64,000 nucleotides of DNA from Limimaricola sp. G21655-S1 (lineage in GTDB: Bacteria; Pseudomonadota; Alphaproteobacteria; Rhodobacterales; Rhodobacteraceae): contig NZ_JAPWGO010000015.1 of the NCBI RefSeq assembly GCF_027213785.1, positions 1 to 64,000 of the forward strand. Reading direction: 5' to 3'. The notes under the pieces were generated by a model. That model was not told where the DNA came from, did not search any database, and saw only the letters and a program-made list of their open reading frames with translations. The position numbers and the translations under genes were made by a program. Every line of letters starts with the position of its first letter. Positions within the stretch are counted from its first letter, which is position 1. Shown one piece after another: positions 1 to 64,000 of the stretch.

Positions 1-92
1 ACCCGGTCGATGGCGCGGCCGAGCCAGCCCGCCTCCGGGATCGGCCCGCCCTCCTCGCGGGGCGGCGTGATGTCGGTATGATCTTCTGTCAC
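1..92 (-). CDS. TRAP transporter small permease (DctQ-like), 5' end only
   Basis: Only about 30 N-terminal codons lie in the window. A GTG start at 92 follows a GAGGG-like ribosome site and reads MTEDHTDITPPREEGG, then a segment ending GWLGRAIDR at the window edge. The call rests mainly on position: it lies directly downstream of a DctP gene on the same strand, where the small four-helix membrane subunit of a TRAP transporter is expected. The membrane segments themselves are outside the window, so the family is inferred. Confidence 0.55.
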   Translation of the reverse strand, partial: MTEDHTDITPPREEGGPIPEAGWLGRAIDR

Positions 93-127
93 TGGCCTTG
101 TCCCTCGTTGAAAGGTGCTTGCGAAGA

Positions 128-150
128 CGCCCGGACCGCGGGCCCGGGCG
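128..150 (-). promoter_or_regulatory. GC-rich intercistronic hairpin between dctP and dctQ
   Basis: Seven-base arms CGCCCGG and CCGGGCG close a 9-base centre that can add two more pairs. It lies after the dctP stop and before the dctQ start, with no T-run. Such hairpins usually protect the 3' end of the upstream message or partly attenuate transcription, letting the binding protein outnumber the permease. The second TRAP operon of this window has the same arrangement. Confidence 0.5.
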
Positions 151-180
151 TTACAGGGATACGGCAGGGCCGCGCCGGCC

Positions 181-1194
181 TTACTCGGCGATCAGGCCGT
201 TCTCGGTCAGGTAGCCGGTCAGCCTGTCATAGACCTTCTGCGCGTTCTCGGAGCGCGAGGCCACTTTCTCCCACTCGCCCATGGCGATCTGGCGGAACTT
301 GGCGCGCTCCTCGTCGGACCAGTCATGCACGGTGATGTCGCCCGATGCCTTGGCCTCTTCGACAGCGGCCTCGTCGGCGGCCTTGAGCGAGGCGACCTGG
401 TTCTGGGCGAACTGCTTCACCGACTCTTCCATGATCTGCTTGAGATCGTCGGGCAGCTCGTCCCACTTGCTCTTGTTCATGGAGACCTCGACGAGCGGCA
501 TTGAGTGGAAGCCGGGATAGACCGGGTGCGGGGCGACGTCGTGCATGCCCTGCGCCTGGTTGGTCGAGAACACGGTGTAATCGGCGGCGTCGATCACGCC
601 CTTGTCGAGCGAGGTGAACACTTCCGAGCCCGGCAGGTTCACCGGCGCCGCGCCGGCGGCGGCGAAGACCTGCTGCACGAGGCCCTCGGGCGCGCGCAGC
701 TTCAGCCCCTTGAGATCCTCGACCCCCTTGAGCGGCACCTTCGAGACGAAGGCCTCGAGGCCCGGCGTGGTGGCGCCGATGAAATGCAGCCCGTAGGGCT
801 CGACCAGCTCGTTCATCAGATCGGCGCCGCCGGCCTCCATGAAGTCGAACATCTGCTGCGGGTCGGACCAGGCGCCGACCGGATTGGCGATCAGGCCGAA
901 GGCCGCGTCCTTGCCCGAGAAATACGAGGTGTCGGTGATGTGGCCGTCGAGGATGCCCGCGGCGATCGCGTCCTGCGTCTCGTTGTGGGCGACGATCGAC
1001 TCGACGGGGAGCATCTCGACCGCGATGCGGCCGTCGGACATCTCCGAGACGCTTTCGGCCCATTCGCTCTGCAGCGCGAAATTGGGGTTGCCCGCCGGGT
1101 CAGAGGACTGGAAGCGGAAGCTGTAATCCTGCGCGATGGCCGCGCCCGACAGCGTCAGCGCGGTCGCGAAGGTGATGGTGAAGGTCTTGGTCAT
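181..1194 (-). CDS. TRAP transporter substrate-binding protein DctP family
   Basis: A 337-residue periplasmic solute receptor of a tripartite ATP-independent transporter. Residues 1-22 form a signal peptide (basic MTK, hydrophobic core, cleavage after AIAQ). The mature chain has the DctP layout, including the central AAGAAPVNLPGSEVFTSLDKG segment region and a C-terminal helical tail. It starts 4 bp inside the end of the gluconokinase gene and is followed by a hairpin and a small permease start. With gluconokinase upstream and a divergent LacI repressor, gluconate or a related aldonate is the likely substrate; that substrate is inferred from context. Confidence 0.88.
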   Translation of the reverse strand: MTKTFTITFATALTLSGAAIAQDYSFRFQSSDPAGNPNFALQSEWAESVSEMSDGRIAVEMLPVESIVAHNETQDAIAAGILDGHITDTSYFSGKDAAFGLIANPVGAWSDPQQMFDFMEAGGADLMNELVEPYGLHFIGATTPGLEAFVSKVPLKGVEDLKGLKLRAPEGLVQQVFAAAGAAPVNLPGSEVFTSLDKGVIDAADYTVFSTNQAQGMHDVAPHPVYPGFHSMPLVEVSMNKSKWDELPDDLKQIMEESVKQFAQNQVASLKAADEAAVEEAKASGDITVHDWSDEERAKFRQIAMGEWEKVASRSENAQKVYDRLTGYLTENGLIAE

Positions 1195-1751
1195 GAGGTC
1201 CTCCTCGGGGTGTGATCCGCCTGCCCGGACCCGTCGGGCCCTCCCTGCAGGCGGGAAGAAAGTTGTGTCAGCGCCATGGCGATGATCTCGTCTGGCGAAG
1301 GCGCCACCGAGACCGCGATGGCGTCCTCGTCGGGGCCCGGCGGCTCCAGCGTCTGCAGCTGGCTGTCGAGCAGCGAGACCGGCATGTAATGCCCCTCGCG
1401 CCGCGACATCCGCTCGCGCAGCAGCGCACGGTCGCCGTCGAGATAGATGATCGGGAACGGGCCGAGATGCGCCCGGAGCCTGTCGCGATAGGCGCGCTTG
1501 AGCGCCGAGCAGGCGACCACGGCGAAGGGCTCGGTCTCGGCCATCGCCTTGGCCACGAGGTCGAGCCAGCCCCAGCGCAACTCGTCGGTCAGCGGCTCGC
1601 CGCGCGCCATGGTCGCGACGTTCTCCTCGGGGTGCAGGTCGTCGGCATCGACATAGACGCCGCCGAGACGGTCGGCGAGACCGCGCGCGATGGTGCTCTT
1701 GCCCGCGCCGCTCACGCCCATCACCAGGATCGGTCCCTGCCGCTCGCTCAT
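1191..1751 (-). CDS. gntK: gluconokinase
   Basis: A 186-residue P-loop kinase phosphorylating D-gluconate to 6-phosphogluconate, the entry to the Entner-Doudoroff or pentose-phosphate route. The Walker A loop GVSGAGKST is at residues 12-20, followed by the typical DADDLHPEENVA and CSALKRAYRDRLR motifs and the REGHYMP segment of GntK. A longer reading with 24 extra residues exists, but the ATG at 1751 has a GGGAGG ribosome site and the extension would run into the operator pair, so the short start is preferred. It overlaps dctP by 4 bp and is the first gene of the operon. Confidence 0.9.
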   Translation of the reverse strand: MSERQGPILVMGVSGAGKSTIARGLADRLGGVYVDADDLHPEENVATMARGEPLTDELRWGWLDLVAKAMAETEPFAVVACSALKRAYRDRLRAHLGPFPIIYLDGDRALLRERMSRREGHYMPVSLLDSQLQTLEPPGPDEDAIAVSVAPSPDEIIAMALTQLSSRLQGGPDGSGQADHTPRRTS

Positions 1752-1787
1752 GCCGCCTCCCTTGTCGCAGCCGCTCCCTACGGCTAG

Positions 1788-1823
1788 AATGACAGCGCTG
1801 TCATTAGATGACAGCGCTGTCAT
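1788..1823. promoter_or_regulatory. twin LacI-type operators in the gntK/lacI divergent promoter
   Basis: Two perfect copies of the 16-bp palindrome ATGACAGCGCTGTCAT lie at 1789-1804 and 1808-1823, with centres 19 bp apart (about two helical turns). AGCGCT-centred palindromes are typical of LacI/GalR repressors. The pair sits between the divergent gluconokinase and repressor genes, so one repressor probably controls both directions. Confidence 0.85.
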
Positions 1824-1840
1824 GCGTCAAGGGGGGATCA

Positions 1841-2872
1841 ATGGCAAAACGGGTGACACTGGCTGAGGTGGCGGCCCGGGCCGGCGTTTCGCCGATCACG
1901 GTGAGCCGGGCCCTGCGGCGTCCGGACACGGTGCAAGCCGAGACGCGGGCGCGGATCGACGCGGCGGTGGCCGAGTTGGGCTACGTGCCGGACCCGGCGG
2001 CGCGGGCCCTCGCCACCGGCCGCGCCGACGTGATCGGGGTGCTGATCCCCTCGGTCACCAACGCCGTGTTCACCGACGTGCTTTCGGGCATCTATGACGG
2101 GCTCGCCGACAGCCGCTTCGACGTGCAATACGCGATCACCCGCTACGACCCGGGCACCGAGGAAAAGCTGATTGGTGTGTTCCTGCGCCAGCGCCCCGCC
2201 GGGCTGATCATCTCGGGCATAGACCAGACCGATGCGGCGCGGCGGCTTCTCGACCGCGCCACCTGCCCGGTCGTGCAGGTGATGGAAACCGGCCCCGACC
2301 CGGTCGACATGATGGTCGGCTTTTCGCATCACGACGCGGCGGCGGCGGCGACGCGCCACCTGTTGGACCGCGGCTATCGCCGGCCCGGCTTTCTCGGTGC
2401 CCGGATGGACCCGCGCACGCGGCGTCGCTTCGCGGGGTTTCGCGCCGAGGCCGAGGCGCATGGCGTGTTCGATCCCGACCGGGTCGAGACCACCGAGGTG
2501 CCATCGAGCGTCGGCGGCGGCGCGAAACTGCTGCGCGCGCTTCTGGCGCGCCACCCCGAGACCGACGCGGTGTTTTGCAACAATGACGACCTCGCGCTCG
2601 GCGCACTGTTCGAGGCGATGCGCATGGGGATCCCGGTGCCCGGGCAACTCGGCATCTGCGGCTTCAACGATCTCGAGATGATGCGCGCCGCCGAGCCGTC
2701 GCTCTCCTCGGTGCGCACCCACCGCTTCGAGATGGGCGCGCGGGCGGTCGAGATGATCCGCGCCCGGCTCGACGGCCGCGACCCCGGCCCCGCCATCATC
2801 GACCTCGAGGCCGAGATACTGGCAAGGCGCAGCACGGAAGGCCCGACCGGCAACCGGCCGGTCGAGACTTAG
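1841..2872 (+). CDS. LacI-family transcriptional repressor (gluconate operon, GntR-like)
   Basis: A 343-residue LacI/GalR repressor. Residues 2-50 are the helix-turn-helix and hinge region (VTLAEVAARAGVSPITVSRA), followed by a periplasmic-binding-protein-like effector domain with DVIGVLIPSVTNAVF and the C-terminal CGFNDLEMMRA motif. The ATG at 1841 follows a GGGGGG ribosome site; an upstream ATG at 1808 lies inside the operator and is less likely. Divergent to gntK-dctPQ. It probably represses its own gene and the gluconate operon through the twin palindromes, with gluconate or a phosphorylated form as inducer (inferred). Confidence 0.88.
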   Translation: MAKRVTLAEVAARAGVSPITVSRALRRPDTVQAETRARIDAAVAELGYVPDPAARALATGRADVIGVLIPSVTNAVFTDVLSGIYDGLADSRFDVQYAITRYDPGTEEKLIGVFLRQRPAGLIISGIDQTDAARRLLDRATCPVVQVMETGPDPVDMMVGFSHHDAAAAATRHLLDRGYRRPGFLGARMDPRTRRRFAGFRAEAEAHGVFDPDRVETTEVPSSVGGGAKLLRALLARHPETDAVFCNNDDLALGALFEAMRMGIPVPGQLGICGFNDLEMMRAAEPSLSSVRTHRFEMGARAVEMIRARLDGRDPGPAIIDLEAEILARRSTEGPTGNRPVET

Positions 2873-2990
2873 AAGCCGGCTCGAAGACCGGCCCCGAAAA
2901 AGCAGGGCAGCTCAACCGCAAGCAGATCGCATCTTTCCGCTGGCCGTGCCGCCCCGGCCTCTGCCAGTCTGCGGAGCGGAGGCGTCGGTC

Positions 2991-4610
2991 ATGGCGGTTG
3001 CGGACTACATCATCATCGGCGCGGGCTCGGCGGGCTGCGTGCTGGCGGAGCGGCTGAGCGCCTCGGGCCGATACAGCGTGCTGGTGCTCGAGGCCGGGCC
3101 GCGCGACCGGTCGCCCTGGGTGCGGCTGCCGCTCGGCTACGGCAAGACCTTCTTCCATCCCCGGCTCAACTGGCGCTATCGCAGCGCTCCCGATCCCGGC
3201 CTGAACGGGCGCAGCGATTACTGGCCGCGCGGCCGGGTGGTCGGCGGATCGAGCTCGATCAACGCGCTGATCTGGGCCCGGGGCCTGCCGCATGATTTCG
3301 ACGACTGGGCGGCGGAGGGTGCCGATGGCTGGGACTGGCACGCCACCCGCCGCGCCTTCGAGGCCATGGAAACCCGCGTCGCCGCCGATGGCAGCCGCGA
3401 CGGCAGCGGGCCGCTGCATGTACAGGACGTCTCGGACCAGATCCACCCGGTCACCCGCCATTTCTTCGAGGGCGTAGCGCAGGCCGGGCTGCCCGCCTGC
3501 CCCGATTGCAACGGCGCCCGCTTCGAAGGCGCCACGACCTATCGCATCACCACCCGGTCCGGCCTGCGGCACTCGGCCGCCCGCGCCTATCTCGCCCCGG
3601 CGCTGCGGCGCCCCAACGTGTCGCTGCGCACCGGCGTCACCGTCACGCGGATCGGCTTTGAGGGTCGCCGTGCCGCCACGGTGGAGCTGCGGATCGGCGG
3701 CCGGGTCGAGACCTTGCGCGCCGGGCGCGAGATCCTGCTCTGCGCCGGCGCCGTCACCTCGCCCCGGCTCCTGCAGCTCTCGGGCATCGGCCCGGCCGAG
3801 CTGCTGCGCGCGCACGGGATCGAGGTACTGGCGGACGCGCCGCATGTCGGTGGCCAGCTTCAGGACCATCTCGCGGTCAATTACTACTTCAAGGCCAATG
3901 AGCCGACGCTCAACGATCAGCTGCGTCCGTTCTGGGGCAAGGCCCGGGCCGCGATGCGCTACGCGCTGAGCCGTCGCGGGCCGCTGGCGCTTTCGGTCAA
4001 TCAATGCGGCGGCTTCTTTCGCGGCGCGCCCGAGAGCCCGCGGCCCGATCAGCAGATCTACTTCAACCCGGTGAGCTACAGCACCACGCCCGCCGGGCGC
4101 CGCGATCTCGTCCGTCCCGATCCGTTTCCCGGCTTCATCATCGGCTTTCAGCCCGCTCGCCCGACAAGCCGCGGCCGGATCGACATCTCCTCGGCCGATC
4201 CGCTGGCCCCGCCGGATATCCGCCCCAACTCTCTGGCGACCGAGACGGACCGGGCGACCGTGATCGCCGGCGGACTGCTGTGTCGCCGGATCATGCGCAG
4301 CCCCGCGCTCACCGCCCTAGTTGAGAGCGCCGTCGGTCCCGACCTGCGCGCGCTCGACGGCGCGGCGATCCTCGACGATTTCCGCGATCGCTGCGGCACC
4401 GTCTTTCACCCTGTCGGCACTTGTCGCATGGGCGCCGACCCGCGCCGCTCGGTGGTCGATTCCCGGCTGAGGCTGCATGGCTTCGACGGGCTGCGGGTGG
4501 TGGATGCCTCGGTCTTTCCCAGCATCACTTCCGGCAATACCAATGCGCCGACGATGATGGTGGCACATCGCGTCGCCGAGATGATCCTCGACGACGCCGG
4601 GATCTCCTGA
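2991..4610 (+). CDS. GMC-family FAD oxidoreductase (choline dehydrogenase-like)
   Basis: A 539-residue glucose-methanol-choline oxidoreductase. The dinucleotide fold IIIGAGSAGCVLAERL is at residues 7-22, the GMC signature GRVVGGSSSINALIWARG at 81-98, and the C-terminal catalytic region contains HPVGTCRMG and SGNTNAPTMM. These enzymes oxidise alcohols, polyols or sugars with bound FAD; choline dehydrogenase itself is only one member and no betaine genes are adjacent. The ATG at 2991 with GGAGG eight bases upstream is chosen over an upstream start. Convergent with the next gene, 7 bp apart. Substrate unknown; a sugar or sugar acid would fit the setting. Confidence 0.85.
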   Translation: MAVADYIIIGAGSAGCVLAERLSASGRYSVLVLEAGPRDRSPWVRLPLGYGKTFFHPRLNWRYRSAPDPGLNGRSDYWPRGRVVGGSSSINALIWARGLPHDFDDWAAEGADGWDWHATRRAFEAMETRVAADGSRDGSGPLHVQDVSDQIHPVTRHFFEGVAQAGLPACPDCNGARFEGATTYRITTRSGLRHSAARAYLAPALRRPNVSLRTGVTVTRIGFEGRRAATVELRIGGRVETLRAGREILLCAGAVTSPRLLQLSGIGPAELLRAHGIEVLADAPHVGGQLQDHLAVNYYFKANEPTLNDQLRPFWGKARAAMRYALSRRGPLALSVNQCGGFFRGAPESPRPDQQIYFNPVSYSTTPAGRRDLVRPDPFPGFIIGFQPARPTSRGRIDISSADPLAPPDIRPNSLATETDRATVIAGGLLCRRIMRSPALTALVESAVGPDLRALDGAAILDDFRDRCGTVFHPVGTCRMGADPRRSVVDSRLRLHGFDGLRVVDASVFPSITSGNTNAPTMMVAHRVAEMILDDAGIS

Positions 4611-4617
4611 TCCGCGC

Positions 4618-5850
4618 TCAGCCCCTCAAAGCGGGCGCGCCGCCTTCGAACAGGTTGCCGTTCACGTAGTCGCAGGGCGCCTCGCTCATCTCGAGATGCA
4701 GCCCGCTGCCTTCATAGAGATGGGCGCGGGCGAGGTTTTCGTCCACCTCGATGCCGAGCCCCGGGGCCTGCGGCGCGGCGACGAACCCCTCATCGACCCG
4801 GATCGTGCCCCGGATCAACCCGTCATGGAACGGCGTCTCGATGGTCTCGGCCATCAGCAGGTTGGGGATCGATGCCGCGAGATGGATGTTGGCGGCCCAT
4901 TCCACCGGCCCGGCATAGAGATGCGGTGCGATCTGCGCGTTGAAGCTCTCGGCCAGGGCGGCGAGTTTGCGCGCCTCCCAGATGCCGCCGGCGCGCCCGA
5001 GCGCCGGTTGCAGGATCTGCGCCCCGCCGGTCCGCAGCAGCGGCGCGAATTCGGCGCGGGTGGCAAGCCTCTCGCCGGTCGCCACGGGCAGGCCGGTCGC
5101 CCGCGCCACCTCCACGAAGTCGAGCGGGTTGTCGGGCGGGATCGGCTCCTCGAACCAGAGCGGATCGAACGGTGCGATCGCCCGGCCGAGCCGGATCGCG
5201 CCGGCGGTGGTGAACTGCCCATGCGTGCCGAAGAGCAGGTCGGCGCGGTCGCCCACCGCCGCGCGGATCGCCCGGCAGAACGCGACCGAGCGGCTGATGT
5301 CGCTCATCGCGGGCTGGTGGCCGCCTCGGATCGTGTAGGGACCGGCCGGGTCGAACTTCACCGCCGTGTAGCCGCGCGCAACGGCCTCGGCCGCGGCCTC
5401 GGCGGCCATGTCCGCGTCGATCCAGAAGCCGGGCAGGGGGTGGTGCTCCGAAGGGTAGAGATAGGTATAGGCGCGCACGCGCTCGTTCATCAGGCCGCCC
5501 ATGAGCGCCCAGACCGGGCGGTCGCGCGCCTTGCCGAGAATGTCCCAGCAGGCGATCTCGAGGCCCGAGAACGCGCCCATCACCGTCGGGTCGGGCCGCT
5601 GGGTGAAGCCCGAGGAATAGGCGCGGCGGAACATCAGCTCAATGTTCTCGACGCTCTCGCCCTCCATGTGACGCTCGAACACGTCGCGGATCACCGCCTC
5701 CATCGCGCGGGGCCCGACCGCGGCAGCGTAGCATTCGCCCCATCCGGTGATGCCGTCATCACTGGTGAGCTTGACGAGGATCCAGTAGCGCCCGCCCCAG
5801 CCCGGGGCCGGTGGCGCGACGATCAGGATCTCGAGGTCTTGCAATCGCAT
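4618..5850 (-). CDS. mandelate racemase/muconate lactonizing enzyme family protein (sugar-acid dehydratase or cycloisomerase)
   Basis: A 410-residue enolase-superfamily enzyme. The capping domain occupies roughly residues 1-125 and the barrel follows. The K-x-D motif VKFDP is at 164-168, FEEP at 233-236 and the GER turn at 259-261, with a late QIAPHLYAGP segment. Where many relatives have D-x-H-G, this protein reads GTHG (208-211), so the histidine is kept but the aspartate ligand is glycine. Likely acts on an aldonate, aldarate or aldarolactone. The ATG at 5850 has a GAGGAGA ribosome site; a longer reading is not supported. Confidence 0.78.
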   Translation of the reverse strand: MRLQDLEILIVAPPAPGWGGRYWILVKLTSDDGITGWGECYAAAVGPRAMEAVIRDVFERHMEGESVENIELMFRRAYSSGFTQRPDPTVMGAFSGLEIACWDILGKARDRPVWALMGGLMNERVRAYTYLYPSEHHPLPGFWIDADMAAEAAAEAVARGYTAVKFDPAGPYTIRGGHQPAMSDISRSVAFCRAIRAAVGDRADLLFGTHGQFTTAGAIRLGRAIAPFDPLWFEEPIPPDNPLDFVEVARATGLPVATGERLATRAEFAPLLRTGGAQILQPALGRAGGIWEARKLAALAESFNAQIAPHLYAGPVEWAANIHLAASIPNLLMAETIETPFHDGLIRGTIRVDEGFVAAPQAPGLGIEVDENLARAHLYEGSGLHLEMSEAPCDYVNGNLFEGGAPALRG

Positions 5851-5934
5851 CGGCGGTCTCCTCGTTCCAGCAGCTAGGAAAAGGACAGCAGGCGGGCGGC
5901 GGCCTGTCCAGCCCCGGCATGGGCGGAGTGACCG

Positions 5935-5950
5935 ATTGCCAATTGGCAAT
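5935..5950. promoter_or_regulatory. parS-like palindrome, copy 1
   Basis: Perfect 16-bp palindrome ATTGCCAATTGGCAAT between the MR/MLE gene and the replication initiator. The same core occurs at 6031-6052 and, with a changed centre, at 9901-9924 and 24426-24439. Its recurrence around rep-parA-parB makes a ParB-bound centromere the simplest reading. Confidence 0.6.
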
Positions 5951-6030
5951 TCGGTATTTCCATAATGGTATCAGATACTTGACTTGAGAGCACCGATGCA
6001 GGCGGGGCAGGGCGCAGCCTCAGTTCCAAC

Positions 6031-6052
6031 CCGATTGCCAATTGGCAATCGG
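6031..6052. promoter_or_regulatory. parS-like palindrome, copy 2
   Basis: A perfect 22-bp palindrome centred on ATTGCCAATTGGCAAT, extended by CCG and CGG, 17 bp beyond the end of the replication initiator gene. Its centre lies 99 bp from that of copy 1. It is the longest perfect member of the set and a probable ParB-binding centromere. Confidence 0.65.
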
Positions 6053-6068
6053 CCCCGAAGGCGCCCGA

Positions 6069-7118
6069 TCAGATCGGGTTCGCCTCGGCATATTTGCGGA
6101 AGAAAGCGAGGAAGGCGCGGTCGGGATCCTCGGCCGGGGACTTGCCCTTCGACCATTCGCGCCACTGGCCCTCGATGTTGTAGATGTCGTAGCCGGGAAA
6201 GCGCAGCCGCGCCGTCTCGTAGGTCTCGGTGCGCAGCGCCTCGCCCTGCCGGTCGAGCCAAGCCGGGCGCGGCCGCGGCGGGGTCTGGCCCGGGATCGTG
6301 GTCGTGCCGCCCTGCCCGCGCGCCTCCTCGGCGGCCCGCGCCCGGCGGCCGGTGCTGGCGAAGCTCAGGCTGCGCTCGGCCTTGTCGGTGGCGTCGCCAT
6401 CCTTGCGCCACCAGCGCAGCTCCACATGGGTCACGCTGCGCCCGGTCTTGATCGGCGCGATCTCGACCATGTAGTCCGACAGCGCGCAGACCTCGGCCAC
6501 CGCCGGATCGATCGCCCGCAGCCGCAGGTTCGACCAGGAGGTCAGCTTGCCCTTGGGCACGCCGAGCACGGCGCGGATGCCGTCGAGCGTGAAGGTCTCG
6601 GAGGATTTCCAGCGCAGGTTGCCGCGCTTCTGCACCATCTCGTAGAGCGTCAGCGCGTATTTCGACGACAGCGCGAACATCACCTCGCGCTGCAGCCGCG
6701 CGAAGACGGTGGAGTTGGTGATCACCTTGCGCAGCCGCGCCGGGATCTCGTATTCGAACAGCCCGTCGCTGCGCGCCATCTCGACGTTGCCACCGAGGAG
6801 CTGCACCCGCTCTACCGCCGGTTTGCCGTCCCAGATCACCTCCATCTTGACGATCGCGCTCATCAGCCGCTCGATCGAGTCGCCGATCCGATCGTTGGAA
6901 TTGTGGTTGCCCCTGAGGTCGGACTTGGCGATCACATGCATCACCGGCTTGTCGATCGCCTCCCAGGCATTCTCCAGGAGCTGGTTGTAGATCCGGCGGT
7001 CGGCGAGGGTGAGCGGCGTCACCTCGATCAGGTCGACCAGCTCGCCCGGCTTGATCAACGTCTCGGGCGTGGGCCGCGCGTCGACCGTGCGGTAGGAGGG
7101 TTGGGGCAGCTTTGCCAT
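6069..7118 (-). CDS. plasmid replication initiator, Rep_3 family (RepB-type)
   Basis: A 349-residue initiator of the Rep_3 superfamily. It has the double winged-helix layout: an N-terminal domain with TLADRRIYNQLLENAW and SNDRIGDSIERLMSAIVKM, then SSKYALTLYEMVQKRG and FTLDGIRAVLGVPKGK in the second domain. The C-terminal 80 residues are basic, then Pro/Arg-rich. Such proteins bind iterons, melt the origin and recruit the host replisome. It is read away from an iteron array and from divergent parA-parB. The ATG at 7118 has only a weak ribosome site (GGCGG), common for limiting Rep synthesis. Confidence 0.88.
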   Translation of the reverse strand: MAKLPQPSYRTVDARPTPETLIKPGELVDLIEVTPLTLADRRIYNQLLENAWEAIDKPVMHVIAKSDLRGNHNSNDRIGDSIERLMSAIVKMEVIWDGKPAVERVQLLGGNVEMARSDGLFEYEIPARLRKVITNSTVFARLQREVMFALSSKYALTLYEMVQKRGNLRWKSSETFTLDGIRAVLGVPKGKLTSWSNLRLRAIDPAVAEVCALSDYMVEIAPIKTGRSVTHVELRWWRKDGDATDKAERSLSFASTGRRARAAEEARGQGGTTTIPGQTPPRPRPAWLDRQGEALRTETYETARLRFPGYDIYNIEGQWREWSKGKSPAEDPDRAFLAFFRKYAEANPI

Positions 7119-7150
7119 GTCGTGACCGCCAATGCGCGTTACCTGTTGCG

Positions 7151-7182
7151 CATACTTTTGTATGGGCGGCGATGTAAGTCAA
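7151..7182 (-). promoter_or_regulatory. candidate rep promoter and operator
   Basis: On the minus strand a TTGACT hexamer (7182-7177) lies upstream of an inverted repeat CATAC-TTTT-GTATG (7151-7164) that covers the expected -10 area. The start codon is 33 bp further on. An inverted repeat over the promoter is the usual autorepression site of Rep_3 initiators. Promoter assignment is by eye only. Confidence 0.4.
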
Positions 7183-7309
7183 TCGACAGCGGTCGCGGGG
7201 AGGGCCCACCCGATAAGTAAGGTTTAAGTCGGCGACGCGTCGCGGTGGCGATTCGCATCCCCCTGCAAAACAGGGCTTTGCGAGAGGGGTGATTCCTGCA
7301 ATCCCGGCC

Positions 7310-7419
7310 CACCCCAAAGGTAAGAGTTCGGCACCCGATAGGTATCGCCAGCCATCCCGATACGTATCGCCAACCCACCCAATATGTTGCGCCAATCGTC
7401 CCGAAAGGTAAGCGATACA
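7310..7419. repeat. five tandem 22-bp iterons, replication origin (oriV)
   Basis: Five units repeat with exactly 22-bp spacing; their CCC anchors begin at 7312, 7334, 7356, 7378 and 7400. The shared core is approximately CACCCGATAGGTATCGCCA, best kept in units 2 and 3 and partly degenerate in units 1, 4 and 5. An isolated further copy (CCCGATAAGTAA) lies at 7209-7220, nearer rep and out of phase. A helically phased array next to a Rep_3 gene is the standard iteron origin. No long A+T-rich tract is obvious beside it. Confidence 0.8.
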
Positions 7420-7531
7420 GGCGCTTCGCGCAGTGAAACAAGGGCCCCGCGCGGCATGAACAGAGAACCCTAGAATCCAGAACAGGGGGTATTCGGATTC
7501 GGATTTCGGGGTTTTGGGCGCCCCGCGGCGG

Positions 7532-7654
7532 CGATTTGCTACAAATCGGGATGGGGGAGGGGGCCGAGGTGCCGCGAAATCCGAACCGGGCGGCTCTTTG
7601 GGTCCGAGTGCGGTATTTGCGCCACGCCCCGGGCAGGTTCGGTTTTCGTGGCAC
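7532..7654. repeat. inverted repeats in the parA upstream region
   Basis: Two dyads lie between the iterons and parA. One is a tight hairpin, CGATTTG-CTA-CAAATCG, at 7532-7548. The other has 19-bp arms at 7569-7587 and 7636-7654 that match at 17 of 19 positions when one is reverse-complemented (GTGCCGCGAAATCCGAACC against GTGCCACGAAAACCGAACC). They are placed as operators for ParA autoregulation, or as an incompatibility determinant. Function is inferred from position. Confidence 0.55.
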
Positions 7655-7731
7655 CGCCCCGCGGATAGCGCACTTTACCTCCGTGCCGCGCCACCGCATC
7701 TTGGAGGCCGAACGCAGGCAAGGATATCGCT

Positions 7732-8931
7732 TTGGACATGGAAGACTATCCCGTCGGGCTGGATGAAATCGACGCGCTGGCGGGCCGGGCCGGGCGGGTG
7801 ATCGAGAAGCTGCGCGCGCGGGTCTTCGCGCCGGGCGTCAGCAAGAGCCTCGATCTGCGCTTCAACGTGCGCAGCGCCGCCGAGATGTGCGGCCGCACCG
7901 AGAAGGCGCTGCGCGACGCCGAGGGCGACGGCCGTTTGCCCGAACCCGAGAAGGATCCCGATACCGGGCGCCGCACCGGCTACTCGCTGGCCGAGGTGAA
8001 CCGGATGCGCGAGGTGTTCGGCACGCTGCCGCGCCGCGCCCCCACCGATCCGGCGACGGTGCTCGCGGTGCAGAACTTCAAGGGCGGGGTCGGCAAGTCG
8101 ACGGTGGTGACGCATCTGGCGCAGTATCTCGCGCTCAAGGGCTACCGCGTCTGCGTCATCGACTGCGACAGCCAGGCCTCCACCACCAGCGTCTTCGGCC
8201 TCAACCCCGACGTCGATGTCGACGAGGAGGAGGACACGCTCTACCCGTTCTTCCGCCATGGCGGGCCGACCAGCCTGCATTACGCGCTGCGCGCCACCTA
8301 CTGGCCCGGGATCGCGCTGATCCCGGCCAATCTCGGTCTTTACGACGCCGAGTACGAGTTCGCGGCGCGCATGGTGCGCGAACAGGATTTCGTGCTCGAC
8401 CGGCTGCGCGGCGGCATCGAGACGATCTCGGACCAGTTCGACGTGATCCTGCTCGACCCGCCGCCGGCGCTCGGGATGATCTCGCTGTCGGTGCTGCGCG
8501 CGGCCAACGCGATCATCGTGCCGGCGCCGCCCAACAACATCGATTTCGGCTCGACCGCGCATTTCCTGCGGATGATGTCCTCGACCCTGGGCGAGCTCGC
8601 GCAACATGGCGGGACGCGGGGCTATCATTTCGTCAAGATCCTTGCGACCAAGATGAACGACCAGAAGAGCGCCCATGGCGCGATCAAGCGGATGATGGAT
8701 GCGGTGTTCCCGCAGGACATGCTGTCGGCGGTCCTGAAGGACAGCGCCGAGATCGACAACGCGACGGCGAACCTGATGACCGTCTACGAACTGACCGGGG
8801 CGGCGACCCGCACCGAGACGCACAAGCGCTGCCGCGTCTATCTCGACGCGGTGGGGCGCGAGGTCGAGACCGAGATCCGCAAGACATGGCCGAGCCACCA
8901 CGCGGCGCTGCGCAAGGAGGGGATCCTGTGA
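7732..8931 (+). CDS. parA: partitioning ATPase ParA (type Ia)
   Basis: A 399-residue ParA ATPase for plasmid segregation. An N-terminal MerR-like helix-turn-helix region spans about residues 44-110, as in autoregulating type Ia ParA proteins. The deviant Walker A KGGVGKST is at 117-124, then VIDCDSQASTT and DVILLDPPPALG (Walker B region). The start may be TTG at 7732, eight bases after AAGGA, or ATG at 7738. The stop overlaps the GTG start of parB. It moves ParB-bound plasmid DNA over the nucleoid and probably represses its own promoter at the upstream inverted repeats. Confidence 0.93.
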   Translation: MDMEDYPVGLDEIDALAGRAGRVIEKLRARVFAPGVSKSLDLRFNVRSAAEMCGRTEKALRDAEGDGRLPEPEKDPDTGRRTGYSLAEVNRMREVFGTLPRRAPTDPATVLAVQNFKGGVGKSTVVTHLAQYLALKGYRVCVIDCDSQASTTSVFGLNPDVDVDEEEDTLYPFFRHGGPTSLHYALRATYWPGIALIPANLGLYDAEYEFAARMVREQDFVLDRLRGGIETISDQFDVILLDPPPALGMISLSVLRAANAIIVPAPPNNIDFGSTAHFLRMMSSTLGELAQHGGTRGYHFVKILATKMNDQKSAHGAIKRMMDAVFPQDMLSAVLKDSAEIDNATANLMTVYELTGAATRTETHKRCRVYLDAVGREVETEIRKTWPSHHAALRKEGIL

Positions 8932-9905
8932 GCAGGAAGCACGACGACATCTTCAACGACGTCCTGAACGGTCTCGATGAGACCGAAACCCGCGAGGACG
9001 GGGCAGGGCGGGCGCAGACGCGGTTTCTCAAGCGCTCCACCGCCATGTCCGAGCAGGTCACGGGCGGGCGCCAGGAAAAGGTGCTGCGCCTCGTCGATCC
9101 GGCCAGCTGCGTCATGTGGGAGGGGCACAACCGCGCCTACGAGCTGCTGACGCCCGAAAACTGCGCCGACCTGATCGAGGGGATGAAGGCGCAAGGTCAG
9201 CAGGAGTTTCCCGCGATCGTGCGGCGGCTGCGGCCGGCGGGGCAGGGCGACGGCCCCGAGTTCGAGGTGATTTGCGGCGCCCGGCGGCATTTCACGGTGA
9301 GCTGGCTCAGGGCCAACAACTACCCGCAGTTCCGCTACCTGATCGAGGAGCGCGAGCTGACCGACGAGGAGGCGTTCCGCCTCGCCGATATCGAGAACCG
9401 CGACCGCGAGGACATCTCGGATTACGAGCGCGCCCGCGACTATGCCCGCGCGGTCGAGGCCTATTACGGCGGCCAGCAGAAGCTGATGGCCGAGCGGCTG
9501 CAGGTCTCGCCCGGCTTCCTGTCGCGGTTCCTGCAGTTGGCCAAGCTCGAGCCGGAGATCGTCGCCGCCTTCCCGTCGATCCGCGACATCAAGGAGCTGC
9601 ATGCGCGACAGCTGCGGCCGCTGATGGCAGAGCCCGGCGCGCGCGAGGCAGTGCTGGCGGAGGCGAGGGCCATCGCCGAGGAGGGCGCGCGTCTCGCGGC
9701 GCCGGCGGTGCTGACGCGGCTCAAGGCTGCGGGCAAGGTGACGGCGCCGCGCAAGCGCTCGGACCGGGTGGTGCAGCATCGCGACGGCAATGTCAGCATC
9801 CGCCGCAAGGGCAAGTCCTATGTGATGGAGTTCGACGCCGATCTCAGCGACGCGGCGCTGCGGTCCGCGCTCGACCTGTTCCTGAAGGAGCGGAAGACGC
9901 GCTGA
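8928..9905 (+). CDS. parB: partitioning protein ParB
   Basis: A 325-residue centromere-binding protein. The N-terminal CTPase/ParB domain contains EFEVICGARRHFTVSW (the GxRR box) and ADIENRDREDISDYERA. A helix-turn-helix follows in KLMAERLQVSPGFLSRFLQL, and the C-terminal dimerisation segment ends in LDLFLKERKTR. The GTG start overlaps the parA stop (GTGA), indicating translational coupling. The stop codon lies inside one of the TTGCCA-TGGCAA palindromes, the probable binding sites of this protein. Confidence 0.93.
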   Translation: MSRKHDDIFNDVLNGLDETETREDGAGRAQTRFLKRSTAMSEQVTGGRQEKVLRLVDPASCVMWEGHNRAYELLTPENCADLIEGMKAQGQQEFPAIVRRLRPAGQGDGPEFEVICGARRHFTVSWLRANNYPQFRYLIEERELTDEEAFRLADIENRDREDISDYERARDYARAVEAYYGGQQKLMAERLQVSPGFLSRFLQLAKLEPEIVAAFPSIRDIKELHARQLRPLMAEPGAREAVLAEARAIAEEGARLAAPAVLTRLKAAGKVTAPRKRSDRVVQHRDGNVSIRRKGKSYVMEFDADLSDAALRSALDLFLKERKTR

Positions 9906-9924
9906 TTGCCAGTTGGCAATCAGC
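9901..9924. promoter_or_regulatory. parS-like palindrome, copy 3, at the parB stop
   Basis: A 24-bp near-palindrome with core TTGCCAGTTGGCAA, mismatched only at its central bases. It overlaps the TGA of parB and is followed by an A+T-rich stretch (9926-9945). With copies 1 and 2 it brackets the rep-par module, as expected for centromere sites. Confidence 0.6.
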
Positions 9925-10068
9925 AGAAAATACTAATTTAATCAGTGCTTTGATTGCAGTTGTTCGACAAGAGCGGCAAGCCGCTCGGAGCGCCGCTAGA
10001 AAGACCCCGGCGAGGAACAGCGTCTCGATGCCGCTCAGTCTTCTCGATGTGGGATTGCTCTCTTGGAG

Positions 10069-10302
10069 ATGGACATATCGCCATTGCCCTTCGCGAACCT
10101 CTCGCGGCAGGTCTATGTGACCAGAGGCGACGAACACGAAAATTGGCCGATCCGGCTGGCGCGGGAATGCCGGGCACTGCCGCAGGAGATGCTGCTGCAA
10201 GATTTCGCGAAGATCGCGCCGATGCTCGCCGGCGCGATCGAGGTGCAGGGCGACGGGGGATCCCTCGGCGAACCGGCGGACCCGGTCGATTTCGACCACT
10301 AG
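10069..10302 (+). CDS. hypothetical 77-residue protein
   Basis: An unrecognised short reading frame starting MDISPLPFANLSRQVYVTRG and ending PADPVDFDH. Codon third positions are about four-fifths G or C, clearly above first positions, which favours this strand over the antisense frame with the same codon borders. The ATG at 10069 is preceded by TTGGAG; a TTG at 10063 is an alternative. No signal peptide or membrane segment is seen; it is acidic at its end. It lies between parB and a convergent hydrolase gene. The flanks (9925-10068 and 10303-10501) hold nothing I can identify. Confidence 0.45.
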   Translation: MDISPLPFANLSRQVYVTRGDEHENWPIRLARECRALPQEMLLQDFAKIAPMLAGAIEVQGDGGSLGEPADPVDFDH

Positions 10303-10501
10303 AGCGGGGCAGCCCTTCTGTCCCCCGGCCTTGGACGGTACCAGCGCTGCCACCCGTGAGGGAAGGCGTGCCAGGTTTAGCGATACGTCGATTTGCGGCG
10401 CCTCTTGTCCGACGAGCAGACGATTGCGCATGACTTGGTGAACTCGTCGCTTCGCCCATTCCGCGCCCATTTTTGATGCCGGGAAAGCTGGCGCCGGCCG
10501 G

Positions 10502-11185
10502 TCAGACCACGCTGACGGCCAGATCACCCAGCCCTTCGATGCTGGCCCGCATCCTGTCGCCGCGCCTGATCGGGCCTACGCCCGCGGGCGTGCCGGCCAA
10601 GATCACGTCGCCAGCGGCGAGCACGAAATATTCCGACAGGTAGGAGATCATCTCGGGCACCTTCCAGATCATCTGGTTCAGGTCGCCCTCCTGCGCGAGC
10701 TCGTCATTGACCCGCAGTTCGATCCGGCCCTGCTCGGGGTGGCCGGACTGCGCGACCGGCATTAGCGGGCCCACCGGTCCGGAGCGCTCGAACGCCTTGC
10801 CGATCTCCCAGGGGCGGCCCGCTCTCTTGGCCTCGCCCTGCAAGTCGCGACGGGTCATGTCGAGCGCCACGCCGTAGCCCCAGACTTGATCCAGCGCCTT
10901 TTCAACGGGAATCTCGCTGCCGCCGGATTTCAGGGCGACCAGCAGCTCGACCTCGTGGTGCACGTCCCGGCTGTGCGGCGGGTAAGGGAATGTGCCCGAG
11001 GCGTCGAGATTGTCGGGGTTCTTCTGGAAGAAGAAGGGCAGCTCGCGATCCGGGTCATGGCCCATCTCGACCGCGTGCGCCGCGAAATTTCGGCCGATGC
11101 AATAGACCCGGCGGACCGGGAACAGGCTGCCATCGGTGGTCGGAATGGTCGGAACCGGCGGTGCCGGGATGACGAAGTCGTTCAT
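10502..11185 (-). CDS. fumarylacetoacetate hydrolase family protein, fumarylpyruvate hydrolase-like
   Basis: A 227-residue FAH-fold C-C hydrolase. The opening FPVRRVYCIGRNFAAHAVEM and FFFQKNPDNL match fumarylpyruvate hydrolases of the gentisate pathway, which cut fumarylpyruvate to fumarate and pyruvate. The metal site is visible as HHEVELLVAL (E-x-E) and GYGVALDMTRRDLQ (Asp). The C terminus keeps GDVILAGTPAGVGP. No gentisate dioxygenase or maleylpyruvate isomerase is nearby, so the pathway role is open; oxaloacetate decarboxylation or another acylpyruvate is possible. Confidence 0.85.
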   Translation of the reverse strand: MNDFVIPAPPVPTIPTTDGSLFPVRRVYCIGRNFAAHAVEMGHDPDRELPFFFQKNPDNLDASGTFPYPPHSRDVHHEVELLVALKSGGSEIPVEKALDQVWGYGVALDMTRRDLQGEAKRAGRPWEIGKAFERSGPVGPLMPVAQSGHPEQGRIELRVNDELAQEGDLNQMIWKVPEMISYLSEYFVLAAGDVILAGTPAGVGPIRRGDRMRASIEGLGDLAVSVV

Positions 11186-11266
11186 GTCTCACCTCGCTGG
11201 TGTGGACATCGATCCAACCCCATCCGCCACCATTCGTCGAGGGCGCGCTGTAGCGGGACGGGGCGC

Positions 11267-11584
11267 TCACAGGCAGGAAGCGAAGGCCACCACCGGCAGC
11301 ATCGTCCAGGCCGCCGCCAGCAGCGCCCCCGCCGCCAGAGCGAGGCCGATGTTGCGGAGCCGGGGATCGGGTTCGCGCCAGCGCGGTGATCTGAGGATCA
11401 GCAGGCAGAGGGCCTGCAGCGCGATCGCGGCCAGCGCCGCGCCGATCAGCAGCGCGCGCTCAGATAGGGCGATGGGCGGCGCGGCCCAGCGGCTCGAGCA
11501 CAGCAGGCCGTGCAGGCCGTAGACGGCGCTGAATGAGGCGAGCCAGAGACCCAGCGGCAACGACAGGCGCAGCACCGAGATCAT
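11267..11584 (-). CDS. small membrane protein of the oxidase cluster
   Basis: A 105-residue protein with three hydrophobic segments (about residues 5-29, 42-64 and 78-105). The ATG at 11584 overlaps the stop of the fused oxidase subunit I/III gene (ATGA), so it is translationally coupled; an in-frame ATG at 11593 is an alternative. Length, topology and gene order recall subunit IV (CyoD) of quinol oxidases, but I see no convincing sequence match. Probably an accessory or subunit IV-like component of this oxidase. Confidence 0.6.
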   Translation of the reverse strand: MISVLRLSLPLGLWLASFSAVYGLHGLLCSSRWAAPPIALSERALLIGAALAAIALQALCLLILRSPRWREPDPRLRNIGLALAAGALLAAAWTMLPVVAFASCL

Positions 11585-14037
11585 GTCAGCCATCCCGGCA
11601 GCGCCGCCGCCAGAACCGCGATCCCCGAGACGAGCACGGCGTAATCGCTCCACAGCCGCGCGATGCGGGGCTCTCCGCCAATGATGGCGCCGACATGACC
11701 GGCCCGGCGGCGCGCCGCGACGAAGAGCGCCATCACCAGCGCCACCGCCAGATGCAGCAGCGCGTAGCCGATAAGCACCCAGAGCGTGGCGTCATAGGCA
11801 TGCGCGGTCGGGTCGGGCACGCGGGTCAGGATCCGGATCCCCGCCCATGCGAGGCCGCCAAGCCCCGGCAGCAGAAGCAGCAGCCCGGCGCCGGGGCGCA
11901 GCCTCGGTCCCAAAGCGGCGAGCCCGGCGCCCGCCAGCGCCGCAAGCGCCACGTCGAGCCCGGGCTCCGCGTAGCGCGGCGGTGGCCAGTTCGGGGCGAT
12001 GGTCCACAGAAAGACATAGCCGAAGAGCAGCGAGCCGAAGAAGGTGCCGTTCGCGAGCAGCAGGAAGATCGACCCCCACCAGCCCGGCGGATCGGCGACC
12101 TCGCCGGCGGTCAAGAGCTCGGGGCCGTGCCCCACCGGCAACGCGCCCTCGCGCGTGGTGCCGCCGAGGCTCCAGGTCCAGTACAGGGCGCAGCAGATCA
12201 CGCCGACGGCCGAAATCGGCACCAGCCAGTAGGTCTTGAGCAGCATCCCGAGGAAGAACAGGCCGGTCACCGCAGACATCAGCATCGGCAGGACGGTGTT
12301 GCCCGGAAATATGGTGATGTAGCGCGGCGCGCCGGTGGCGATCTCGATCGAGAGGGTTTCGCGTCGGCCCCGTGACGGATCGCCGAGATAGCCCTCGCCC
12401 CGGGCGAGCCGGACCGGCAGGTCGGGGGCATCGTAGAGCGGCTCGCGCGAGGTCACTTGGGGCAGGCTCGCGAAGTTGTACGGTGCCGAGGGCGTGGGCA
12501 TGGCCCATTCCAGCGTGCCCGCCTTCCACGGGTCGCGCGAGCCGCGGATCGCCACCGCCGCGTTGATCACGACGTCGATCAGCACCAGCGCGAAGCCGAT
12601 CGACATGACGAAGCCGCTGATCGAGGCGATCAGGTTGATCGCCTCCCAGCCCTGACCGCTCTCATAGGTGTCGATCCGCCGCCGCATGCCCAAGAGACCG
12701 GCCCAGTGCAGCAGCAGGAAGGTGCCGTGAAACCCCGGCACGATCAGCCAGAAGGCGGTGTTGCCGAGCTTGAAGTAGGTCTTGCGCCCGGTGAAATGCG
12801 GCATCCAGTAATAGAGCGCGGCTAGCATCGGAAACACGAAGCCGCCGACCAGCACGTAATGCAGATGCGCCACGATGAAGTAGGTGTCATGCGCCTGCCA
12901 GTCGAAGGGCACGATCGCCACCATCACCCCGGTGAGACCGCCGATCACGAAGGTGGCGAAGAAGGCCAGCAGCCAAAGCATCGGCAGATGCAGGCTCGGG
13001 CGGCCCTTCGACAGCGTGCCGATCCAGGCGAAAATCTGCACCGCCGTCGGCACCGCCACCAGCGTCGAGGCGGCCGAGAAGAAGGCCAGCCCCATATGCG
13101 GGATGCCGGTGGTGAACATGTGGTGGACCCAGAGCCCGAAGCTCAGCACGCCCAAGCTCACCGCCGCCGCCACGACCCAGCCGTAACCCATCAGCCGCGA
13201 GCGCGCCATCACCGGCAGGATGGTCGAGATCGCCCCCGCCGCGGGCAGGAAGATGATATAGACCTCCGGGTGACCGAACAGCCAGAACAGGTGCTGCCAC
13301 AAGAGCGCGTCGCCGCCCGCCGCGACCTGGAAGAACGGCATGTCGAAGGCGCGTTCCAGCTCCAGAAGGATCGAGCCGAGGATCAGCGGCGGAAAGCCGG
13401 TGAGGATCATCACCGCCGTGACCAGCGCGTACCAGGCGAAGATCGGCATCCGCGACAGCGACATGCCCGGTGCGCGGTATCGCAGCACCGTCACGGTGAT
13501 CTCGACCGCCGCCGAAATGGCCGAGATCTCGACGAAGGTGATGCCGATCAGCCAGAAATCCGAGTTGATCCCCGGCGCGCCGATGGTCGAGGAGAGCGGC
13601 GGATACATGAACCAGCCGCTGTCGGGCGCCACGCCGGCCAGCAGCGCGAAGATCATCATCGAGCCGCCGAAGACGTAACACCAGAAGCCGTAGGCGGTGA
13701 GCCGCGGAAAGGCGAGGTCGCGGGTGCCCAGCATCTTCGGCAGCAGGTAGACCGCGAGCCCCTCGAAGAAGGGGATCGCGAACAGGAACATCATGATGGT
13801 CCCGTGCATGGTGAAGATCTGGTTGTAGTGGTCCGGCCCGAGGAAGGCCGAGCGCGGGCTCGCGAGTTGCGCCCGGATCAGCATCGCGAGAATGCCGCCG
13901 ACGATGAAGAAGAAGATCGCGACCGCGAGGAACATGCGGCCCAGATCGGTGTGGTTGACCGTGGTAAACCAGCCCCTGAGGCCGGGCTCGGAGGCCCAGA
14001 TGCGCGACAGCGCGCGGTGACGCCTGAGCGCGTTCAT
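11581..14037 (-). CDS. fused haem-copper oxidase subunit I/III
   Basis: An 818-residue fusion. Residues 1 to about 560 are subunit I: low-spin haem ligands H78 (TMHG) and H393, high-spin haem ligand H391 (AHLHY), CuB ligands H256, H305 and H306, and the cross-link tyrosine Y260 in GHPEVY. The C-terminal 200 residues, from WWGSIFLLLANGTFFGSLLF, are a subunit III-like membrane domain. D107 at the D-channel mouth is present, but the following Asn pair is missing (FPRLTAYGF). Q334 replaces the K-channel lysine in PTAVQIFAW. H70 and Q73 (DHYNQIF) fit quinol oxidases, while the expected Arg and Asp in helix I are absent. Catalyses O2 reduction; overlaps both neighbours by 4 bp. Confidence 0.88.
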   Translation of the reverse strand: MNALRRHRALSRIWASEPGLRGWFTTVNHTDLGRMFLAVAIFFFIVGGILAMLIRAQLASPRSAFLGPDHYNQIFTMHGTIMMFLFAIPFFEGLAVYLLPKMLGTRDLAFPRLTAYGFWCYVFGGSMMIFALLAGVAPDSGWFMYPPLSSTIGAPGINSDFWLIGITFVEISAISAAVEITVTVLRYRAPGMSLSRMPIFAWYALVTAVMILTGFPPLILGSILLELERAFDMPFFQVAAGGDALLWQHLFWLFGHPEVYIIFLPAAGAISTILPVMARSRLMGYGWVVAAAVSLGVLSFGLWVHHMFTTGIPHMGLAFFSAASTLVAVPTAVQIFAWIGTLSKGRPSLHLPMLWLLAFFATFVIGGLTGVMVAIVPFDWQAHDTYFIVAHLHYVLVGGFVFPMLAALYYWMPHFTGRKTYFKLGNTAFWLIVPGFHGTFLLLHWAGLLGMRRRIDTYESGQGWEAINLIASISGFVMSIGFALVLIDVVINAAVAIRGSRDPWKAGTLEWAMPTPSAPYNFASLPQVTSREPLYDAPDLPVRLARGEGYLGDPSRGRRETLSIEIATGAPRYITIFPGNTVLPMLMSAVTGLFFLGMLLKTYWLVPISAVGVICCALYWTWSLGGTTREGALPVGHGPELLTAGEVADPPGWWGSIFLLLANGTFFGSLLFGYVFLWTIAPNWPPPRYAEPGLDVALAALAGAGLAALGPRLRPGAGLLLLLPGLGGLAWAGIRILTRVPDPTAHAYDATLWVLIGYALLHLAVALVMALFVAARRRAGHVGAIIGGEPRIARLWSDYAVLVSGIAVLAAALPGWLT

Positions 14038-14768
14038 GGTCTCTCTCCCCGCAGGAAGGCTTGCCAGCCCTCCGCGTCATGCGCGATCACCGTGAAGCGG
14101 TGGTCGCGGTATCCCGGTCCGTTGTATTCGGCGTTCAGCCCCTCGTAGCGGCCGGGCCGGTCGGCCTCGATCCTGAGCACGTTCACATGGCCTGGCACGG
14201 CGTCGAGCTTGCCCGCCAGCCGCGGCACCCAGAAGGAATGGACCACGTCGGCGGAACTGATCGCCACGTCGACCGGGCGCCCGGCGGGGATGTGTAGCTC
14301 GTTCTCGGTCACCCGTCCCGGCGCGTCGGCATAGCCGAAGCGCCAGTCCCATTGCCGGGCTTCGGCGCGCACTTCGACCAGGTCGGGCGTGGCGCGCGGC
14401 AGCAGCCGTTCGCCGATCACGAGGCCGTAGGCCAGCAGCGCGGCGAGCACGGCCAGCGGAAAGGCGAGGCCGAGCCAGACGACGAAGCGTCGCTCTTGCA
14501 CCTCGCCTGGCGGTCGCCGCCAGGCCCAGGCGATCAGCCCGGCGACGAGAAGGAAGATCGCCGTCGCGCCGATCAGGAGCACCCACCACAGCGTGGCGAT
14601 GATCGCGGCGGCGGGTCCGGCCGGATGCACCGTCGAGAGGCTCTCTTCGCAACCGGCGAGCAGCAGGAGTGTTGAGCCGGCGACACCACTGCGCAGGAGA
14701 GAGCGACCATGGCCGAGGAAATGGTTCAGACCGAAAGGGAAGAGCTCGAAGACCCGATCGTGGAACAT
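14034..14768 (-). CDS. oxidase subunit II lacking CuA (quinol-oxidase type lipoprotein)
   Basis: A subunit II of up to 244 residues. A lipobox LLLAGC gives a lipidated Cys at residue 40; two membrane helices (about 52-80 and 95-118) lead to a cupredoxin domain. Where CuA proteins have CxExCxxxHxxM, this one reads GLNAEYNGPGYRDHRF: both Cys are Asn and the His is Tyr, closely resembling CyoA. It therefore cannot hold CuA and probably serves a quinol. The start is uncertain: the only in-frame ATG is at 14768, which overlaps the divergent gene at 14709, while an out-of-frame ATG at 14710 would give a normal 22-residue signal. The 3' end overlaps the next gene (ATGA). Confidence 0.75.
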   Translation of the reverse strand: MFHDRVFELFPFGLNHFLGHGRSLLRSGVAGSTLLLLAGCEESLSTVHPAGPAAAIIATLWWVLLIGATAIFLLVAGLIAWAWRRPPGEVQERRFVVWLGLAFPLAVLAALLAYGLVIGERLLPRATPDLVEVRAEARQWDWRFGYADAPGRVTENELHIPAGRPVDVAISSADVVHSFWVPRLAGKLDAVPGHVNVLRIEADRPGRYEGLNAEYNGPGYRDHRFTVIAHDAEGWQAFLRGERP

Positions 14769-15224
14769 GCCGGCTACGAAGACACCGAATCCATTGTCGG
14801 CATCTGGGGCCATCCGCTGCACGCGATGAGCGTGGCCTTTCCGGTGGCGCTGACCTTCTGCACCTTCGGTGCGGACGCGCTCTACTGGTGGTCGGGAGAG
14901 CTGTTCTGGGCCCGCGCCGCGATCTGGGCGGCGAGTACGGCCTTCCTGTTCGGCCTCGCGGCGGGCGCCACGGGCACCGCCGAGCTGCTGCTGGTCCCGG
15001 GCATCCGTATAAGGGCCCCGGCATGGACCCATTTCGTGATCGCGGTGCTGCTGCTGTCGCTTCTGGGGCTGAACTGGGGCTACAGGTTGCAGGGCTACGA
15101 GGCGGCGGTGCTGCCCTATGGCATCCTGATGTCGGGCTTCAACGTGCTCGTGGTGATGGTCACGGGGTGGCATGGCGGCAAACTCGTCTTTGATTATCGT
15201 CTGGGCACGTCGAAAGGCAGCTGA
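14709..15224 (+). CDS. DUF2231-like four-helix membrane protein
   Basis: A 171-residue membrane protein with conserved histidines: WGHPLHAMSV near residue 35, WTHF near 107 and TGWHGGKLVFDYRLGT near the C terminus, a pattern typical of DUF2231. Four hydrophobic segments are visible. Such histidines may bind haem or metal (inferred). The ATG has a GGAGAGAG ribosome site. It is the only plus-strand gene inside the oxidase cluster: its 5' end faces the subunit II gene and its last 31 bp overlap the 3' end of the HemJ/CopD-like gene. Confidence 0.7.
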   Translation: MAEEMVQTEREELEDPIVEHAGYEDTESIVGIWGHPLHAMSVAFPVALTFCTFGADALYWWSGELFWARAAIWAASTAFLFGLAAGATGTAELLLVPGIRIRAPAWTHFVIAVLLLSLLGLNWGYRLQGYEAAVLPYGILMSGFNVLVVMVTGWHGGKLVFDYRLGTSKGS

Positions 15225-15703
15225 TTGCCGCGCGGCTCGGCGAGCCAGCCGGGCACCGGGATCTCGCCCAGCTCCGGCTTGGCGAGGACCAGCGCCAGGA
15301 TCGTCAGGATCGGCACCAGCAGCAGGACGAGCGGCAGCGCCGGGTTCGGCGCCCGGTGCGCGCCTTCGCGTTCGGCCACGGCGACGAGGACGTAGCCGAC
15401 CCAGACGTGAAAGCTCACCAGCAGCGCCACGAAGACCAGCTTCGCGAACATCCATGTCACGAAGACCTCGCGCAGGAAGATCAGCCCGGTCCCCGAGGCG
15501 ATGGCGAGCACCGCCGAGGGCGTGACGAAATAGGTATAGGCGTAATGGGTGGCGCGGCGGATGCGGCGGTAGTCGCTCTGGCCGATCGCCGGGTCGTGCC
15601 GCGACAGCATCAAGGGCAGCGCGAAGAGCCCGCCGCACCACAGCAGCAGCATGCCGACATGCAGCGCCTTCAGATACGGGATCAGCCCGGCGAGCCAGCT
15701 CAT
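15194..15703 (-). CDS. HemJ/CopD-like membrane protein
   Basis: A 169-residue protein with four hydrophobic helices. The opening YLKALHVGMLLLWCGGLFAL and the later WMFAKLVFVALLVSFHVWVGY resemble the HemJ (protoporphyrinogen oxidase) and CopD families, with the conserved His and Lys positions. At an oxidase locus it may aid haem or copper supply; which of the two cannot be read from sequence. The ATG at 15703 overlaps the stop of the CtaG gene (ATGA). Its 3' end overlaps the convergent DUF2231-like gene. Confidence 0.65.
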   Translation of the reverse strand: MSWLAGLIPYLKALHVGMLLLWCGGLFALPLMLSRHDPAIGQSDYRRIRRATHYAYTYFVTPSAVLAIASGTGLIFLREVFVTWMFAKLVFVALLVSFHVWVGYVLVAVAEREGAHRAPNPALPLVLLLVPILTILALVLAKPELGEIPVPGWLAEPRGNQLPFDVPRR

Positions 15704-16410
15704 GCCGCCGCACGCTCCGCCATGCGCCAGCCGCGGCGCGCGGTGAGGGCGATCATCGCGAGATAGGGCAACATCGCCGGCACCCACATGATCAGCCCGC
15801 CGAGCTGCTGGTCGGCCAGCGGCGAGAGGCCCCAGCCGAGCGGCGCCAGCGCATGCGCCGCGTAGAGCTGCGCCGGGGCGAAGGTGAGGATCGCGCCGAG
15901 CAGCCCCATCTGCATGAGCCCGGCCAGCGACCACAGCATCGCCTCGATGGCCGACCGTTCGGCCAACACCGCGCGCCAGAACCAGACGGCGGAGCCCAGC
16001 AGGCTCAGCTGCATGATCCAGTAGACGGCGATGTCGCGCAGCGCGAGATCATAGGCGGCGGGCAGGTGCCAGGCCCAGAGCAGGGCGGTCGAGATCAGGA
16101 AGGGCAGGGCGGCGCCCGAGGGGCGGCGGCTTGGCCATGCGGCGGCGAGCAGCGGCGCCGCCACGGCGACCAGCAGCACGTGGTGCACGACACGTGCCGA
16201 GAACAGCGCCACCGCCATGGCGCAGAGCGGCGAAACGAAGGCGAGGGCCAGCACCGTCGTCGCGGCGAGGCCGGCGCGGCTGTGCCGCAGGGCGATCGCC
16301 GTGGCGAGCAGGGCGCCCAGCAGCAGGGGATCGAAATTCCACGATTGCAGCGCGTTTTCCGGCACGGGCGCCGCGCCGCAATAGCTCCCCGGCAATATCC
16401 ACTCCGACAT
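15700..16410 (-). CDS. ctaG: cytochrome c oxidase assembly protein, CtaG (caa3-type) family
   Basis: A 236-residue protein with about six or seven membrane helices. Features of the caa3-type CtaG family include VSPLCAMAVALFSARVVHHVLL, LLWAWHLPAAYDLAL and a C-terminal DQQLGGLIMWVPAMLPYL. Members help build the CuB centre of haem-copper oxidases. This is the topologically distinct caa3-type CtaG, not the Cox11-type protein. It is the first gene of the minus-strand oxidase operon; the ATG at 16410 is preferred over a longer start at 16461. Confidence 0.8.
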   Translation of the reverse strand: MSEWILPGSYCGAAPVPENALQSWNFDPLLLGALLATAIALRHSRAGLAATTVLALAFVSPLCAMAVALFSARVVHHVLLVAVAAPLLAAAWPSRRPSGAALPFLISTALLWAWHLPAAYDLALRDIAVYWIMQLSLLGSAVWFWRAVLAERSAIEAMLWSLAGLMQMGLLGAILTFAPAQLYAAHALAPLGWGLSPLADQQLGGLIMWVPAMLPYLAMIALTARRGWRMAERAAA

Positions 16411-16572
16411 CCGGCATCCCCTCGCCCCGTTCGCGCAGGCGCCCGGTTTTGGCCATCCCACTGAACCGAACGTCCCGGATCGGCTCGGGTTCTACCGATG
16501 GTCGCATAAATTTGACGCGTGTCCGCAATCGGGTATGGGGCCGGGAAACGTCCGGCCCGGCCATTGCGGGGA

Positions 16573-16601
16573 CATGCCCGAACATCCTATTTTCGGGCAT
16601 G
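16573..16601. promoter_or_regulatory. inverted repeat covering the acetyltransferase start codon
   Basis: Perfect 10-base arms CATGCCCGAA (16573-16582) and TTCGGGCATG (16592-16601) flank a 9-base loop. The right arm contains the ATG at 16599. In RNA this would bury the start codon; in DNA it could be an operator. A possible TTGACG (16512) and TATGGG (16534) promoter pair with 16-bp spacing lies just upstream. Confidence 0.55.
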
Positions 16602-17033
16602 GGTAGCGAAGCGCTTTACCACCTGCTCGACCCCGGCAACGCGCACCGTCTCCGGGATGCCGAGGTCTTCGACCACGCGGTCGTTCCCGACCAGCTCGCC
16701 AAATTCCTAGCCGATGAGGGTCATGTTCTGGTCTTCGCCACGATCGGCGACGCGATAGTGGGTTTCGCTTCCGGTACCATTCTGCTGCATCCCGACAAGC
16801 AGCCGATCTTCTTCGTCAACGAAGTCGGGGTCCGCGAAGCATCGCGGCGGCAGGGCATTGCCACGGCCTTGTGCGAGATGTTGATCGACGTGGCACGTGC
16901 GCGCGGATGCAAGGGGGTCTGGCTCGCCACCGAGGCGGACAATCATGCCGCGCGGGCGCTTTACCGGCGGCTCGACGCGCGGGAAACGCGAGACCTGGTC
17001 GCCTATGACTGGGATGACGCGATGGGCAAATAA
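16599..17033 (+). CDS. GNAT N-acetyltransferase (AAC(3)-I-like)
   Basis: A 144-residue GNAT acetyltransferase. The acetyl-CoA loop motif is REASRRQGIATALCEML, preceded by the strand FFVNEVGV and followed by NHAARALYRRLDA. The N-terminal YHLLDPGNAHRLRD resembles the opening of aminoglycoside 3-N-acetyltransferase type I proteins, so a small amine or aminoglycoside-like substrate is possible, but resistance cannot be claimed. It is a single gene; the start codon lies in a strong inverted repeat. The 170 bp after it hold nothing recognised. Confidence 0.75.
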   Translation: MGSEALYHLLDPGNAHRLRDAEVFDHAVVPDQLAKFLADEGHVLVFATIGDAIVGFASGTILLHPDKQPIFFVNEVGVREASRRQGIATALCEMLIDVARARGCKGVWLATEADNHAARALYRRLDARETRDLVAYDWDDAMGK

Positions 17034-17204
17034 GGGTTGCGATGCCCCGATACGGCCGTTGGAGGTTCCCCGCTGCCTTGCCCCCAGATGGCAGCGACGC
17101 GTTCCGGGCCTAAGCATCGAGCCGTTGTTGGCCCCGGTGAGGGAGGAGCGGTCCGACCGTCGCCGCTTTGAGGTCAAGGCGGCGCCGATCTCTGGTCGGG
17201 ACGC

Positions 17205-17690
17205 TCAGTCGATCCAGCCGTCCACCACGTCCTTGTTCTCTCGGACCCAGTTCTCGGCGACGTCGCGCGGGTCCATCTCGTCACGGCCGATCTGCAGGAT
17301 CCAGCCGTTGTCCATCTCGGGCTCGAGTTGCAACTGGCTGAGGAACTGCGCGACCGGCGGGGTCCGCGTTTCGAGCGATTTCGAGTAGCCCACGAAGATT
17401 TCGGCATCGCGGCTGGCACAGGCGAAATGCGAAACTTCGAGCCAGTCGGTCGCGTCGAGATCGACATTCTCGCAGCCCTCGCTTCGGGCCGGTTCCTCGA
17501 TCGGCGAGAGATCGTAGGCGGCATGCACCCATTCCGGGCTCCAATAGTAGAACAGGATCGGCTGTTCACGCTGGATCGCGGTCTTGAGCTGCGCCTTGAA
17601 GGTGGCATCGGGCAGCTTCTAAGCCTCCCAAGGCTCCGACAGGCCGTCGCTCTTGATCTTCACTTCCTACATGCGGGCGGATGTCCAGCG
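17205..17690 (-). pseudogene. glycine betaine/proline ABC transporter substrate-binding protein, decayed C-terminal fragment
   Basis: The open part (17205-17618) reads FYYWSPEWVHAAYDLSPIEE, then ENVDLDATDWLEVSHFACAS, and ends ENWVRENKDVVDGWID, the C-terminal part of an OpuAC/ProX-type binding protein. An in-frame TAG at 17621-17619 interrupts it. Beyond that, SDGLSEPWEA continues the same frame and LDIRPHV appears in another frame, showing a second lesion. The N-terminal part and signal peptide are absent. A remnant, next to an intact BCCT transporter that may serve similar osmolytes. Confidence 0.75.
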
Positions 17691-17823
17691 ACATCAGGGG
17701 CCCGGTATGCGTCTTTGTCGTTGCGAAGCGCTATTTCGTGGTGGCGACGGCGACAACGACTTTGAGTTCAGCTTTCTTGAGGCAACGAGTACGACTCGCG
17801 AGAAGCGGTCTCGGCTGCGTTCG

Positions 17824-18033
17824 ACCTCTATTGCCGAGGCACTGCTGGGCGATGGCGTGGTGACCGAACCGGGGGCGCCGTTCTTCGACCGGTTCGAGGG
17901 GCCCTGCCCGTTCTTCCGGCTCGGCTACTCCTCCATCGCCTCCGAGCAGATCGCCGAAGGCGTGGCGCGGATCGCGAAGACGGTCCGGCGGCTTCGGCCG
18001 ATGGCATTCGAGCCGGGCCGAACGGGGTCGTAA
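17824..18033 (+). pseudogene. class I aminotransferase, C-terminal remnant
   Basis: The last 69 residues of a PLP-dependent aminotransferase: SIAEALLGDGVVTEPGAPFF, then GPCPFFRLGYSS and a C-terminal helix. The catalytic lysine and all of the large domain are missing. The reading frame continues upstream without a credible start, and sequence between 17700 and 17820 matches nothing I know, so a deletion or recombination joined this piece to the neighbouring betaine-binding fragment. Its stop codon lies inside a strong terminator hairpin. Confidence 0.65.
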
Positions 18034-18047
18034 CCCCCTCGGCCCGG
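18013..18047. terminator. bidirectional hairpin between converging genes
   Basis: Nine-base arms CCGGGCCGA (18013-18021) and TCGGCCCGG (18039-18047) enclose a second stem GGGGT-CGTA-ACCCC, giving about 14 pairs with a small asymmetric bulge. It lies between the aminotransferase remnant and the end of the BCCT gene. No T-run is present on either side. Confidence 0.65.
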
Positions 18048-18064
18048 CGCAGGACGCCGGCTCG

Positions 18065-19729
18065 TCACTCCGCCGGGGCGCCTTCGGCCGTGTCGTTCCG
18101 GGCGGAGGCGGTGCTGAGCTGGGCATAGGCATCATGCACGTCGGTGCCCATGTTGTGCTCGGCCTCGGCATCGCTGCGGAACCGTTGACGGTGACGATGG
18201 ACCATCAGGTTGTCCCAGCGGAGCGCCCGCACGAGGCCCCATGCGATCAGGCACAGCACCACCGCGAAGGGGAAGCCCGCGATCACCGCCGCCGCCTGCA
18301 ACGCACCCAAGCCCCCCGCGAGCAGCAGCACCGAGGCCACCGCGCCTTCGGACACCGCCCAGAAAATGCGCTGCACCTTGGGCGGGTTCGGATCGCCGCC
18401 GGCGGTCAGCATGTCGATCACAAAGCTGCCCGAGTCCGAGGAGGTCACGAACCACATCACGATCAGGATCGTCGCGAACAACGAAGTCACGCCCGAGAAG
18501 GGGAAGTAGTCGAGCAGGGCGAACATGGTGTTGGCGTAGTTCTCGCGCGTGGCGTCGACCAGTGTCGGGTCGCCGGTGAGCGAGATCGAGATCGCGGTGC
18601 CGCCGAAGGCGGTGAACCAGAAGAACATGATCGAGCAGGGCAGCAGCATCACCCCGAACATGAACTCGCGCACGGTGCGGCCACGGCTGATCCGGGCCAC
18701 GAAGACGCCGACGAAGGGCGCCCAGCTGACCCACCAGGCCCAGTAGAAGATGGTCCAGCTCTCCTGCCAGTTGCCGCCGTCATTGCCACCCTGCCAACCC
18801 TCGTTCCAGGTGCCCAGCTGGATGAAGCGGCTCAGGTAGTAGCCGTAATTGTCGACGAAGCTGTCGAGGATGAACAGCGTCGGGCCGACGATCACCATGA
18901 AGGCGAGGAAGACGAGCGTCAGGATGATGTTGACGTTGGAGAGGCGCTTGATGCCGCCGTCGAGACCGGCGACGACCGAAAGCGTCGCCATGCCGGTGAT
19001 CGCGGCGATGATGAGGATCTGGACCACCACGTTGTTGGGCACACCGAACAGCTCGTTCAGGCCGGCATTGACCTGGGTGGCGCCGAGGCCCAGCGAGGTG
19101 ACGATGCCGAACATGGTGCCGAACACCGCGACGATGTCGACGAGATCGCCCCAGAACCCGTAGATCCGGTCGCCGATCAGCGGGTAGAGCGCCGAGCGGA
19201 TCGCCAGCGGCAGCCCCTTGCGGAAGTGGAAATAGGCCAGCGCCAGCGCCACCACCGCGTAGATGCCCCAAGCGTGGAAACCCCAATGCATGAAGCTGAT
19301 CGCCATCGCCTCCTGCGCCGCCTGCACGGTTTCGGGGTCGGCCATGGGGGGCGCGAAGTAGTGATACATCGGCTCGGCCACGCCCCAGTAGATCAGGCCG
19401 ATGCCGATCCCGGCCGAGAACAGCATCGCAGTCCAGGAGAACAGAGAATATTCCGGGTTCTCGTCCATCCGGCCCAGCCGGACATCGCCGAAGGGCCCGA
19501 CCCCCATGAAGATCACGAAGACCAGCAGCAGGTTGATCAGGATGATCATCGCCCAGCCGAAATAACCGGCGAGCCAGCCCTGGATCCCGGTGAAGACCGT
19601 GTTGGCGAGTTCGTTGAAGAGCACGCCGAACAGGATGAACCCGATGATCAGCGCCGCCGAGACGATGAAGACCGGTCGGTTGACCTTTGGAAATATCCAG
19701 AACCGCTCCTGCGGTCGCATGCCTGACAT
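18065..19729 (-). CDS. BCCT-family betaine/choline/carnitine transporter
   Basis: A 554-residue, twelve-helix secondary transporter. The BCCT signature FYWAWWVSWAPFVGVFVARI is present, together with SAGIGIGLIYWGVAEP and MWFVTSSDSGSFV. These carriers take up betaine, choline, carnitine or DMSP with Na+ or H+. The C-terminal tail beyond about residue 505 is hydrophilic and could sense osmotic state, as in BetP (inferred). The ATG at 19729 has a GAGGACGAG site. The adjacent betaine-binding remnant suggests a former osmolyte locus. Substrate is not decided by the sequence. Confidence 0.88.
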   Translation of the reverse strand: MSGMRPQERFWIFPKVNRPVFIVSAALIIGFILFGVLFNELANTVFTGIQGWLAGYFGWAMIILINLLLVFVIFMGVGPFGDVRLGRMDENPEYSLFSWTAMLFSAGIGIGLIYWGVAEPMYHYFAPPMADPETVQAAQEAMAISFMHWGFHAWGIYAVVALALAYFHFRKGLPLAIRSALYPLIGDRIYGFWGDLVDIVAVFGTMFGIVTSLGLGATQVNAGLNELFGVPNNVVVQILIIAAITGMATLSVVAGLDGGIKRLSNVNIILTLVFLAFMVIVGPTLFILDSFVDNYGYYLSRFIQLGTWNEGWQGGNDGGNWQESWTIFYWAWWVSWAPFVGVFVARISRGRTVREFMFGVMLLPCSIMFFWFTAFGGTAISISLTGDPTLVDATRENYANTMFALLDYFPFSGVTSLFATILIVMWFVTSSDSGSFVIDMLTAGGDPNPPKVQRIFWAVSEGAVASVLLLAGGLGALQAAAVIAGFPFAVVLCLIAWGLVRALRWDNLMVHRHRQRFRSDAEAEHNMGTDVHDAYAQLSTASARNDTAEGAPAE

Positions 19730-20133
19730 GATCTCGTCCTCGCTCCTGCCAATCGATTGGGGCTCAACGCGCTTGGCCCGATGTCGTTCACATTACCTTT
19801 CGGCAGGTTCCGTCACGAAAGCCGGAGCACGGAGCAAGTGGCAGCGATCTGCCGATGCCTCCGGAGCGGGCCTCCACGGGTGCTGCAGCGCCATGTTCGA
19901 GGCGTAAACGAAAGGCCGCGCGGGCGGATCAGGCCCCGGCGACCGTGGTTTCGCGGGCTGTTTCCAGGCGAAAGCCGGAGGGATTTGTCGCGAGCTGTAT
20001 CGCATCGCCGCGCTGCGACAGACGGCGACAAAGCCCGCGTGGCGCGGCTCTTATCCAGCAGGCAGGAAGGCCCAAGTGATCGACACGGCGCCGATGACGA
20101 CGCCGGACAGACAACGCAGAAAAGGGCCAAGAC
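19730..20133. other. 400-bp intergenic region, no gene recognised
   Basis: Between the divergently oriented BCCT and EF-hand genes. Reading frames on both strands are short and Arg/Pro-rich without family resemblance. It should hold the two promoters; I could not place them. Confidence 0.5.
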
Positions 20134-20700
20134 ATGAAACCGAACACTCTTCTTCCTACCGCCTTCCTGGTGACCGCGCTGCTGGGTGCCGGCGCCGCCG
20201 TCGCCACCGCGCAGAGCCAGCCGCCGGTTCAGGAGCCGGCCGCCGCGACCGCGCAGGCCGCGCCCGCCGACGCGCAAGCGGCCGATGAGCGCGGCCCGCG
20301 CATGCATCGCGGCGGCGACGAGGACCGCCGGGGCGGCCGGCACCATGGCCGCGGCGCCGGGCATGGCGGACCGCGTGGCGGCATGATGATGCAGCAGATC
20401 ATGACCCAAGCCGATGCCGACGGCGATGGCAGCCTGACGCTGGAGGAAATCGAGGCTTTCCGCACCGCGCAGGTCGAGAGCGCCGATGCGTCGGGTGACG
20501 GCGCTCTGACGATCGAGGAGTTCGAGACGCTCTACAACGCCTTCATGCGCGAGCGCATGGTTGATGCCTTCCAGGCACTCGACGCAGATGGCGACGGCGA
20601 GATTGTCGAGGGCGAGATCGATGCCCGCCTCGACCCCATGCTCGAGCGGATGGATCGTGACGGCGACGGCGCGATCAGCCCGGCCGACCGCCGCCGCTGA
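20134..20700 (+). CDS. secreted EF-hand calcium-binding protein with a His/Gly-rich linker
   Basis: A 188-residue exported protein. Residues 1-27 are a signal peptide ending ATAQ. An Ala/Pro/Gln-rich stretch follows, then a His/Arg/Gly-rich segment (55-86; HHGRGAGHGG, then MMM). Four EF-hand loops are present at 94-105, 118-129, 150-161 and 174-185, each with D-x-D/S-G-D-G. The last loop ends in Asp instead of Glu and runs almost to the C terminus. It probably binds Ca2+ in the periplasm; the His-rich part could bind copper or nickel (inferred). Single gene beside the second oxidase cluster. Confidence 0.82.
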   Translation: MKPNTLLPTAFLVTALLGAGAAVATAQSQPPVQEPAAATAQAAPADAQAADERGPRMHRGGDEDRRGGRHHGRGAGHGGPRGGMMMQQIMTQADADGDGSLTLEEIEAFRTAQVESADASGDGALTIEEFETLYNAFMRERMVDAFQALDADGDGEIVEGEIDARLDPMLERMDRDGDGAISPADRRR

Positions 20701-20713
20701 ACGCTCTTCTCTT

Positions 20714-20737
20714 GGCGGGGTCTCACCGGGCCCCGCC
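20714..20737. terminator. GC-rich hairpin after the EF-hand gene
   Basis: Arms GGCGGGG (20714-20720) and CCCCGCC (20731-20737) with a 10-base loop, 14 bp after the EF-hand stop and 60 bp beyond the last gene of the converging oxidase operon. No T-run; it may serve both strands. Confidence 0.5.
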
Positions 20738-20799
20738 GAGCCGGATCGTCTCCCTACCCGGCGATCCGCGCCGCGATCCGTCCTCCCCCGGGTCGCGGC

Positions 20800-21183
20800 C
20801 TATTCATGCCCGCCCTCCCGCGCGACGGCGAGCTCCGGATCGCCGGAGAGATAGGTCGCCCGCGATTGCAGCGTGTAGTCGGACTCGGCCAGCATGATCC
20901 CCATGAAGACCAGCGCGGCGAGCGGCGGCAGCAGGATCGCATAGACGAGCGCCAGCCGTTCCCATGCCATATGCATGAACACCGCGACGATCAGCCCGGC
21001 CTTCAGCACCATGAAGATCAGGATCAAGCTCCAGCGCAGCGCGCCTTGGAGCTGCGCGTAATCGACCATGTAGGAGGCGGCGCTGAGCACGAACAGAAAG
21101 CCCCAGCAGGTGAGGTAGAGCCGGATCGGATGGGCCTGCCCCTCGTGCGAGGCATGGGTGTCGGAGGCGGCGGCATGCGTCAT
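20800..21183 (-). CDS. cytochrome c oxidase subunit IV family protein
   Basis: A 127-residue protein with three membrane helices and a His-rich N terminus. The middle helix carries [17 protein letters not shown], typical of bacterial subunit IV (CtaF/CyoD-like), which stabilises the catalytic core. Last gene of the coxB-coxA-III-III-IV operon, 7 bp after the upstream subunit III stop. Confidence 0.82.
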
Positions 21184-21190
21184 GTTTCCC

Positions 21191-21904
21191 TCACCACAGG
21201 TAGAAGAACGCGAAGATGAAGACCCAGACGAGGTCGACGAAGTGCCAGTAGAGGCCCATGATCTCCACCGCCTCGTAGTCGCCCTTCTCGCGGCAGAGCC
21301 ATGTCCTGCGGCCGCTGTCGAATTCGCCCTTGCGGACCTTGTTCGCGACGATCAGCAGGAACAGCACCCCGAAGCTGACATGGGTCCCGTGAAAGCCGGT
21401 GATCATGAAGAAGGTCGCGCCGAACTGCTCGGCGCCCCACGGGTTGCCCCATGGCCGCACGCCCTCGGAAATGAGCTTCGTCCACTCGAAGGCCTGCATG
21501 CCGACGAAGAGCGCGCCGAGCGCGGCGGTAGCGAACATCAGTTGCGCGGTGCGGCGGCGGTTGCGCGCATAGGCGAAGTTCACCGCCATCGCCATCGTCC
21601 CCGAGGACGAGATCAGCACGAATGTCATGATCGCGATCAGCAGCAGCGGCAGCTCGGTCTGGCCGACATGCAGCGCGAAGACCTCGCTGGCATTGGGCCA
21701 TTCGACCTCGGTCGAGCTGCGCGCCGACATGTAGGAGATGAGGAAGATCGCGAAGACGAAGGTGTCGCTCAGCAGGAAGATCCACATCATCGCCTTGCCC
21801 CAGGAGGCGGTCTTGAACGCCCTCTGGTCCGAGGCCCAATCCGCGGCGACCCCTTCAAGCCCGTTCGGGCGGGGCGGTGACCTGTGAGCGGTGGCGTCGG
21901 TCAT
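21191..21904 (-). CDS. coxC: cytochrome c oxidase subunit III
   Basis: A 237-residue subunit III with five or more helices. It contains [52 protein letters not shown] and the C-terminal [20 protein letters not shown], all standard family motifs. It flanks subunit I and supports proton uptake and enzyme stability. The ATG at 21904 gives [11 protein letters not shown]; a longer upstream reading belongs to another frame of the neighbouring gene. Confidence 0.88.
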
Positions 21905-21915
21905 GCTCGTCTCCC

Positions 21916-22608
21916 TCAGCTCAGGATCGCCCGGCACAGCGCGGCGGCGTCGCTGGCCCAGCCGGTGAGGATCGCCAGCATGGCGATCCAGACGATCAGC
22001 AGGAAATGCCAGTAGATCGTGCAGAGCGCGACGGCGGGCGCGGCGGCACCGGGCCCCCGGCGCAGCCGCGTGGCCACCCGCGCCAGCGCCACCAGCCCGC
22101 CGAGGATATGCAGCCCGTGCAGCCCGGAGATCAGGTAGAAGAAGCTGGCCCCCGGCGTCGCCGCGAGGCCCTGACCGGTTTCCGCCATTCGCGCCCATGC
22201 AAGCCCCTGTGCCAGGAGGAAGGCCGCCATGCTCGCCGCGCCCGCGCCGATCCAGCTCGCGAGGCCCGGCCCGTCTCCGCGCCGGGCGGCGAACACGGCG
22301 GCCTGCAGCGCGAGGCTGCTCAGCGCCAAGAGCGCCGTGCCGGCCCAGACCACGCGCGGCAGCCGCATCTCGAACCAGTCGGCATAGCCCATGCGCATGG
22401 TGACCGCGCTGCCCGCCAGCGCGAACAGCCCGCCCGCGACGATCAGGAACACGCCGAGCCCGGTCCGGCCCGTGGGCTGGCCGCCGGGGGAGGGGCTACG
22501 GGTGACGGCGCCGGTCTCGAGCCACGGCCTCTCGGCCACGCCCTGCCGCCAGAGCCATGTCAGCGCGATCACGGCCACCAGCGCCACGAAGCCAAGCACG
22601 ATGCTCAT
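21916..22608 (-). CDS. second subunit III-like protein of the oxidase operon
   Basis: A 230-residue membrane protein of the same superfamily as subunit III but divergent. An extra N-terminal helix (residues 1-18) is followed by five or six helices, with FFYLISGLHGLHILGGLVAL and LCTIYWHFLLIVWIAMLAIL matching the C-terminal half of subunit III. Encoded directly before the canonical subunit III gene and overlapping the end of subunit I by 4 bp. Such paired subunit III genes occur in some proteobacterial oxidase operons; the role of the second copy is unclear. Confidence 0.75.
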   Translation of the reverse strand: MSIVLGFVALVAVIALTWLWRQGVAERPWLETGAVTRSPSPGGQPTGRTGLGVFLIVAGGLFALAGSAVTMRMGYADWFEMRLPRVVWAGTALLALSSLALQAAVFAARRGDGPGLASWIGAGAASMAAFLLAQGLAWARMAETGQGLAATPGASFFYLISGLHGLHILGGLVALARVATRLRRGPGAAAPAVALCTIYWHFLLIVWIAMLAILTGWASDAAALCRAILS

Positions 22609-24377
22609 GGCACGTGGCTCCAGCTGGCGCGGTGGCCGGGATCGTCCTGCGCGATGTAGTCGCGCGGCGCGCCGGGCACCGAGTAGTCATAGGCCCAGCG
22701 ATAGACCACAGGCAACTCGTCGCCCCAGTTGCCGTGACGCGGCGGCACCTCGGGCGTCTGCCATTCGAGCGAGGCGGCGCGCCACGGGTTGTGGCCCGCC
22801 TTGCGGCCCCGCGCGAGGCTCCACGCGACGTTGAACAGGAACAGCATCTGCGCAGCGCCCACGGTCAGCGCCGCGACGGTGATGAAGGCGTTGAGCGTTG
22901 CGACGCTATCCGGCACGAAGCTCGCCGAGATGTCGGGATAGCGGCGCGGCACGCCGACGAGACCCACGTAATGCATCGGGAAGAAGATCGCGTAGGCGCC
23001 GATGAAGGTGACCCAGAAATGGATCAGCCCGAGCCGGTGCGACAGCATCCGCCCCGAGATCAGCGGGAACCAGTGATAGATCGCGCCATAGATCACCATG
23101 ATCGGCGCGACGCCCATCACCATGTGGAAATGCGCCACCACGAACATCGTGTCCGACAGCGGCACGTCGACCACCACGTTGCCGAGGAAGAGGCCGGTGA
23201 GCCCGCCATTGAGGAAGGTGACGATGAAGCCGAGCGCGAAGAGCATCGGCAGGGTCAGGTGGATGTCGCCGCGCCACAGCGTCAGGATCCAGTTGTAGAC
23301 CTTGAGCGCGGTGGGCACCGCGATGATCAGCGTCGTGGTGGCGAAGAAGAAGCCGAAATAGGGATGCATGCCCGAGACGTACATGTGGTGCGCCCAGACG
23401 ATGAAGGACAGCGCGCCGATGATGACGATGGCCCAGACCATCATCCGGTAGCCGAAGATGTTCTTGCGCGCATGCACCGCGATCAGGTCCGACACGATGC
23501 CGAAGGCCGGCAGCGCGACGATGTAGACCTCCGGGTGGCCGAAGAACCAGAACAGGTGCTGGAACACGATCGGCGAGCCGCCGCCATAGCTCAGCTGCTC
23601 GCCCATCTCCACCAGAGCCGGCATGAAGAACGACGTGCCCAAAAGCCGGTCGAACAGCATCATCACGCTCGCCACGAACAGCGCCGGGAAGGCCAGAAGC
23701 GCCATCACCGTGGCGGTGAAGATGCCCCAGATGGTGAGAGGCATCCGCATCAATGTCATGCCCCGCGTGCGCGCCTGCAGCACCGTGACGGCGTAGTTCA
23801 GCCCGCCCATGGTGAAGCCGATGATGAACAGGATCAGCGAGACGAGCATCAGCACGATGCCCCATTGCGTGCCGCCCGGCGTGCCCGACAGGATCGCCTG
23901 CGGCGGGTAGAGCGTCCAGCCCGCGCCCGTGGGTCCGCCCGGCGCGAAGAAGCTCGCCGCGAGCACCACCACGGCGAGGAAATACACCCAGAAGCTCAGC
24001 ATGTTGACGAAGGGAAACACCATGTCCCGCGCGCCGACCATCAGCGGGATCAGGTAGTTGCCGAAGCCGCCCAAGAAGATCGCGGTGAGCAGGTAGACCA
24101 CCATGATCATGCCGTGCATGGTGATGAACTGGTAATAGGCCTCGGCCGAGATGAAATCGAACACGCCCGGAAAGCCGAGCTGCATCCGGATCAGCCATGA
24201 CAGGACGAGGGCGACGAGGCCGATGGCGATGGCGGTGCCGGAATATTGCAGCGCGATGTACTTGGCGTCCTGCGAGAAGACCCAGCGCGACCAGAAGCCG
24301 TGGGCATGCGGCGGCGGCAGATCGGGCACTTCGGCGGGCGGAATGCCCGTGTCGGGGTCTTCGCTGACGCTGCTCAT
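22605..24377 (-). CDS. coxA: cytochrome c oxidase subunit I (aa3-type)
   Basis: A 590-residue catalytic subunit. It keeps all haem and copper ligands: TMHG, GHPEVYIVALP, VWAHHMYVSG and VAHFHMVMG. Proton-channel residues are conventional: RDMVFPFVNMLSFW for the D-channel mouth and PTALKVYNW with the K-channel lysine. It therefore contrasts with the fused enzyme at 11.6-14 kb. The ATG at 24377 (MSSVSEDPDTG) overlaps the coxB stop by 4 bp; an upstream reading of 53 residues is rejected. It reduces O2 to water and pumps protons in the inner membrane. Confidence 0.92.
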   Translation of the reverse strand: MSSVSEDPDTGIPPAEVPDLPPPHAHGFWSRWVFSQDAKYIALQYSGTAIAIGLVALVLSWLIRMQLGFPGVFDFISAEAYYQFITMHGMIMVVYLLTAIFLGGFGNYLIPLMVGARDMVFPFVNMLSFWVYFLAVVVLAASFFAPGGPTGAGWTLYPPQAILSGTPGGTQWGIVLMLVSLILFIIGFTMGGLNYAVTVLQARTRGMTLMRMPLTIWGIFTATVMALLAFPALFVASVMMLFDRLLGTSFFMPALVEMGEQLSYGGGSPIVFQHLFWFFGHPEVYIVALPAFGIVSDLIAVHARKNIFGYRMMVWAIVIIGALSFIVWAHHMYVSGMHPYFGFFFATTTLIIAVPTALKVYNWILTLWRGDIHLTLPMLFALGFIVTFLNGGLTGLFLGNVVVDVPLSDTMFVVAHFHMVMGVAPIMVIYGAIYHWFPLISGRMLSHRLGLIHFWVTFIGAYAIFFPMHYVGLVGVPRRYPDISASFVPDSVATLNAFITVAALTVGAAQMLFLFNVAWSLARGRKAGHNPWRAASLEWQTPEVPPRHGNWGDELPVVYRWAYDYSVPGAPRDYIAQDDPGHRASWSHVP

Positions 24378-25219
24378 GGATCGCTCCCTCCGATCGGCTC
24401 CGCGGTATTCGCGACCTGCACTTCCTTGCCAGCTGGCAATCCCGCGAAGGTGAGCTGCTCGCCGAGCCAGGCCTCGTACTCGGCCTCCTCGTCGATCAGC
24501 ACGTAGCCGCGCATGTAGCCGTGCCCGGTGCCGCACAGCTCGGCGCAGAGCACCTCGAACTCGCCGGTGCGGGTGGGGGTGAACCAGAAATAGGTGACCA
24601 TGCCGGGCACCATGTCCATCTTGGCGCGGAATTCGGGCACGTAGAAATCATGCAGCACATCGACCGAGCGCAGCAGCACCTTCACCGGCTTGCCGATCGG
24701 CAGGTGCAAATCGCCGCCGTCGATCACCACGTCGTCGGCGCCGAACCGGTCATGCGGGTTGAGTCCGAGCGGGTTGTCGGCCGAGATCCAGGTCACGTCC
24801 GAGCTGCCGAGCTGTCCATCCGCGCCGGGCAGCCGGTAGCTCCAGAACCATTGCTGGGCCACTACCTCGATCTCGGTGGCGTCATCGGGCACGGTGATGA
24901 ACCGGTTCCAGACCACCAGCCCCGGCGCCAGCATCGCCGCGACGCCGAGCGCGGTCAGCGCCGTGAGCCAGATCTCCAGCCGCTTGCTCTCGGGCTCGTA
25001 ATGGGCGACGCGGCCGGGCTTGTGGCGGTAGCGGAACACGCACCACGCCATGAACAGCACCACCGCCGTGAAGACGGCGCCGGTGATCCAGAAGGTGATG
25101 ACCAGCGTGGTGTCGATATAGCCCCAGTTCGAGGCGATGGGCGTCCACCACCATGGGCTGACCAGATGGAACGCCACGGAAAACAGAACAATCAGAACCA
25201 GACAAGCCGCAACGATCAT
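24374..25219 (-). CDS. coxB: cytochrome c oxidase subunit II (CuA)
   Basis: A 281-residue subunit II. The N-terminal hydrophobic segment and a second helix lead to the cupredoxin domain, where the CuA ligands are intact: VDVLHDFYVPEF supplies the first His and CAELCGTGHGYM the two Cys, Glu, His and Met. It takes electrons from cytochrome c. No C-terminal cytochrome c domain is fused. The ATG at 25219 has a GGAAGGGA site seven bases upstream; an in-frame ATG at 25294 would add a basic 25-residue leader. The coding region contains a parS-like palindrome at 24426-24439. Confidence 0.9.
   Translation of the reverse strand: MIVAACLVLIVLFSVAFHLVSPWWWTPIASNWGYIDTTLVITFWITGAVFTAVVLFMAWCVFRYRHKPGRVAHYEPESKRLEIWLTALTALGVAAMLAPGLVVWNRFITVPDDATEIEVVAQQWFWSYRLPGADGQLGSSDVTWISADNPLGLNPHDRFGADDVVIDGGDLHLPIGKPVKVLLRSVDVLHDFYVPEFRAKMDMVPGMVTYFWFTPTRTGEFEVLCAELCGTGHGYMRGYVLIDEEAEYEAWLGEQLTFAGLPAGKEVQVANTAEPIGGSDP
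24426..24439. promoter_or_regulatory. parS-like palindrome, copy 4, inside coxB
   Basis: Perfect 14-bp palindrome TTGCCAGCTGGCAA, sharing both TTGCCA and TGGCAA arms with the three sites around rep-parAB, here about 14.5 kb away and within the coxB reading frame (residues LPAGK). It could be a distal ParB site or chance. Confidence 0.35.
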
Positions 25220-25530
25220 GGCGATGTCCCTTCCACGCGGGGGCGCAGGTCTCGGGTGCAGGCGCGTGGCAATCTTGCGAAGTGCAGCGACCATAGCCGA
25301 ATTTCGGGAAATTTTCCAGCGGCATGCGATGGCACCCCGAAAGGGCGCCCTGCGCCCGGGCCAGAGGCTGCCTTGGCGTCATGAGGACGCGGCCCGGAGG
25401 GTCCGAAACGCGATGCACAAGTTCGCCCGACCCTTCGCGGGCCGGGGGGCGGACCCGGGCGCCGATTCTGGTGCTCGTCCAGAGAACGGGTGGGTGACGT
25501 GGCGGGGCCCGGTTCCCGGCCCCGCGCCGG
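25220..25530. other. intergenic region upstream of the coxB operon, with a terminator at 25502-25525
   Basis: No gene is recognised in these 311 bp. Close to the ureohydrolase stop a hairpin with arms GCGGGGC (25502-25508) and GCCCCGC (25519-25525) probably ends the putrescine operon. The remainder must hold the oxidase promoter, which I could not place. Confidence 0.5.
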
Positions 25531-26496
25531 TCAGAGGCGACCCACCTCGCGCGGCGCGGCGCCCGCGTCGCGTGCCAGCAGGCAGAGCCAGTCATGCGCC
25601 ACGGTGGCGGCGGCGATGGCGGTGATCTCGGCGTGGTCGTAGGGTGGCGAGACCTCGACCACATCCATGCCGACGAGGTTCAGCCCGCCCAAGCCGCGCA
25701 CCAGCTCCAGCGCCTGCCACGAGGCCAGCCCGCCCGCGACCGGCGTGCCGGTGCCCGGCGCGAAGGCCGGGTCGAGCCCGTCGATGTCGAAGCTCAGATA
25801 GACCGGCGCGTCGCCGGCCCGGTCGCGCAGCTGATCGAGCGCGGCGTCGATGCCATTGCGGTGCAGCCATGGCGCGGTGAGGATCTCGAAGCCGTGGTCG
25901 TGGTCGTTGAAGGTCCGCAGCCCCAGCTGCGTCGAGCGGGACACGTCGATCACGCCCTCGGCCGCGGCACGGGCGAACATGGTGCCGTGGTCGAGCCGCT
26001 TGCCGTCATCCTCCCAGGTGTCGCAATGCGCGTCGAACTGCAGCAGCGCAATGGGCCCGTGCTTCTTCGCATGCGCCTTCAGGAGCGGGTAGGAGATCGA
26101 ATGGTCGCCGCCCAGCGTCAGCATCCGTGCGCCGGAGGCGAGGATCGCATCGGCATGGGCCTCGATGGCGGGGGCCACGCTCATCGGGTGGTGCGGATCG
26201 ATCATGCAGTCGCCCCAGTCGATCACCGAGAGCGTCTCGAACGGGTCGAAACCGAAGGGAAAGGCCTTGAGCTCGGCGAGCTGGGTCGAGGCGGCGCGGA
26301 TCGCCGCCGGGCCGAAGCGGCAGCCGGGGCGGTTGGTGACGCTGGCGTCGAAGGGCACGCCGGACACCACCACGTCGACGCCCGCGAGATCGCGGGAATA
26401 GCTGCGGCGCAGGAAGCTCAGCGCGCCGCCATAGGTCATCTCGGGCCAGCGGCCCCGCGTCTCGCCGCGCCGGAACGCCTGGTCGCCCTGCTGCAT
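25531..26496 (-). CDS. speB: agmatinase-like ureohydrolase
   Basis: A 321-residue manganese ureohydrolase. The metal motifs are LGGDHSISYP, FDAHCDTW and SFDIDGLDPAFAPGTGTP, the full set of the arginase/agmatinase family. Agmatinase would release urea and putrescine from agmatine, feeding the PuuA- and PuuB-like enzymes encoded upstream in the same operon; guanidinobutyrase or another guanidino substrate is possible. The ATG at 26496 with AAGGTG upstream is chosen; a GTG at 26508 is an alternative. Last gene of the operon, before a hairpin. Confidence 0.85.
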   Translation of the reverse strand: MQQGDQAFRRGETRGRWPEMTYGGALSFLRRSYSRDLAGVDVVVSGVPFDASVTNRPGCRFGPAAIRAASTQLAELKAFPFGFDPFETLSVIDWGDCMIDPHHPMSVAPAIEAHADAILASGARMLTLGGDHSISYPLLKAHAKKHGPIALLQFDAHCDTWEDDGKRLDHGTMFARAAAEGVIDVSRSTQLGLRTFNDHDHGFEILTAPWLHRNGIDAALDQLRDRAGDAPVYLSFDIDGLDPAFAPGTGTPVAGGLASWQALELVRGLGGLNLVGMDVVEVSPPYDHAEITAIAAATVAHDWLCLLARDAGAAPREVGRL

Positions 26497-26510
26497 GTCC
26501 TGCGTCACCT

Positions 26511-27812
26511 TCAGATTCCGAGCCTGTCGCGCAGGCCGTAATACCAGCTGCCCATCACCGAATAGGGCACGCGCAGCGCCCGGCCGCCGGGGAAGGGTAT
26601 CCAGGGCAACGCCGCGAAGACGTCGAAGCGCGAGGCGTCGCCGTGGATCGCCTCGGCCAGGATGCGTCCGAAGGTGTGCGATCCGGTGACGCCGTGGCCG
26701 GAATAGCCATGCGCGAAATAGGTGTTGGCCCCGATCCGGCCCATCTGCGGCACCCGGCTGAAGGACAGCGCGAAATTGCCCGACCACGCATAATCGATCC
26801 GCGCCGATTTCAGCTTCGGGAACACCTTGTCCATGTTGCGCTTGAGCTTGGCCTTGATATCCTTGGGGTCGGTGCCGCCATAGACGGTGCCGCCGCCGAA
26901 CAGCATCCGCTTGTCGGCCGAGAGCCGGTAGTAGTCGAGGATGTAGCGCACGTCCTCGACGCATTCATCCTTGGGAAGAAGCTCGGCGGCCAGCTCCTCG
27001 GAGAGCGGCTCCGTCGCCATGATCTGGGTCGAGACCGGCATCACGCGCGGCGCGAGTTCCGGCACCACATGGCCGAGATAGGCATTGCCGCACAGCACCA
27101 GCCGGTCGCAGCGGATCGTGCCCTTCTCGGTCTTCACGACGGGTCGCGCGGCTTGGGTATCGACCGAGATGACGGGCGACATCTCGTGGATCACGCCGCC
27201 ATTGCGTTCGACCGCCTCGGCCTCGCCGAGCGCGAGGTTGAGCGGGTGGATATGACCGCCGGTGGTGTCGAGCAGCCCGCCCGCGTAGAAATCCGAGCCG
27301 ATATGCTCGCGCAGCCGTGACTTGTCGAGCATCACCTGGTTGTCGATGCCGTAGCCCTGCCAGAGCTTCTGGCGCGCCTCGAGCTCGCGCATATGCGCGC
27401 CGGTGATGGCGGTGAAGATGTTGCCCTGCTTCAGGTCGCACTTGATGTCGTAGCGCGCGACCCGCTCGCGGATGATCTCGCCGCCCTCCTGCACCAGAGA
27501 CGCCACGAATGTCGCGGTGTCGCGGCCGTAGCGCTTTTCGATGGTCGAAAGAGAGGCGTTCAGCCCGTTGACGATCTGCCCGCCATTGCGGCCCGATGCG
27601 CCCCAGCCGACGCGCGCGCCTTCGAGCATCGTGACCTTGTGGCCCTTCTCGGCGAGATGCAGCGCCGTGGACAGCCCGCTATAGCCCGCGCCGACGACGC
27701 AGATCTCGGTGTCGTGCTCGCCTGTCAGCGCCGGGCGCTCGGGCGAGGGGTTGGCCGAGGCGGCGTAGTAGGAGCCGGTGTGGCTTCCGTCGCCCGCGTA
27801 GGATGCGGCCAT
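26511..27812 (-). CDS. puuB: gamma-glutamylputrescine oxidoreductase-like FAD enzyme
   Basis: A 433-residue DAO-superfamily flavoprotein. The FAD-binding fold EICVVGAGYSGLSTALHLAE is at about residues 36-55, followed by GWGASGRNGGQIVNG, which is characteristic of the PuuB/OrdL group. In the Puu route it would oxidise gamma-glutamylputrescine to the aldehyde with H2O2 release. It starts one base inside the stop of the PuuA-like gene (TGATG) and is 14 bp upstream of the ureohydrolase. Substrate inferred from this context. Confidence 0.87.
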   Translation of the reverse strand: MAASYAGDGSHTGSYYAASANPSPERPALTGEHDTEICVVGAGYSGLSTALHLAEKGHKVTMLEGARVGWGASGRNGGQIVNGLNASLSTIEKRYGRDTATFVASLVQEGGEIIRERVARYDIKCDLKQGNIFTAITGAHMRELEARQKLWQGYGIDNQVMLDKSRLREHIGSDFYAGGLLDTTGGHIHPLNLALGEAEAVERNGGVIHEMSPVISVDTQAARPVVKTEKGTIRCDRLVLCGNAYLGHVVPELAPRVMPVSTQIMATEPLSEELAAELLPKDECVEDVRYILDYYRLSADKRMLFGGGTVYGGTDPKDIKAKLKRNMDKVFPKLKSARIDYAWSGNFALSFSRVPQMGRIGANTYFAHGYSGHGVTGSHTFGRILAEAIHGDASRFDVFAALPWIPFPGGRALRVPYSVMGSWYYGLRDRLGI

Positions 27813-29158
27813 CAGACGATCTCCAGATAGCTGTGGAATTCCAGTTCGGTGACGTGCCGGTTGAAGCGGGCCTGCTCCTGCTTCTTGCATTCGACGAACA
27901 TCTTCTGCAGCCGCCGTGAATAGATCTCGGTGACCAGAGTGCCGTTCTGGAAGGCGCGGATCGCGGTGGCCCAGTCCAGTGGCAGGTGCGGCAGGTCGAG
28001 GCTGTAGGCGTCGCCGGTGATCGCCGGCGGTGGCGTCAACTCGCGCTCGATCCCCAGGAGCGCGCCGCCCAGAACGCTCGCCAGCACCAGATAGGGGTTG
28101 GCGTCGGCGCCCGCGACCCGGTGCTCGATCCTTCGCGCCTTGTGATCGCCGCCGGGAATGCGGATCGCCACGGTGCGGTTCTCGTAGCCCCATGCGACGT
28201 TCGAGGGCGCGTGCGCGCCGGGCAGCAGCCGGCGGAAGCTGTTCTCGTGCGGCGCGAAGATGAGCGCGTTCTGCTGGATCGTCTCCAGAAGCCCCGCCAC
28301 CGCGTTCAGCATCATCGGCGTGCCGTCCTCGCCGCCATTGTCGAAGAGGTTGCGGCCCTCGTCGTCGGTGATCGACATGTGCACGTGGAAGCCCGAACCG
28401 GCGCGGTCGCCATAGGGCTTGGCCATGAAGGTGGCGGCGAAGCCGTGCTGCCGGGCGATGCCGCGCACCACCCGCTTGAACAGCAGCGCGTCATCGGCGG
28501 CCCGCAGCGGGTCGGCGACGTGGCGCATGTTGATCTCGAACTGCCCGGCGCCGTTCTCTGAGATGGCGCTGTCGGCGGGGATGCCCTGGCTGTGGCAGGC
28601 GGCATAGACGTCGTTGAGGAAGGCGTCGAAATGCTCCAGCTCGTCGAGGCAGAGCGCGCCGTCCGAGGTCAGCCGTTTGCCGGTGATCGGCGAACAGGGC
28701 GGGGCGGGGTGATCGCCCGAGGGATCGATCAGGTAGAACTCCAGCTCGGTCGCCACCACGGGCGTCAGCCCGTGCGTCTTGAAGCGTTCGACCACGTTGG
28801 CAAGGGCGCGGCGCGGATCGCCAAGGAAGGGCGCACCGCTCTCCTCGTTCATCCACAGGGGGATCAGCGCGGTCGGCTTGCGGGTCCAGCTCATCGGCAT
28901 GGCGCCGCGGCCCGTGGGAACGCAGACCCCGTCGGCGTCGCCGGTCTCGAACACCATGGCGCCGCCTTCGATATCCTCGCCCCAGATGTCGAGGCCGCAA
29001 ATCGACAGCGGCATCCGCACCGTGCCAGCCATCACCTTGTCGAGCTGGTCCGCCGGCATCCGCTTGCCGCGCAGCACGCCGTTCAGGTCGCAGACGCAGC
29101 CGAAGATGTTTTCGAGCTCCTGCGGCGCGGGGGCCGAGATCGGTTCGTCTTCGTTCAT
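27812..29158 (-). CDS. puuA: gamma-glutamylputrescine synthetase-like glutamine synthetase family protein
   Basis: A 448-residue glutamine-synthetase-fold ligase. The catalytic domain shows ATELEFYLIDP, ENGAGQFEINMRH, GSGFHVHMSI and ENRTVAIRIPGG. The N terminus is that of the PuuA group and not of nitrogen-assimilatory GlnA; no adenylylation-loop tyrosine motif is evident. It would join glutamate to putrescine with ATP, the first step of putrescine breakdown. First gene of the operon, divergent from a GntR regulator 132 bp away. Confidence 0.86.
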   Translation of the reverse strand: MNEDEPISAPAPQELENIFGCVCDLNGVLRGKRMPADQLDKVMAGTVRMPLSICGLDIWGEDIEGGAMVFETGDADGVCVPTGRGAMPMSWTRKPTALIPLWMNEESGAPFLGDPRRALANVVERFKTHGLTPVVATELEFYLIDPSGDHPAPPCSPITGKRLTSDGALCLDELEHFDAFLNDVYAACHSQGIPADSAISENGAGQFEINMRHVADPLRAADDALLFKRVVRGIARQHGFAATFMAKPYGDRAGSGFHVHMSITDDEGRNLFDNGGEDGTPMMLNAVAGLLETIQQNALIFAPHENSFRRLLPGAHAPSNVAWGYENRTVAIRIPGGDHKARRIEHRVAGADANPYLVLASVLGGALLGIERELTPPPAITGDAYSLDLPHLPLDWATAIRAFQNGTLVTEIYSRRLQKMFVECKKQEQARFNRHVTELEFHSYLEIV

Positions 29159-29290
29159 GCCGGGGCCAATCGAGATACAATTTTCAGATTTGTGATACCT
29201 TTTTGCATGACAGTCCGATATGGCTGTGTCAATCGCGATCGCGTTTGCCATCGCGCCTGCCGTGGTGCCGCGACCGGAACAGGGGATGTC

Positions 29291-29968
29291 ATGCTGGATC
29301 TGCCCGACCTCCCGCGCGAGGGCTTCGTGACCGCGCAGGACTATGTCTATGCGAGGCTGCGCAACGCCATCATGGTGGGGGCGGTACAGCCCGAAAGCAC
29401 GCTGACGATCCGCGGCCTCGCCGATTGCATGGGGATCAGCCCGACCCCGATCCGCGAGGCGCTGCGGCGGCTCGGCTCGGAGCGGGCGATCGAGCTTCTG
29501 GGCAATCGCCGCATCAGCATTCCCGGGATGACGCCGGAGCGGTTCGAGGAGATCGTGAGCCTGCGCCGCGCACTCGAAGGGCACGCGGCGCGGCGCGCGC
29601 TGCCCTATGTGTCGCAGGTGCTGATCGACGAGCTGGCCCTCATCGACGACCGGATGGACGGCCATGTGCGCGCCGGTGACTTCGATGCGCTGACCACCTC
29701 GAACCACGCTTTCCACCGGCTGCTCTACACCGCCAATCCGCATCAGCAGGCGATGCCCGCGATCGAAAGCGTCTGGCTCCAGCTCGGCCCGTTCCAGCGG
29801 CGGGTGATCCGCGACGTGCGGCAGTTCTATCTTGTCGACCGCCACAAGGAGATCCTGCGCGCCCTGCGGGAGCGCGATTGCGGGGCGCTGGTCCGCGCGA
29901 TCGAGGACGACATCCGCGACGGCATCCAGCAGGCGGGCCAGCTGGTCCTTGCGGAGGATCGAGGCTGA
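29291..29968 (+). CDS. GntR/FCD-family regulator of the putrescine operon
   Basis: A 225-residue regulator: winged helix at about residues 15-80 (RGLADCMGISPTPIREALRR) and a C-terminal FCD effector domain. The ATG follows AGGGGA. Divergent from puuA-puuB-speB, which it probably controls. The intergenic stretch has an imperfect dyad with ATACAA (29175-29180) and TTGTGAT, a possible operator. It ends 4 bp from the converging oxidoreductase gene. Effector unknown; a polyamine or its breakdown product is likely. Confidence 0.83.
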   Translation: MLDLPDLPREGFVTAQDYVYARLRNAIMVGAVQPESTLTIRGLADCMGISPTPIREALRRLGSERAIELLGNRRISIPGMTPERFEEIVSLRRALEGHAARRALPYVSQVLIDELALIDDRMDGHVRAGDFDALTTSNHAFHRLLYTANPHQQAMPAIESVWLQLGPFQRRVIRDVRQFYLVDRHKEILRALRERDCGALVRAIEDDIRDGIQQAGQLVLAEDRG

Positions 29969-29972
29969 TCTT

Positions 29973-31085
29973 TCAGACCGATCCCGCCGTGGCGAACCGG
30001 CCCGGCGAGAGGGCCGAGACGACGTGCGGTGAGAGGGCGGGAGCCCGGCCGAGGCAGAGATCCGCGGCGAGCCGCGACAGGGCCGGGGCGGTCTGCACGC
30101 CGTAGCCGCCCTGTCCGGCAAGCCAGAACAGCCCGGTCCGCGCCGGATCGAAGCCCACGACGGGGCTGCGGTCGGGCGAGAAGCTGCGCAGGCCGGCCCA
30201 GCTGCGTTCGACCCGGCTGACCGGGACCGTCACCGCCTGCTCGTAGCGGTGCAGTCCCTCGGCCAGGACCATGTCGTCGGGCCATGCGTCATGCGGATCG
30301 ACGGGGTCCTCGTCGGCGGGCGACACCATCAGTTTCCCGGCCTCGGGCTTGGCGTACCAGCGCTCGGCGGCCGAGGCGAACATCGGCCAGTCGTCGAACG
30401 CCACCTCCTCGGGCATCGGCAGGATCGCGGCGGAGCGGCGCATCGGCGTGATGCCGAGCGGCGCGGCCCCGGCGGCGCGGGCCACCATGTCGGCCCAGGC
30501 TCCGGCCGCGTTAATCAGCACCGGCGCGGTGATCTCGCCCTCCTTCGTCTCGATCCGCCACAGGCCGGCCTCGTGCCGCAGCGCCTCGACGCGCAGCCCG
30601 GTCACGATTTGGCCGCCCCGGTGGCGCAGTAGCCGCGCGTAGCCCTGAAGCATCCGGTCGACATCGATGTCCTGCGCGTCGCGTTCGAGCAGGGCCGCCA
30701 CGATGCTCTCCCGCCTGAGGATCGGCACGATCTCCACGGCCTCGGCGGGGCTCAGCCGCTCGAGCCCGGAGGCGCCGTTGGCATAGGCCTCGAGGGCATC
30801 CATCTCGCTCTCGTTCGCGACCAGCAGCTCGCCGCGCGGTGACAGCAGGCTGCGATCCGACACGCCGTCGGGTGCGTCGAGAAACGGGGCCGAGGCGGCG
30901 TTGAGCGCGCGCAGCGTGGCGTTGCCGTAGTTGCGGATGAACAGCGCGGCGGACCGCCCCGTCGCGTGATAGCCGATCGAGGGCTCGGCCTCGATCACGG
31001 TGACGCGCGCCTGCGTGGCGATCTCGGCGGCGGCGCTGACCCCGGCGATGCCGCCGCCCAGCACGATGACGTCGTTCTGCTTCAT
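29973..31085 (-). CDS. FAD-dependent oxidoreductase, D-amino-acid oxidase/dehydrogenase family
   Basis: A 370-residue DAO-family flavoprotein. VIVLGGGIAGVSAAAEIA at residues 6-23 binds FAD, then GYHATGRSAALF and the C-terminal GLRSFSPDRSPVVGFDP and AGQGGYGVQTAPAL. It would oxidise a D-amino acid, N-methyl or other secondary amine. Last gene of a long minus-strand operon after the hydroxyacid dehydrogenase (4-bp overlap) and peptide ABC genes, so the transported compound is its probable substrate. Confidence 0.82.
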   Translation of the reverse strand: MKQNDVIVLGGGIAGVSAAAEIATQARVTVIEAEPSIGYHATGRSAALFIRNYGNATLRALNAASAPFLDAPDGVSDRSLLSPRGELLVANESEMDALEAYANGASGLERLSPAEAVEIVPILRRESIVAALLERDAQDIDVDRMLQGYARLLRHRGGQIVTGLRVEALRHEAGLWRIETKEGEITAPVLINAAGAWADMVARAAGAAPLGITPMRRSAAILPMPEEVAFDDWPMFASAAERWYAKPEAGKLMVSPADEDPVDPHDAWPDDMVLAEGLHRYEQAVTVPVSRVERSWAGLRSFSPDRSPVVGFDPARTGLFWLAGQGGYGVQTAPALSRLAADLCLGRAPALSPHVVSALSPGRFATAGSV

Positions 31086-31984
31086 GCTCCAAGCGCCTCC
31101 ATTCCGCGTCGGACGTTCTCGACCACCGCCCCGGCCTCTGCCTCGCCCGCGATATGCGGGGTCACGAGGATCTTCGGATGGTCCCAGAACGGGTGGCCGC
31201 GCGGCAGCGGCTCGGTCGCGAAGACGTCGAGCGACGCGCCCGAGAGCTGGCCGCTGTCGAGCGCCGCGAGCAGGTCCTCCTCGACCAGCTGGCCGCCGCG
31301 GCCCATGTGGATCAGCGCCGCCCCGCGCGGCAGCGCGTCGAACAGCGCCCGGTCGAGCAGACCGCGCGTCTCCGGCGTCATCGGCAGCACGTTGATCAGG
31401 ATGTCGGTCCCGGCGAGGAACGCCGCGCGCCGGTCCTGGGTCAGATGCGTGACGCCCGGTTCGGGGCCGGGCGGGTGGCGCGTCAGGCTGGCGACGGGAT
31501 AGCCGAGCGCCGTGAGGCTACGGGCGATCTGCCGCCCCATGAAGCCGAGGCCGAGAATGCCGATGCGCCGTCGTGCCGGGCTGGCGCCGCCGGCGCGGCG
31601 GGCCCATTCGTGCCGGGCCTGCGCCGCGATGAGATCGGCCATGCCGCGATGGTGCCAGAGCACCTGGAACACCGCGAAGCCCGCCATCTGCAACGCCTGG
31701 TCGGGATCACGCAGCCGGATCAGCGGAATGTCCCGGGGCAGGGAGCGGCTGGCCGTGATGCCGTCCGTGCCCGCGGCGATGGAGAACACCGCGCGCAGGT
31801 TGGGATAGGGGGTGAAGGCCTCCTGGCCCGGCCGCCATGCGAGGGCGAACTCGATCTCCGATGGATCCGCGATCCGCTCGGGCAGGCGCAGGTCGAGGGT
31901 CGGTTCGGCATCGAAATACGGTCCGAACAGGCGCATCAGGTCGAGCCGCTCGCAGAGCGCGACACCCTTGTGCACGCGGCCCAT
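31082..31984 (-). CDS. D-isomer-specific 2-hydroxyacid dehydrogenase (glyoxylate/hydroxypyruvate reductase A-like)
   Basis: A 300-residue NAD(P)-dependent dehydrogenase. The Rossmann motif IGILGLGFMGRQIA is near residue 145, followed by the catalytic Arg region MGRGGQLVEEDLLAAL, Glu and the late His in TPHIAGEA. Shape and length match GhrA, which reduces glyoxylate and hydroxypyruvate. It starts at the stop of the ABC ATPase gene (TGATG). It may reduce a 2-keto acid released by the downstream oxidase. Confidence 0.83.
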   Translation of the reverse strand: MGRVHKGVALCERLDLMRLFGPYFDAEPTLDLRLPERIADPSEIEFALAWRPGQEAFTPYPNLRAVFSIAAGTDGITASRSLPRDIPLIRLRDPDQALQMAGFAVFQVLWHHRGMADLIAAQARHEWARRAGGASPARRRIGILGLGFMGRQIARSLTALGYPVASLTRHPPGPEPGVTHLTQDRRAAFLAGTDILINVLPMTPETRGLLDRALFDALPRGAALIHMGRGGQLVEEDLLAALDSGQLSGASLDVFATEPLPRGHPFWDHPKILVTPHIAGEAEAGAVVENVRRGMEALGA

Positions 31985-33618
31985 CAGATTGCCTCGGCGC
32001 GCGCGGGCGATCCGCCATCGGCCCAGCTCGCGCCGGGCACCGCGTCGAGGAGGCTGCGGGTATAGGGATCGCGCGGGCGCAGGAACACCTCGTCGACCGG
32101 GCCGATCTCGACCAACCGTCCCTTCTGCATCACCGCGATCCTGTCGCAGAGCTGCGCCGCGACCCGCAGGTCGTGGGTGATGAAGAGAAGCGACAGGCCG
32201 AGCCGCGCGCGCAGATCGCGCAAGAGGTCGAGCACCTGCGCCTGGATCGACACGTCGAGCGCCGAGACCGCTTCGTCGGCGATGATCAGGTCGGGGTCCA
32301 TGGCCAGCGCACGGGCGATGCCGATGCGCTGCCGCTGGCCGCCCGAGAACTCGTGCGGGTAGCGGTCGGCGGCGTCCGCGCCCAGCCCGACCACCTCCAG
32401 AAGCTCGCGGGCGCGGGCCTCGGCGTCGCGCTTCGGCACGCCCTGCGCCACCGGCCCCTCGGAGATCGAGCGCAGGATGCGCGCGCGGGGATTGAGTGAG
32501 GCGTAGGGGTCCTGGAACACCATCTGCACCCGCCGCCGGGCACGGCGCAGCGCGTCCGCATTCAGCGCGGCCATGTCATCGCCGCCGACGAGGATCTGGC
32601 CGCTGTCGGGATCGACGAGACGCACCACGGCGCGGCCAAGCGTCGACTTGCCCGAGCCGCTTTCGCCCACGAGGCCCAGCACCTCGCCGCGCGCAATGGT
32701 GAGCGAGACGTCGTCGATGGCGCGCACCTCGCGCGCGGCGCGGCCCCAGCCGCCGCCCGTGCGGTAGGTCTTGCGCAGGTTGCGGATCTCCAGTGCCGGC
32801 GGGGCGGCGACGCGTTCGGGACGCGGCACCGCGTTCGAGGGGATCGCGTCGAGCAGGCGGCGGGTGTAGTCGTGCCTAGGTGCGGCGAGCACCTCGGAGG
32901 CCGGGCCGGTCTCGACAATCTCGTCATGGCGCATGACGATGACCCGGTCGGCGATCTCGGCGACGACGCCGAAATCATGGGTGATGAACATCACCGCCAT
33001 GCCGTGCCTTTGCCGGATCTCCGCGATCAGGTCGAGGATCTGCGCCTGCGTGGTGACGTCGAGCGCGGTGGTCGGCTCGTCGGCGATCAGGATCTCGGGT
33101 TCGAGCGCGAGCGCCATGGCGATCATCGCCCGCTGACGCTGGCCGCCCGAGAGCTGGAACGGGTAGGCGCGGATGATCTTCTCGGGATCGGGCAAGCCCA
33201 CCTCCTCGATCAGCGCCAGCGCGCGGGCGCGCCGTTCGGCCGGCGTCAGCAGCCCATGCGCCTCGAACACCTCCGAAATCTGGTCGCCGATCCGCATCAG
33301 CGGGTTGAGCGCGGTCATCGGCTCCTGAAAGATCATGCCGATCTTCGCGCCCCTGAGCGCGCGGCGCTCGGCCTCGGGCAGGACCAGCACGCCGCGACCG
33401 CCGAAGATCGCGCGGCCGCCGCCGATCTTCACCGCGCCCGGCAGCAGCCCCATCAGGGCGCTGGCGGTCATCGACTTGCCGGAGCCGCTCTCGCCCACCA
33501 CACAGAGCACCTCGCCGCGCGCCAGCGTGAAGCTCAGATCATGCACGGCATGGGCGCGGTCGGCGCCGGATGGCAGGTCGAGGGTCAGCTTCTCGATGCG
33601 CAGCACGGTGTCGCTCAT
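31984..33618 (-). CDS. peptide/opine ABC transporter, fused double ATP-binding protein (DppD-DppF type)
   Basis: A 544-residue protein with two nucleotide-binding domains. The first has [16 protein letters not shown] near residue 40 and the ABC signature [15 protein letters not shown] near 160; the second has [15 protein letters not shown] near 310 and [15 protein letters not shown] near 430. Each is followed by the oligopeptide-type C-terminal extension. One polypeptide thus replaces the DppD/DppF heterodimer. It overlaps the permease gene upstream by 4 bp. Confidence 0.9.
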
Positions 33619-34457
33619 GCCCGGCCCTTCCGGTTAAGATGCGGGTTCATCGCGTCGTTCAGCCCCTCGCCGATCAGGTTCAGCGCCAGCACGGTGATGA
33701 CGATGGCTAGCCCGGGAAAGAAGCTCAGCCACCAAGCCGAGCGGATCACGGTGCGCGCGGCGCCGATCATGTAGCCCCATGACATGATGTTGGGATCGCC
33801 GAGGCCGAGAAAGGCGAGCGAGCTTTCGAGGAGGATCGCGGTGGCGACCATCAACGAGGCCATGACGATGATCGGCGACATCGCGTTGGGCAGGATCTGG
33901 CCCAGCAGGATGCGCCGGTTCGACAGGCCCGCGAGCTGCGCCGCATCGACGAATTCGCGTTTCGACAGCGACAGCACCTCGGCCCGCACGAGCCGGGCGA
34001 CGGGGGGCCACGAGACGATGGCGATGGCCAGAGTGATCGAGGTCAGCGTCGGCTCGAGGATCGCCACCAGCACGATGGCCAGCGCGAAGTTGGGGATGGT
34101 CTGGAAGAACTCGGTAAAGCGCATCGCCGCCTCGTCGACCCAGCCGCCGTAATAGCCCGCGACCGCCCCCAGCGGCACGCCGATGGCCAGCGCCACCAGC
34201 GTCGAGACGAGACCCACGAGCAGCGAGACCCGCGCGCCATAGGCGAGGCCCGCCGCCACGTCGCGGCCCAGCGTGTCGGTGCCCAGGGGCAGGCCTTCGG
34301 TCGCGAAGGGGGTGAGGAAGGGGCGCTGCACCATCTGCCACGGCCCCTTTGGGAACAGCAGCGGCGCGATCAGCGCCACGATGATCACGGTGGCGAGCAG
34401 CACGAGGCCGAGGATCGCGCCGCGATTGCGGGAGAAGCGGGACCAGAAATCGCTCAT
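33615..34457 (-). CDS. peptide/opine ABC transporter permease (DppC type)
   Basis: A 280-residue permease with an N-terminal helix (residues 13-35) and five or six helices in the core. The DppC hallmark LGTDTLGRDVAAGLAYGARVS is present (quoted in part: TDTLGRDV), as is the EAA loop EFVDAAQLAGLSNRRIL. It pairs with DppB to form the membrane pore. The ATG at 34457 overlaps the DppB stop by 4 bp. Confidence 0.88.
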   Translation of the reverse strand: MSDFWSRFSRNRGAILGLVLLATVIIVALIAPLLFPKGPWQMVQRPFLTPFATEGLPLGTDTLGRDVAAGLAYGARVSLLVGLVSTLVALAIGVPLGAVAGYYGGWVDEAAMRFTEFFQTIPNFALAIVLVAILEPTLTSITLAIAIVSWPPVARLVRAEVLSLSKREFVDAAQLAGLSNRRILLGQILPNAMSPIIVMASLMVATAILLESSLAFLGLGDPNIMSWGYMIGAARTVIRSAWWLSFFPGLAIVITVLALNLIGEGLNDAMNPHLNRKGRA

Positions 34458-35431
34458 CGCGTGGCTCCGATGCGGGGATCGATCAGCCGATAGACAAGAT
34501 CGGTGACGATGTTGAACAGGATGACCATCGCGGCCGAGATCAGGAACACGCCAAGAAGCGTGTTGTAGTCGCGCGCCTGCAGGCTCTCGAACATCAGCCG
34601 CCCGATGCCGGGCCAGGCGAAGACCGTCTCGGTCAGCACCGCGCCGCCCACCAGCTGGCCGGCCTGAAGACCGGCGAGGGTGACGACCGGCAGAAGCGCG
34701 TTGCGCAGGATGTGGCGGCGGCGGATCACCCGGTCGGGCAGGCCCTTGGCGCGCGCGGTCTTCACGAAGTCCATCTGCGCCACTTCCAGCATCGAGGCCC
34801 GGGTCATGCGGGTGTAGACCGCCATGAAGAACAGACCCAGCGTGGTGGCGGGCAGGATCAGGTGCTTGAGGATGTCGAGGGCGCGGGAAAGCCCGGTGAA
34901 GCCGCCACCCACCGTCTCGTAGCCGAAGCCGGGCAGCCATCCGAGCCAGACCGAGAAGACCAGCACCGCCATCAGCGCCGCCCAGTAGAGCGGCGTGGCG
35001 TAGAACAGCAGCGCGATGCCGGTGATGATGCTGTCTCCGGCGCGCCCGACCCGGGCCGAGGCGGCGACGCCCATGGCAACGCCGAACAGGAGCGAGATGC
35101 CGAAGGCGGTGAGGGTCAGCAACAATGTCGCGGGCAGCCGCTCCATGATCAGGTCGAAGACCGGCGCGCCCTGCCGGTAGGAATAGCCGAGGTCGAACTG
35201 GATGATGTTGCCGACATAGTTCCACAGCTGCACGTAGAGCGGCTGGTCGAGGCCGAAGCGCTCGCGCAGCTGGGCGATGAAGATCTCGTCGGCGGCGCCA
35301 GCCTCGCCCGCCATGACGGCGGCGGGATCGCCGGGCGCGGCGTGGATCAGCAGGAAGTTCAGCACCACGATCGCCAGAAGCGTGATCGCGGCCTTGATGA
35401 GCCGTCCGAGGACGGTGGTGGCGATGGCCAT
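34454..35431 (-). CDS. peptide/opine ABC transporter permease (DppB type)
   Basis: A 325-residue permease with six helices. The N terminus LNFLLIHAAPGDPAAVMAG is the DppB signature, and the EAA loop is DFVKTARAKGLPDRVIRRR. It forms the pore with DppC. It lies 71 bp after the interrupted binding-protein gene and is itself intact, as are all the downstream transporter genes. Confidence 0.88.
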   Translation of the reverse strand: MAIATTVLGRLIKAAITLLAIVVLNFLLIHAAPGDPAAVMAGEAGAADEIFIAQLRERFGLDQPLYVQLWNYVGNIIQFDLGYSYRQGAPVFDLIMERLPATLLLTLTAFGISLLFGVAMGVAASARVGRAGDSIITGIALLFYATPLYWAALMAVLVFSVWLGWLPGFGYETVGGGFTGLSRALDILKHLILPATTLGLFFMAVYTRMTRASMLEVAQMDFVKTARAKGLPDRVIRRRHILRNALLPVVTLAGLQAGQLVGGAVLTETVFAWPGIGRLMFESLQARDYNTLLGVFLISAAMVILFNIVTDLVYRLIDPRIGATR

Positions 35432-35502
35432 GCCGGGGGCTCTCCGTTGCGATGGCGAGGCGCCGGGGCGGACGGGGCCGCCCCGGCGGGATCAGGCCGG
35501 GA

Positions 35503-37044
35503 TCACTGCTTGATCCAGGTGTCGCGCAGGCCGTCATTCACGCCGATGGCGGTGGTGACCAGATCCTGCACCTTGCAGTCGTAGAGGGTCGGGAATTCCA
35601 GCTCGAGCAGCCAAGCCACGGGCGCGTCCTCGACGATTTCCTGCTGGATCTCGGTATAGAGCTTCTGGCGCTCCTCCTTACCCAGCGTCACCGCCGCCTC
35701 GGCCCATTTCGCGTCGAGCTCGGGGTTGCGATAGCCCTCGACATTGTTCCACGGGCTGCCCTTCTCGATCTGGTCCTCGAGATAGTTGCGCGCGGTGCCG
35801 AGCGCCGGGTCGCCGTACTGGTAGAGATAGGTGAAGGCGAGGTCGTAGTCCCATTCGCTGGTCTTCTGGTTCCAGCCCGCGACGTCGGCGCTGTCGATCT
35901 CGACCTCGATGCCGACCTCCTGCAGGTTCTGCTTCACAGCCTCGGCCCAACGCTGCCAGGTCTCGCCATAGGGCAGGGGCAGGATCCGCACCGGTTCGCC
36001 GTCATAGCCCATCTCGTCGAGGAGCGCGCGCGCCTTGTCGGGGTCGTGGCTGTAATCGGTGACGTCGTCGGTGTAGAAATTGGTGCGCGAACTGACCGGA
36101 CCGGTCGCGACCTTGCCGAAGCCGTTCCAGACCACGTCGCGCACGAATTCGCGGTCCATCGCGTACATCACCGCCTGCCGGAAGCGTTCGTCCGAGGTCG
36201 GGCCCTCGCGGTTGTTCATCCACATGAAGCTGTGCGGCGCGAGGAACTCCCAGCCCTCGCCGGTCGAGCAGGTGTCCTCGTCCTCCATCAGCCGCGCCAC
36301 GTCCCAGTTCTCGATCGAGCCGCCGGGCAGCACGTCGACCTTGCCGGTCTCGAAGGCCACGGCGCGCGAGGCGGCGTCGGGGATGACGCGGAAGAACACC
36401 TAATCGAGATAGGGCCTGCCGTCGAGATAGTAGTCCTCGTTCTTCACGAGGTGGATGTGGCTGCCCTTTTCCCACGCCTCGAACTTGAACGGGCCGGTGC
36501 CGATCGGCGTCGCGTTCATTTCGTTATCGGCGTAGTCGGTGCCTTCGTAGATGTGCTTCGGCACGATCGGCATGGTGCCGGCCTCGAAGCTGTTGATGAA
36601 GGGGCCGAAGGGTTCGGAGAGCTGGAACACCACCGTGTTCTCGTCAGGGGCGGTGATGCTCTCGACGTAGTTCAGGCTGACGCGCAGACGCGAATGGGTC
36701 TCGCGCAGGAACTCGTCGGCGGAGAAGACCACGTCCTCGGCCGAGAAGGGCTCGCCGTCATGCCAGACCACGTCTTCGTGCAGGTGGAAGGTGTAGGTGA
36801 GACCGTCCTCGGAGATCTCCCAGCTCTTGGCGAGCGATGGCTGCGGCTGGAGGTCGGTGTCGTAGCGCAGCAGGCTTTCGTAGATATGGCCCGCGACCAT
36901 CTGCGTGGGGCCGTTCTGCACGAGGCCGAGCATCAGGCTCGGCGGCTCGGGCTGCACCACGATGTCGAGGCGGCCGCCCTGCTCCTGCGCGAAGGCGGCG
37001 GTGGCCGCGGCCACGAGGAAACTCGTCGTCAGCAAATGCTTCAT
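35503..37044 (-). pseudogene. peptide/opine ABC substrate-binding protein interrupted by one in-frame stop
   Basis: A family 5 (DppA/OppA-type) extracellular binding protein of 513 residues if read through. Signal peptide residues 1-19 (MKHLLTTSFLVAAATAAFA). The frame is continuous and homologous on both sides of a TAG at 36402-36400 (codon 215): KNEDYYLDGRPYLD, stop, VFFRVIPDAASRAV. No frameshift or deletion is involved. Upstream SYTPQ-type motifs and downstream QAVMYAMDREFVRDVVW and PYGETWQRWAEAVKQNLQ are normal. Either a recent nonsense mutation, a sequencing error, or rare readthrough. The other transporter genes look functional. Confidence 0.88.
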
Positions 37045-37115
37045 CTGTCTTCCCTGTCGGTCTGTTGGTGTGGTCCTGCTTTGAGTGACCTTCTTTTTAT
37101 TCTCTTGCGCCCGGT

Positions 37116-37895
37116 TCAGGCGTCGAAGCCCGGTGCCGCCCGTTCGAGGCGGCGCAGCTCGGCGGCCCATTCCGGGTCGGGCTTGCCGTCGATCTCGTAG
37201 CGGTCGTAGCCGCGCTGGTACTGCCGCGCCGTGTGCGCGGCGATCTCGTCGGACAGCGGGCGCGGCCTCAGCCCCATGCCGAGCGCCGCGATCTGCGCCT
37301 TGCAGGAGCGTTCGAGGTTCAGCGTCAGTTTCACCGCCTCGGCCACCGAGCGGCCGCAGGTGAGCATGCCGTGGTTGCGCAGCACCATCACGTTCTTCGG
37401 GCCGAGATCGGCGATCAGCCGTTCGCGCTCCGCGAGGTCGAGCGCGATGCCTTCGTAATCATGATATGCGAGCTGCCCGTGGAACTGCGCCGACCACTGG
37501 TTCAGCGACAGCAGGCCCTCCTCGACCGAGGAGACCGCGACGCCCGCCACCGTGTGGGTGTGCAGCACGCAGACCGCGTCGTGGCGCGCCATGTGCACCG
37601 CCGAATGGATGGTAAAACCCGCCGCATTGACGCCCGCGCCGTAAGGGTCGTCGATCACGGCGCCGCTTTCGTCGACGGTGACGAGGCTTGACGCCGTCAC
37701 CTCCTCGAAGCGCAGGCCGAAGGGGTTGAGCAGGAACCGCTTCTCGCCGCCCGGCCCGTCGGGAAGCCGCGCCGAGATATGGGTGTAGATCCCGTCATCC
37801 ATGCCTTCGAGCGCGATCAGCCGATAGGCGGCGGCTAGGTCGCGCCTGAGCGCGCCGACGTCTTCGATGGTGCTGCCTCCCAGTCCGTCGGCCAT
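37116..37895 (-). CDS. class II aldolase/adducin family protein
   Basis: A 259-residue class II aldolase-fold protein. The zinc-binding HTHTVAG motif is near residue 115 and a later NHGMLTCG supplies another His; an acidic residue in the NQWSAQFHGQ region fits the active site. Members cleave or isomerise sugar phosphates or act on small aldols. It is the first gene of the minus-strand operon, 71 bp ahead of the binding-protein gene. The ATG at 37895 is preferred over one at 37973, which would include the operator. Substrate unknown. Confidence 0.8.
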   Translation of the reverse strand: MADGLGGSTIEDVGALRRDLAAAYRLIALEGMDDGIYTHISARLPDGPGGEKRFLLNPFGLRFEEVTASSLVTVDESGAVIDDPYGAGVNAAGFTIHSAVHMARHDAVCVLHTHTVAGVAVSSVEEGLLSLNQWSAQFHGQLAYHDYEGIALDLAERERLIADLGPKNVMVLRNHGMLTCGRSVAEAVKLTLNLERSCKAQIAALGMGLRPRPLSDEIAAHTARQYQRGYDRYEIDGKPDPEWAAELRRLERAAPGFDA

Positions 37896-37961
37896 GCTCC
37901 GTCCCCTTTGCAACGATCCGTCGGGGTCGAGCCTGTCGGGCGTTTGCCGTTCAGTCAAGAA

Positions 37962-37975
37962 GATTGTCGACAATC
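37962..37975. promoter_or_regulatory. GntR-type operator palindrome
   Basis: Perfect 14-bp palindrome GATTGTCGACAATC, 27 bp before the divergent GntR gene. The TTGTCGACAA core fits the TxGTxxACxA pattern typical of FCD-type GntR operators. It lies in the shared promoter region with the minus-strand aldolase/ABC operon and could control both. Confidence 0.7.
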
Positions 37976-38001
37976 GACAGAACCGGATCTAGCTTCGATC
38001 C

Positions 38002-38703
38002 ATGAGCATGAACCCCGCCCCCGATCCGATCTTTGCCCGCCTCGATCGCGCCGGGCTGGTGCAGCACGTGGTCCGGCTGATCACCGACGCCATTTTGCAG
38101 GGGCGCCTGAAGCCGGGCGACCGGCTGACCGAATCCGGCATCGCCCGCGAGTTGGGTCTGAGCCGCGCGCCGGTGCGCGAAGCGGCGCGGCTTCTGGAAA
38201 ATCGCGGCCTCGTCGTGTCGCAGCCCAATCGCGGCTTCTTCGTGCGCGAGGTCACGGTCGAGGCGATCGACAGCCTTTACGAGCTTCGGATCTGCATCGA
38301 ATGCGCGGCGGTGGAGCGGCTGGTCGCGGGCGATCCGGCCCCGGCGCTCATCGGGTTGCGCGCGCGGATCGACGAGATGCGCGACTTAGCCGAAGCCGAC
38401 GATCCGCTGAGCCAGATCGAGGCCGACATGGCGTTTCACCGGCTGATCTGCCTGCATAGCGGCAATGAGCGCTTCGTCACCGCGTTCGACCAGATCGCCG
38501 ACGAGACTCAGCTTAGCCTGATGCTGATCGGGCGGCTCTACGATGATCCGATGCGCATGGCCGAGACCCACGAGCCGGTCTTCGACGCCATCGCCGCACG
38601 GGACGCACAAGCCGCCCGCGCGGCGCTCGAATATCACATCGGCACGGCGCGGCGCGTCGTGACCGACATCTTTCGCAAGCTGAAGGAGGACGGCTCCGCA
38701 TGA
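38002..38703 (+). CDS. GntR/FCD-family transcriptional regulator
   Basis: A 233-residue regulator with a winged helix (residues 20-85, including IARELGLSRAPVREAARLLE) and an FCD domain whose metal-ligand histidines appear in DMAFHRLICLHSGN and LEYHIGTARR. First gene of a plus-strand operon: its stop overlaps the amidohydrolase start by 3 bp. Divergent from the ABC/aldolase operon, with a matching palindrome between them. Probably a repressor of one or both operons. Confidence 0.84.
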   Translation: MSMNPAPDPIFARLDRAGLVQHVVRLITDAILQGRLKPGDRLTESGIARELGLSRAPVREAARLLENRGLVVSQPNRGFFVREVTVEAIDSLYELRICIECAAVERLVAGDPAPALIGLRARIDEMRDLAEADDPLSQIEADMAFHRLICLHSGNERFVTAFDQIADETQLSLMLIGRLYDDPMRMAETHEPVFDAIAARDAQAARAALEYHIGTARRVVTDIFRKLKEDGSA

Positions 38704-39755
38704 GGTGCTTCCACGCCCCCGAATCCCTGGCCCACGACCCGGATTTCCGCATCACCAATGGTCGCGTCACGCGCAATGCCGAGCGCGCCGAGCGCGGTCG
38801 GCTTCTGCTTGCCGGGCTCGATCGGCTGGGGCTCGTCCCCGAGGCGCCACCGCGCTGCGACGACGCCGATCTTCTGACGGTGCACACGCCAGAATTCGTG
38901 GCCTTTCTGGAAACCGCATGGACCGAGTGGCAGAAGCTGCCGAATGCCGGGGCCGAGGTGGTGCCGAACACGCATCCGCAGAAGACCCGCTCGACCTATC
39001 CCCGGCATATCCTCGGCCGGGCCGGCTGGCATCTCGCCGATCCGTCGGCACCGATCGGCGAGCACAGCTGGACCGCCACCCGTCGCGCTGCCGATTGCGC
39101 CGTCGCCGCCGCGCGGGCGGTGCTGGACGGTGATCCTATGGCCTACGCGCTGTGCCGCCCGCCGGGGCACCACTCGGACGCGGACAGCGCCTCGGGACAT
39201 TGCCTGCTGAACAACGCCGCCATCGCCGCGGCGCATCTGCGCCGGCACCACGAGCGGGTGGCGGTCCTCGACATCGACGTGCATCACGGCAACGGCACGC
39301 AAGCGATCTTCTACGACCGCGCCGACGTGCTCACCGTCTCGATCCATGCCGACCCAATGGATTACTACCCGTTCTTCAACGGGCATGCGCACGAAACGGG
39401 CCAAGGCGCTGGCGAAGGCTACAATCTCAATCTCGCCCTGCCGCGAGACAGCGGCGACGGCGCCTGGCACGACGCGATCCGGCAGGCCCTCGCGCGGATC
39501 GCCGCGTTCGCCCCCGGCGCGTTGGTGCTCTCGCTCGGCCTCGACGCGCATGAAAACGATCCGCTGCGCGGTCTCGCGGTGACGACCAACGGTTTCCAGG
39601 TCGCCGGCGAGATGATCGCCGCCGCAGCTCTGCCTTGCGTGATGGTGCAGGAGGGTGGTTACCTCTCGGCGGATCTGACCGACAATCTCGCCGCCTTCCT
39701 GGGTGGCGCAATGGGCAAGGCGCCTGAAACATTCGCAACCGATGGAGCGCGGTGA
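38700..39755 (+). CDS. histone deacetylase family protein (acetylpolyamine amidohydrolase-like)
   Basis: A 351-residue zinc deacetylase. Active-site features are PPGHHSDADSASGHCLLNNA (H157, H158), DIDVHHGNGT (zinc ligands D193 and H195), LDAHENDP (D282) and the late QEGGY tyrosine. Bacterial members remove acetyl groups from acetylpolyamines or other acylated amines. It overlaps the regulator and the following aminotransferase (TGATG). Deacetylation followed by transamination of the freed amine is a coherent two-step route for acetylputrescine-like compounds; the substrate is inferred. Confidence 0.85.
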   Translation: MRCFHAPESLAHDPDFRITNGRVTRNAERAERGRLLLAGLDRLGLVPEAPPRCDDADLLTVHTPEFVAFLETAWTEWQKLPNAGAEVVPNTHPQKTRSTYPRHILGRAGWHLADPSAPIGEHSWTATRRAADCAVAAARAVLDGDPMAYALCRPPGHHSDADSASGHCLLNNAAIAAAHLRRHHERVAVLDIDVHHGNGTQAIFYDRADVLTVSIHADPMDYYPFFNGHAHETGQGAGEGYNLNLALPRDSGDGAWHDAIRQALARIAAFAPGALVLSLGLDAHENDPLRGLAVTTNGFQVAGEMIAAAALPCVMVQEGGYLSADLTDNLAAFLGGAMGKAPETFATDGAR

Positions 39756-41137
39756 TGAACAAGCTGTCGAATTCGCTGGCGCAGGCCGATATCGCCACGT
39801 CCCTGCATCCCTATACCAATGCCCGCCGGCACGAGGAAAAGGGCCCGCTGGTGATCTCGCGGGGCAAGGGCATCCACGTCTATGACGAGCATGGCAAGGA
39901 ATACATCGAGGCGCTGGCCGGGCTCTGGTCAGTGGCCGTGGGTTTCGACGAGCCGCGTCTCGTCGAAGCCGCCCACAAGCAGATGCAGGCGCTGCCGTAT
40001 TACCACAGCTTCGCGCACAAGGCGCACGAGCCGTCGATCCGGCTGGCGGAGAAGCTGGTCGAGATGACCCCTCAAGGGCTTGACCGGGTGTTCTTCACCT
40101 CGTCGGGGTCGGAGGCCAACGACACCGTCGTCAAGATGGCGTGGTACATGAACAACGCGCTGGGACGTCCTGAAAAGAAAAAGTTTCTGGCCCGCACCAA
40201 GGGGTATCATGGGATCACGGTGGCCTCGGGCTCGCTCACCGGGCTGCCCTACAATCACATGGATTTCGACCTGCCGGCGATCCCGGTGCATCACCTGACC
40301 TGCCCGCATCACTACCGCTTCGGGCATGAGGGCGAGAGCGAGGCCGAGTTCACGCAGCGCCTTCTGGCCGAGGCCGAGGAGGTGATCCTGCGGGAGGGGC
40401 CCGAAACCATTGCCGGCTTTATCGGCGAGCCGCTGATGGCGGCGGGTGGTGTGATGCCGCCGCCGGAGGGCTATTGGAAAGGCATCGAGGCGCTGTGCCG
40501 CAAGCACGACATCCTGCTGATCGCCGACGAAGTGATCAACGGCTTCGGGCGGCTGGGGTCGAGCTTCGGCGCGGTGCATTACGGCTTCACCCCGGACATC
40601 ATGGTGCTCTCGAAGCAGCTCACCTCCTCCTACATGCCGCTCGCGGCGGTGGTGTTCTCGGAGAAGGTCTACGACGCGATAGCCGACAACACCGGCAGGA
40701 TCGGCACCTTCGGTCACGGCTTCACCGCTTCGGGTCACCCGGTCGCGACGGCGGTGGGGCTCGAGAACCTGAAGATCATTGAGGAGCGCGACCTGATGGG
40801 CAACGCGACCCGGATGGGAGCGAGGCTGCAAGAGGGGCTTCGGCAATACGCCGACCATCCGCTGGTGGGAGAGGTGCGCGGCACCGGGCTAATCGCGGGC
40901 CTCGAGCTGGTGGCGGACAAGGCCTCGAAGCGCGCCTTCGATCCGGTCGGCAAGGTCGGTCTGGCCGCCTTCGAGATCGGTCATGAGGAAGGGATGATCA
41001 TTCGCAATGTCGGCGACACGCTGGCGCTCTGTCCGCCGCTGATCGTGACCGAGGGCGACATCGACGAGATCGTCGCCCGGATGGGGCGCATCCTCGACCG
41101 CACGCAGGATCACGTCTCGAGGGAGGGCGTCGCTTGA
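39755..41137 (+). CDS. class III aminotransferase (polyamine/omega-amino acid:pyruvate type)
   Basis: A 460-residue PLP enzyme. SSGSEANDTVVKMAWYMNN binds the phosphate, ADEVINGFGRLGSSFG carries the PLP Asp, and the lysine is in MVLSKQLTSSYMPL. Full length for putrescine:pyruvate or beta-alanine:pyruvate transaminases. The ATG at 39755 overlaps the deacetylase stop; a GTG one codon upstream is less likely. It would turn a diamine into an aminoaldehyde using pyruvate. Last gene of the operon, before a GC-rich hairpin and a converging regulator. Confidence 0.86.
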   Translation: MNKLSNSLAQADIATSLHPYTNARRHEEKGPLVISRGKGIHVYDEHGKEYIEALAGLWSVAVGFDEPRLVEAAHKQMQALPYYHSFAHKAHEPSIRLAEKLVEMTPQGLDRVFFTSSGSEANDTVVKMAWYMNNALGRPEKKKFLARTKGYHGITVASGSLTGLPYNHMDFDLPAIPVHHLTCPHHYRFGHEGESEAEFTQRLLAEAEEVILREGPETIAGFIGEPLMAAGGVMPPPEGYWKGIEALCRKHDILLIADEVINGFGRLGSSFGAVHYGFTPDIMVLSKQLTSSYMPLAAVVFSEKVYDAIADNTGRIGTFGHGFTASGHPVATAVGLENLKIIEERDLMGNATRMGARLQEGLRQYADHPLVGEVRGTGLIAGLELVADKASKRAFDPVGKVGLAAFEIGHEEGMIIRNVGDTLALCPPLIVTEGDIDEIVARMGRILDRTQDHVSREGVA

Positions 41138-41146
41138 GGTGACGAG

Positions 41147-41216
41147 GGCTGCGCGCTCCCCTTGCCGGGCATCGGGCAGGGTGCCGCGCAGCCGGTCTAT
41201 CGCGCCCTAGGGCGCG
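41147..41216. terminator. hairpins between converging aminotransferase and GntR genes
   Basis: Arms GGCTGCGCG (41147-41155) and CGCGCAGCC (41185-41193) form a long-range stem. Next to it the perfect palindrome CGCGCCCTAGGGCGCG (41201-41216) covers the stop codon of the minus-strand GntR gene. No T-run. Probably bidirectional termination. Confidence 0.5.
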
Positions 41217-41908
41217 GGCTCGGCGATGAAGAAATCCGGATGCGCTTCGGCGACCTTGGGCAGGTCGTCGAGCACGCCGCGCAGATGGGTTCGGACCGCC
41301 GCTTCGGCGGCATCCGCGTCTCCTGCCGTGATCGCGTCGACGATGGCCTGATGCTGGCCGACCAACCGGTCGACCGGAAATTCCACGGCCGTGAGGTGCC
41401 GCACCCGGTCCATGTGCATCTTGATCGGCTGCAGATGCGTCCAAGCGCCGGCGCGCCCGGCCATCTCGGCCAGCGTGCGGTGGAACAGCTCGTCCAGCTC
41501 TACGAAGCTGCGGCCCCCATCCTGCGCGGCCTTAGCCTGATCCGCCATCTGGCGGCGCAGCTCGGCCAGCGCCGCCGCATCGGCGCTGCGTGCTGCCAGC
41601 CGGGCGATATCGGCCTCGACCGCCTCGCGCACGAAGCGCGAGACCTCGACCTCGGCGACGTCGATCTTGCGCACATAGGTGCCGCGCTGCGGACGCACCT
41701 CTACAAGCTTTTCGCCGGCCAGCCGGATGAACGCCTCGCGCACCGGCTGGCGCGAGAGGCCGTAACCGGTGGCGATGTCCTGCTCCGACAGGCGGGTGCC
41801 CGGCGTCAGTTCGCCGGTGACGATGCGCGCGCGCAGGCTGGCGATGAGCTGGAGGCCGACCGGGGCGGAGGCGTCGAGGGCGAAGGATGCGAGGTTCGTA
41901 GCTGACAT
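41207..41908 (-). CDS. GntR/FCD-family regulator of the hexuronate cluster
   Basis: A 233-residue regulator with a winged helix (residues 20-80, including DIATGYGLSRQPVREAFIRL) and an FCD domain (FVREAVEADIARLAAR and ELDELFHRTLAEMAG). Divergent from uxuA with a 102-bp gap, so it is the likely local repressor of uronate use, comparable in role to UxuR/ExuR; the inducer would be a uronate or fructuronate. The stop codon is inside a perfect palindrome. Confidence 0.84.
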   Translation of the reverse strand: MSATNLASFALDASAPVGLQLIASLRARIVTGELTPGTRLSEQDIATGYGLSRQPVREAFIRLAGEKLVEVRPQRGTYVRKIDVAEVEVSRFVREAVEADIARLAARSADAAALAELRRQMADQAKAAQDGGRSFVELDELFHRTLAEMAGRAGAWTHLQPIKMHMDRVRHLTAVEFPVDRLVGQHQAIVDAITAGDADAAEAAVRTHLRGVLDDLPKVAEAHPDFFIAEPAP

Positions 41909-41940
41909 GGCGCTCTCTTTGGATCTGAACTCACCCTAAT

Positions 41941-41983
41941 CCATACTACCATACTTGTAAACTTTCGAATCGCGGTCTAGTCT
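41941..41983 (+). promoter_or_regulatory. candidate uxuA promoter and operator
   Basis: Tandem octamers CCATACTA and CCATACTT (41941-41956) lie just upstream of and touching a TTGTAA hexamer (41955) that is 17 bp from TAGTCT (41978). This fits a weak sigma-70 promoter with a direct-repeat regulator site. Assigned by eye. Confidence 0.35.
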
Positions 41984-42010
41984 CGCCGGCAATTGGGAGG
42001 GAGATCCGTT

Positions 42011-43228
42011 ATGCGGCAGACATGGCGCTGGTTCGGGCCGAAGGATGGGGTCGGCATCGACGACATGATGCAGGCCGGGGTCGAGGGCGTGGTCTCGGCG
42101 TTGCATCACATACCCACCGGCGTGGTCTGGCCTCTGAAAGAGATCGAGCAGCGGCAGCGCGAGATCGCCACGCGAGCCGACGGCACCGCTTCCGGTCTTG
42201 CCTGGGAGGTGGTCGAGAGCCTGCCAGTTTCCGAGGACATCAAGAAGCAGTCCGGTGACTGGCGTGCCCATATCGGGGCCTACAAGCGAAGCATGGCCAA
42301 TCTCGCCGAGGCCGGCATCAAGGTGATCTGCTACAACTTCATGCCGGTTCTGGACTGGACCCGCACCGATCTCGCCTACCGCGTCGCGCATGGCGGCACG
42401 GCGATGCGCTTCGACCTGCACGACTTCGCGGCCTTCGATATCCATATCCTGAAGCGTCCCGGCGCGGCCGAGAGCTTTCCAGAGGGCGTGGCCGAGATCG
42501 CGGCCGAGCGTTTCGCGCGGATGGATGATGACACGCGCCGCCGTCTGGCCACCAATGTCGTCTTCGGCCTGCCGGGGGCCGCCGAGCATTTCACCCTCGA
42601 CGACGTGCGCGCGCATCTGGCCGAATATGCGGGAATGCGCGCCGAAACGCTGCGTGGCCACCTGATCGATTTCCTCTCGGAGGTGGTGCCCGAAGCCGAA
42701 AGGCTGGGGCTGCGGCTCTGCTGTCACCCCGACGATCCGCCATTCTCGCTGCTGGGCCTGCCGCGCGTCATGTCGACCGAGGCGGATTACCGCGCCGTGA
42801 TGGAGGCGGTGGACCTGCGCGCCAATGGGATCACGCTCTGCTCGGGTTCGCTCGGGGCACGGGCCGACAACGACATCCCCGGCATGATGGCGCGGCTGGG
42901 TGACCGGGTGCATTTCCTGCACATGCGCAACGTCGCGCGCGAGGGCGACGGCACGCCCTGCTCGTTCCACGAGGCCGAGCATCTGGGCGGCGACACCGAC
43001 ATGGTGGATTTCATCGCCGCCGTTCTGCGCGAGGAGGCGCGACGCCGGGAAGAGGGCCGCGCCGACGTCTCGATCCCGTTCCGCCCCGATCACGGGCAGG
43101 ACATCCTCGACGACCTGAAGCGCCGGGCCCAGCCGGGCTACCCGGCGATCGGGAGGCTCAAGGGGCTGGCGGAGCTGCGCGGCATCATGACCGCGCTCGG
43201 CCATGCAGAGCATGGGCTGCGGCCATGA
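42011..43228 (+). CDS. uxuA: mannonate dehydratase
   Basis: A 405-residue UxuA-type dehydratase converting D-mannonate to 2-keto-3-deoxygluconate. The opening MRQTWRWFGPKDGVGI, the YNFMPVLDWTRTDL segment and CCHPDDPPFSLLGLPR (metal-binding Cys and His) are family marks, as is the late HMRNV motif. A GGGAGGGAG site precedes the ATG. First gene of the plus-strand uronate operon; the stop overlaps uxuB by 4 bp. Confidence 0.94.
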   Translation: MRQTWRWFGPKDGVGIDDMMQAGVEGVVSALHHIPTGVVWPLKEIEQRQREIATRADGTASGLAWEVVESLPVSEDIKKQSGDWRAHIGAYKRSMANLAEAGIKVICYNFMPVLDWTRTDLAYRVAHGGTAMRFDLHDFAAFDIHILKRPGAAESFPEGVAEIAAERFARMDDDTRRRLATNVVFGLPGAAEHFTLDDVRAHLAEYAGMRAETLRGHLIDFLSEVVPEAERLGLRLCCHPDDPPFSLLGLPRVMSTEADYRAVMEAVDLRANGITLCSGSLGARADNDIPGMMARLGDRVHFLHMRNVAREGDGTPCSFHEAEHLGGDTDMVDFIAAVLREEARRREEGRADVSIPFRPDHGQDILDDLKRRAQPGYPAIGRLKGLAELRGIMTALGHAEHGLRP

Positions 43229-44691
43229 CCCGGCTGTCGCGTAGCGTATTGGCACAGCTGCCCGAAGGCGCGGCCCCCGACTACGACCCGGCGGCGCATG
43301 GTGTGGGTATCCTGCATCTCGGGGCGGGCGCCTTCCATCGCGCGCATCAGGCGGCGATCACCGACGCGGCGCTGGCGGCCTCCGGCGGCGACTGGCGCAT
43401 CGCAGGTGTCAGCCTGCGCTCGGCCGATCTGGCCGAGGCGCTGGCATCGCAGGACGGGCTGTTCACGCTGATCGAGCGCGGCGCACAGGGTGACCGGGCG
43501 CGGGTGATCGGTGCGATCGACCGGGTGATCGCGGCGCGCGGGGCGCCAGAGGCGGTGCTCGGGCCGATGTCGGATCCGGCGATCCGCATCGTCACGCTGA
43601 CCGTCACCGAAAAAGCTTATGGCATCGACCGGGGCGGTCCCGACGCCGATCCGGCGCATCCGGATGTCGCGGCCGACCTCGAAAGCCCGGCCGCGCCGCG
43701 TGGCGTGCTGGGGCTGCTGGTCGAGGGGCTGCGGCAGCGGCGCGCGGCGGGACACGCGCCCTTTACCGTGCTGTGCTGCGACAACCTGCCGGAGAACGGC
43801 GCGCTACTGCGTGGTGGCGTGGTGGGCTTTGCCCGTCGGGTTGATCCCGACCTCGCCGACTGGATAGCCGCCGAGGTGGCCTTCCCGTCCTCGATGGTCG
43901 ACCGGATCACCCCGGCGGCGACCGAGGCGACGCTCGCGCTCGCGGCCTGCCTGACCGGTTTCGAGGATGCCGCGGCGATCGAGACCGAGCCCTTCTGCCA
44001 ATGGGTGATCGAGGATCGCTTCCCGCAGGGTCGCCCCGACTGGGCGGCGGGCGGCGCGATCTTCGCCCGCGACGTCGCGCCCTACGAGCGGATGAAGCTC
44101 AGGATGCTGAACGGGGCGCATTCGCTCATCGCCTATGCCGGATTCATTTCGGGCCATGCGCTGGTGCGCGACGCGATGGCCGACCCAGCGCTCGCGGCCT
44201 TGGCGCGGCGGCAGATCGCGGCGGCGGCCGCGACGCTCGATCCGCTGCCCGGAATCGACCTCGCGGCCTATGGCGATGAGCTTGTCGCGCGTTTCGCCAA
44301 TCCGGCAATCGCGCACGAGACCTACCAGATCGCGATGGATGGCAGCCAGAAGCTGCCGCAGCGCATCTTCGGTCCGGCCTGCGACGCGCAACTCGCGGAA
44401 CAGGAACTGCGCCCCTTCGCCTTCGCCACTGCGGCCTGGGCGCGCTACTGCTTGGGCCGGGGCGAGACCGGAGAACGCCACGCCCTGCGCGACCCGCGCG
44501 AGGCCGAGATCGCGGCGGTCGTCGAGGCGGCGGGCGATGATGCGCGGGCGCTGACCGCCGGGCTGCTGCGGCTGCCGGGGCTGACCCCCGCCGAACTTCT
44601 CGACGGGGCGTTCGAGGCGCAGACGGCGGAAAATCTGAGCAACATGCTGGCGCAGGGCATGGCCGCCGCCATCGCGCGGGAGGTGGCATGA
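43225..44691 (+). CDS. uxuB: mannitol dehydrogenase family protein, fructuronate reductase
   Basis: A 488-residue long-chain polyol dehydrogenase. GILHLGAGAFHRAHQA near residue 28 is the NAD-binding motif, VTLTVTEKAYG and FPSSMVDRITP follow, and KLRMLNGAHSLIAYAG carries the catalytic Lys. Placed between uxuA and kdgK, it most likely reduces D-fructuronate to D-mannonate; mannitol or tagaturonate activity is less likely here. Both ends overlap its neighbours by 4 bp. Confidence 0.9.
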   Translation: MTRLSRSVLAQLPEGAAPDYDPAAHGVGILHLGAGAFHRAHQAAITDAALAASGGDWRIAGVSLRSADLAEALASQDGLFTLIERGAQGDRARVIGAIDRVIAARGAPEAVLGPMSDPAIRIVTLTVTEKAYGIDRGGPDADPAHPDVAADLESPAAPRGVLGLLVEGLRQRRAAGHAPFTVLCCDNLPENGALLRGGVVGFARRVDPDLADWIAAEVAFPSSMVDRITPAATEATLALAACLTGFEDAAAIETEPFCQWVIEDRFPQGRPDWAAGGAIFARDVAPYERMKLRMLNGAHSLIAYAGFISGHALVRDAMADPALAALARRQIAAAAATLDPLPGIDLAAYGDELVARFANPAIAHETYQIAMDGSQKLPQRIFGPACDAQLAEQELRPFAFATAAWARYCLGRGETGERHALRDPREAEIAAVVEAAGDDARALTAGLLRLPGLTPAELLDGAFEAQTAENLSNMLAQGMAAAIAREVA

Positions 44692-45638
44692 TGCAGCTTC
44701 TCGCGATCGGCGAATGCATGATCGAGATGTCGGGCGGGCAGGATGGTTGCTGGCGCATGGGGTTCGCCGGAGACACGCTCAACACGCTGTGGTACGCGCG
44801 CGCCGGGCTGGACCCCGCCGACGGGCCGGTGGGCTATTTCACCGCGCTCGGGACCGACGGCCTCTCGGATCGGATCGTGGCCTTCCTCGACGGCGCGGGC
44901 ATCGCCACGGGCGCGATCCGGCGGATACCCGACCGGCGTCCCGGTCTCTACATGATCGAGCAACGGGACGGGGACCGCGCCTTCACCTACTGGCGTGATA
45001 CCTCGGCGGCGCGTGCCCTTGCCGATGACGAAGCGGCGCTGCGGACCGCGATGCGGAATGCGCGGATGATCTACCTGTCGGGGATCACGCTGGCGATCCT
45101 GCCGGCCAAGGGCCGGGCGCGGCTGCTCGATGCGCTGCGCACCGCGCGGGAGGGCGGGGCCCGCATTGCCTTCGACCCCAATATCCGCCCCGCCCTGTGG
45201 TCCGACGAGGCCATAATGCGCGACGCGATCACTTCCGCCGCGGCGATCTCGGACATCGCGCTGCCGAGCTTCGATGACGAGGCGCGTTGGTTCGGCGACG
45301 CCGATCCCGCCGCCTGCGCCCGACGCTATGCCGCCGCCGGGGCGGGGGAGGTGGCGGTCAAGGACGGGGCGGGGCCGGTCACGCTTCTCTCGGAGGGCGA
45401 GACGACGGTCATGCCGGTGCCGCCAGCGGCCAAAGTGGTCGACGCCACCGGCGCGGGCGACAGCTTCAACGGCGGCTATCTCGCGGCCCGGCTGAACGGC
45501 GCCGCGCCGGTCGAGGCGGGGCGGGCCGGAACCGCCATGGCCGCGCGGGTGATCGCGGCGCATGGGGCGATCATCGACCTGCCCGAATCCCGGATCTGGC
45601 ACCGGGATGCACCCGAGGGAGGCCGCGATGACCGCTGA
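44688..45638 (+). CDS. kdgK: 2-keto-3-deoxygluconate kinase (PfkB family)
   Basis: A 316-residue ribokinase-fold sugar kinase. LLAIGECMIEMSGG starts the fold; the anion hole and base are in DATGAGDSFNGGYLAARL near residue 250. It phosphorylates KDG to KDPG, the product cleaved by an aldolase not encoded in this window. It overlaps the epimerase-like gene by 11 bp. Confidence 0.9.
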   Translation: MMQLLAIGECMIEMSGGQDGCWRMGFAGDTLNTLWYARAGLDPADGPVGYFTALGTDGLSDRIVAFLDGAGIATGAIRRIPDRRPGLYMIEQRDGDRAFTYWRDTSAARALADDEAALRTAMRNARMIYLSGITLAILPAKGRARLLDALRTAREGGARIAFDPNIRPALWSDEAIMRDAITSAAAISDIALPSFDDEARWFGDADPAACARRYAAAGAGEVAVKDGAGPVTLLSEGETTVMPVPPAAKVVDATGAGDSFNGGYLAARLNGAAPVEAGRAGTAMAARVIAAHGAIIDLPESRIWHRDAPEGGRDDR

Positions 45639-46896
45639 TCGAACAATCGATGCCGGTCGCCCCGACACGGTCGCAGCCCGGCGCGTCGGCGATTTCCTTT
45701 TCGATACCCTGTCCCGGTGGTTGGAGCAGGCGCAGGACGGCAGCGGCGCGGTGGCCGAACGTCTCGAGGCGCCGAGCAAACCCTTGCCCTCGCACGAGCG
45801 CACGACGCTGACCCAGGCGCGGCTTGTCTTCACTTTCGCGCATCTGCATCTGGCGACCGGCGCGCCATGGATGCGCGAGGCCGCCATCGCGATTCATCGC
45901 TATCTCGACACGGCGCTGCGCGACGAGGATGGCGGTTACCGCGTCGCGGCGCTGGCCTCGGGCGCGCCGAGCGCCGTCCCCGAACACGCGCTGCGCCGGA
46001 CCTATGACCAGTCCTTCGCCCTGCTGGCGTTGGTCACCTTGCGCCGCGCGGCACCCGAGGCGATGCCCGAGGGGCGGGTCGAGGCGTGCTGGAACTTCAT
46101 TTCGACGCGCCTCACCGATCCCGCGACCGGCGCGCTGTGGGAGGATGACGCGATGGCGGCGCGCGGGCCCCGGCCCGGCGATCTGCGGGCGCAGAACCCG
46201 CATATGCACATGATCGAGGCGCTGCTTCAGGCCCACGAGATGACCGGCGAGGCGGTCTGGCGCGACCGCGCGGCCGGTCTGGTCGAGGTCGGGCTGCGAC
46301 ATTTCCTCGATGCCGACACCGGCGCGATCCGCGAGTTCACCGGCCACGATCTCGCCCCGATCGACACGGCCGATGGCCGGCGCCGCGAGCCGGGGCACCA
46401 GTATGAATGGGCCTGGCTGCTGCGCCGCTTTGCGGCGATGGGCGGCGACCCGGCGGCGGTCGCGACGGCCGCGCGGATGCAGCGCTTCGTCGAGGCGCAT
46501 GGGCTGCGCCGGGAAGGGTTTCTCACCGGGGCGCCCTTTGACGCGGTCTCGGCCGATGGCACCGTGACCGAGCCCGATCACCTGCTCTGGCCGTTGACCG
46601 AGGCGGGCAAGCTTCATGCCGACCTGCATGCCGAAACCGGCGCTCCCGACCATGCGGAGCGGGCGCTGGCGCTGCTCGAGCTGATCTTTGCGCGCTACGT
46701 CGCGGCCGGGCCCGACCCCTTCTGGGTCAACCGCCTCGACGGGCAGGGCCGGGTGCTCTGGCCCGAGGCGCTGAGCCGGCTGCTTTACCATCTCGCGCTG
46801 TTTTTGACCGAGGGCGGCCGCGCCGGGCTCTGGTCGCTCGGACGAGATGCCGCACCACGAGAACAAGATGTTTACAAGGAGGAGGACCTTACATGA
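45628..46896 (+). CDS. N-acylglucosamine 2-epimerase (AGE) family protein
   Basis: A 422-residue alpha/alpha-barrel protein of the AGE family, which includes mannose isomerase, cellobiose epimerase and sulfoquinovose isomerase. Typical catalytic histidine contexts are NPHMHMIEALLQAHEMTG, EPGHQYEWAWLLRRF and the C-terminal WPEALSRLLYHLAL. The ATG at 45628 has a GGGAGG site. Encoded inside the uronate operon between kdgK and dctP, so it may interconvert the imported sugar acid or a related aldose; no member with that exact role can be named from sequence. Confidence 0.82.
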   Translation: MTADRTIDAGRPDTVAARRVGDFLFDTLSRWLEQAQDGSGAVAERLEAPSKPLPSHERTTLTQARLVFTFAHLHLATGAPWMREAAIAIHRYLDTALRDEDGGYRVAALASGAPSAVPEHALRRTYDQSFALLALVTLRRAAPEAMPEGRVEACWNFISTRLTDPATGALWEDDAMAARGPRPGDLRAQNPHMHMIEALLQAHEMTGEAVWRDRAAGLVEVGLRHFLDADTGAIREFTGHDLAPIDTADGRRREPGHQYEWAWLLRRFAAMGGDPAAVATAARMQRFVEAHGLRREGFLTGAPFDAVSADGTVTEPDHLLWPLTEAGKLHADLHAETGAPDHAERALALLELIFARYVAAGPDPFWVNRLDGQGRVLWPEALSRLLYHLALFLTEGGRAGLWSLGRDAAPREQDVYKEEDLT

Positions 46897-47870
46897 ACCA
46901 CCGCATCACCACCGCGCTTGCCACCATCGCCGCCCTGTCGGCGGGCGCCGCCACGGCGCAGGAATACTCGCTGAACCTGTCGACCTCCCAGACGCTGCAG
47001 GACCCGCTGGTCATCGCGATGCAGGGCGCCGAGGAGCGGATCGAGGAACGCTCCGAGGGCCGCATGGAGGTGACGATCTACCCCTCCTCGCAGCTTGGCG
47101 AGGACAATGACGTGCTCGAGCAGATCCGCGCCGGCGCGCCGATCGCGGCGCTGGTCGATGCCGGCCGGCTCGCGCCCTTCCTGCCCGAGCTGGGCATTCT
47201 CGCCGCGCCCTATCTGGTCAACGACTACACCGAATATGCCGCGATCACCGAGAGCCCGGTCTACGAGGAATGGGTCGAAGAGCTGGCCGAGGAGTCCGGT
47301 ATCCGGCTGCTGAACTACAACTGGTTCCAGGGCACGCGGCAGATGTTCACCCAAAGCAAGGTCGAGACGCCCGAGGACCTGAACGGCGTCCGGGTGCGCA
47401 CCATCGACGCGCCGGGTTGGGTCGCGACGGTCGAGGCGATGGGTGCGACGCCCGCGCCGATGGCATGGTCCGAGGTCTATTCGGCGCTGCAGCTCGGCGC
47501 GGTGGACGGCGCCGAGGCGCAGCTTACCGGGGCCTACGGCATCAAGCTGCACGAGGTGTCGAACAACGTGGCCTTCACCAACCACATCCAGCTCTTCACC
47601 GGGCTCGCCACCTCCGAGAGCTGGTTCGCGGCGCTGCCCGAGGATCTGCAGGCGATCGTCACCGAGGAGCTGAAGGCCGCCGGCGAGGAAGCGACGCGCG
47701 AAACGGTGGCGAAGCTGGCCGAGGTGCAAGGCGAAATGGAGGCGGCCGGCGTCGCGTTCAACGAGGTCGACATCGCGCCGTTTCGAGACCGCGTCGACGT
47801 GGTCTACGAGAAGGTCGGCCTGGTCGAGGCGCGCGAGGCGCTGGCCCCCTACCTGCCCTCGGCGGAGTGA
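46893..47870 (+). CDS. TRAP transporter substrate-binding protein (uronate, DctP family)
   Basis: A 325-residue receptor. Signal peptide residues 1-22 end in ATAQ. The mature part has EERIEERSEGRMEVTIYPSS, LNGVRVRTIDAPGWVATVEA and WSEVYSALQLGAVDGAEAQL; the conserved Arg of the carboxylate-binding site is in GVRVRTID. Encoded in the uronate operon, so glucuronate, galacturonate or an unsaturated uronate is the likely ligand. Followed by a 10-bp-stem hairpin, then dctQ and dctM. Confidence 0.9.
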   Translation: MNHRITTALATIAALSAGAATAQEYSLNLSTSQTLQDPLVIAMQGAEERIEERSEGRMEVTIYPSSQLGEDNDVLEQIRAGAPIAALVDAGRLAPFLPELGILAAPYLVNDYTEYAAITESPVYEEWVEELAEESGIRLLNYNWFQGTRQMFTQSKVETPEDLNGVRVRTIDAPGWVATVEAMGATPAPMAWSEVYSALQLGAVDGAEAQLTGAYGIKLHEVSNNVAFTNHIQLFTGLATSESWFAALPEDLQAIVTEELKAAGEEATRETVAKLAEVQGEMEAAGVAFNEVDIAPFRDRVDVVYEKVGLVEAREALAPYLPSAE

Positions 47871-47876
47871 GCCCAA

Positions 47877-47904
47877 GACCCCCGGCGCCACGGTGCCGGG
47901 GGTC
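47877..47904 (+). promoter_or_regulatory. strong hairpin between dctP and dctQ
   Basis: Perfect 10-base arms GACCCCCGGC (47877-47886) and GCCGGGGGTC (47895-47904) with an 8-base loop and no T-run, 6 bp after the dctP stop. Likely a message-stabilising or partial-termination element raising receptor over permease levels. It parallels the hairpin at 128-150. Confidence 0.65.
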
Positions 47905-47933
47905 GAATACCAGCCGCGCCGGGGAGGGTGAGG

Positions 47934-48494
47934 ATGATCTTCTGGAAACTCTATGACGGGATCGAGCAGGCGCTGGCGCTGATTGCATTGATCGGCACGG
48001 TGGCCGCCGTCCTGACCGCCGGGATCGGCCGCAGCGTCGGCGCGCCGGTGACCTCGGCGCCGCAATTCGAGCAGCTTTTCCTGATCTGGACCTGCATGCT
48101 GGGCGCAGATCTTGCCATGAAGCGCGGCGAGGCGATCCGCGTCTCGGCGCTGCCGGACCTGCTGCCGCCGGGCGGCCGCCGGCTGCTGTCATTGGTGAGC
48201 CTTATGTTGATCATGCCGTTTCTCGGCTTTCTCGCCTATCTCGGATGGGACCTCGCGATCGGCAACTGGCAGCGCGAGCTCGGCGGCTCGGGGCTGTCCT
48301 ACGGGCTGGTCACGCTGGCCCTGCCGGTGGGGGCGGTGCTGCTGGCGCTGACGCTGACGCGGCGCGTGCTCTCGCTGGGGCTGAACGCGGCGTTCGAGCC
48401 GGTGCTGCCCGACCTCGGCGCGCTCGGCACCGACCGGGCCCCCGGTCACGCGCCCGGCCTCGCCGCCGGGCACAGCTCGGAGGACCTGCTGTGA
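47934..48494 (+). CDS. TRAP transporter small permease (DctQ)
   Basis: A 186-residue four-helix membrane subunit. FEQLFLIWTCMLGADLAMKRGEAIRV (in part) is the DctQ hallmark around residues 44-70. It links the receptor to the large permease. The ATG at 47934 follows GGGGAGGG; GTG at 47928 is an alternative. The Gly/Ala/His-rich tail after about residue 160 is polar. The stop overlaps dctM (GTGA). Confidence 0.87.
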   Translation: MIFWKLYDGIEQALALIALIGTVAAVLTAGIGRSVGAPVTSAPQFEQLFLIWTCMLGADLAMKRGEAIRVSALPDLLPPGGRRLLSLVSLMLIMPFLGFLAYLGWDLAIGNWQRELGGSGLSYGLVTLALPVGAVLLALTLTRRVLSLGLNAAFEPVLPDLGALGTDRAPGHAPGLAAGHSSEDLL

Positions 48495-49777
48495 TTTCCG
48501 CCCTGATCCTGACCCTCGCGCTGACGCTGATCGTGATCGGCATGCCCGTGGCCTTCGCGATCGGTATCGCCGGCACCGCCTATTTCCTGCTGCCCGGCAC
48601 CTTCTTGCCCGACAGCACGGCCGTGCAGCGCATCGTCGCGGCGAGCCAGTCCTTCCCGCTCCTTGCCGTGCCACTGTTCATCCTGCTCGGCAACCTGATG
48701 AACAGCTCGGGCATCACGCCGCGCCTCGTCGGGCTCGCCACGGTGATCGCGGGCTGGATGCGCGGCGGTCTCGCGCAGTCGACGCTGATCCTCAGCGCAC
48801 TGATGGGCGGCGTCTCGGGCTCGGCCGTGGCCGATGCGGCGATGCAGGCCCGCATTCTCGGCGAGCCGATGGTCGAGAAGGGCTATGATCGCGGCTTCAC
48901 CGCCGCGCTGCTCGCCATTGGCGGTTTGATCACCGCGACGCTGCCGCCGAGCCTCGGGCTGATCCTTTACGGCTATCTGGGCGAGGTCTCGATCGGCCGG
49001 CTGTTCATCGCCGGCATCGTGCCGGGCATGCTGTTGCTGGCGGTGCTGATGATCGCCACATGGGGCGTGGCGCGGCAGCGCGACTACAAGCCCGAGACCG
49101 AGCGCCTGCCGACGCTGCGCGAGGTCGGTCACGAGCTGTGGCGCAGCTTCTGGGCGGTGCTGTTCCCGGTCTGGTTGCTGATCGGCATTCGTTTCGGCTT
49201 TTTCACCCCATCCGAGGCCGGGGCCTTCGCGGTGGCCTATGCGCTGATCATCGGCACGCTGATCTACCGCGAACTCGACGCCGCCAAGATCCTCGACGCC
49301 ATGGTCCAGAGCCTGCGCGACATCGGGATGATCATGCTGATCATCCTGTTCTCCGGCACCTTCGGCTATGTCATCACCTTCGAGCGGGTGCCGCAGAGCA
49401 TCGCCGAGGTGGCGCTGACGGCGCTGTCGGACCCGACCGTGCTGCTCTTCGTGATCGCGGGCTTCCTGATGGTGCTGGGCATGCTGGTCGAGGCCACGGT
49501 GTTGGTGATGCTGCTGACGCCGATCCTCGTGCCGGTGGTGACGGCGGCGGGCATCGACCCGGTGCATTTCGGGCTGGTGATGATGACGCTGGTGACCTTC
49601 GGCGGCATGACCCCGCCGGTGGGCGTGTCGATGTTCACCGTTTGCGGCATCCTGCGCTGCAGCTACCGCGACTACTCGATTCAGATGCTGCCGCTGGTGG
49701 CGGCGGTGCTGGGGCTGGTGACGCTGATGATCCTGTTCCCCGGCCTCGTGATGTTCCTTCCCAACTGGCTGATGTGA
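48491..49777 (+). CDS. TRAP transporter large permease (DctM)
   Basis: A 428-residue permease with about twelve helices; the GTG start overlaps dctQ. Typical motifs are GNLMNSSGITPRLVGLA, LMGGVSGSAVADAAM, TATLPPSLGLILYGYL and VTFGGMTPPVGVSMFTVCGI. It carries the substrate with Na+. It ends 4 bp before uxaC. Confidence 0.92.
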   Translation: MISALILTLALTLIVIGMPVAFAIGIAGTAYFLLPGTFLPDSTAVQRIVAASQSFPLLAVPLFILLGNLMNSSGITPRLVGLATVIAGWMRGGLAQSTLILSALMGGVSGSAVADAAMQARILGEPMVEKGYDRGFTAALLAIGGLITATLPPSLGLILYGYLGEVSIGRLFIAGIVPGMLLLAVLMIATWGVARQRDYKPETERLPTLREVGHELWRSFWAVLFPVWLLIGIRFGFFTPSEAGAFAVAYALIIGTLIYRELDAAKILDAMVQSLRDIGMIMLIILFSGTFGYVITFERVPQSIAEVALTALSDPTVLLFVIAGFLMVLGMLVEATVLVMLLTPILVPVVTAAGIDPVHFGLVMMTLVTFGGMTPPVGVSMFTVCGILRCSYRDYSIQMLPLVAAVLGLVTLMILFPGLVMFLPNWLM

Positions 49778-49781
49778 TCCG

Positions 49782-51176
49782 ATGACCCTGCATCCCGACC
49801 GGCTGCTGCCGCCCGATCCCGCGACCCGCAAGCTGGCGCGCGAACTGTATCAGGCGGTCGCCGACCTGCCGATCGTCTCGCCGCATGGCCATACCGATCC
49901 GCGCTGGTGGGGCGAAAACCCGCGCTTTTCCGATCCCGCGCAGCTTTTCGTGACGCCGGATCACTACGTGACACGAATGCTCACCAGCCAGGGCGTGCCC
50001 TTCGAAGCGATGGGCATCGGCGCGGGGGCCGAGACCGATCCGCGAGCGATCTGGCGGCTCTTTGCGCAGAACTTCCACCTGTTCCGGGGCACGCCCTCGC
50101 GGCTGTGGATCGAGCACGCGCTGGAAAGCCTGTTCGGCGTGACCGAGCGGCTGTCCGAGGCCACGGCGGATCGCGCTTATGACGCCATCGCCGAACGGCT
50201 CGCGCGGCCGGAATTCCGCCCGCGCGTATTATATGACCGGTTCAATATCGAGGTGATCGCGACCACCGACGGCGCGCTCGACGACCTTGCGCAGCACGCG
50301 GCGCTGCGCGGCTCGGACTGGTCCGGCCGGGTGGTGCCGACCTACCGCCCCGACGCGGTGGTCGACCCAGTGGCGCCGGGCTTCGCGGCGGCGCTCGACC
50401 GGCTGGGCGAGTTGACCGGCTGCGACACCGGACGCTGGGAGGGCTACTTGGCGGCCCATCGCGCGCGGCGGGCCTTCTTCATCTCGATGGGCGCCACGGC
50501 GAGCGATCACGGCCACCCGACGCCGCGCACTGCCGACCTGCCCGAGGCAGAGGCGCACGCCCTCTTCGACCGCGTGCGAGGGGGCGGGGCGAGCGCGGCC
50601 GATGCCGAGCTGTTCCGGGCGCAGATGCTGACCGAGATGGCGCGGATGTCGCTCGAGGATGGGTTGGTGATGCAGCTGCATGCCGGCTCCTCGCGCGGCC
50701 ATTCCGACGCGGTCCGCGCCGCCTATGGCCCCGACCGCGGCTTCGACATCCCGCTGCCGTCGAGCTTCACCGAGGCGCTGCGGCCGCTCTTGAACGCGGT
50801 CGGTCTCGATCCGCGCCTGAGCTTGATCTTGTTCACCCTCGACGAGACCACCTATGCGCGCGAACTGGCGCCGCTGGCGGGGGTCTGGCCCTGCCTGCGG
50901 CTCGGCCCTCCTTGGTGGTTCCACGACAGCTACGAGGGAATGCGCCGCTACCGCGAGGCGGTCACCGAGACCGCCGGTTTCCACAACACCGCAGGCTTCA
51001 ACGACGACACCCGCGCGCTGTGTTCGATCCCGGCGCGGCACGACGTGGCGCGGCGGGTCGATAGCGGCTTTCTGGCCGAGTTGGTGGTGACGCATCGCCT
51101 CGACGAGGAGGAGGCCTTCGAGATCGCGCCGCTTCTGGCCGGCGATCTCGCCCGACAGGCCTACCGCCTCGGCTGA
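49782..51176 (+). CDS. uxaC: glucuronate isomerase
   Basis: A 464-residue uronate isomerase of the amidohydrolase superfamily, turning D-glucuronate into D-fructuronate (and galacturonate into tagaturonate). The metal motif SPHGHTDPRWW is near residue 34 and RLGPPWWFHDSYEGMRRYRE near 375, with GFNDDTRALCSIPARHD after it. Directly follows dctM, so uptake and first step are co-transcribed. Confidence 0.93.
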   Translation: MTLHPDRLLPPDPATRKLARELYQAVADLPIVSPHGHTDPRWWGENPRFSDPAQLFVTPDHYVTRMLTSQGVPFEAMGIGAGAETDPRAIWRLFAQNFHLFRGTPSRLWIEHALESLFGVTERLSEATADRAYDAIAERLARPEFRPRVLYDRFNIEVIATTDGALDDLAQHAALRGSDWSGRVVPTYRPDAVVDPVAPGFAAALDRLGELTGCDTGRWEGYLAAHRARRAFFISMGATASDHGHPTPRTADLPEAEAHALFDRVRGGGASAADAELFRAQMLTEMARMSLEDGLVMQLHAGSSRGHSDAVRAAYGPDRGFDIPLPSSFTEALRPLLNAVGLDPRLSLILFTLDETTYARELAPLAGVWPCLRLGPPWWFHDSYEGMRRYREAVTETAGFHNTAGFNDDTRALCSIPARHDVARRVDSGFLAELVVTHRLDEEEAFEIAPLLAGDLARQAYRLG

Positions 51177-51220
51177 GCGCGTGTCCGCAACCCCCGGCGA
51201 TACCGAGTGAAGGAGACCCC

Positions 51221-52045
51221 ATGTTGAGCCTCGAGACCCGCCACGCCGTGCACCCGGCGCAGGTGAAGGTGATGGGCACCGCCGAACTGCGCGCCCACTT
51301 CCTGGCCCGGGACATGTTCCGCGACGGCGAGATCCGCCTGATCTATACCCATTACGACCGCTTCGTGATGGGCGGCGCGGTGCCTGCCGGTGGCTGCCTG
51401 ACCCTCGAGACCGTGGCCGAAACCGGCACCGAGCGGTTTCTGGACCGGCGCGAGATGGGCATCGTCAATATCGGCGACACCGGCACGGTGCGCTGCAACG
51501 GCGAAGGCTACGAGATGGCGCGCGGCGACGTGCTCTATCTCGGCAAGGGCAGCGGCGCGGTCCGCTTCGAGGGCGAGGGCCGCTTCTACATCACCTCGGC
51601 CCCGGCCCATGCCGTGTTTCCCTCGCGCCTGATCACGCCGGCCGATTGCAAGGAGGTGCGACTGGGCGAACCGGCGAGTTCCAACCAGCGCGTCATCAAG
51701 CAATTCATCCACCCGCAGGTGATGGAGAGCTGCCAGCTGATCCTCGGCTATACCAGCCTTACGGAGGGCTCGGTCTGGAACACCATGCCGAGCCATGTCC
51801 ATGACCGCCGCATGGAGGCCTACCTGTACTGGGACATGGAGGAAGAGGCCCGCGTGCTGCACCTGATGGGCGAGCCGCAGGAAACGCGGCACCTGTTCGT
51901 CGCGAACGAGGAGGGCGCGATCTCGCCGCCCTGGTCGATCCATTCCGGCGCCGGTATCGGCAGATACAGCTTCATCTGGGCGATGGCGGGCGACAATATC
52001 GACTTCACCGACATGGATTTCGTCGAGCCGGGAGAGATGCGCTGA
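51221..52045 (+). CDS. kduI: 5-dehydro-4-deoxy-D-glucuronate isomerase
   Basis: A 274-residue cupin-type isomerase. It converts 4-deoxy-L-threo-5-hexosulose uronate, released from unsaturated oligouronides, to 2,5-diketo-3-deoxygluconate. The zinc site is visible as SHVHDRRMEAYLYW (two His and Glu) and WSIHSGAGI. Its presence means the locus also serves lyase products, not only free uronate. Start after AAGGAGA; the stop overlaps kduD by one base. Confidence 0.93.
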   Translation: MLSLETRHAVHPAQVKVMGTAELRAHFLARDMFRDGEIRLIYTHYDRFVMGGAVPAGGCLTLETVAETGTERFLDRREMGIVNIGDTGTVRCNGEGYEMARGDVLYLGKGSGAVRFEGEGRFYITSAPAHAVFPSRLITPADCKEVRLGEPASSNQRVIKQFIHPQVMESCQLILGYTSLTEGSVWNTMPSHVHDRRMEAYLYWDMEEEARVLHLMGEPQETRHLFVANEEGAISPPWSIHSGAGIGRYSFIWAMAGDNIDFTDMDFVEPGEMR

Positions 52046-52788
52046 TGGCCGGCCTGTTTTCGCTCGATGGCCGCAAGGCGCTCGTCACCGGCGCCAATGC
52101 CGGGATCGGCCGTGCCATCGCGACGGCGCTCGCGGGGCAGGGCGCGCATGTTGTCTGCGCCGGACGACGCAGCTGCGACGAGGCGGTGGCGGAGATCGCG
52201 GCGGCGGGCGGCGCGGCCGAAAGCCTGAAGCTCGATTTCGCCGATCCGATGGCGGCGCGGGACCTGTTCGAGCGGGCGGGCTTCGACATCCTCGTCAATA
52301 ATGCGGGCATCATCCGCCGCGCCGACAGCGTCGATTTCACTGAGGCCGACTGGGACGATGTCGTCGACATCAACATGAAGGCGGTGTTCTTCACCACGCA
52401 GGCCTTCGGGCGCGAGCTGATCGCGCGGGGCCGCCCCGGCGCGGTGGTCTCGATCGCCTCGCTCCTGTCTTTTCAGGGCGGGATCCGGGTGCCGTCCTAT
52501 ACCGCCTCCAAGCACGGGGTGGCCGGGTTGACCAAGATCCTCGCCAACGAATGGGCGAAGCACGCGATCACCGTCAACGCGGTGGCGCCGGGCTACATCG
52601 CCACGGCGAACACGCAGGCTCTGCGCGAGGACCCCGAACGCGCGCGCGCCATCCTCGACCGCATCCCCGCCGGACGCTGGGGCGCGCCCGAGGATATCGG
52701 CGGTACCGTGGCCTTTCTCTGCTCGCCCGCGGCGACCTACCTGACCGGCGCGGTGATCAACGTGGATGGCGGCTGGATGGCGCGCTGA
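52045..52788 (+). CDS. kduD: 2-deoxy-D-gluconate 3-dehydrogenase (KduD), SDR family
   Basis: A 247-residue short-chain dehydrogenase reducing 2,5-diketo-3-deoxygluconate to KDG, which then goes to KdgK. TGANAGIGRAIATAL binds NAD(P); NNAG and the catalytic YTASK (YxxxK) with an upstream Ser (SIASL) are present. C-terminal INVDGGWMAR is typical. Last gene of the operon. Confidence 0.92.
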   Translation: MAGLFSLDGRKALVTGANAGIGRAIATALAGQGAHVVCAGRRSCDEAVAEIAAAGGAAESLKLDFADPMAARDLFERAGFDILVNNAGIIRRADSVDFTEADWDDVVDINMKAVFFTTQAFGRELIARGRPGAVVSIASLLSFQGGIRVPSYTASKHGVAGLTKILANEWAKHAITVNAVAPGYIATANTQALREDPERARAILDRIPAGRWGAPEDIGGTVAFLCSPAATYLTGAVINVDGGWMAR

Positions 52789-53173
52789 GGCTTGGCCGGA
52801 ACCACATTCCGCACCGAATGCGGCGTCGGGAAGCGGTATGCGTGATCGGATCGCGGTCAAACTGGACCCTTCCGGCCGGCGACCCCTTCATGATCGGCGC
52901 GCCCATCATCATGGAACCGGAATGCCCTGAAGCGGTGGAGACCGGGCGATAACCCGGCCCGGAGCACCGCTCTACCAGCGATCTCTTGGCGGGGAGCGAA
53001 GGGGAATTGTCGCGCCGTGTCACATGTCCGGTGCCCGTTACAACCTGCGACAATTCTGGGGTCGCCACCCACTGGCGCAAGGATCCGTGCCGTAGCACGA
53101 CAAACCCGGTCGCTCCGGGCTCTCGGTGCGCGACTCCCTCGATGTGACAGGCCCTCGCCGGAAAGGGTGCCCC
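52789..53173. other. 385-bp intergenic region, no gene recognised
   Basis: A weak hairpin CCGCA-CCGAA-TGCGG (52807-52821) follows kduD and may help termination. The rest has no family-like reading frame on either strand and should contain the promoter of the efflux operon. Confidence 0.45.
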
Positions 53174-54373
53174 ATGATGAAGACGTTCGGATCCCTGCTC
53201 GTGGCGGCCCTGCTGGTGAGCGGGGCGTGGTGGATCGGCTTCGGGCCGGAAACCGGTGCGGAGGAGGCGCCCGCGGAAAGCGCGATGCCGATACGCGGCC
53301 CCGGCGGGGCAGGGGGTGGCGGCCGCGCCGCCCTCGTCTCCACCCAGCCGGTCGAGTTCATTCCTTACGAGGACGTCTATCAGGCCATCGGTACGGTGCG
53401 GGCCGGGCACCGCGTGCAGGTCCAGTCGCAAGTGTCGGGCCAGGTGACCGAGAGCCTGATCGAAACCGGTGCCGAGGTCGAGGCGGGCACGCCCCTCCTG
53501 CGGCTCGACGACCGGGTACAGCAGCTCGCCCTGCGCACCGCGAAGGCCGGGCTCGCCGAGGCGCTGAGCACGTTGTCGCGCTACGAGGCGCTTGCCGATG
53601 GCGGCAACGCCGCCGTGACGGAGGTGCAGGTCGCGGAGGCGCGTACGGCCGTCGAGATCGCGGCCGCGGCGGTGGAAGGCGCGGAGCACGACCTGTCGGA
53701 GCGGGTGATCGTGGCGCCGATCGGCGGGCATCTGGGGATGTCGGAAATCGAACGCGGCACCGCGATCTCGGTCGGCACCGACATCGTCACGATCAGCGAT
53801 CTCGACGAGATGCGGGTCTCCTTCAGCCTTCCGGACCGGGCGCTTGGCAGTCTCGCACCCGGGGTCGAGGTGGCGATGTCGCTGCCGACCCGCCCCGGCA
53901 CGGTCTACGAGGCCGTGATCAGCGCCGTCGATACAGAGATCGACCCCTCGACGCGGCAGATCGCGGTCGAGGCCAGACTCGACGCCGCGCAGGTGCCGGT
54001 GCTGCCGGGATCGGTGGTCAACGTGGTGCTGGCCCAACCGAGCGACCCGGCACCGAGCGTAGCGGCGCTCGCGGTGACCTGGTCACGCGAGGGGGCGGGG
54101 GTCTGGCTCGACGAGGACGGCACCGCGCGCCGCGTTCCGGTCGAGATCCTGCATCGCGCGGGCGACGCGGTCTGGCTCGACGCGCCGCTCGAACCGGGCG
54201 CGCGGGTGGTGGTCGAGGGCACCCAGAAGATCCGCGAAGGGGGCGCGATCGCCACGGCGACGCGGCAGGCGCCGCCGGAGGAGGGCGAGACTGGCGAGCG
54301 GCGCATGGGCGCGGCGCGCGCGGCGGCCCGGGTGGCGGATCAGGACGAAGGAGGGCAGGGCCATGAAGGCTGA
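53174..54373 (+). CDS. RND efflux periplasmic adaptor (membrane fusion protein)
   Basis: A 399-residue adaptor. An N-terminal membrane segment (residues 1-22) is followed by a Pro/Gly/Ala-rich linker. The lipoyl halves are IGTVRAGHRVQVQSQVSGQV and RVIVAPIGGHLGMSEIERGT, with a short alpha-hairpin between, then beta-barrel and membrane-proximal domains. It bridges the RND pump to an outer-membrane channel, which is not encoded here. It overlaps the pump gene by 11 bp. The acidic, Arg-rich tail after about 370 is low-complexity. Confidence 0.88.
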   Translation: MMKTFGSLLVAALLVSGAWWIGFGPETGAEEAPAESAMPIRGPGGAGGGGRAALVSTQPVEFIPYEDVYQAIGTVRAGHRVQVQSQVSGQVTESLIETGAEVEAGTPLLRLDDRVQQLALRTAKAGLAEALSTLSRYEALADGGNAAVTEVQVAEARTAVEIAAAAVEGAEHDLSERVIVAPIGGHLGMSEIERGTAISVGTDIVTISDLDEMRVSFSLPDRALGSLAPGVEVAMSLPTRPGTVYEAVISAVDTEIDPSTRQIAVEARLDAAQVPVLPGSVVNVVLAQPSDPAPSVAALAVTWSREGAGVWLDEDGTARRVPVEILHRAGDAVWLDAPLEPGARVVVEGTQKIREGGAIATATRQAPPEEGETGERRMGAARAAARVADQDEGGQGHEG

Positions 54374-57300
54374 AGCCTCCGCCGGCGGCAGCCTCGCCGC
54401 GCTGTTCGTGTCGCGCCCGGTGCTGGCGCTGGTTCTCAACCTGCTTCTCGCCGTCGCGGGGATCGCGGCCTTCATGGATGTCGAGGTGCGCGAGATGCCC
54501 GATGTCGATCAGCCGGTGATCTCGATCCGCGCCTCCTATGACGGCGCCGACCCGCAGACCGTCGATACCGAGGTGACCTCGGTACTCGAGGAGGCGCTGA
54601 GCGCGCTGGACGGGATCAACGCGATCTCGTCGAGTTCCGGCTTCGGCTCGTCGCGGATCACCGTGGAGCTGGCCTCGGGCATCGATATCGATGCCGCCGC
54701 CACATCCGCCCGCGAGATCGTCGCTCAGCAGGAGCGCCAGCTTCCCGACAGCATCGACACGCCGAGCGTGACCAAGAGCGACGCCGACGCCGATCCGATC
54801 ATCCGTCTCGCCATAGCCGGGGACGCGACGCTGGCCGAGCTGTCGCGCATCGCCGAGGAGGATGTGGCCGAGCGGCTTGAGACGATCCCCGGCATTTCCG
54901 AGGTCGAGGTCGCGGGCACCCAGGAGAACGAGTTCCTGGTACGGGTGAACATGACCGCCCTCGTCGCGCGCGGGCTGGAAATCGGCGACGTCGAAACCGC
55001 GCTGGCGACGCTGCGCAACGACGCGCCGCTGGGCGAGATCGAGAGCGGCAGCCAGAGCGTCACGCTGCGCACCGCCAGCCCCGGGACCACGGCCGAGGCG
55101 ATCTCGCAGCTGCGGGTCGGCGCGACGGCGCGCCTGGGGGACGTCGCCTTCGTGCAGCTCACCGCGCAGGAGCGCGACGTCTTCACCCGGCTCAACGGGC
55201 AGAGCGCGGTCGGGCTGAACGTGCTGCGGCAATCCGACGGCAACACGCTGACCATCTCGCGCGAGGTGCGCGCCGCGGTGGCCGATCTGTCCGAGACTTT
55301 GCCCGAGGGCATCGAGCTCGTCGTGACCTCGGATGACGGGGTGTTCATCGAGGGCTCGATCACCGAGGTGGCGCGCTCGATCGGGCTGGCGGTGCTGATC
55401 GTGATCGCCGTGATCTTCGTGTTCCTGCGGGCCTGGCGCGCGACCCTGATCCCGGCGCTGGCGATCCCCGGCGCGCTCATCGGCACAATCGCGGCGATCT
55501 GGCTTGCGGGTTTTTCGGTCAATACGATCACGCTTCTGGCGCTGGTGTTGGCCAGCGGCATGGTGGTCGACGACGCGATCGTCGTGGTCGAGAACATCGT
55601 CAGGCACCGCCGCATGGGGGCCGGCGCGCGCGCCGCCGCGATCCGGGGTACGAGCGAGGTGTTCTTCGCGGTGATCTCGACCACCGCGACGCTGGCTGCG
55701 GTCTTTATCCCGATCTCGTTCCTGCCGGGACAGGCGGGCGGCATCTTCTCGGAATTCGGCTATGTGATCGCCTTCGCGGTGATGCTGTCCTCCTTCGTGG
55801 CGCTGACGCTGGTGCCGATGCTGGCGGCGGCGCTCGATCCCGGTCGCATGGGGAAGGTTGCCGCGAGCCCCGCTCCGGGCCTCGTCACCCGCGCCTATGC
55901 ATGGCTGATCGATCGCTGCCTGCGCGCGCCGATCGTCGTTCTCGGGGCGGCCTTGGCCTTCGCGATCTTCGCCGCGGCGAGCTTCGCCTCGCTCAACTCG
56001 ACGCTGACGCCGAACGAGGATCGCGGCTTCTTTATGATCATGGGACGCGGACCCGCCGGGGCCAGCGCGACCTATGTCGACACGCAGATTCGCCAGGTCG
56101 AGGCGATCGCAGAAAGCTACCGCGAGAGCGGCGCGGTCGAATCCGTGCTGTCGATTTCCGGCTTCGGCGGCTCCGGCAGCGGCTTCGTCATCGTGCGGCT
56201 GGCCGATTGGGAGGCGCGCGACGTGGCGCAGCAGGATCTCGTGGCCGATCTGAACCGGCAGCTGCAATCGGTGCCCGGGCTCACGGTAATGGCGCGCTCG
56301 AGCAATTCCCTCGGCATCCGGGGCGCGGGCCGGGGCCTGCAATTCGCGGTCACCGGCAACGATTACGACACGCTCGCGGCCGAGGCCGAGACGCTGGTGG
56401 CGGCGATGCGGCAGGAGCCCGAGATCTTCGCCTCGCCGCAGGTCGACTACGACACGACGCAGCCGATGATCGAGGTCGAGATCGACACCGCCATGGCGGC
56501 GGAGCTGGGCGTCACGCCGGCCGAGGCGAGCGCGATGATCGAGATGCTGACCGGCGGCACCACCCCGGTGAGCGTTTTCGTCGACGGCATCGAAACCGAC
56601 GTAACGGTGCAGTCCGGCGGCAAGCCTATCGAGGGGCCGGGCGATCTCGAGCGCGCCTTCCTGCGCACGGATGGCGGCGGCTACGTGCCGCTTTCGGCCA
56701 TCGCCAGCTTCGAGCAGGTTGCGGGCGCGTCGCAATTGTCGCGCGAGGGGGGCGACCGGGCGGTGCCAGCGACCGCGTCTCTCGCCAATGGCGTCGAACT
56801 CGGCGTCGCGGCGTCGCGGGCCGAGGCGCTGGCGGCCGAACTGCTCCCCGACGGCGCCAAACTGGTGCTCCTGGGCGAGGCGGCCGCGCTGGAGGATAGC
56901 CGTTCCGGCACCATCGCGGTCTTTGCCGTGGCCTTCCTCGTGGTGCTGCTGGTGCTCGCCGCGCAGTTCGAAAGCTTCGCCTCGGCGCTGGTGATCATGC
57001 TGACCGTGCCGTTCGGGCTCTGCGCCGCCGTGATGGCGATCGCGCTTACCGGCGGCTCGCTCAACTACTACAGCCAGATCGGTCTCGTGATGCTGATCGG
57101 GATCATGGCCAAGAACGGCATCCTGATCGTCGAATTCGCCAACCAGCTGCGCGAGGCCGGGCATGACATCGACCGGGCGATCCGCGAGGCGGCCGAACTG
57201 CGGCTTCAGCCGATGTTGATGACCATGGCCTCGACCGTGATGGGCGGGCTGCCGCTGGTGCTGTCCTCCGGCGCAGGGGCCGAGGCGCGCATCGCGGTGG

Positions 57301-57440
57301 GCTGGGTCGTGGTCGGTGGGCTGGGCTTTGCCTCGGTCTTCACCCTTCTGCTGACGCCGGTCTTCTACAGGCTGATCGCGCCCTGGGGCGGCCAGCCCGG
57401 CGCCGCCGCAGCGCGCGCGCGGCAGGAGATGCTCTCGTAA
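54363..57440 (+). CDS. RND-family efflux permease
   Basis: A 1025-residue hydrophobe/amphiphile-type RND pump with twelve helices and two large periplasmic loops. Proton-relay residues are present: GMVVDDAIVVVEN in helix 4 and LIGIMAKNGILIVEF in helix 10. It exports drugs, lipids or other amphiphiles as a trimer with the upstream adaptor. Substrate range cannot be read from sequence. No local regulator is adjacent. Confidence 0.92.
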   Translation: MKAEASAGGSLAALFVSRPVLALVLNLLLAVAGIAAFMDVEVREMPDVDQPVISIRASYDGADPQTVDTEVTSVLEEALSALDGINAISSSSGFGSSRITVELASGIDIDAAATSAREIVAQQERQLPDSIDTPSVTKSDADADPIIRLAIAGDATLAELSRIAEEDVAERLETIPGISEVEVAGTQENEFLVRVNMTALVARGLEIGDVETALATLRNDAPLGEIESGSQSVTLRTASPGTTAEAISQLRVGATARLGDVAFVQLTAQERDVFTRLNGQSAVGLNVLRQSDGNTLTISREVRAAVADLSETLPEGIELVVTSDDGVFIEGSITEVARSIGLAVLIVIAVIFVFLRAWRATLIPALAIPGALIGTIAAIWLAGFSVNTITLLALVLASGMVVDDAIVVVENIVRHRRMGAGARAAAIRGTSEVFFAVISTTATLAAVFIPISFLPGQAGGIFSEFGYVIAFAVMLSSFVALTLVPMLAAALDPGRMGKVAASPAPGLVTRAYAWLIDRCLRAPIVVLGAALAFAIFAAASFASLNSTLTPNEDRGFFMIMGRGPAGASATYVDTQIRQVEAIAESYRESGAVESVLSISGFGGSGSGFVIVRLADWEARDVAQQDLVADLNRQLQSVPGLTVMARSSNSLGIRGAGRGLQFAVTGNDYDTLAAEAETLVAAMRQEPEIFASPQVDYDTTQPMIEVEIDTAMAAELGVTPAEASAMIEMLTGGTTPVSVFVDGIETDVTVQSGGKPIEGPGDLERAFLRTDGGGYVPLSAIASFEQVAGASQLSREGGDRAVPATASLANGVELGVAASRAEALAAELLPDGAKLVLLGEAAALEDSRSGTIAVFAVAFLVVLLVLAAQFESFASALVIMLTVPFGLCAAVMAIALTGGSLNYYSQIGLVMLIGIMAKNGILIVEFANQLREAGHDIDRAIREAAELRLQPMLMTMASTVMGGLPLVLSSGAGAEARIAVGWVVVGGLGFASVFTLLLTPVFYRLIAPWGGQPGAAAARARQEMLS

Positions 57441-57554
57441 CGACGGTGCGCCTCGCTCTACCCCCGGATGCCGGGAGTGTTCCTGCCGTGGCGGAACCGC
57501 GATGCCGGGGGCCGGGTTCTGGCGGTGAGACGCACCGTTCAACGGGAGGATGCC

Positions 57555-58400
57555 ATGGCCTCGCGCCCCGTCTGGAAGGGCCAGCTGCGCCTGTCGCTGG
57601 TGGCCATTCCCATCGAGCTGCATTCGGCCCGCGAGAGCGGCTCGAAAACGAGCTTCCGACAGATCCACAAGCCCTCGGGCAAGCCGGTGAGCTACCAGAA
57701 GGTGGTGGCGGGGCTCGGACCGATCGACACCGCCGAGATCGTGAAGGGCTTCCAGACCGCCAAGAACGAATACGTCCTGATCGAGCCGGAGGAGATCGAG
57801 GAGATCCGGCTCGAAACCCGCAAGACGCTCGAGATGGTGCAGTTCGTCGAAGCGGCGGAGATCGCGCCGCTCTACTACGACGCCCCCTATTACGTGGTGC
57901 CCGCCGACGAGCTGGCGCAGGATGCCTACCGCGTGGTGCGAGACGCGTTGCGCCAGAGCGGTAAGGTCGGCCTCGGTCAGCTGGCGATGCGGGGGCGCGA
58001 ATATCTCTGCGCGATCCGCCCCTGTGGCGACGGGCTGCTGCTCGAGACGCTGCGCTACGAGGACGAGATCCGAAAGGCGGAGCCGCTGTTCAGCCAGATC
58101 GAGGACGATCCCGCCGACAAGGAGCTGTTGGAGGTCGCGACGCAGCTCATCGAGGCCAAGACCGCGCCGTTCGATGCCTCGGCCTTTGAGGACCACTACG
58201 CGCAGGCGCTGAAGGAACTGGTGGCGCGCAAATCCCGGTCCAAGAAGGCGCCGCGTGCCCGGCCCGGCGAGGACGCGCCCGAGGTCGAGACCGACGACAA
58301 GGGCAACGTGGTCGATCTCATGGCCGCGCTCAAGAAGAGCCTCGAGAAGGACAAGAAGGGCGGGCGGAAATCGTCCTCCTCCCGCAAGAAGGCCTCATGA
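57555..58400 (+). CDS. ku: Ku protein (non-homologous end joining)
   Basis: A 281-residue bacterial Ku. It opens ASRPVWKGQLRLSLVAIPIE and contains YQKVVAGLGPIDTAEIVKGF; the ring-forming core runs to about residue 230. The C-terminal 50 residues are Lys/Ser-rich (KKSLEKDKKGGRKSS), a DNA- and LigD-interacting tail. It binds broken ends and recruits LigD, whose gene overlaps it by 4 bp. The ATG at 57555 follows GGGAGG. Confidence 0.93.
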   Translation: MASRPVWKGQLRLSLVAIPIELHSARESGSKTSFRQIHKPSGKPVSYQKVVAGLGPIDTAEIVKGFQTAKNEYVLIEPEEIEEIRLETRKTLEMVQFVEAAEIAPLYYDAPYYVVPADELAQDAYRVVRDALRQSGKVGLGQLAMRGREYLCAIRPCGDGLLLETLRYEDEIRKAEPLFSQIEDDPADKELLEVATQLIEAKTAPFDASAFEDHYAQALKELVARKSRSKKAPRARPGEDAPEVETDDKGNVVDLMAALKKSLEKDKKGGRKSSSSRKKAS

Positions 58401-60910
58401 GTCGGCTAGACCGCTACCGCGACAAACGCGACTTCGACGTCACGCCGGAGCCGCAGGCGGGCGAGGGCGGCGGTAACGGGCGCAGCTTCGTGGTGCAGAA
58501 GCACGATGCCACGCGCCTCCATTACGACTTCCGGCTCGAGCATGAGGGCGCGCTCTGGTCCTGGGCCGTGACGCGTGGGCCCTCGGACGATCCGCGCGAA
58601 AAGCGCCTCGCGGTCAGGACCGAGGATCACCCGCTGGATTATGCCGGTTTCGAAGGGGTGATCCCGAAGGGCAATTACGGCGCAGGCACGGTGATGCTGT
58701 GGGACCGGGGAAGCTGGGAGCCGCTGGACAAGGATCCGGGCGCGGCGCTGGCGGCGGGCAAGCTCAAGTTCCGGCTCTCGGGAGAGCGGATGCAGGGCGG
58801 CTGGACGCTGGTGCGCATGAAGGGCCGGGCTCGGGACCGTGGGCGCGAGAACTGGCTCCTGATCAAAGAGCGCGACGATCGGGCGGGCGACGATCCCGAG
58901 GGTCTGACCACGCGCCATCTCACCTCCATCGAGAGCGGCCGCGACCTCGACGAAATCGCGGCAGGGGCAGAGGCGGCCACGCGCCCCGAAGATGACGGCC
59001 GGAGCGCGCCGCATGGGGATGGCGGCGCCTCGCCGGAACGAAAGGGGGCGGCGCCCGGCTTCGTCGCGCCACAGCTCGCGACGCTGCGCGAGGAGGCGCC
59101 CGAGGGCGACGACTGGTGGCAGGAGCCCAAGTTCGACGGTTATCGCTGTCTGCTGTCGCTGGGCGCCGACGGGCCGCGCGCCTTCAGCCGTAACGGTCAC
59201 GACTGGTCCAACCGCTTCGCACCGTTGATCGGTCCGGCGCGGGCCATTCCCTGCGACACCGCCTTGATCGATGGCGAGGTGACGGCGGGCGACGGCAATG
59301 GCGATTTCTCCACGCTGCAGAAGGCGCTTGGCGAAGGCGGAGCTCTCTCCTTCTATGCCTTCGATCTTCTGCATCTGGATGGCGAGGATCTGCGGGCGCA
59401 GCCCTTGGAGCAGCGACGCGAGGCGCTCGACGCGCTCTTGGGCGAATTGCCCGGCGACGGCGCGATCCGGCTTTCGCCCTATATCAGGGGCAGTGCCGAG
59501 GAGGTGCTGACGCATCTGTGCGGCGCGGGGGCCGAGGGCATCATCTGCAAGCGGGCCGATGCGCCGTACCGCTCGGGGCGCAACGCCGACTGGATCAAGG
59601 TCAAATGCGTCAAGAGCGCCGAGTTCGTGATCGGCGGCTGGTCCCCCTCCGACAAGCCGGGACGCCCCTTCGCCTCGCTGCTGCTGGGCAGTTTCGAGGG
59701 CGGCCATCTGGTCTATCGCGGCCGGGTCGGCACCGGCCTCGACGCCGAGACGATGCGGGATCTCGCCGCCCGGATGAAACCGCTCGCGCGCAAGACCTCG
59801 CCGTTCGACGAGGTGCCCAAGGATCTGGCGCGCGGCGCGCGTTGGATCACGCCGGAGCTGGTGGCCCAGATCCGCTATGCCGAGTTGACCGGCGAAGGCC
59901 GGGTTCGGCACGGCGTTTTTCAGGGCCTGCGCGAGGACAAGGCCCCGAACGAGGTCACCGCCGCGCAGGAGCTGGCGGTCGAACGCGGCGACGCGTCGTC
60001 GGCCGAGCTGTCTCTGAGGGGCATCGACATCTCCAGCGCCGACCGCGCCGTCTATCCCGGCCCCGCCCTGACCAAGGGGGGCGTCGCGAGCTACTACGAC
60101 GCCGTGGCGGACCGGATGCTCGAACATGCCGCGGATCGTCCCGTCGCGCTGGTGCGGATGCCCTCCGGGCTGGACGGGCAGCGCTTCTTCCAGCGCCATA
60201 TCGGCAAAGGATTCCCGGACGCCATCGGCACGGTCCGCCTGACCGAGGCCAGCGGCAAGGAGGCCGATTACATCACCTTGCCGAACGCACAGGCGCTCTT
60301 GAGCGCGGTGCAGATGGGGACCCTCGAGTTCCACATCCACGGCGCGCGCAACGATCGGCTCGACCGGCCCGACCGATTGGTCTTCGATCTCGATCCCGAC
60401 GAGGGGCTGGGCTTCGACGAGGTCCGGCGCGCGGCCCGCGAGGTCGGCGATCTGGTGCGGAAGCTCGGTCTCGCCTGCGCACCGATGGTGACCGGGGGCA
60501 AGGGCGTCCATGTCGTCGTTCCGCTGCGCCGTGTCGCCGGCTGGGAGACGCTGCGCGGCTTTGCACAGGCCGTGGCGCAGGGGTTCGAACGCCGGGCCCC
60601 GGATCGTTACACCGCCACCATGTCCAAGACCCGTCGCAAGGGCCGCATCTTCATCGACTGGTTGCGCAATGATACCGCTGCAACGGCGATCTCGCCCTAT
60701 TCGCTGCGCGCGCGACCCAGCGCGCCGGTGGCCGTGCCGGTGACGTGGGACGAGCTGGACGATCTCGACCGTGCCAACGGTTTCTCGGTGGATGCCGCGA
60801 TCGCGCGCGCGCAGGAGCCGTGTCCGCTGCTGGCGGCCGTGAAAGGTGCGCCGGGGCTGTCGGAGGCGACGCTGGACGCGCTGGAGGATTGGCTGGAAGA
60901 AAGCGCCTGA
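58397..60910 (+). CDS. ligD: DNA ligase D (phosphoesterase-ligase-polymerase)
   Basis: An 837-residue three-domain LigD. Residues about 1-185 are the 3'-phosphoesterase (RLHYDFRLEHEGALWSWAVT, H42 and D44). Residues about 220-520 are the ATP-dependent ligase, with adenylated Lys K245 in EPKFDGYR and an OB fold. Residues about 545-837 are the primase-like polymerase (LVFDLDPDEG and TRRKGRIFIDWLRN). It tailors, fills and seals ends held by Ku. Domain order is the common proteobacterial PE-LIG-POL type. No missing active-site residue noticed. Confidence 0.93.
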   Translation: MSRLDRYRDKRDFDVTPEPQAGEGGGNGRSFVVQKHDATRLHYDFRLEHEGALWSWAVTRGPSDDPREKRLAVRTEDHPLDYAGFEGVIPKGNYGAGTVMLWDRGSWEPLDKDPGAALAAGKLKFRLSGERMQGGWTLVRMKGRARDRGRENWLLIKERDDRAGDDPEGLTTRHLTSIESGRDLDEIAAGAEAATRPEDDGRSAPHGDGGASPERKGAAPGFVAPQLATLREEAPEGDDWWQEPKFDGYRCLLSLGADGPRAFSRNGHDWSNRFAPLIGPARAIPCDTALIDGEVTAGDGNGDFSTLQKALGEGGALSFYAFDLLHLDGEDLRAQPLEQRREALDALLGELPGDGAIRLSPYIRGSAEEVLTHLCGAGAEGIICKRADAPYRSGRNADWIKVKCVKSAEFVIGGWSPSDKPGRPFASLLLGSFEGGHLVYRGRVGTGLDAETMRDLAARMKPLARKTSPFDEVPKDLARGARWITPELVAQIRYAELTGEGRVRHGVFQGLREDKAPNEVTAAQELAVERGDASSAELSLRGIDISSADRAVYPGPALTKGGVASYYDAVADRMLEHAADRPVALVRMPSGLDGQRFFQRHIGKGFPDAIGTVRLTEASGKEADYITLPNAQALLSAVQMGTLEFHIHGARNDRLDRPDRLVFDLDPDEGLGFDEVRRAAREVGDLVRKLGLACAPMVTGGKGVHVVVPLRRVAGWETLRGFAQAVAQGFERRAPDRYTATMSKTRRKGRIFIDWLRNDTAATAISPYSLRARPSAPVAVPVTWDELDDLDRANGFSVDAAIARAQEPCPLLAAVKGAPGLSEATLDALEDWLEESA

Positions 60911-61059
60911 GCCTCCCGGCTGCGAGATATCGCTCGAGAATTCAAGCTGCGATGCTCTTCGGATTGCCGGGGGCAGGGCGCTTGTCCTTCGGCGCCGTCA
61001 TTCCCAGTTCGGAGCGGATGGCCGGGCCCGGATCGCCCGGCGGACGAAGGAGAAACGGT

Positions 61060-61794
61060 ATGTTCGGCAAGGTTCTATCGAGCCTCGGTATTGGCGGCGC
61101 GACGGTGGATGCGTTGCTGGAAAACAGCGATGTCGAAGCGGGCCACGTGCTCAGGGCGGAAATCCGCATCAAGGGCGGCAGCGCGCGGCAGGAGATCCGC
61201 AGCGTCGATCTGGAGCTTGCGACCCGCTGCCTCGTCGAGGGGCCCGGAGATCGCAAGATCCACAGCGACATCATCCTTGCCGCAGGCAGGGTGGAGATCG
61301 GCGCGGTGGATGCCGGAGAAGAGCTGAGCTTTCCGATCGAGATGCACGTTCCGGGTTCGGCGCCGATCAGCATCGGCTCGACCCGGAGCTTCCTGCGGAC
61401 CCGGCTCGACGTGCCCGGTGCGGTCGACCCCAAGGACGAGGACCTCGTCAACATCCTGCCCAGCCCCACCATGACGGCGGTGCTGCAAGGGGTGCAGGAG
61501 GCCGGGTTCCGGCTGGTGGAGACCGAGGTCGAATATGACCGCCGCCGTGTGCCGCCCTTCGTGCAGGAGTTCGATTTCAGGCCCACGGGCTTAGGCGATT
61601 TCGGGATCGAGGAGGTCGAGATTTCGTTCGTGCCGGTCTCTGGCGGCGTCGAGGTGCTGCTGACGGTCGATAATCGCGGCGGGTTCTTTCTGGCCGGGCG
61701 CGAGAAGACGGCGCGTATCCGGGTCGATCACGCCGAGGCCGCACGGATCGACATGGGGTGCGAGTTGCGCCGGGCGATCGAGCGGCTGCGCTGA
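61060..61794 (+). CDS. Spo0M-like (sporulation-control protein) arrestin-fold protein
   Basis: A 244-residue cytosolic protein of the SpoOM family: MFGKVLSSLGIGGATVDALL, EIRIKGGSARQEIRSVDLEL and DVPGAVDPKDEDLVNILPSP are typical. The family has an arrestin-like beta-sandwich and occurs in many bacteria that never sporulate; its role there is unsettled. AAGGAGA precedes the ATG. It follows ligD by 149 bp, which contain nothing recognised. Confidence 0.82.
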   Translation: MFGKVLSSLGIGGATVDALLENSDVEAGHVLRAEIRIKGGSARQEIRSVDLELATRCLVEGPGDRKIHSDIILAAGRVEIGAVDAGEELSFPIEMHVPGSAPISIGSTRSFLRTRLDVPGAVDPKDEDLVNILPSPTMTAVLQGVQEAGFRLVETEVEYDRRRVPPFVQEFDFRPTGLGDFGIEEVEISFVPVSGGVEVLLTVDNRGGFFLAGREKTARIRVDHAEAARIDMGCELRRAIERLR

Positions 61795-61879
61795 TCGCCT
61801 ACCGCCCCCCGGGCGGAGCCGGGGGGCGGCCATGCTGCCGATGCGCCCCCTCGAGGGCACTGCGATCAGTTCGGACGGC

Positions 61880-62443
61880 TCAGGCCGCCTTGTCGGCCGG
61901 GCTCCAGGCGAATTTCTGGAACGGCTGGTCGACCGGCGTCTCGGCGAGGTGGTTGGTGTAGTTCGACATGACCTTCTGGCTGTAGCCCAGGATCACCTCG
62001 AGGATGTTGCGCTTGGTAAAGCCGGCGTCGAGGAAGGCCTGCACGTCGGCCTCTGCGACGTTGCCGTGCTGGCGCACCAGCTTCAGGGTGAAGTCGCGCA
62101 GCGCCTCGAGCCGGGCGTTGGGCAGCGGCGTGCCGTCGCGCAGCGCATCCGTGATCGCGTCGTCGACGCCCATGCTCTTGGCGATGCCGGTATGGGCGGG
62201 CACGCAGTAGTGGCAGGCGTTCTCGACGTTCACGGTCTGCCAGACGACGGTCAGCTCGTCCTTGTCGAAGCTGGAATTCAGAAAGAGCTCGTGAACACGC
62301 TGATAGGCGTCGAGCAGGCCGGGGGCCTCGGCCATGACGGCGTGCAACCCGGGCACCATGCCAAAGGCGGCCTGCGACTTGGCGAGCAACGGCTTCGATG
62401 CGTCGGGGGCGGTGGTTTCGTCGTGCAGCGTGAAATCGGTCAT
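61880..62443 (-). CDS. carboxymuconolactone decarboxylase/AhpD family protein
   Basis: A 187-residue AhpD-fold protein. The redox centre is CHYCVPAHTGIAKSMG near residue 77, with the CxxC and following His of alkylhydroperoxidase-like members. It probably acts in peroxide or thiol redox chemistry. Divergent from a TetR gene over two matching palindromes, so it is likely induced by an electrophile or peroxide through that repressor (inferred). Confidence 0.86.
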   Translation of the reverse strand: MTDFTLHDETTAPDASKPLLAKSQAAFGMVPGLHAVMAEAPGLLDAYQRVHELFLNSSFDKDELTVVWQTVNVENACHYCVPAHTGIAKSMGVDDAITDALRDGTPLPNARLEALRDFTLKLVRQHGNVAEADVQAFLDAGFTKRNILEVILGYSQKVMSNYTNHLAETPVDQPFQKFAWSPADKAA

Positions 62444-62499
62444 GGGTGTCTCCTTGGGTCGGGCCGGGAGGGCCCGTCACGAAGGCAAACATAGAGATA

Positions 62500-62539
62500 T
62501 TGAGTGATCGCTCAAGTTCTGCATTGAGCAATCACTCAA
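62500..62539. promoter_or_regulatory. twin TetR operators
   Basis: Two related 16-bp palindromes, TTGAGTGATCGCTCAA (62500-62515) and TTGAGCAATCACTCAA (62524-62539), have starts 24 bp apart between divergent ahpD-like and tetR genes. The shared TTGAG and CTCAA arms mark them as binding sites of one dimeric regulator. Confidence 0.82.
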
Positions 62540-62603
62540 TCTTGAGGCGCGGGCCTCGACGCTGGGGCGAGACAATCGCCCCAGGAGCCCCTATCTTTCG
62601 GAC

Positions 62604-63200
62604 ATGACACGAGCACGCCCCTATGATCGCGAGACCGCGCTGGACGCAGCGCTGACCCTTTTTTGGCGGAAAGGCTATCACGCGACGTCGCTGAAGGATC
62701 TCGAAGCCGCCTTGGCGATGAAGCCCGGCAGCATCTACGCGGCTTTCAAGAGCAAGGAGGAACTCTACCTCTCCACGCTCGAGAGGTACTTCCAGCGCAA
62801 CCGGGCCCAGTTCGCACGTCTGCGCGGGGCGACCGGCTCGCCGCTCGCCGCGCTCGCCGATTTCCTGCGAGGTTTCGGGCGCTCCGAAGCCGGCGGGCAG
62901 GCCTGCATGCTGGTCAAGACGCTGCTCGACGTGACCGAGCAGGACGGGGCGATCGGTCTCCGCGCGCGCAACTATCTCGACGAGATGACGGCCGAGATCA
63001 CCGCCATTTTCGAGGCGGCGCGGGATGCGGGCGAACTTCCCGAAGGGGCCGATCCGGCGCGGCTGGCCCGCAGATACCAAGCCGACATGACGGCGCTTCG
63101 GATCGAGGCACATCGCGGCGGCGACCCGGTCGCTCTCGCGGCCTTGGCCGATGACATGGCGCGCGACGTGGAGCGGTTGCGGCTGGCCGAGAGCGGCTAG
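62604..63200 (+). CDS. TetR/AcrR-family repressor
   Basis: A 198-residue repressor. The N-terminal helix-turn-helix is RETALDAALTLFWRKGYHAT followed by LEAALAMKPGSIYAAFKSKE; the C-terminal part resembles the TetR_C_16/AcuR-like groups with QACMLVKTLLDVTEQ. The Cys in this segment could sense electrophiles (inferred). It probably represses itself and the AhpD-like gene through the upstream twin palindromes. Confidence 0.87.
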   Translation: MTRARPYDRETALDAALTLFWRKGYHATSLKDLEAALAMKPGSIYAAFKSKEELYLSTLERYFQRNRAQFARLRGATGSPLAALADFLRGFGRSEAGGQACMLVKTLLDVTEQDGAIGLRARNYLDEMTAEITAIFEAARDAGELPEGADPARLARRYQADMTALRIEAHRGGDPVALAALADDMARDVERLRLAESG

Positions 63201-63314
63201 GCCTCGAGAAATTCATATCGGACTGACGCCCCTGCACGAGTTGGCGACCGCATGCTTGCCGTAGGGTAGGGCTGCGTCTAGCCTCGCGGTGAATTCTTCC
63301 CGGGAGGCCGCCAG

Positions 63315-64000
63315 ATGTCCGATCAACCCAAGCTTCGCTTCGACACGCTGCAGATCCATGCCGGCGCGTCGCCCGATCCGGCGACCGGTGCGCGGCAGGT
63401 GCCGATCTACCAATCGACCTCCTACGTCTTCAAGGATGCCGATCACGCCGCCCGGCTCTTCGGTCTCGAAGAGGTGGGATACATCTATTCGCGCCTGACC
63501 AATCCGACCGTCTCGGCCCTCGCCGACCGGCTCTGCGCGCTCGAGGGCGGTGCCGGGGCGGTATGCTGCTCCTCCGGGCACGCGGCGCAGATCATGGCGC
63601 TGTTCCCGCTGATGGGGCCGAGCTGCAACGTCGTGGTCTCGACCCGGCTCTATGGCGGTTCGGTCACGCAGTTCAGCCAGACGATCAAGCGCTTTGGCTG
63701 GTCGGCGCGCTTCGTCGATTTCGACGATCTGGAGGCCATCGAAGCGGCGGTGGACGGCGACACCCGCGCCATCTTCTGCGAGTCGATCTCGAACCCCGGC
63801 GGCTATATCACAGACCTGCCGGAGGTCGCCCAGCTGGCCGGGCGGGTCGGCCTGCCCTTGATCGTCGACAACACGCTGGCCACCCCCTATCTGTGCAACC
63901 CGATCGCGCAGGGCGCGACGCTGGTGGTGCATTCGACGACCAAATACCTGACCGGCAATGGCACCGTCACCGGCGGCGCGGTGATCGACAGCGGGAGGTT
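63315..64000 (+). CDS. metY: O-acetylhomoserine sulfhydrylase (aminocarboxypropyltransferase), 5' part
   Basis: The first 228 codons of a Cys/Met-metabolism PLP enzyme; the frame is open at the window edge. LQIHAGASPDPATGARQVPI and YIYSRLTNPTVSALADRL are MetY-like, and the PLP lysine is K210 in HSTTKYLTGNG. It would make homocysteine from O-acetylhomoserine and sulfide. GGGAGG precedes the ATG. No recognised SAM riboswitch is seen in the 114-bp leader. Confidence 0.88.
   Translation, partial: MSDQPKLRFDTLQIHAGASPDPATGARQVPIYQSTSYVFKDADHAARLFGLEEVGYIYSRLTNPTVSALADRLCALEGGAGAVCCSSGHAAQIMALFPLMGPSCNVVVSTRLYGGSVTQFSQTIKRFGWSARFVDFDDLEAIEAAVDGDTRAIFCESISNPGGYITDLPEVAQLAGRVGLPLIVDNTLATPYLCNPIAQGATLVVHSTTKYLTGNGTVTGGAVIDSGR

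Follow-up and report, generated by a model that had tools for sequence, protein, structure and literature searches.

How does a haem-copper oxidase take up electrons and protons when its CuA centre and its K-channel lysine are both missing? The question is raised by a locus of Limimaricola sp. G21655-S1 (Rhodobacteraceae), found within the window, the whole stretch of 64,000 nucleotides that was analysed (contig NZ_JAPWGO010000015.1). The earlier note on this DNA had proposed an uncommon oxidase with a quinol-type or unknown donor and altered proton delivery. We read the enzyme as an A-family haem-copper O2 reductase whose ancestor was a cytochrome c oxidase with a I/III fusion and a CuA site. 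On this reading CuA was lost once, and from sequence comparisons we infer a quinol donor and a D-type proton path only. We give this reading a probability of about 0.6.

Table 1. Features of the oxidase cassette, in positions of the window.
Feature	Position	Strand	Basis or remark
Small hydrophobic ORF, 108 aa, at cassette end	11267..11593	-	possible extra subunit
Oxidase subunit I/III fusion, 818 aa	11581..14037	-	COX1 480.7 bits
R452, Pro to Arg just before haem-a arginines R453-R454	12682..12684	-	tracks CuA loss
Q334 codon, at the position of the K-channel lysine (R. sphaeroides K362)	13036..13038	-	PTAVQIFAW
E179 codon, D-channel N207 position	13501..13503	-	E in 79/88 tree rows, N in other 9; one change
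E170 codon, new membrane Glu in TM4	13528..13530	-	E in 79/88 tree rows, rest G (8), I (1); one change
T114-A115, replacing D-channel Asn pair N139-N140	13693..13698	-	alignment
E92 codon, new membrane Glu in TM2	13762..13764	-	E in 79/88 tree rows, rest S (4), G (4), T (1); one change
Subunit II without CuA, lipoprotein-type N-terminus	14034..14768	-	PF00116 48.7 bits; lipobox LLAGC
CuA-loop relic GLNAEYNGPGYRDH	14100..14141	-	motif and alignment comparison
DUF2231 membrane protein inside cassette	14709..15224	+	PF09990 115.1 bits
CopD/HemJ-like membrane protein	15194..15703	-	UPF0093 48.2 bits; conserved His H17, H55, H101
Caa3_CtaG-type copper (CuB) assembly protein	15700..16410	-	PF09678 93 bits

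The oxidase cassette and its neighbours

The gene order of the cassette is CtaG, CopD/HemJ-like, antisense DUF2231, II and I/III, the start of subunit II being taken as the in-frame ATG at 14768. The COX1-3 fusion adjoins subunit II and Caa3_CtaG, which is the arrangement of COX operon type a. That CtaG and a HemJ/CopD-like protein are co-encoded, as the earlier note had pointed out, was borne out by profile matches (Table 1). The second of these falls under the NCBIfam HemJ equivalog cut-off (38.1 versus 138.05), and a canonical HemJ is encoded elsewhere in the same genome. No SCO gene was found among the cassette genes; the genome's seven SCO matches all lie on other contigs.

On subunit I/III, the only matches in Pfam and NCBIfam were to COX1, with TIGR02891 (CtaD_CoxA) passed at 688.1 versus 670.75. 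The proposed I/III fusion is nevertheless real, as the predicted model can be aligned with the I+III chain of Thermus caa3 (2yev_A; 821 columns; TM 0.85, target length). The six haem and CuB histidines (H78, H256, H305, H306, H391, H393) and the CuB-linked tyrosine (Y260), which mark an A-family haem-copper oxidase, were invariant in a 23-row alignment, so that every haem and CuB ligand is indeed in place.

A scan with a CuA-less query gave 49 loci, of which 44 had the CuA-less pattern, four were CuA-bearing and one had a broken frame at the motif; because of the query, the sample is biased towards CuA-less members. Hosts are Rhodobacterales and a few Rhizobiales, with several copies on plasmids. 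The cassette is carried by 10 of the 248 sampled genomes of the family, so the enzyme is uncommon in a relative sense only, given 44 named CuA-less loci in one scan. Among these 44, the DUF2231 gene (antisense) and the CopD/HemJ-like gene are always present, CtaG is at the same place in 42 and the small ORF in 41. In CuA-bearing loci, DUF2231 is antisense in 15 of 16 (the exception is L142), and the small ORF, for which Pfam and NCBIfam gave no match, has weak matches in 5 of 16. The small ORF, CtaG and other neighbours were scored by similarity to the window's proteins, and diverged copies may therefore be missed. A search of a phage collection returned 10 records; five among the matches listed appear to be genes of bacterial oxidases that stand in short phage-named records.

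Loss of the CuA site and its place in the phylogeny

In place of the CxExCxxxHxxM motif of CuA proteins, subunit II has GRYEGLNAEYNGPGYRDHRFT. Both Cys are replaced by Asn, the second His by Tyr (Y198) and the Met by His (H201). Of the six ligand positions, two are kept: H155, which is the first His, and E192, the Glu. The CyoA-like, CuA-less pattern was thus correctly described at the outset. Neither Cys occurs in any of 48 CuA-less rows, whereas H155, E192 and Y198 occur in all of them. The predicted model has a cupredoxin fold, and the protein carries neither CuA nor haem c. The NCBIfam CoxB cut-off (147.7) is missed by three CuA-less subunits II, at 132.2 (window), 135 and 141.5 bits, and passed by CuA-bearing relatives, at 158.5 and 170.7 bits.

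Sequencing error and pseudogene formation were both rejected. A separate Limimaricola soesokkakensis record has a 99% identical subunit II, 44 of the 49 loci share the pattern, and the 15 gene pairs for which dN/dS was computed gave values of 0.12-0.27, with both subunits under purifying selection; the loss of CuA is therefore neither chance nor a sequencing slip. The dN/dS values also argue against a decayed or non-respiratory remnant (a pseudo-oxidase, sensor or scavenger), as do the invariance of every haem and CuB ligand and the maintenance of the cassette in 44 named loci. Such a remnant would fit the many channel residues that differ from model enzymes, and the deletion of R. sphaeroides QoxBA, which had no aerobic growth phenotype according to the excerpts of PMC3152904. 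We hold it to be improbable; the sequences indicate a real, selectively maintained, oxygen-reducing respiratory oxidase.

Could the CuA site have been turned into another, perhaps mononuclear, metal site made of H155, E192 and H201? The first two residues are invariant and His 201 is present in 44/48 rows. However, position 201 is F, L, Q or D in L080, L113, L088, L079 and L092, and because of this variation we rejected a remade site as the main explanation. In addition, E192 is accounted for by the Mg site that, from aa3 structures, it presumably forms with H383 and D384, both kept in 48/48 rows. A remade metal site appears slightly less probable still than a remnant.

In an 88-row tree the 48 CuA-less rows form one clade (SH-aLRT 100), and in a subunit II tree built without the CuA columns the clade has an SH-aLRT of 86. 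Row selection left out nine repeat loci, identical sequences, subunit I pieces below 440 aa and L104 (broken frame). The main tree omitted 16 of 104 rows: the copies or truncated copies L115, L117, L118, L119, L112, L107 and L108, the other oxidases L054, L053, L052 and L035, and, for speed, the CuA-less L094, L109, L110, L113 and L114. A re-run of 87 rows, with these five restored and six long-branch or outgroup rows removed, gave the same result (53 CuA-less rows in one clade, SH-aLRT 100). The trees are of a quick kind, with SH-aLRT support only, and L032, L005, L105, L027 and L026 were flagged as long branches.

By these trees, CuA was lost once, later than the K-channel Lys and the Asn residues. 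Two changes fall on the same branch as this loss, each in 48/48 rows: the His to Tyr change at the second CuA His and the Pro to Arg change at position 452, which is P (15) or V (1) in 16 CuA-bearing rows and P (10) or A (1) in 11 caa3-like rows. The donor centres appear to have been lost in a graded order. Where subunit II could be read, the caa3-like rows have both haem c and CuA (11/11); among the CuA-bearing cassette rows, 14 of 17 have CuA but lack haem c; the CuA-less loci examined have neither. The earlier note had named as a refutation the placement of both subunits among ordinary cytochrome c oxidases, with CuA restored on resequencing. The trees go part of the way towards this, since they support descent of both subunits from CuA-bearing oxidases, but CuA is genuinely lost. 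The other refutation named was a well-characterised close homologue; the probable R. sphaeroides orthologue (QoxBA, below) has a name, but no biochemical characterisation of it was found in the literature searched.

Proton channels and the three glutamates

Gln does replace the K-channel lysine, and the D-channel Asn pair is gone (Table 1); the sequence thus points to altered proton delivery, as proposed. Position 334 is Q (38) or M (10) in the 48 CuA-less rows, the M being confined to one subclade, and Q in all 16 CuA-bearing sisters and all 11 caa3-like rows. Position 114 is T (30), G (12) or S (6) in CuA-less rows, T (8), S (7) or G (1) in CuA-bearing ones and S (7), G (3) or A (1) in caa3-like ones. 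Overall, the CuA-less rows have Q/M, V/I/M, T/G/S and E in place of the canonical K362, N121, N139 and N207, respectively: the Asn at positions 96 and 114 are replaced, while the D-channel Asp (D107) and Glu (E258) are kept. A literature search for uncharacteristic K-pathway residues gave no match.

The earlier note had joined the CuA and K-channel losses into one unusual combination. This did not hold, since Q334 and the Asn loss are older and shared with CuA-bearing I/III-fusion relatives, and a single coupled event was rejected on the Q of all CuA-bearing sisters and caa3-like rows.

What is new is that three membrane Glu (E92, E170 and E179) lie in the D-channel region of the clade, in 79/79 rows, one of them at the N207 position. 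According to the tree, the triad was gained before CuA was lost. In the R. sphaeroides oxidase, K362M is crippling and an acidic residue at N207 (N207D) uncouples the enzyme. By likeness to the R. sphaeroides N139T and N207D mutants, coupling in the present enzyme may possibly be weak or absent.

A broader proposal, which we hold tentatively and at somewhat less than even odds, is that of a family-A clade running on a D-type path alone, in which the Glu ladder E92/E170/E179 would deliver all protons, the K-channel Lys having been lost and the Asn gate replaced. One lineage would then have lost both haem c and CuA and become another independently evolved quinol oxidase, in which the quinol site is its own and the donor side is modified by Tyr and Arg.

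The electron donor and the closest known systems

To our knowledge, the only natural losses of CuA among solved A-family enzymes are those of bo3 and aa3-600, both quinol oxidases, and chains of both appear among the structure matches. The CuA entry site was most likely lost because electrons are now taken directly from quinol. Membrane quinol would pass them to haem a directly, at a site not homologous to that of bo3; subunit II would be retained as a structural cap, and protons for chemistry and any pumping would come through a rebuilt D-type path alone. With two of six CuA ligand positions left and the haem and CuB ligands intact, the earlier proposal of an A-family oxidase with a quinol-type or unknown donor stands, and an independently evolved quinol oxidase is our best reading of the sequences.

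Several observations count against a quinol donor. H155, a CuA ligand, is kept in 48/48 rows. Trp 118 (46/48) and Trp 120 (48/48), which we take to be the cytochrome c entry residues of aa3 oxidases, are retained, though bo3-type proteins keep both too. The QoxBA deletion mentioned above had no aerobic growth phenotype. Finally, the bo3 quinol residues are not conserved beyond Q73, which every CuA-bearing row shares. The bo3 positions R71, D75, H98 and Q101 correspond to V46, L50, H70 and Q73; in the CuA-less clade they are V/I/A/L, L (48/48), H (13/48) and Q (48/48), and at the first two every row of the CuA-less, CuA-bearing and caa3-like groups has a hydrophobic residue. H70 and Q73, which had been offered as a clue, are both present but uninformative, and a bo3-like site based on them was rejected. 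Among the changes in the alignment that set the CuA-less clade apart, none makes up an obvious pocket for quinol in TM1-TM2.

Alternatively, a protein partner, either a c-type cytochrome or the CopD/HemJ-like protein (of a b-haem type), could be the immediate donor to haem a; Y198 and R452 would then lie in the old path from CuA to haem a. The second CuA His, now Y198, presumably leads to the haem-a arginines in CuA enzymes, and R452 adjoins these arginines. The CopD/HemJ-like gene accompanies every named CuA-less locus, and on one Sulfitobacter plasmid genes for a cytochrome c, a GMC oxidoreductase and a gluconate 2-dehydrogenase subunit adjoin the cassette. However, the CopD/HemJ-like gene also lies beside CuA-bearing relatives (16/16 loci) and is therefore not tied to CuA loss, and the CuA-less neighbourhoods for which annotated features were available showed no conserved cytochrome c gene. 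We consider a protein donor unlikely, though less so than the remnant or the remade metal site.

Ordinary membership of the bo3 or aa3-600 families is suggested by the CyoA-like subunit II motif and by bo3 subunit II chains among the best matches. It is refuted by the family cut-offs, missed by far for CyoA (72.3 versus 266.2), CyoB (454.6 versus 1020.35), QoxA (76.4 versus 240.95) and QoxB (479.1 versus 1015.5), by the position of the sampled CyoB row outside the clade (on a long branch), by the absence of R71 and D75 equivalents, and by the fusion of III to I with no subunit IV gene recognised in the cassette; we give it hardly any weight. E. coli bo3 (CyoABCD) is likewise an A-family enzyme with a CuA-less cupredoxin subunit II and a lipoprotein N-terminus, but it has the K-channel Lys, the channel Asn residues and the quinol residues R71 and D75, all absent here, its subunits III and IV are separate, and the trees make its CuA loss independent. 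The Bacillus aa3-600 menaquinol oxidase (QoxABCD), another CuA-less A-family enzyme, has Arg and Asp at the quinol positions (6koc) where the window has V46 and L50. Thermus caa3 (2yev) is the best fold match for both subunits and has the I+III fusion, but carries CuA and haem c.

CuA-bearing I/III-fusion oxidases with Caa3_CtaG correspond to COX operon type a, or A1 subtype a, in the excerpts of PMC4013037 and PMC6431628. They share with the window the fusion, the K-channel Q, the lost Asn and the Glu triad, and the nearest loci also the CtaG/CopD-like/DUF2231 cassette; they differ in having CuA and a Pro before the haem-a arginines, and a fused haem c is present as well in those that are more distant.

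Genome G640 (genus of Cereibacter johrii), which we take to be R. sphaeroides 2.4.1, encodes a CuA-less II (68% identical to the window's; the motif is seen in L109) and I/III with the CopD-like gene, the antisense DUF2231 and the small ORF; unlike in the window, CtaG was not found by similarity search in 18 kb around the locus. By our assignment of the gene names, this locus is very probably the same system as R. sphaeroides QoxBA, which was reportedly described by Mouncey et al. 2000. In the literature searched, we found neither a biochemical characterisation of QoxBA nor an analysis of its CuA, K channel or Glu triad, nor a donor assay for the CuA-less clade. This probable orthologue is already called a quinol oxidase in the excerpts of PMC3152904.

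CuA was lost recently enough for close CuA-bearing relatives with the same cassette to survive, so that the change from a cytochrome c oxidase towards what is probably a quinol oxidase can be traced stepwise. The wider clade is a natural source of enzymes that lack the K-channel lysine and are acidic at the N207 position, which makes the number of proton channels needed by a haem-copper oxidase directly testable. As far as is known, B- and C-family enzymes use a K-type path only; a family-A clade using the D-type path only, if confirmed, would be their mirror image.

Gene layout, subunits and distribution

The window sits on contig C66 (115,858 bp) of an alphaproteobacterium, and the closest named relative at the oxidase locus is Limimaricola soesokkakensis (99% identity in subunit II). 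The oxidase cassette runs from 16410 to 11267 on the minus strand, except for a DUF2231 gene that overlaps its neighbours at both ends. This gene is antisense in an otherwise one-way cassette at 44/44 CuA-less and 15/16 CuA-bearing loci, and is a conserved opposite-strand member of the operon.

Features of the oxidase cassette and its surroundings in the window
Feature	Position	Strand	Remark
Caa3_CtaG gene	first in cassette (16410 end)	minus	
CopD/HemJ-like (UPF0093) gene	after Caa3_CtaG	minus	
DUF2231 gene	14709-15224	plus	between CopD-like gene and subunit II
Subunit II gene	after CopD-like gene, DUF2231 gene between	minus	
Subunit I/III fusion gene	after subunit II	minus	
E92 / E170 / E179 codons	13762-13764, 13528-13530, 13501-13503		membrane glutamates
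Small hydrophobic ORF	last in cassette (11267 end)	minus	
Second oxidase cluster	20800-25294		COX4-like, two COX3-like, COX1, COX2
Replication- and partition-like genes	5971-10120		RepA-like, ParA/ParB-like; ORFs judged by eye

The earlier note had described a subunit II devoid of the CuA motif, and a subunit I/III fusion that keeps all haem and CuB ligands but has Q334 instead of the K-channel lysine. Its residue claims were all correct, as read in the sequence and in alignments. Subunit II belongs to the COX2 family (48.7 bits, Pfam) and has a predicted cupredoxin domain (pLDDT 77, poor at residues 1-39); its top fold matches are Thermus caa3 and bo3/Qox subunit II. An in-frame ATG at 14768 would give a precursor of 244 aa; the lipobox needs no annotated ATG. 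COX3 was not recognised by Pfam or NCBIfam in the C-terminal third of the fusion, and none of the NCBIfam equivalogs tried on the CuA-less protein fits. The I/III reading stands because the predicted model (pLDDT 77, pTM 0.85) and the I+III chain of Thermus align over 821 columns. Purifying selection acts on both subunits (dN/dS 0.12-0.27, 15 gene pairs).

The genome has five COX1-type genes, two of them within the window. COX1 of the second cluster keeps the K-channel Lys and Asn, and its COX2 bears the CuA motif; this cluster is similar to the 'type a-III' operon of PMC4013037 and PMC6431628, which has a COX3 doublet. Replication- and partition-like genes lie at about 6-10 kb, and therefore the contig may be a plasmid or chromid.

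Scanning genome contigs with six CuA-less subunit II queries yielded 49 loci: 44 CuA-less, four CuA-bearing (L100, L101, L103, L105) and one with a broken frame (L104). CuA-less loci are mostly from Rhodobacterales (Limimaricola, Oceanicola, Marinovum, Paracoccus, Cereibacter, Rubellimicrobium, Jannaschia, Tabrizicola and others), with a few from Rhizobiales (Rhizobium, Mesorhizobium, Microvirga) and from Aquisalinus. The oxidase was present in 6 of 8 genomes of the window's genus, in seven copies, and in 10 of 248 genomes of the family sample. Of six plasmid records inspected, five have the cassette in its CuA-less form and one, from Roseomonas, in its CuA-bearing form; in all four annotated CuA-less records, NCBI names the protein 'cytochrome B'. 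On the Sulfitobacter sp. W027 plasmid (locus L155, 2350-6087), genes for a cytochrome c, a GMC oxidoreductase and gluconate 2-dehydrogenase subunit 3 adjoin the cassette and may encode a dehydrogenase partner.

Loss of CuA and the residues changed with it

In a subunit I tree of 88 aligned loci (rows), the 48 CuA-less rows formed one clade (SH-aLRT 100, one state change), surrounded by CuA-bearing oxidases that share the cassette; sampled bo3-type CyoB fell outside this clade. One clade was again obtained in a second tree (87 rows, 53 CuA-less), from which long-branch and outgroup rows had been removed and to which five CuA-less rows had been added, and in a subunit II tree without the CuA columns (support 86). 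The more distant caa3-like fusion oxidases have CuA and a fused haem c in 11/11 rows with readable subunit II. Among CuA-bearing cassette rows, 14 of 17 have CuA without haem c and three keep haem c, with several losses; CuA-less loci have neither. Judged from the trees, the donor side was stripped stepwise, haem c and then CuA.

Residues were compared in 75 rows (48 CuA-less, 16 CuA-bearing cassette, 11 caa3-like). In subunit II of the CuA-less rows, the CuA ligand His198 is Tyr (48/48), Met201 is His (44/48), and the Cys pair is replaced by N/S/G/T and N/S. In subunit I, Pro452 is Arg in 48/48, versus P15 V1 in CuA-bearing rows. Position 452 adjoins two arginines which, in aa3 structures, contact the haem a propionates, on the path from CuA to haem a. 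Further clade-specific sites are T213, I211, P146, Q237 and F422. H155 and E192 of subunit II are retained in 48/48 rows; the Mg site of aa3 oxidases, which E192 fits together with H383 and D384 (each 48/48), explains the retention of E192 but not that of H155.

A bo3-like quinol site, hinted at by H70 and Q73, was not borne out. Hydrophobic residues fill the R71 and D75 positions in every row of all three groups, the H98 position is His in only 13/48 CuA-less rows, and the Q101 position is Gln in every row, CuA-bearing ones included. None of the clade's changes resembles the bo3 site.

Proton paths

Altered proton delivery, also suggested in the earlier note, held in so far as the K-channel Lys and the Asn residues are replaced, but these changes are not tied to CuA loss. 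The K362 position is Gln in 16/16 CuA-bearing cassette and 11/11 caa3-like rows. CuA-less rows have Q38 M10, a single Q to M change; Met, the letter of the R. sphaeroides K362M mutant, marks one subclade (10/48 tree rows; loci L083, L085, L086, L087, L090, L091, L094, L095, L096, L097, L098, L159). Around the E101(II) position the alignment is gappy, and no row has Glu there. N121 and N139 are replaced in 75/75 rows, and all 48 CuA-less rows retain the equivalents of D132 and E286. Among relatives, E286 is Asp in Ancylobacter (L100, L101), and D132 is Glu in L026 and Asn in L027, which keeps the three glutamates described below. Three more distant I/III-type loci (L028, L029, L030) have Ala, Ser or Gly in place of the K-channel Lys; their E286 position is Trp, and N139 is kept.

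Glu occupies positions 92, 170 and 179 in 79/79 rows of the clade with Gln or Met at K362 and in 0/9 other tree rows, with one change each. Positions 92 and 170 align with G117 and G198 of R. sphaeroides, and 179 with N207 of the D-channel; position 179 is Asn in 9/9 rows outside the clade. In the best 5 of 40 matching solved chains, the three positions are W/F, G and N, never Glu. The order suggested by the tree is loss of Lys, gain of the Glu triad, loss of N139, several losses of haem c and a single loss of CuA, the first step resting on long, uncertain deep branches. Two of the three exotic-looking features are thus ancestral to the CuA-less branch.

Known systems and proposed mechanism

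In the genus of Cereibacter johrii, 3/5 genomes have the CuA-less cassette (G635, G639 and G640, with the motif at L074, on plasmid L156 and at L109, respectively). The cassette is probably the QoxBA system of R. sphaeroides, and the enzyme has probably already been named. RSP_3212 is qoxB. PMC3441632 assigns RSP_3212 to the electron-transport category of the RpoHII regulon, and PMC3152904 calls QoxBA a quinol oxidase, whose deletion in R. sphaeroides caused no aerobic growth phenotype. I/III-fusion operons with Caa3_CtaG are described by Degli Esposti 2014 (PMC4013037), with a possible equivalence to dual-function oxidases in some Rhodobacterales, and in a 2019 paper (PMC6431628); repeated K-channel loss is described for archaeal family A (PMC8239418). 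In the main text of open-licence papers, no description was found of the single independent CuA loss of this branch, of the Pro to Arg and His to Tyr changes that accompany it, or of the three glutamates.

By title, two mutant enzymes are among the structure matches: 3ehb, decoupled in the D-path, and 3om3, which is K362M. In the R. sphaeroides enzyme, an acidic residue introduced at 207 decouples pumping, as does Thr at 139, and K362M is nearly inactive. These mutants frame the expectation for pumping by a weak analogy, across 34% identity.

Most likely, the window enzyme is an O2-reducing oxidase in which quinol would pass its electrons straight to haem a, at a site that has no relation to the bo3 quinol site, and protons would arrive by a rebuilt D-type path including E92, E170 and E179. 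Proton pumping may be weak or absent. The CuA-less oxidase is a true, conserved and interesting variant.
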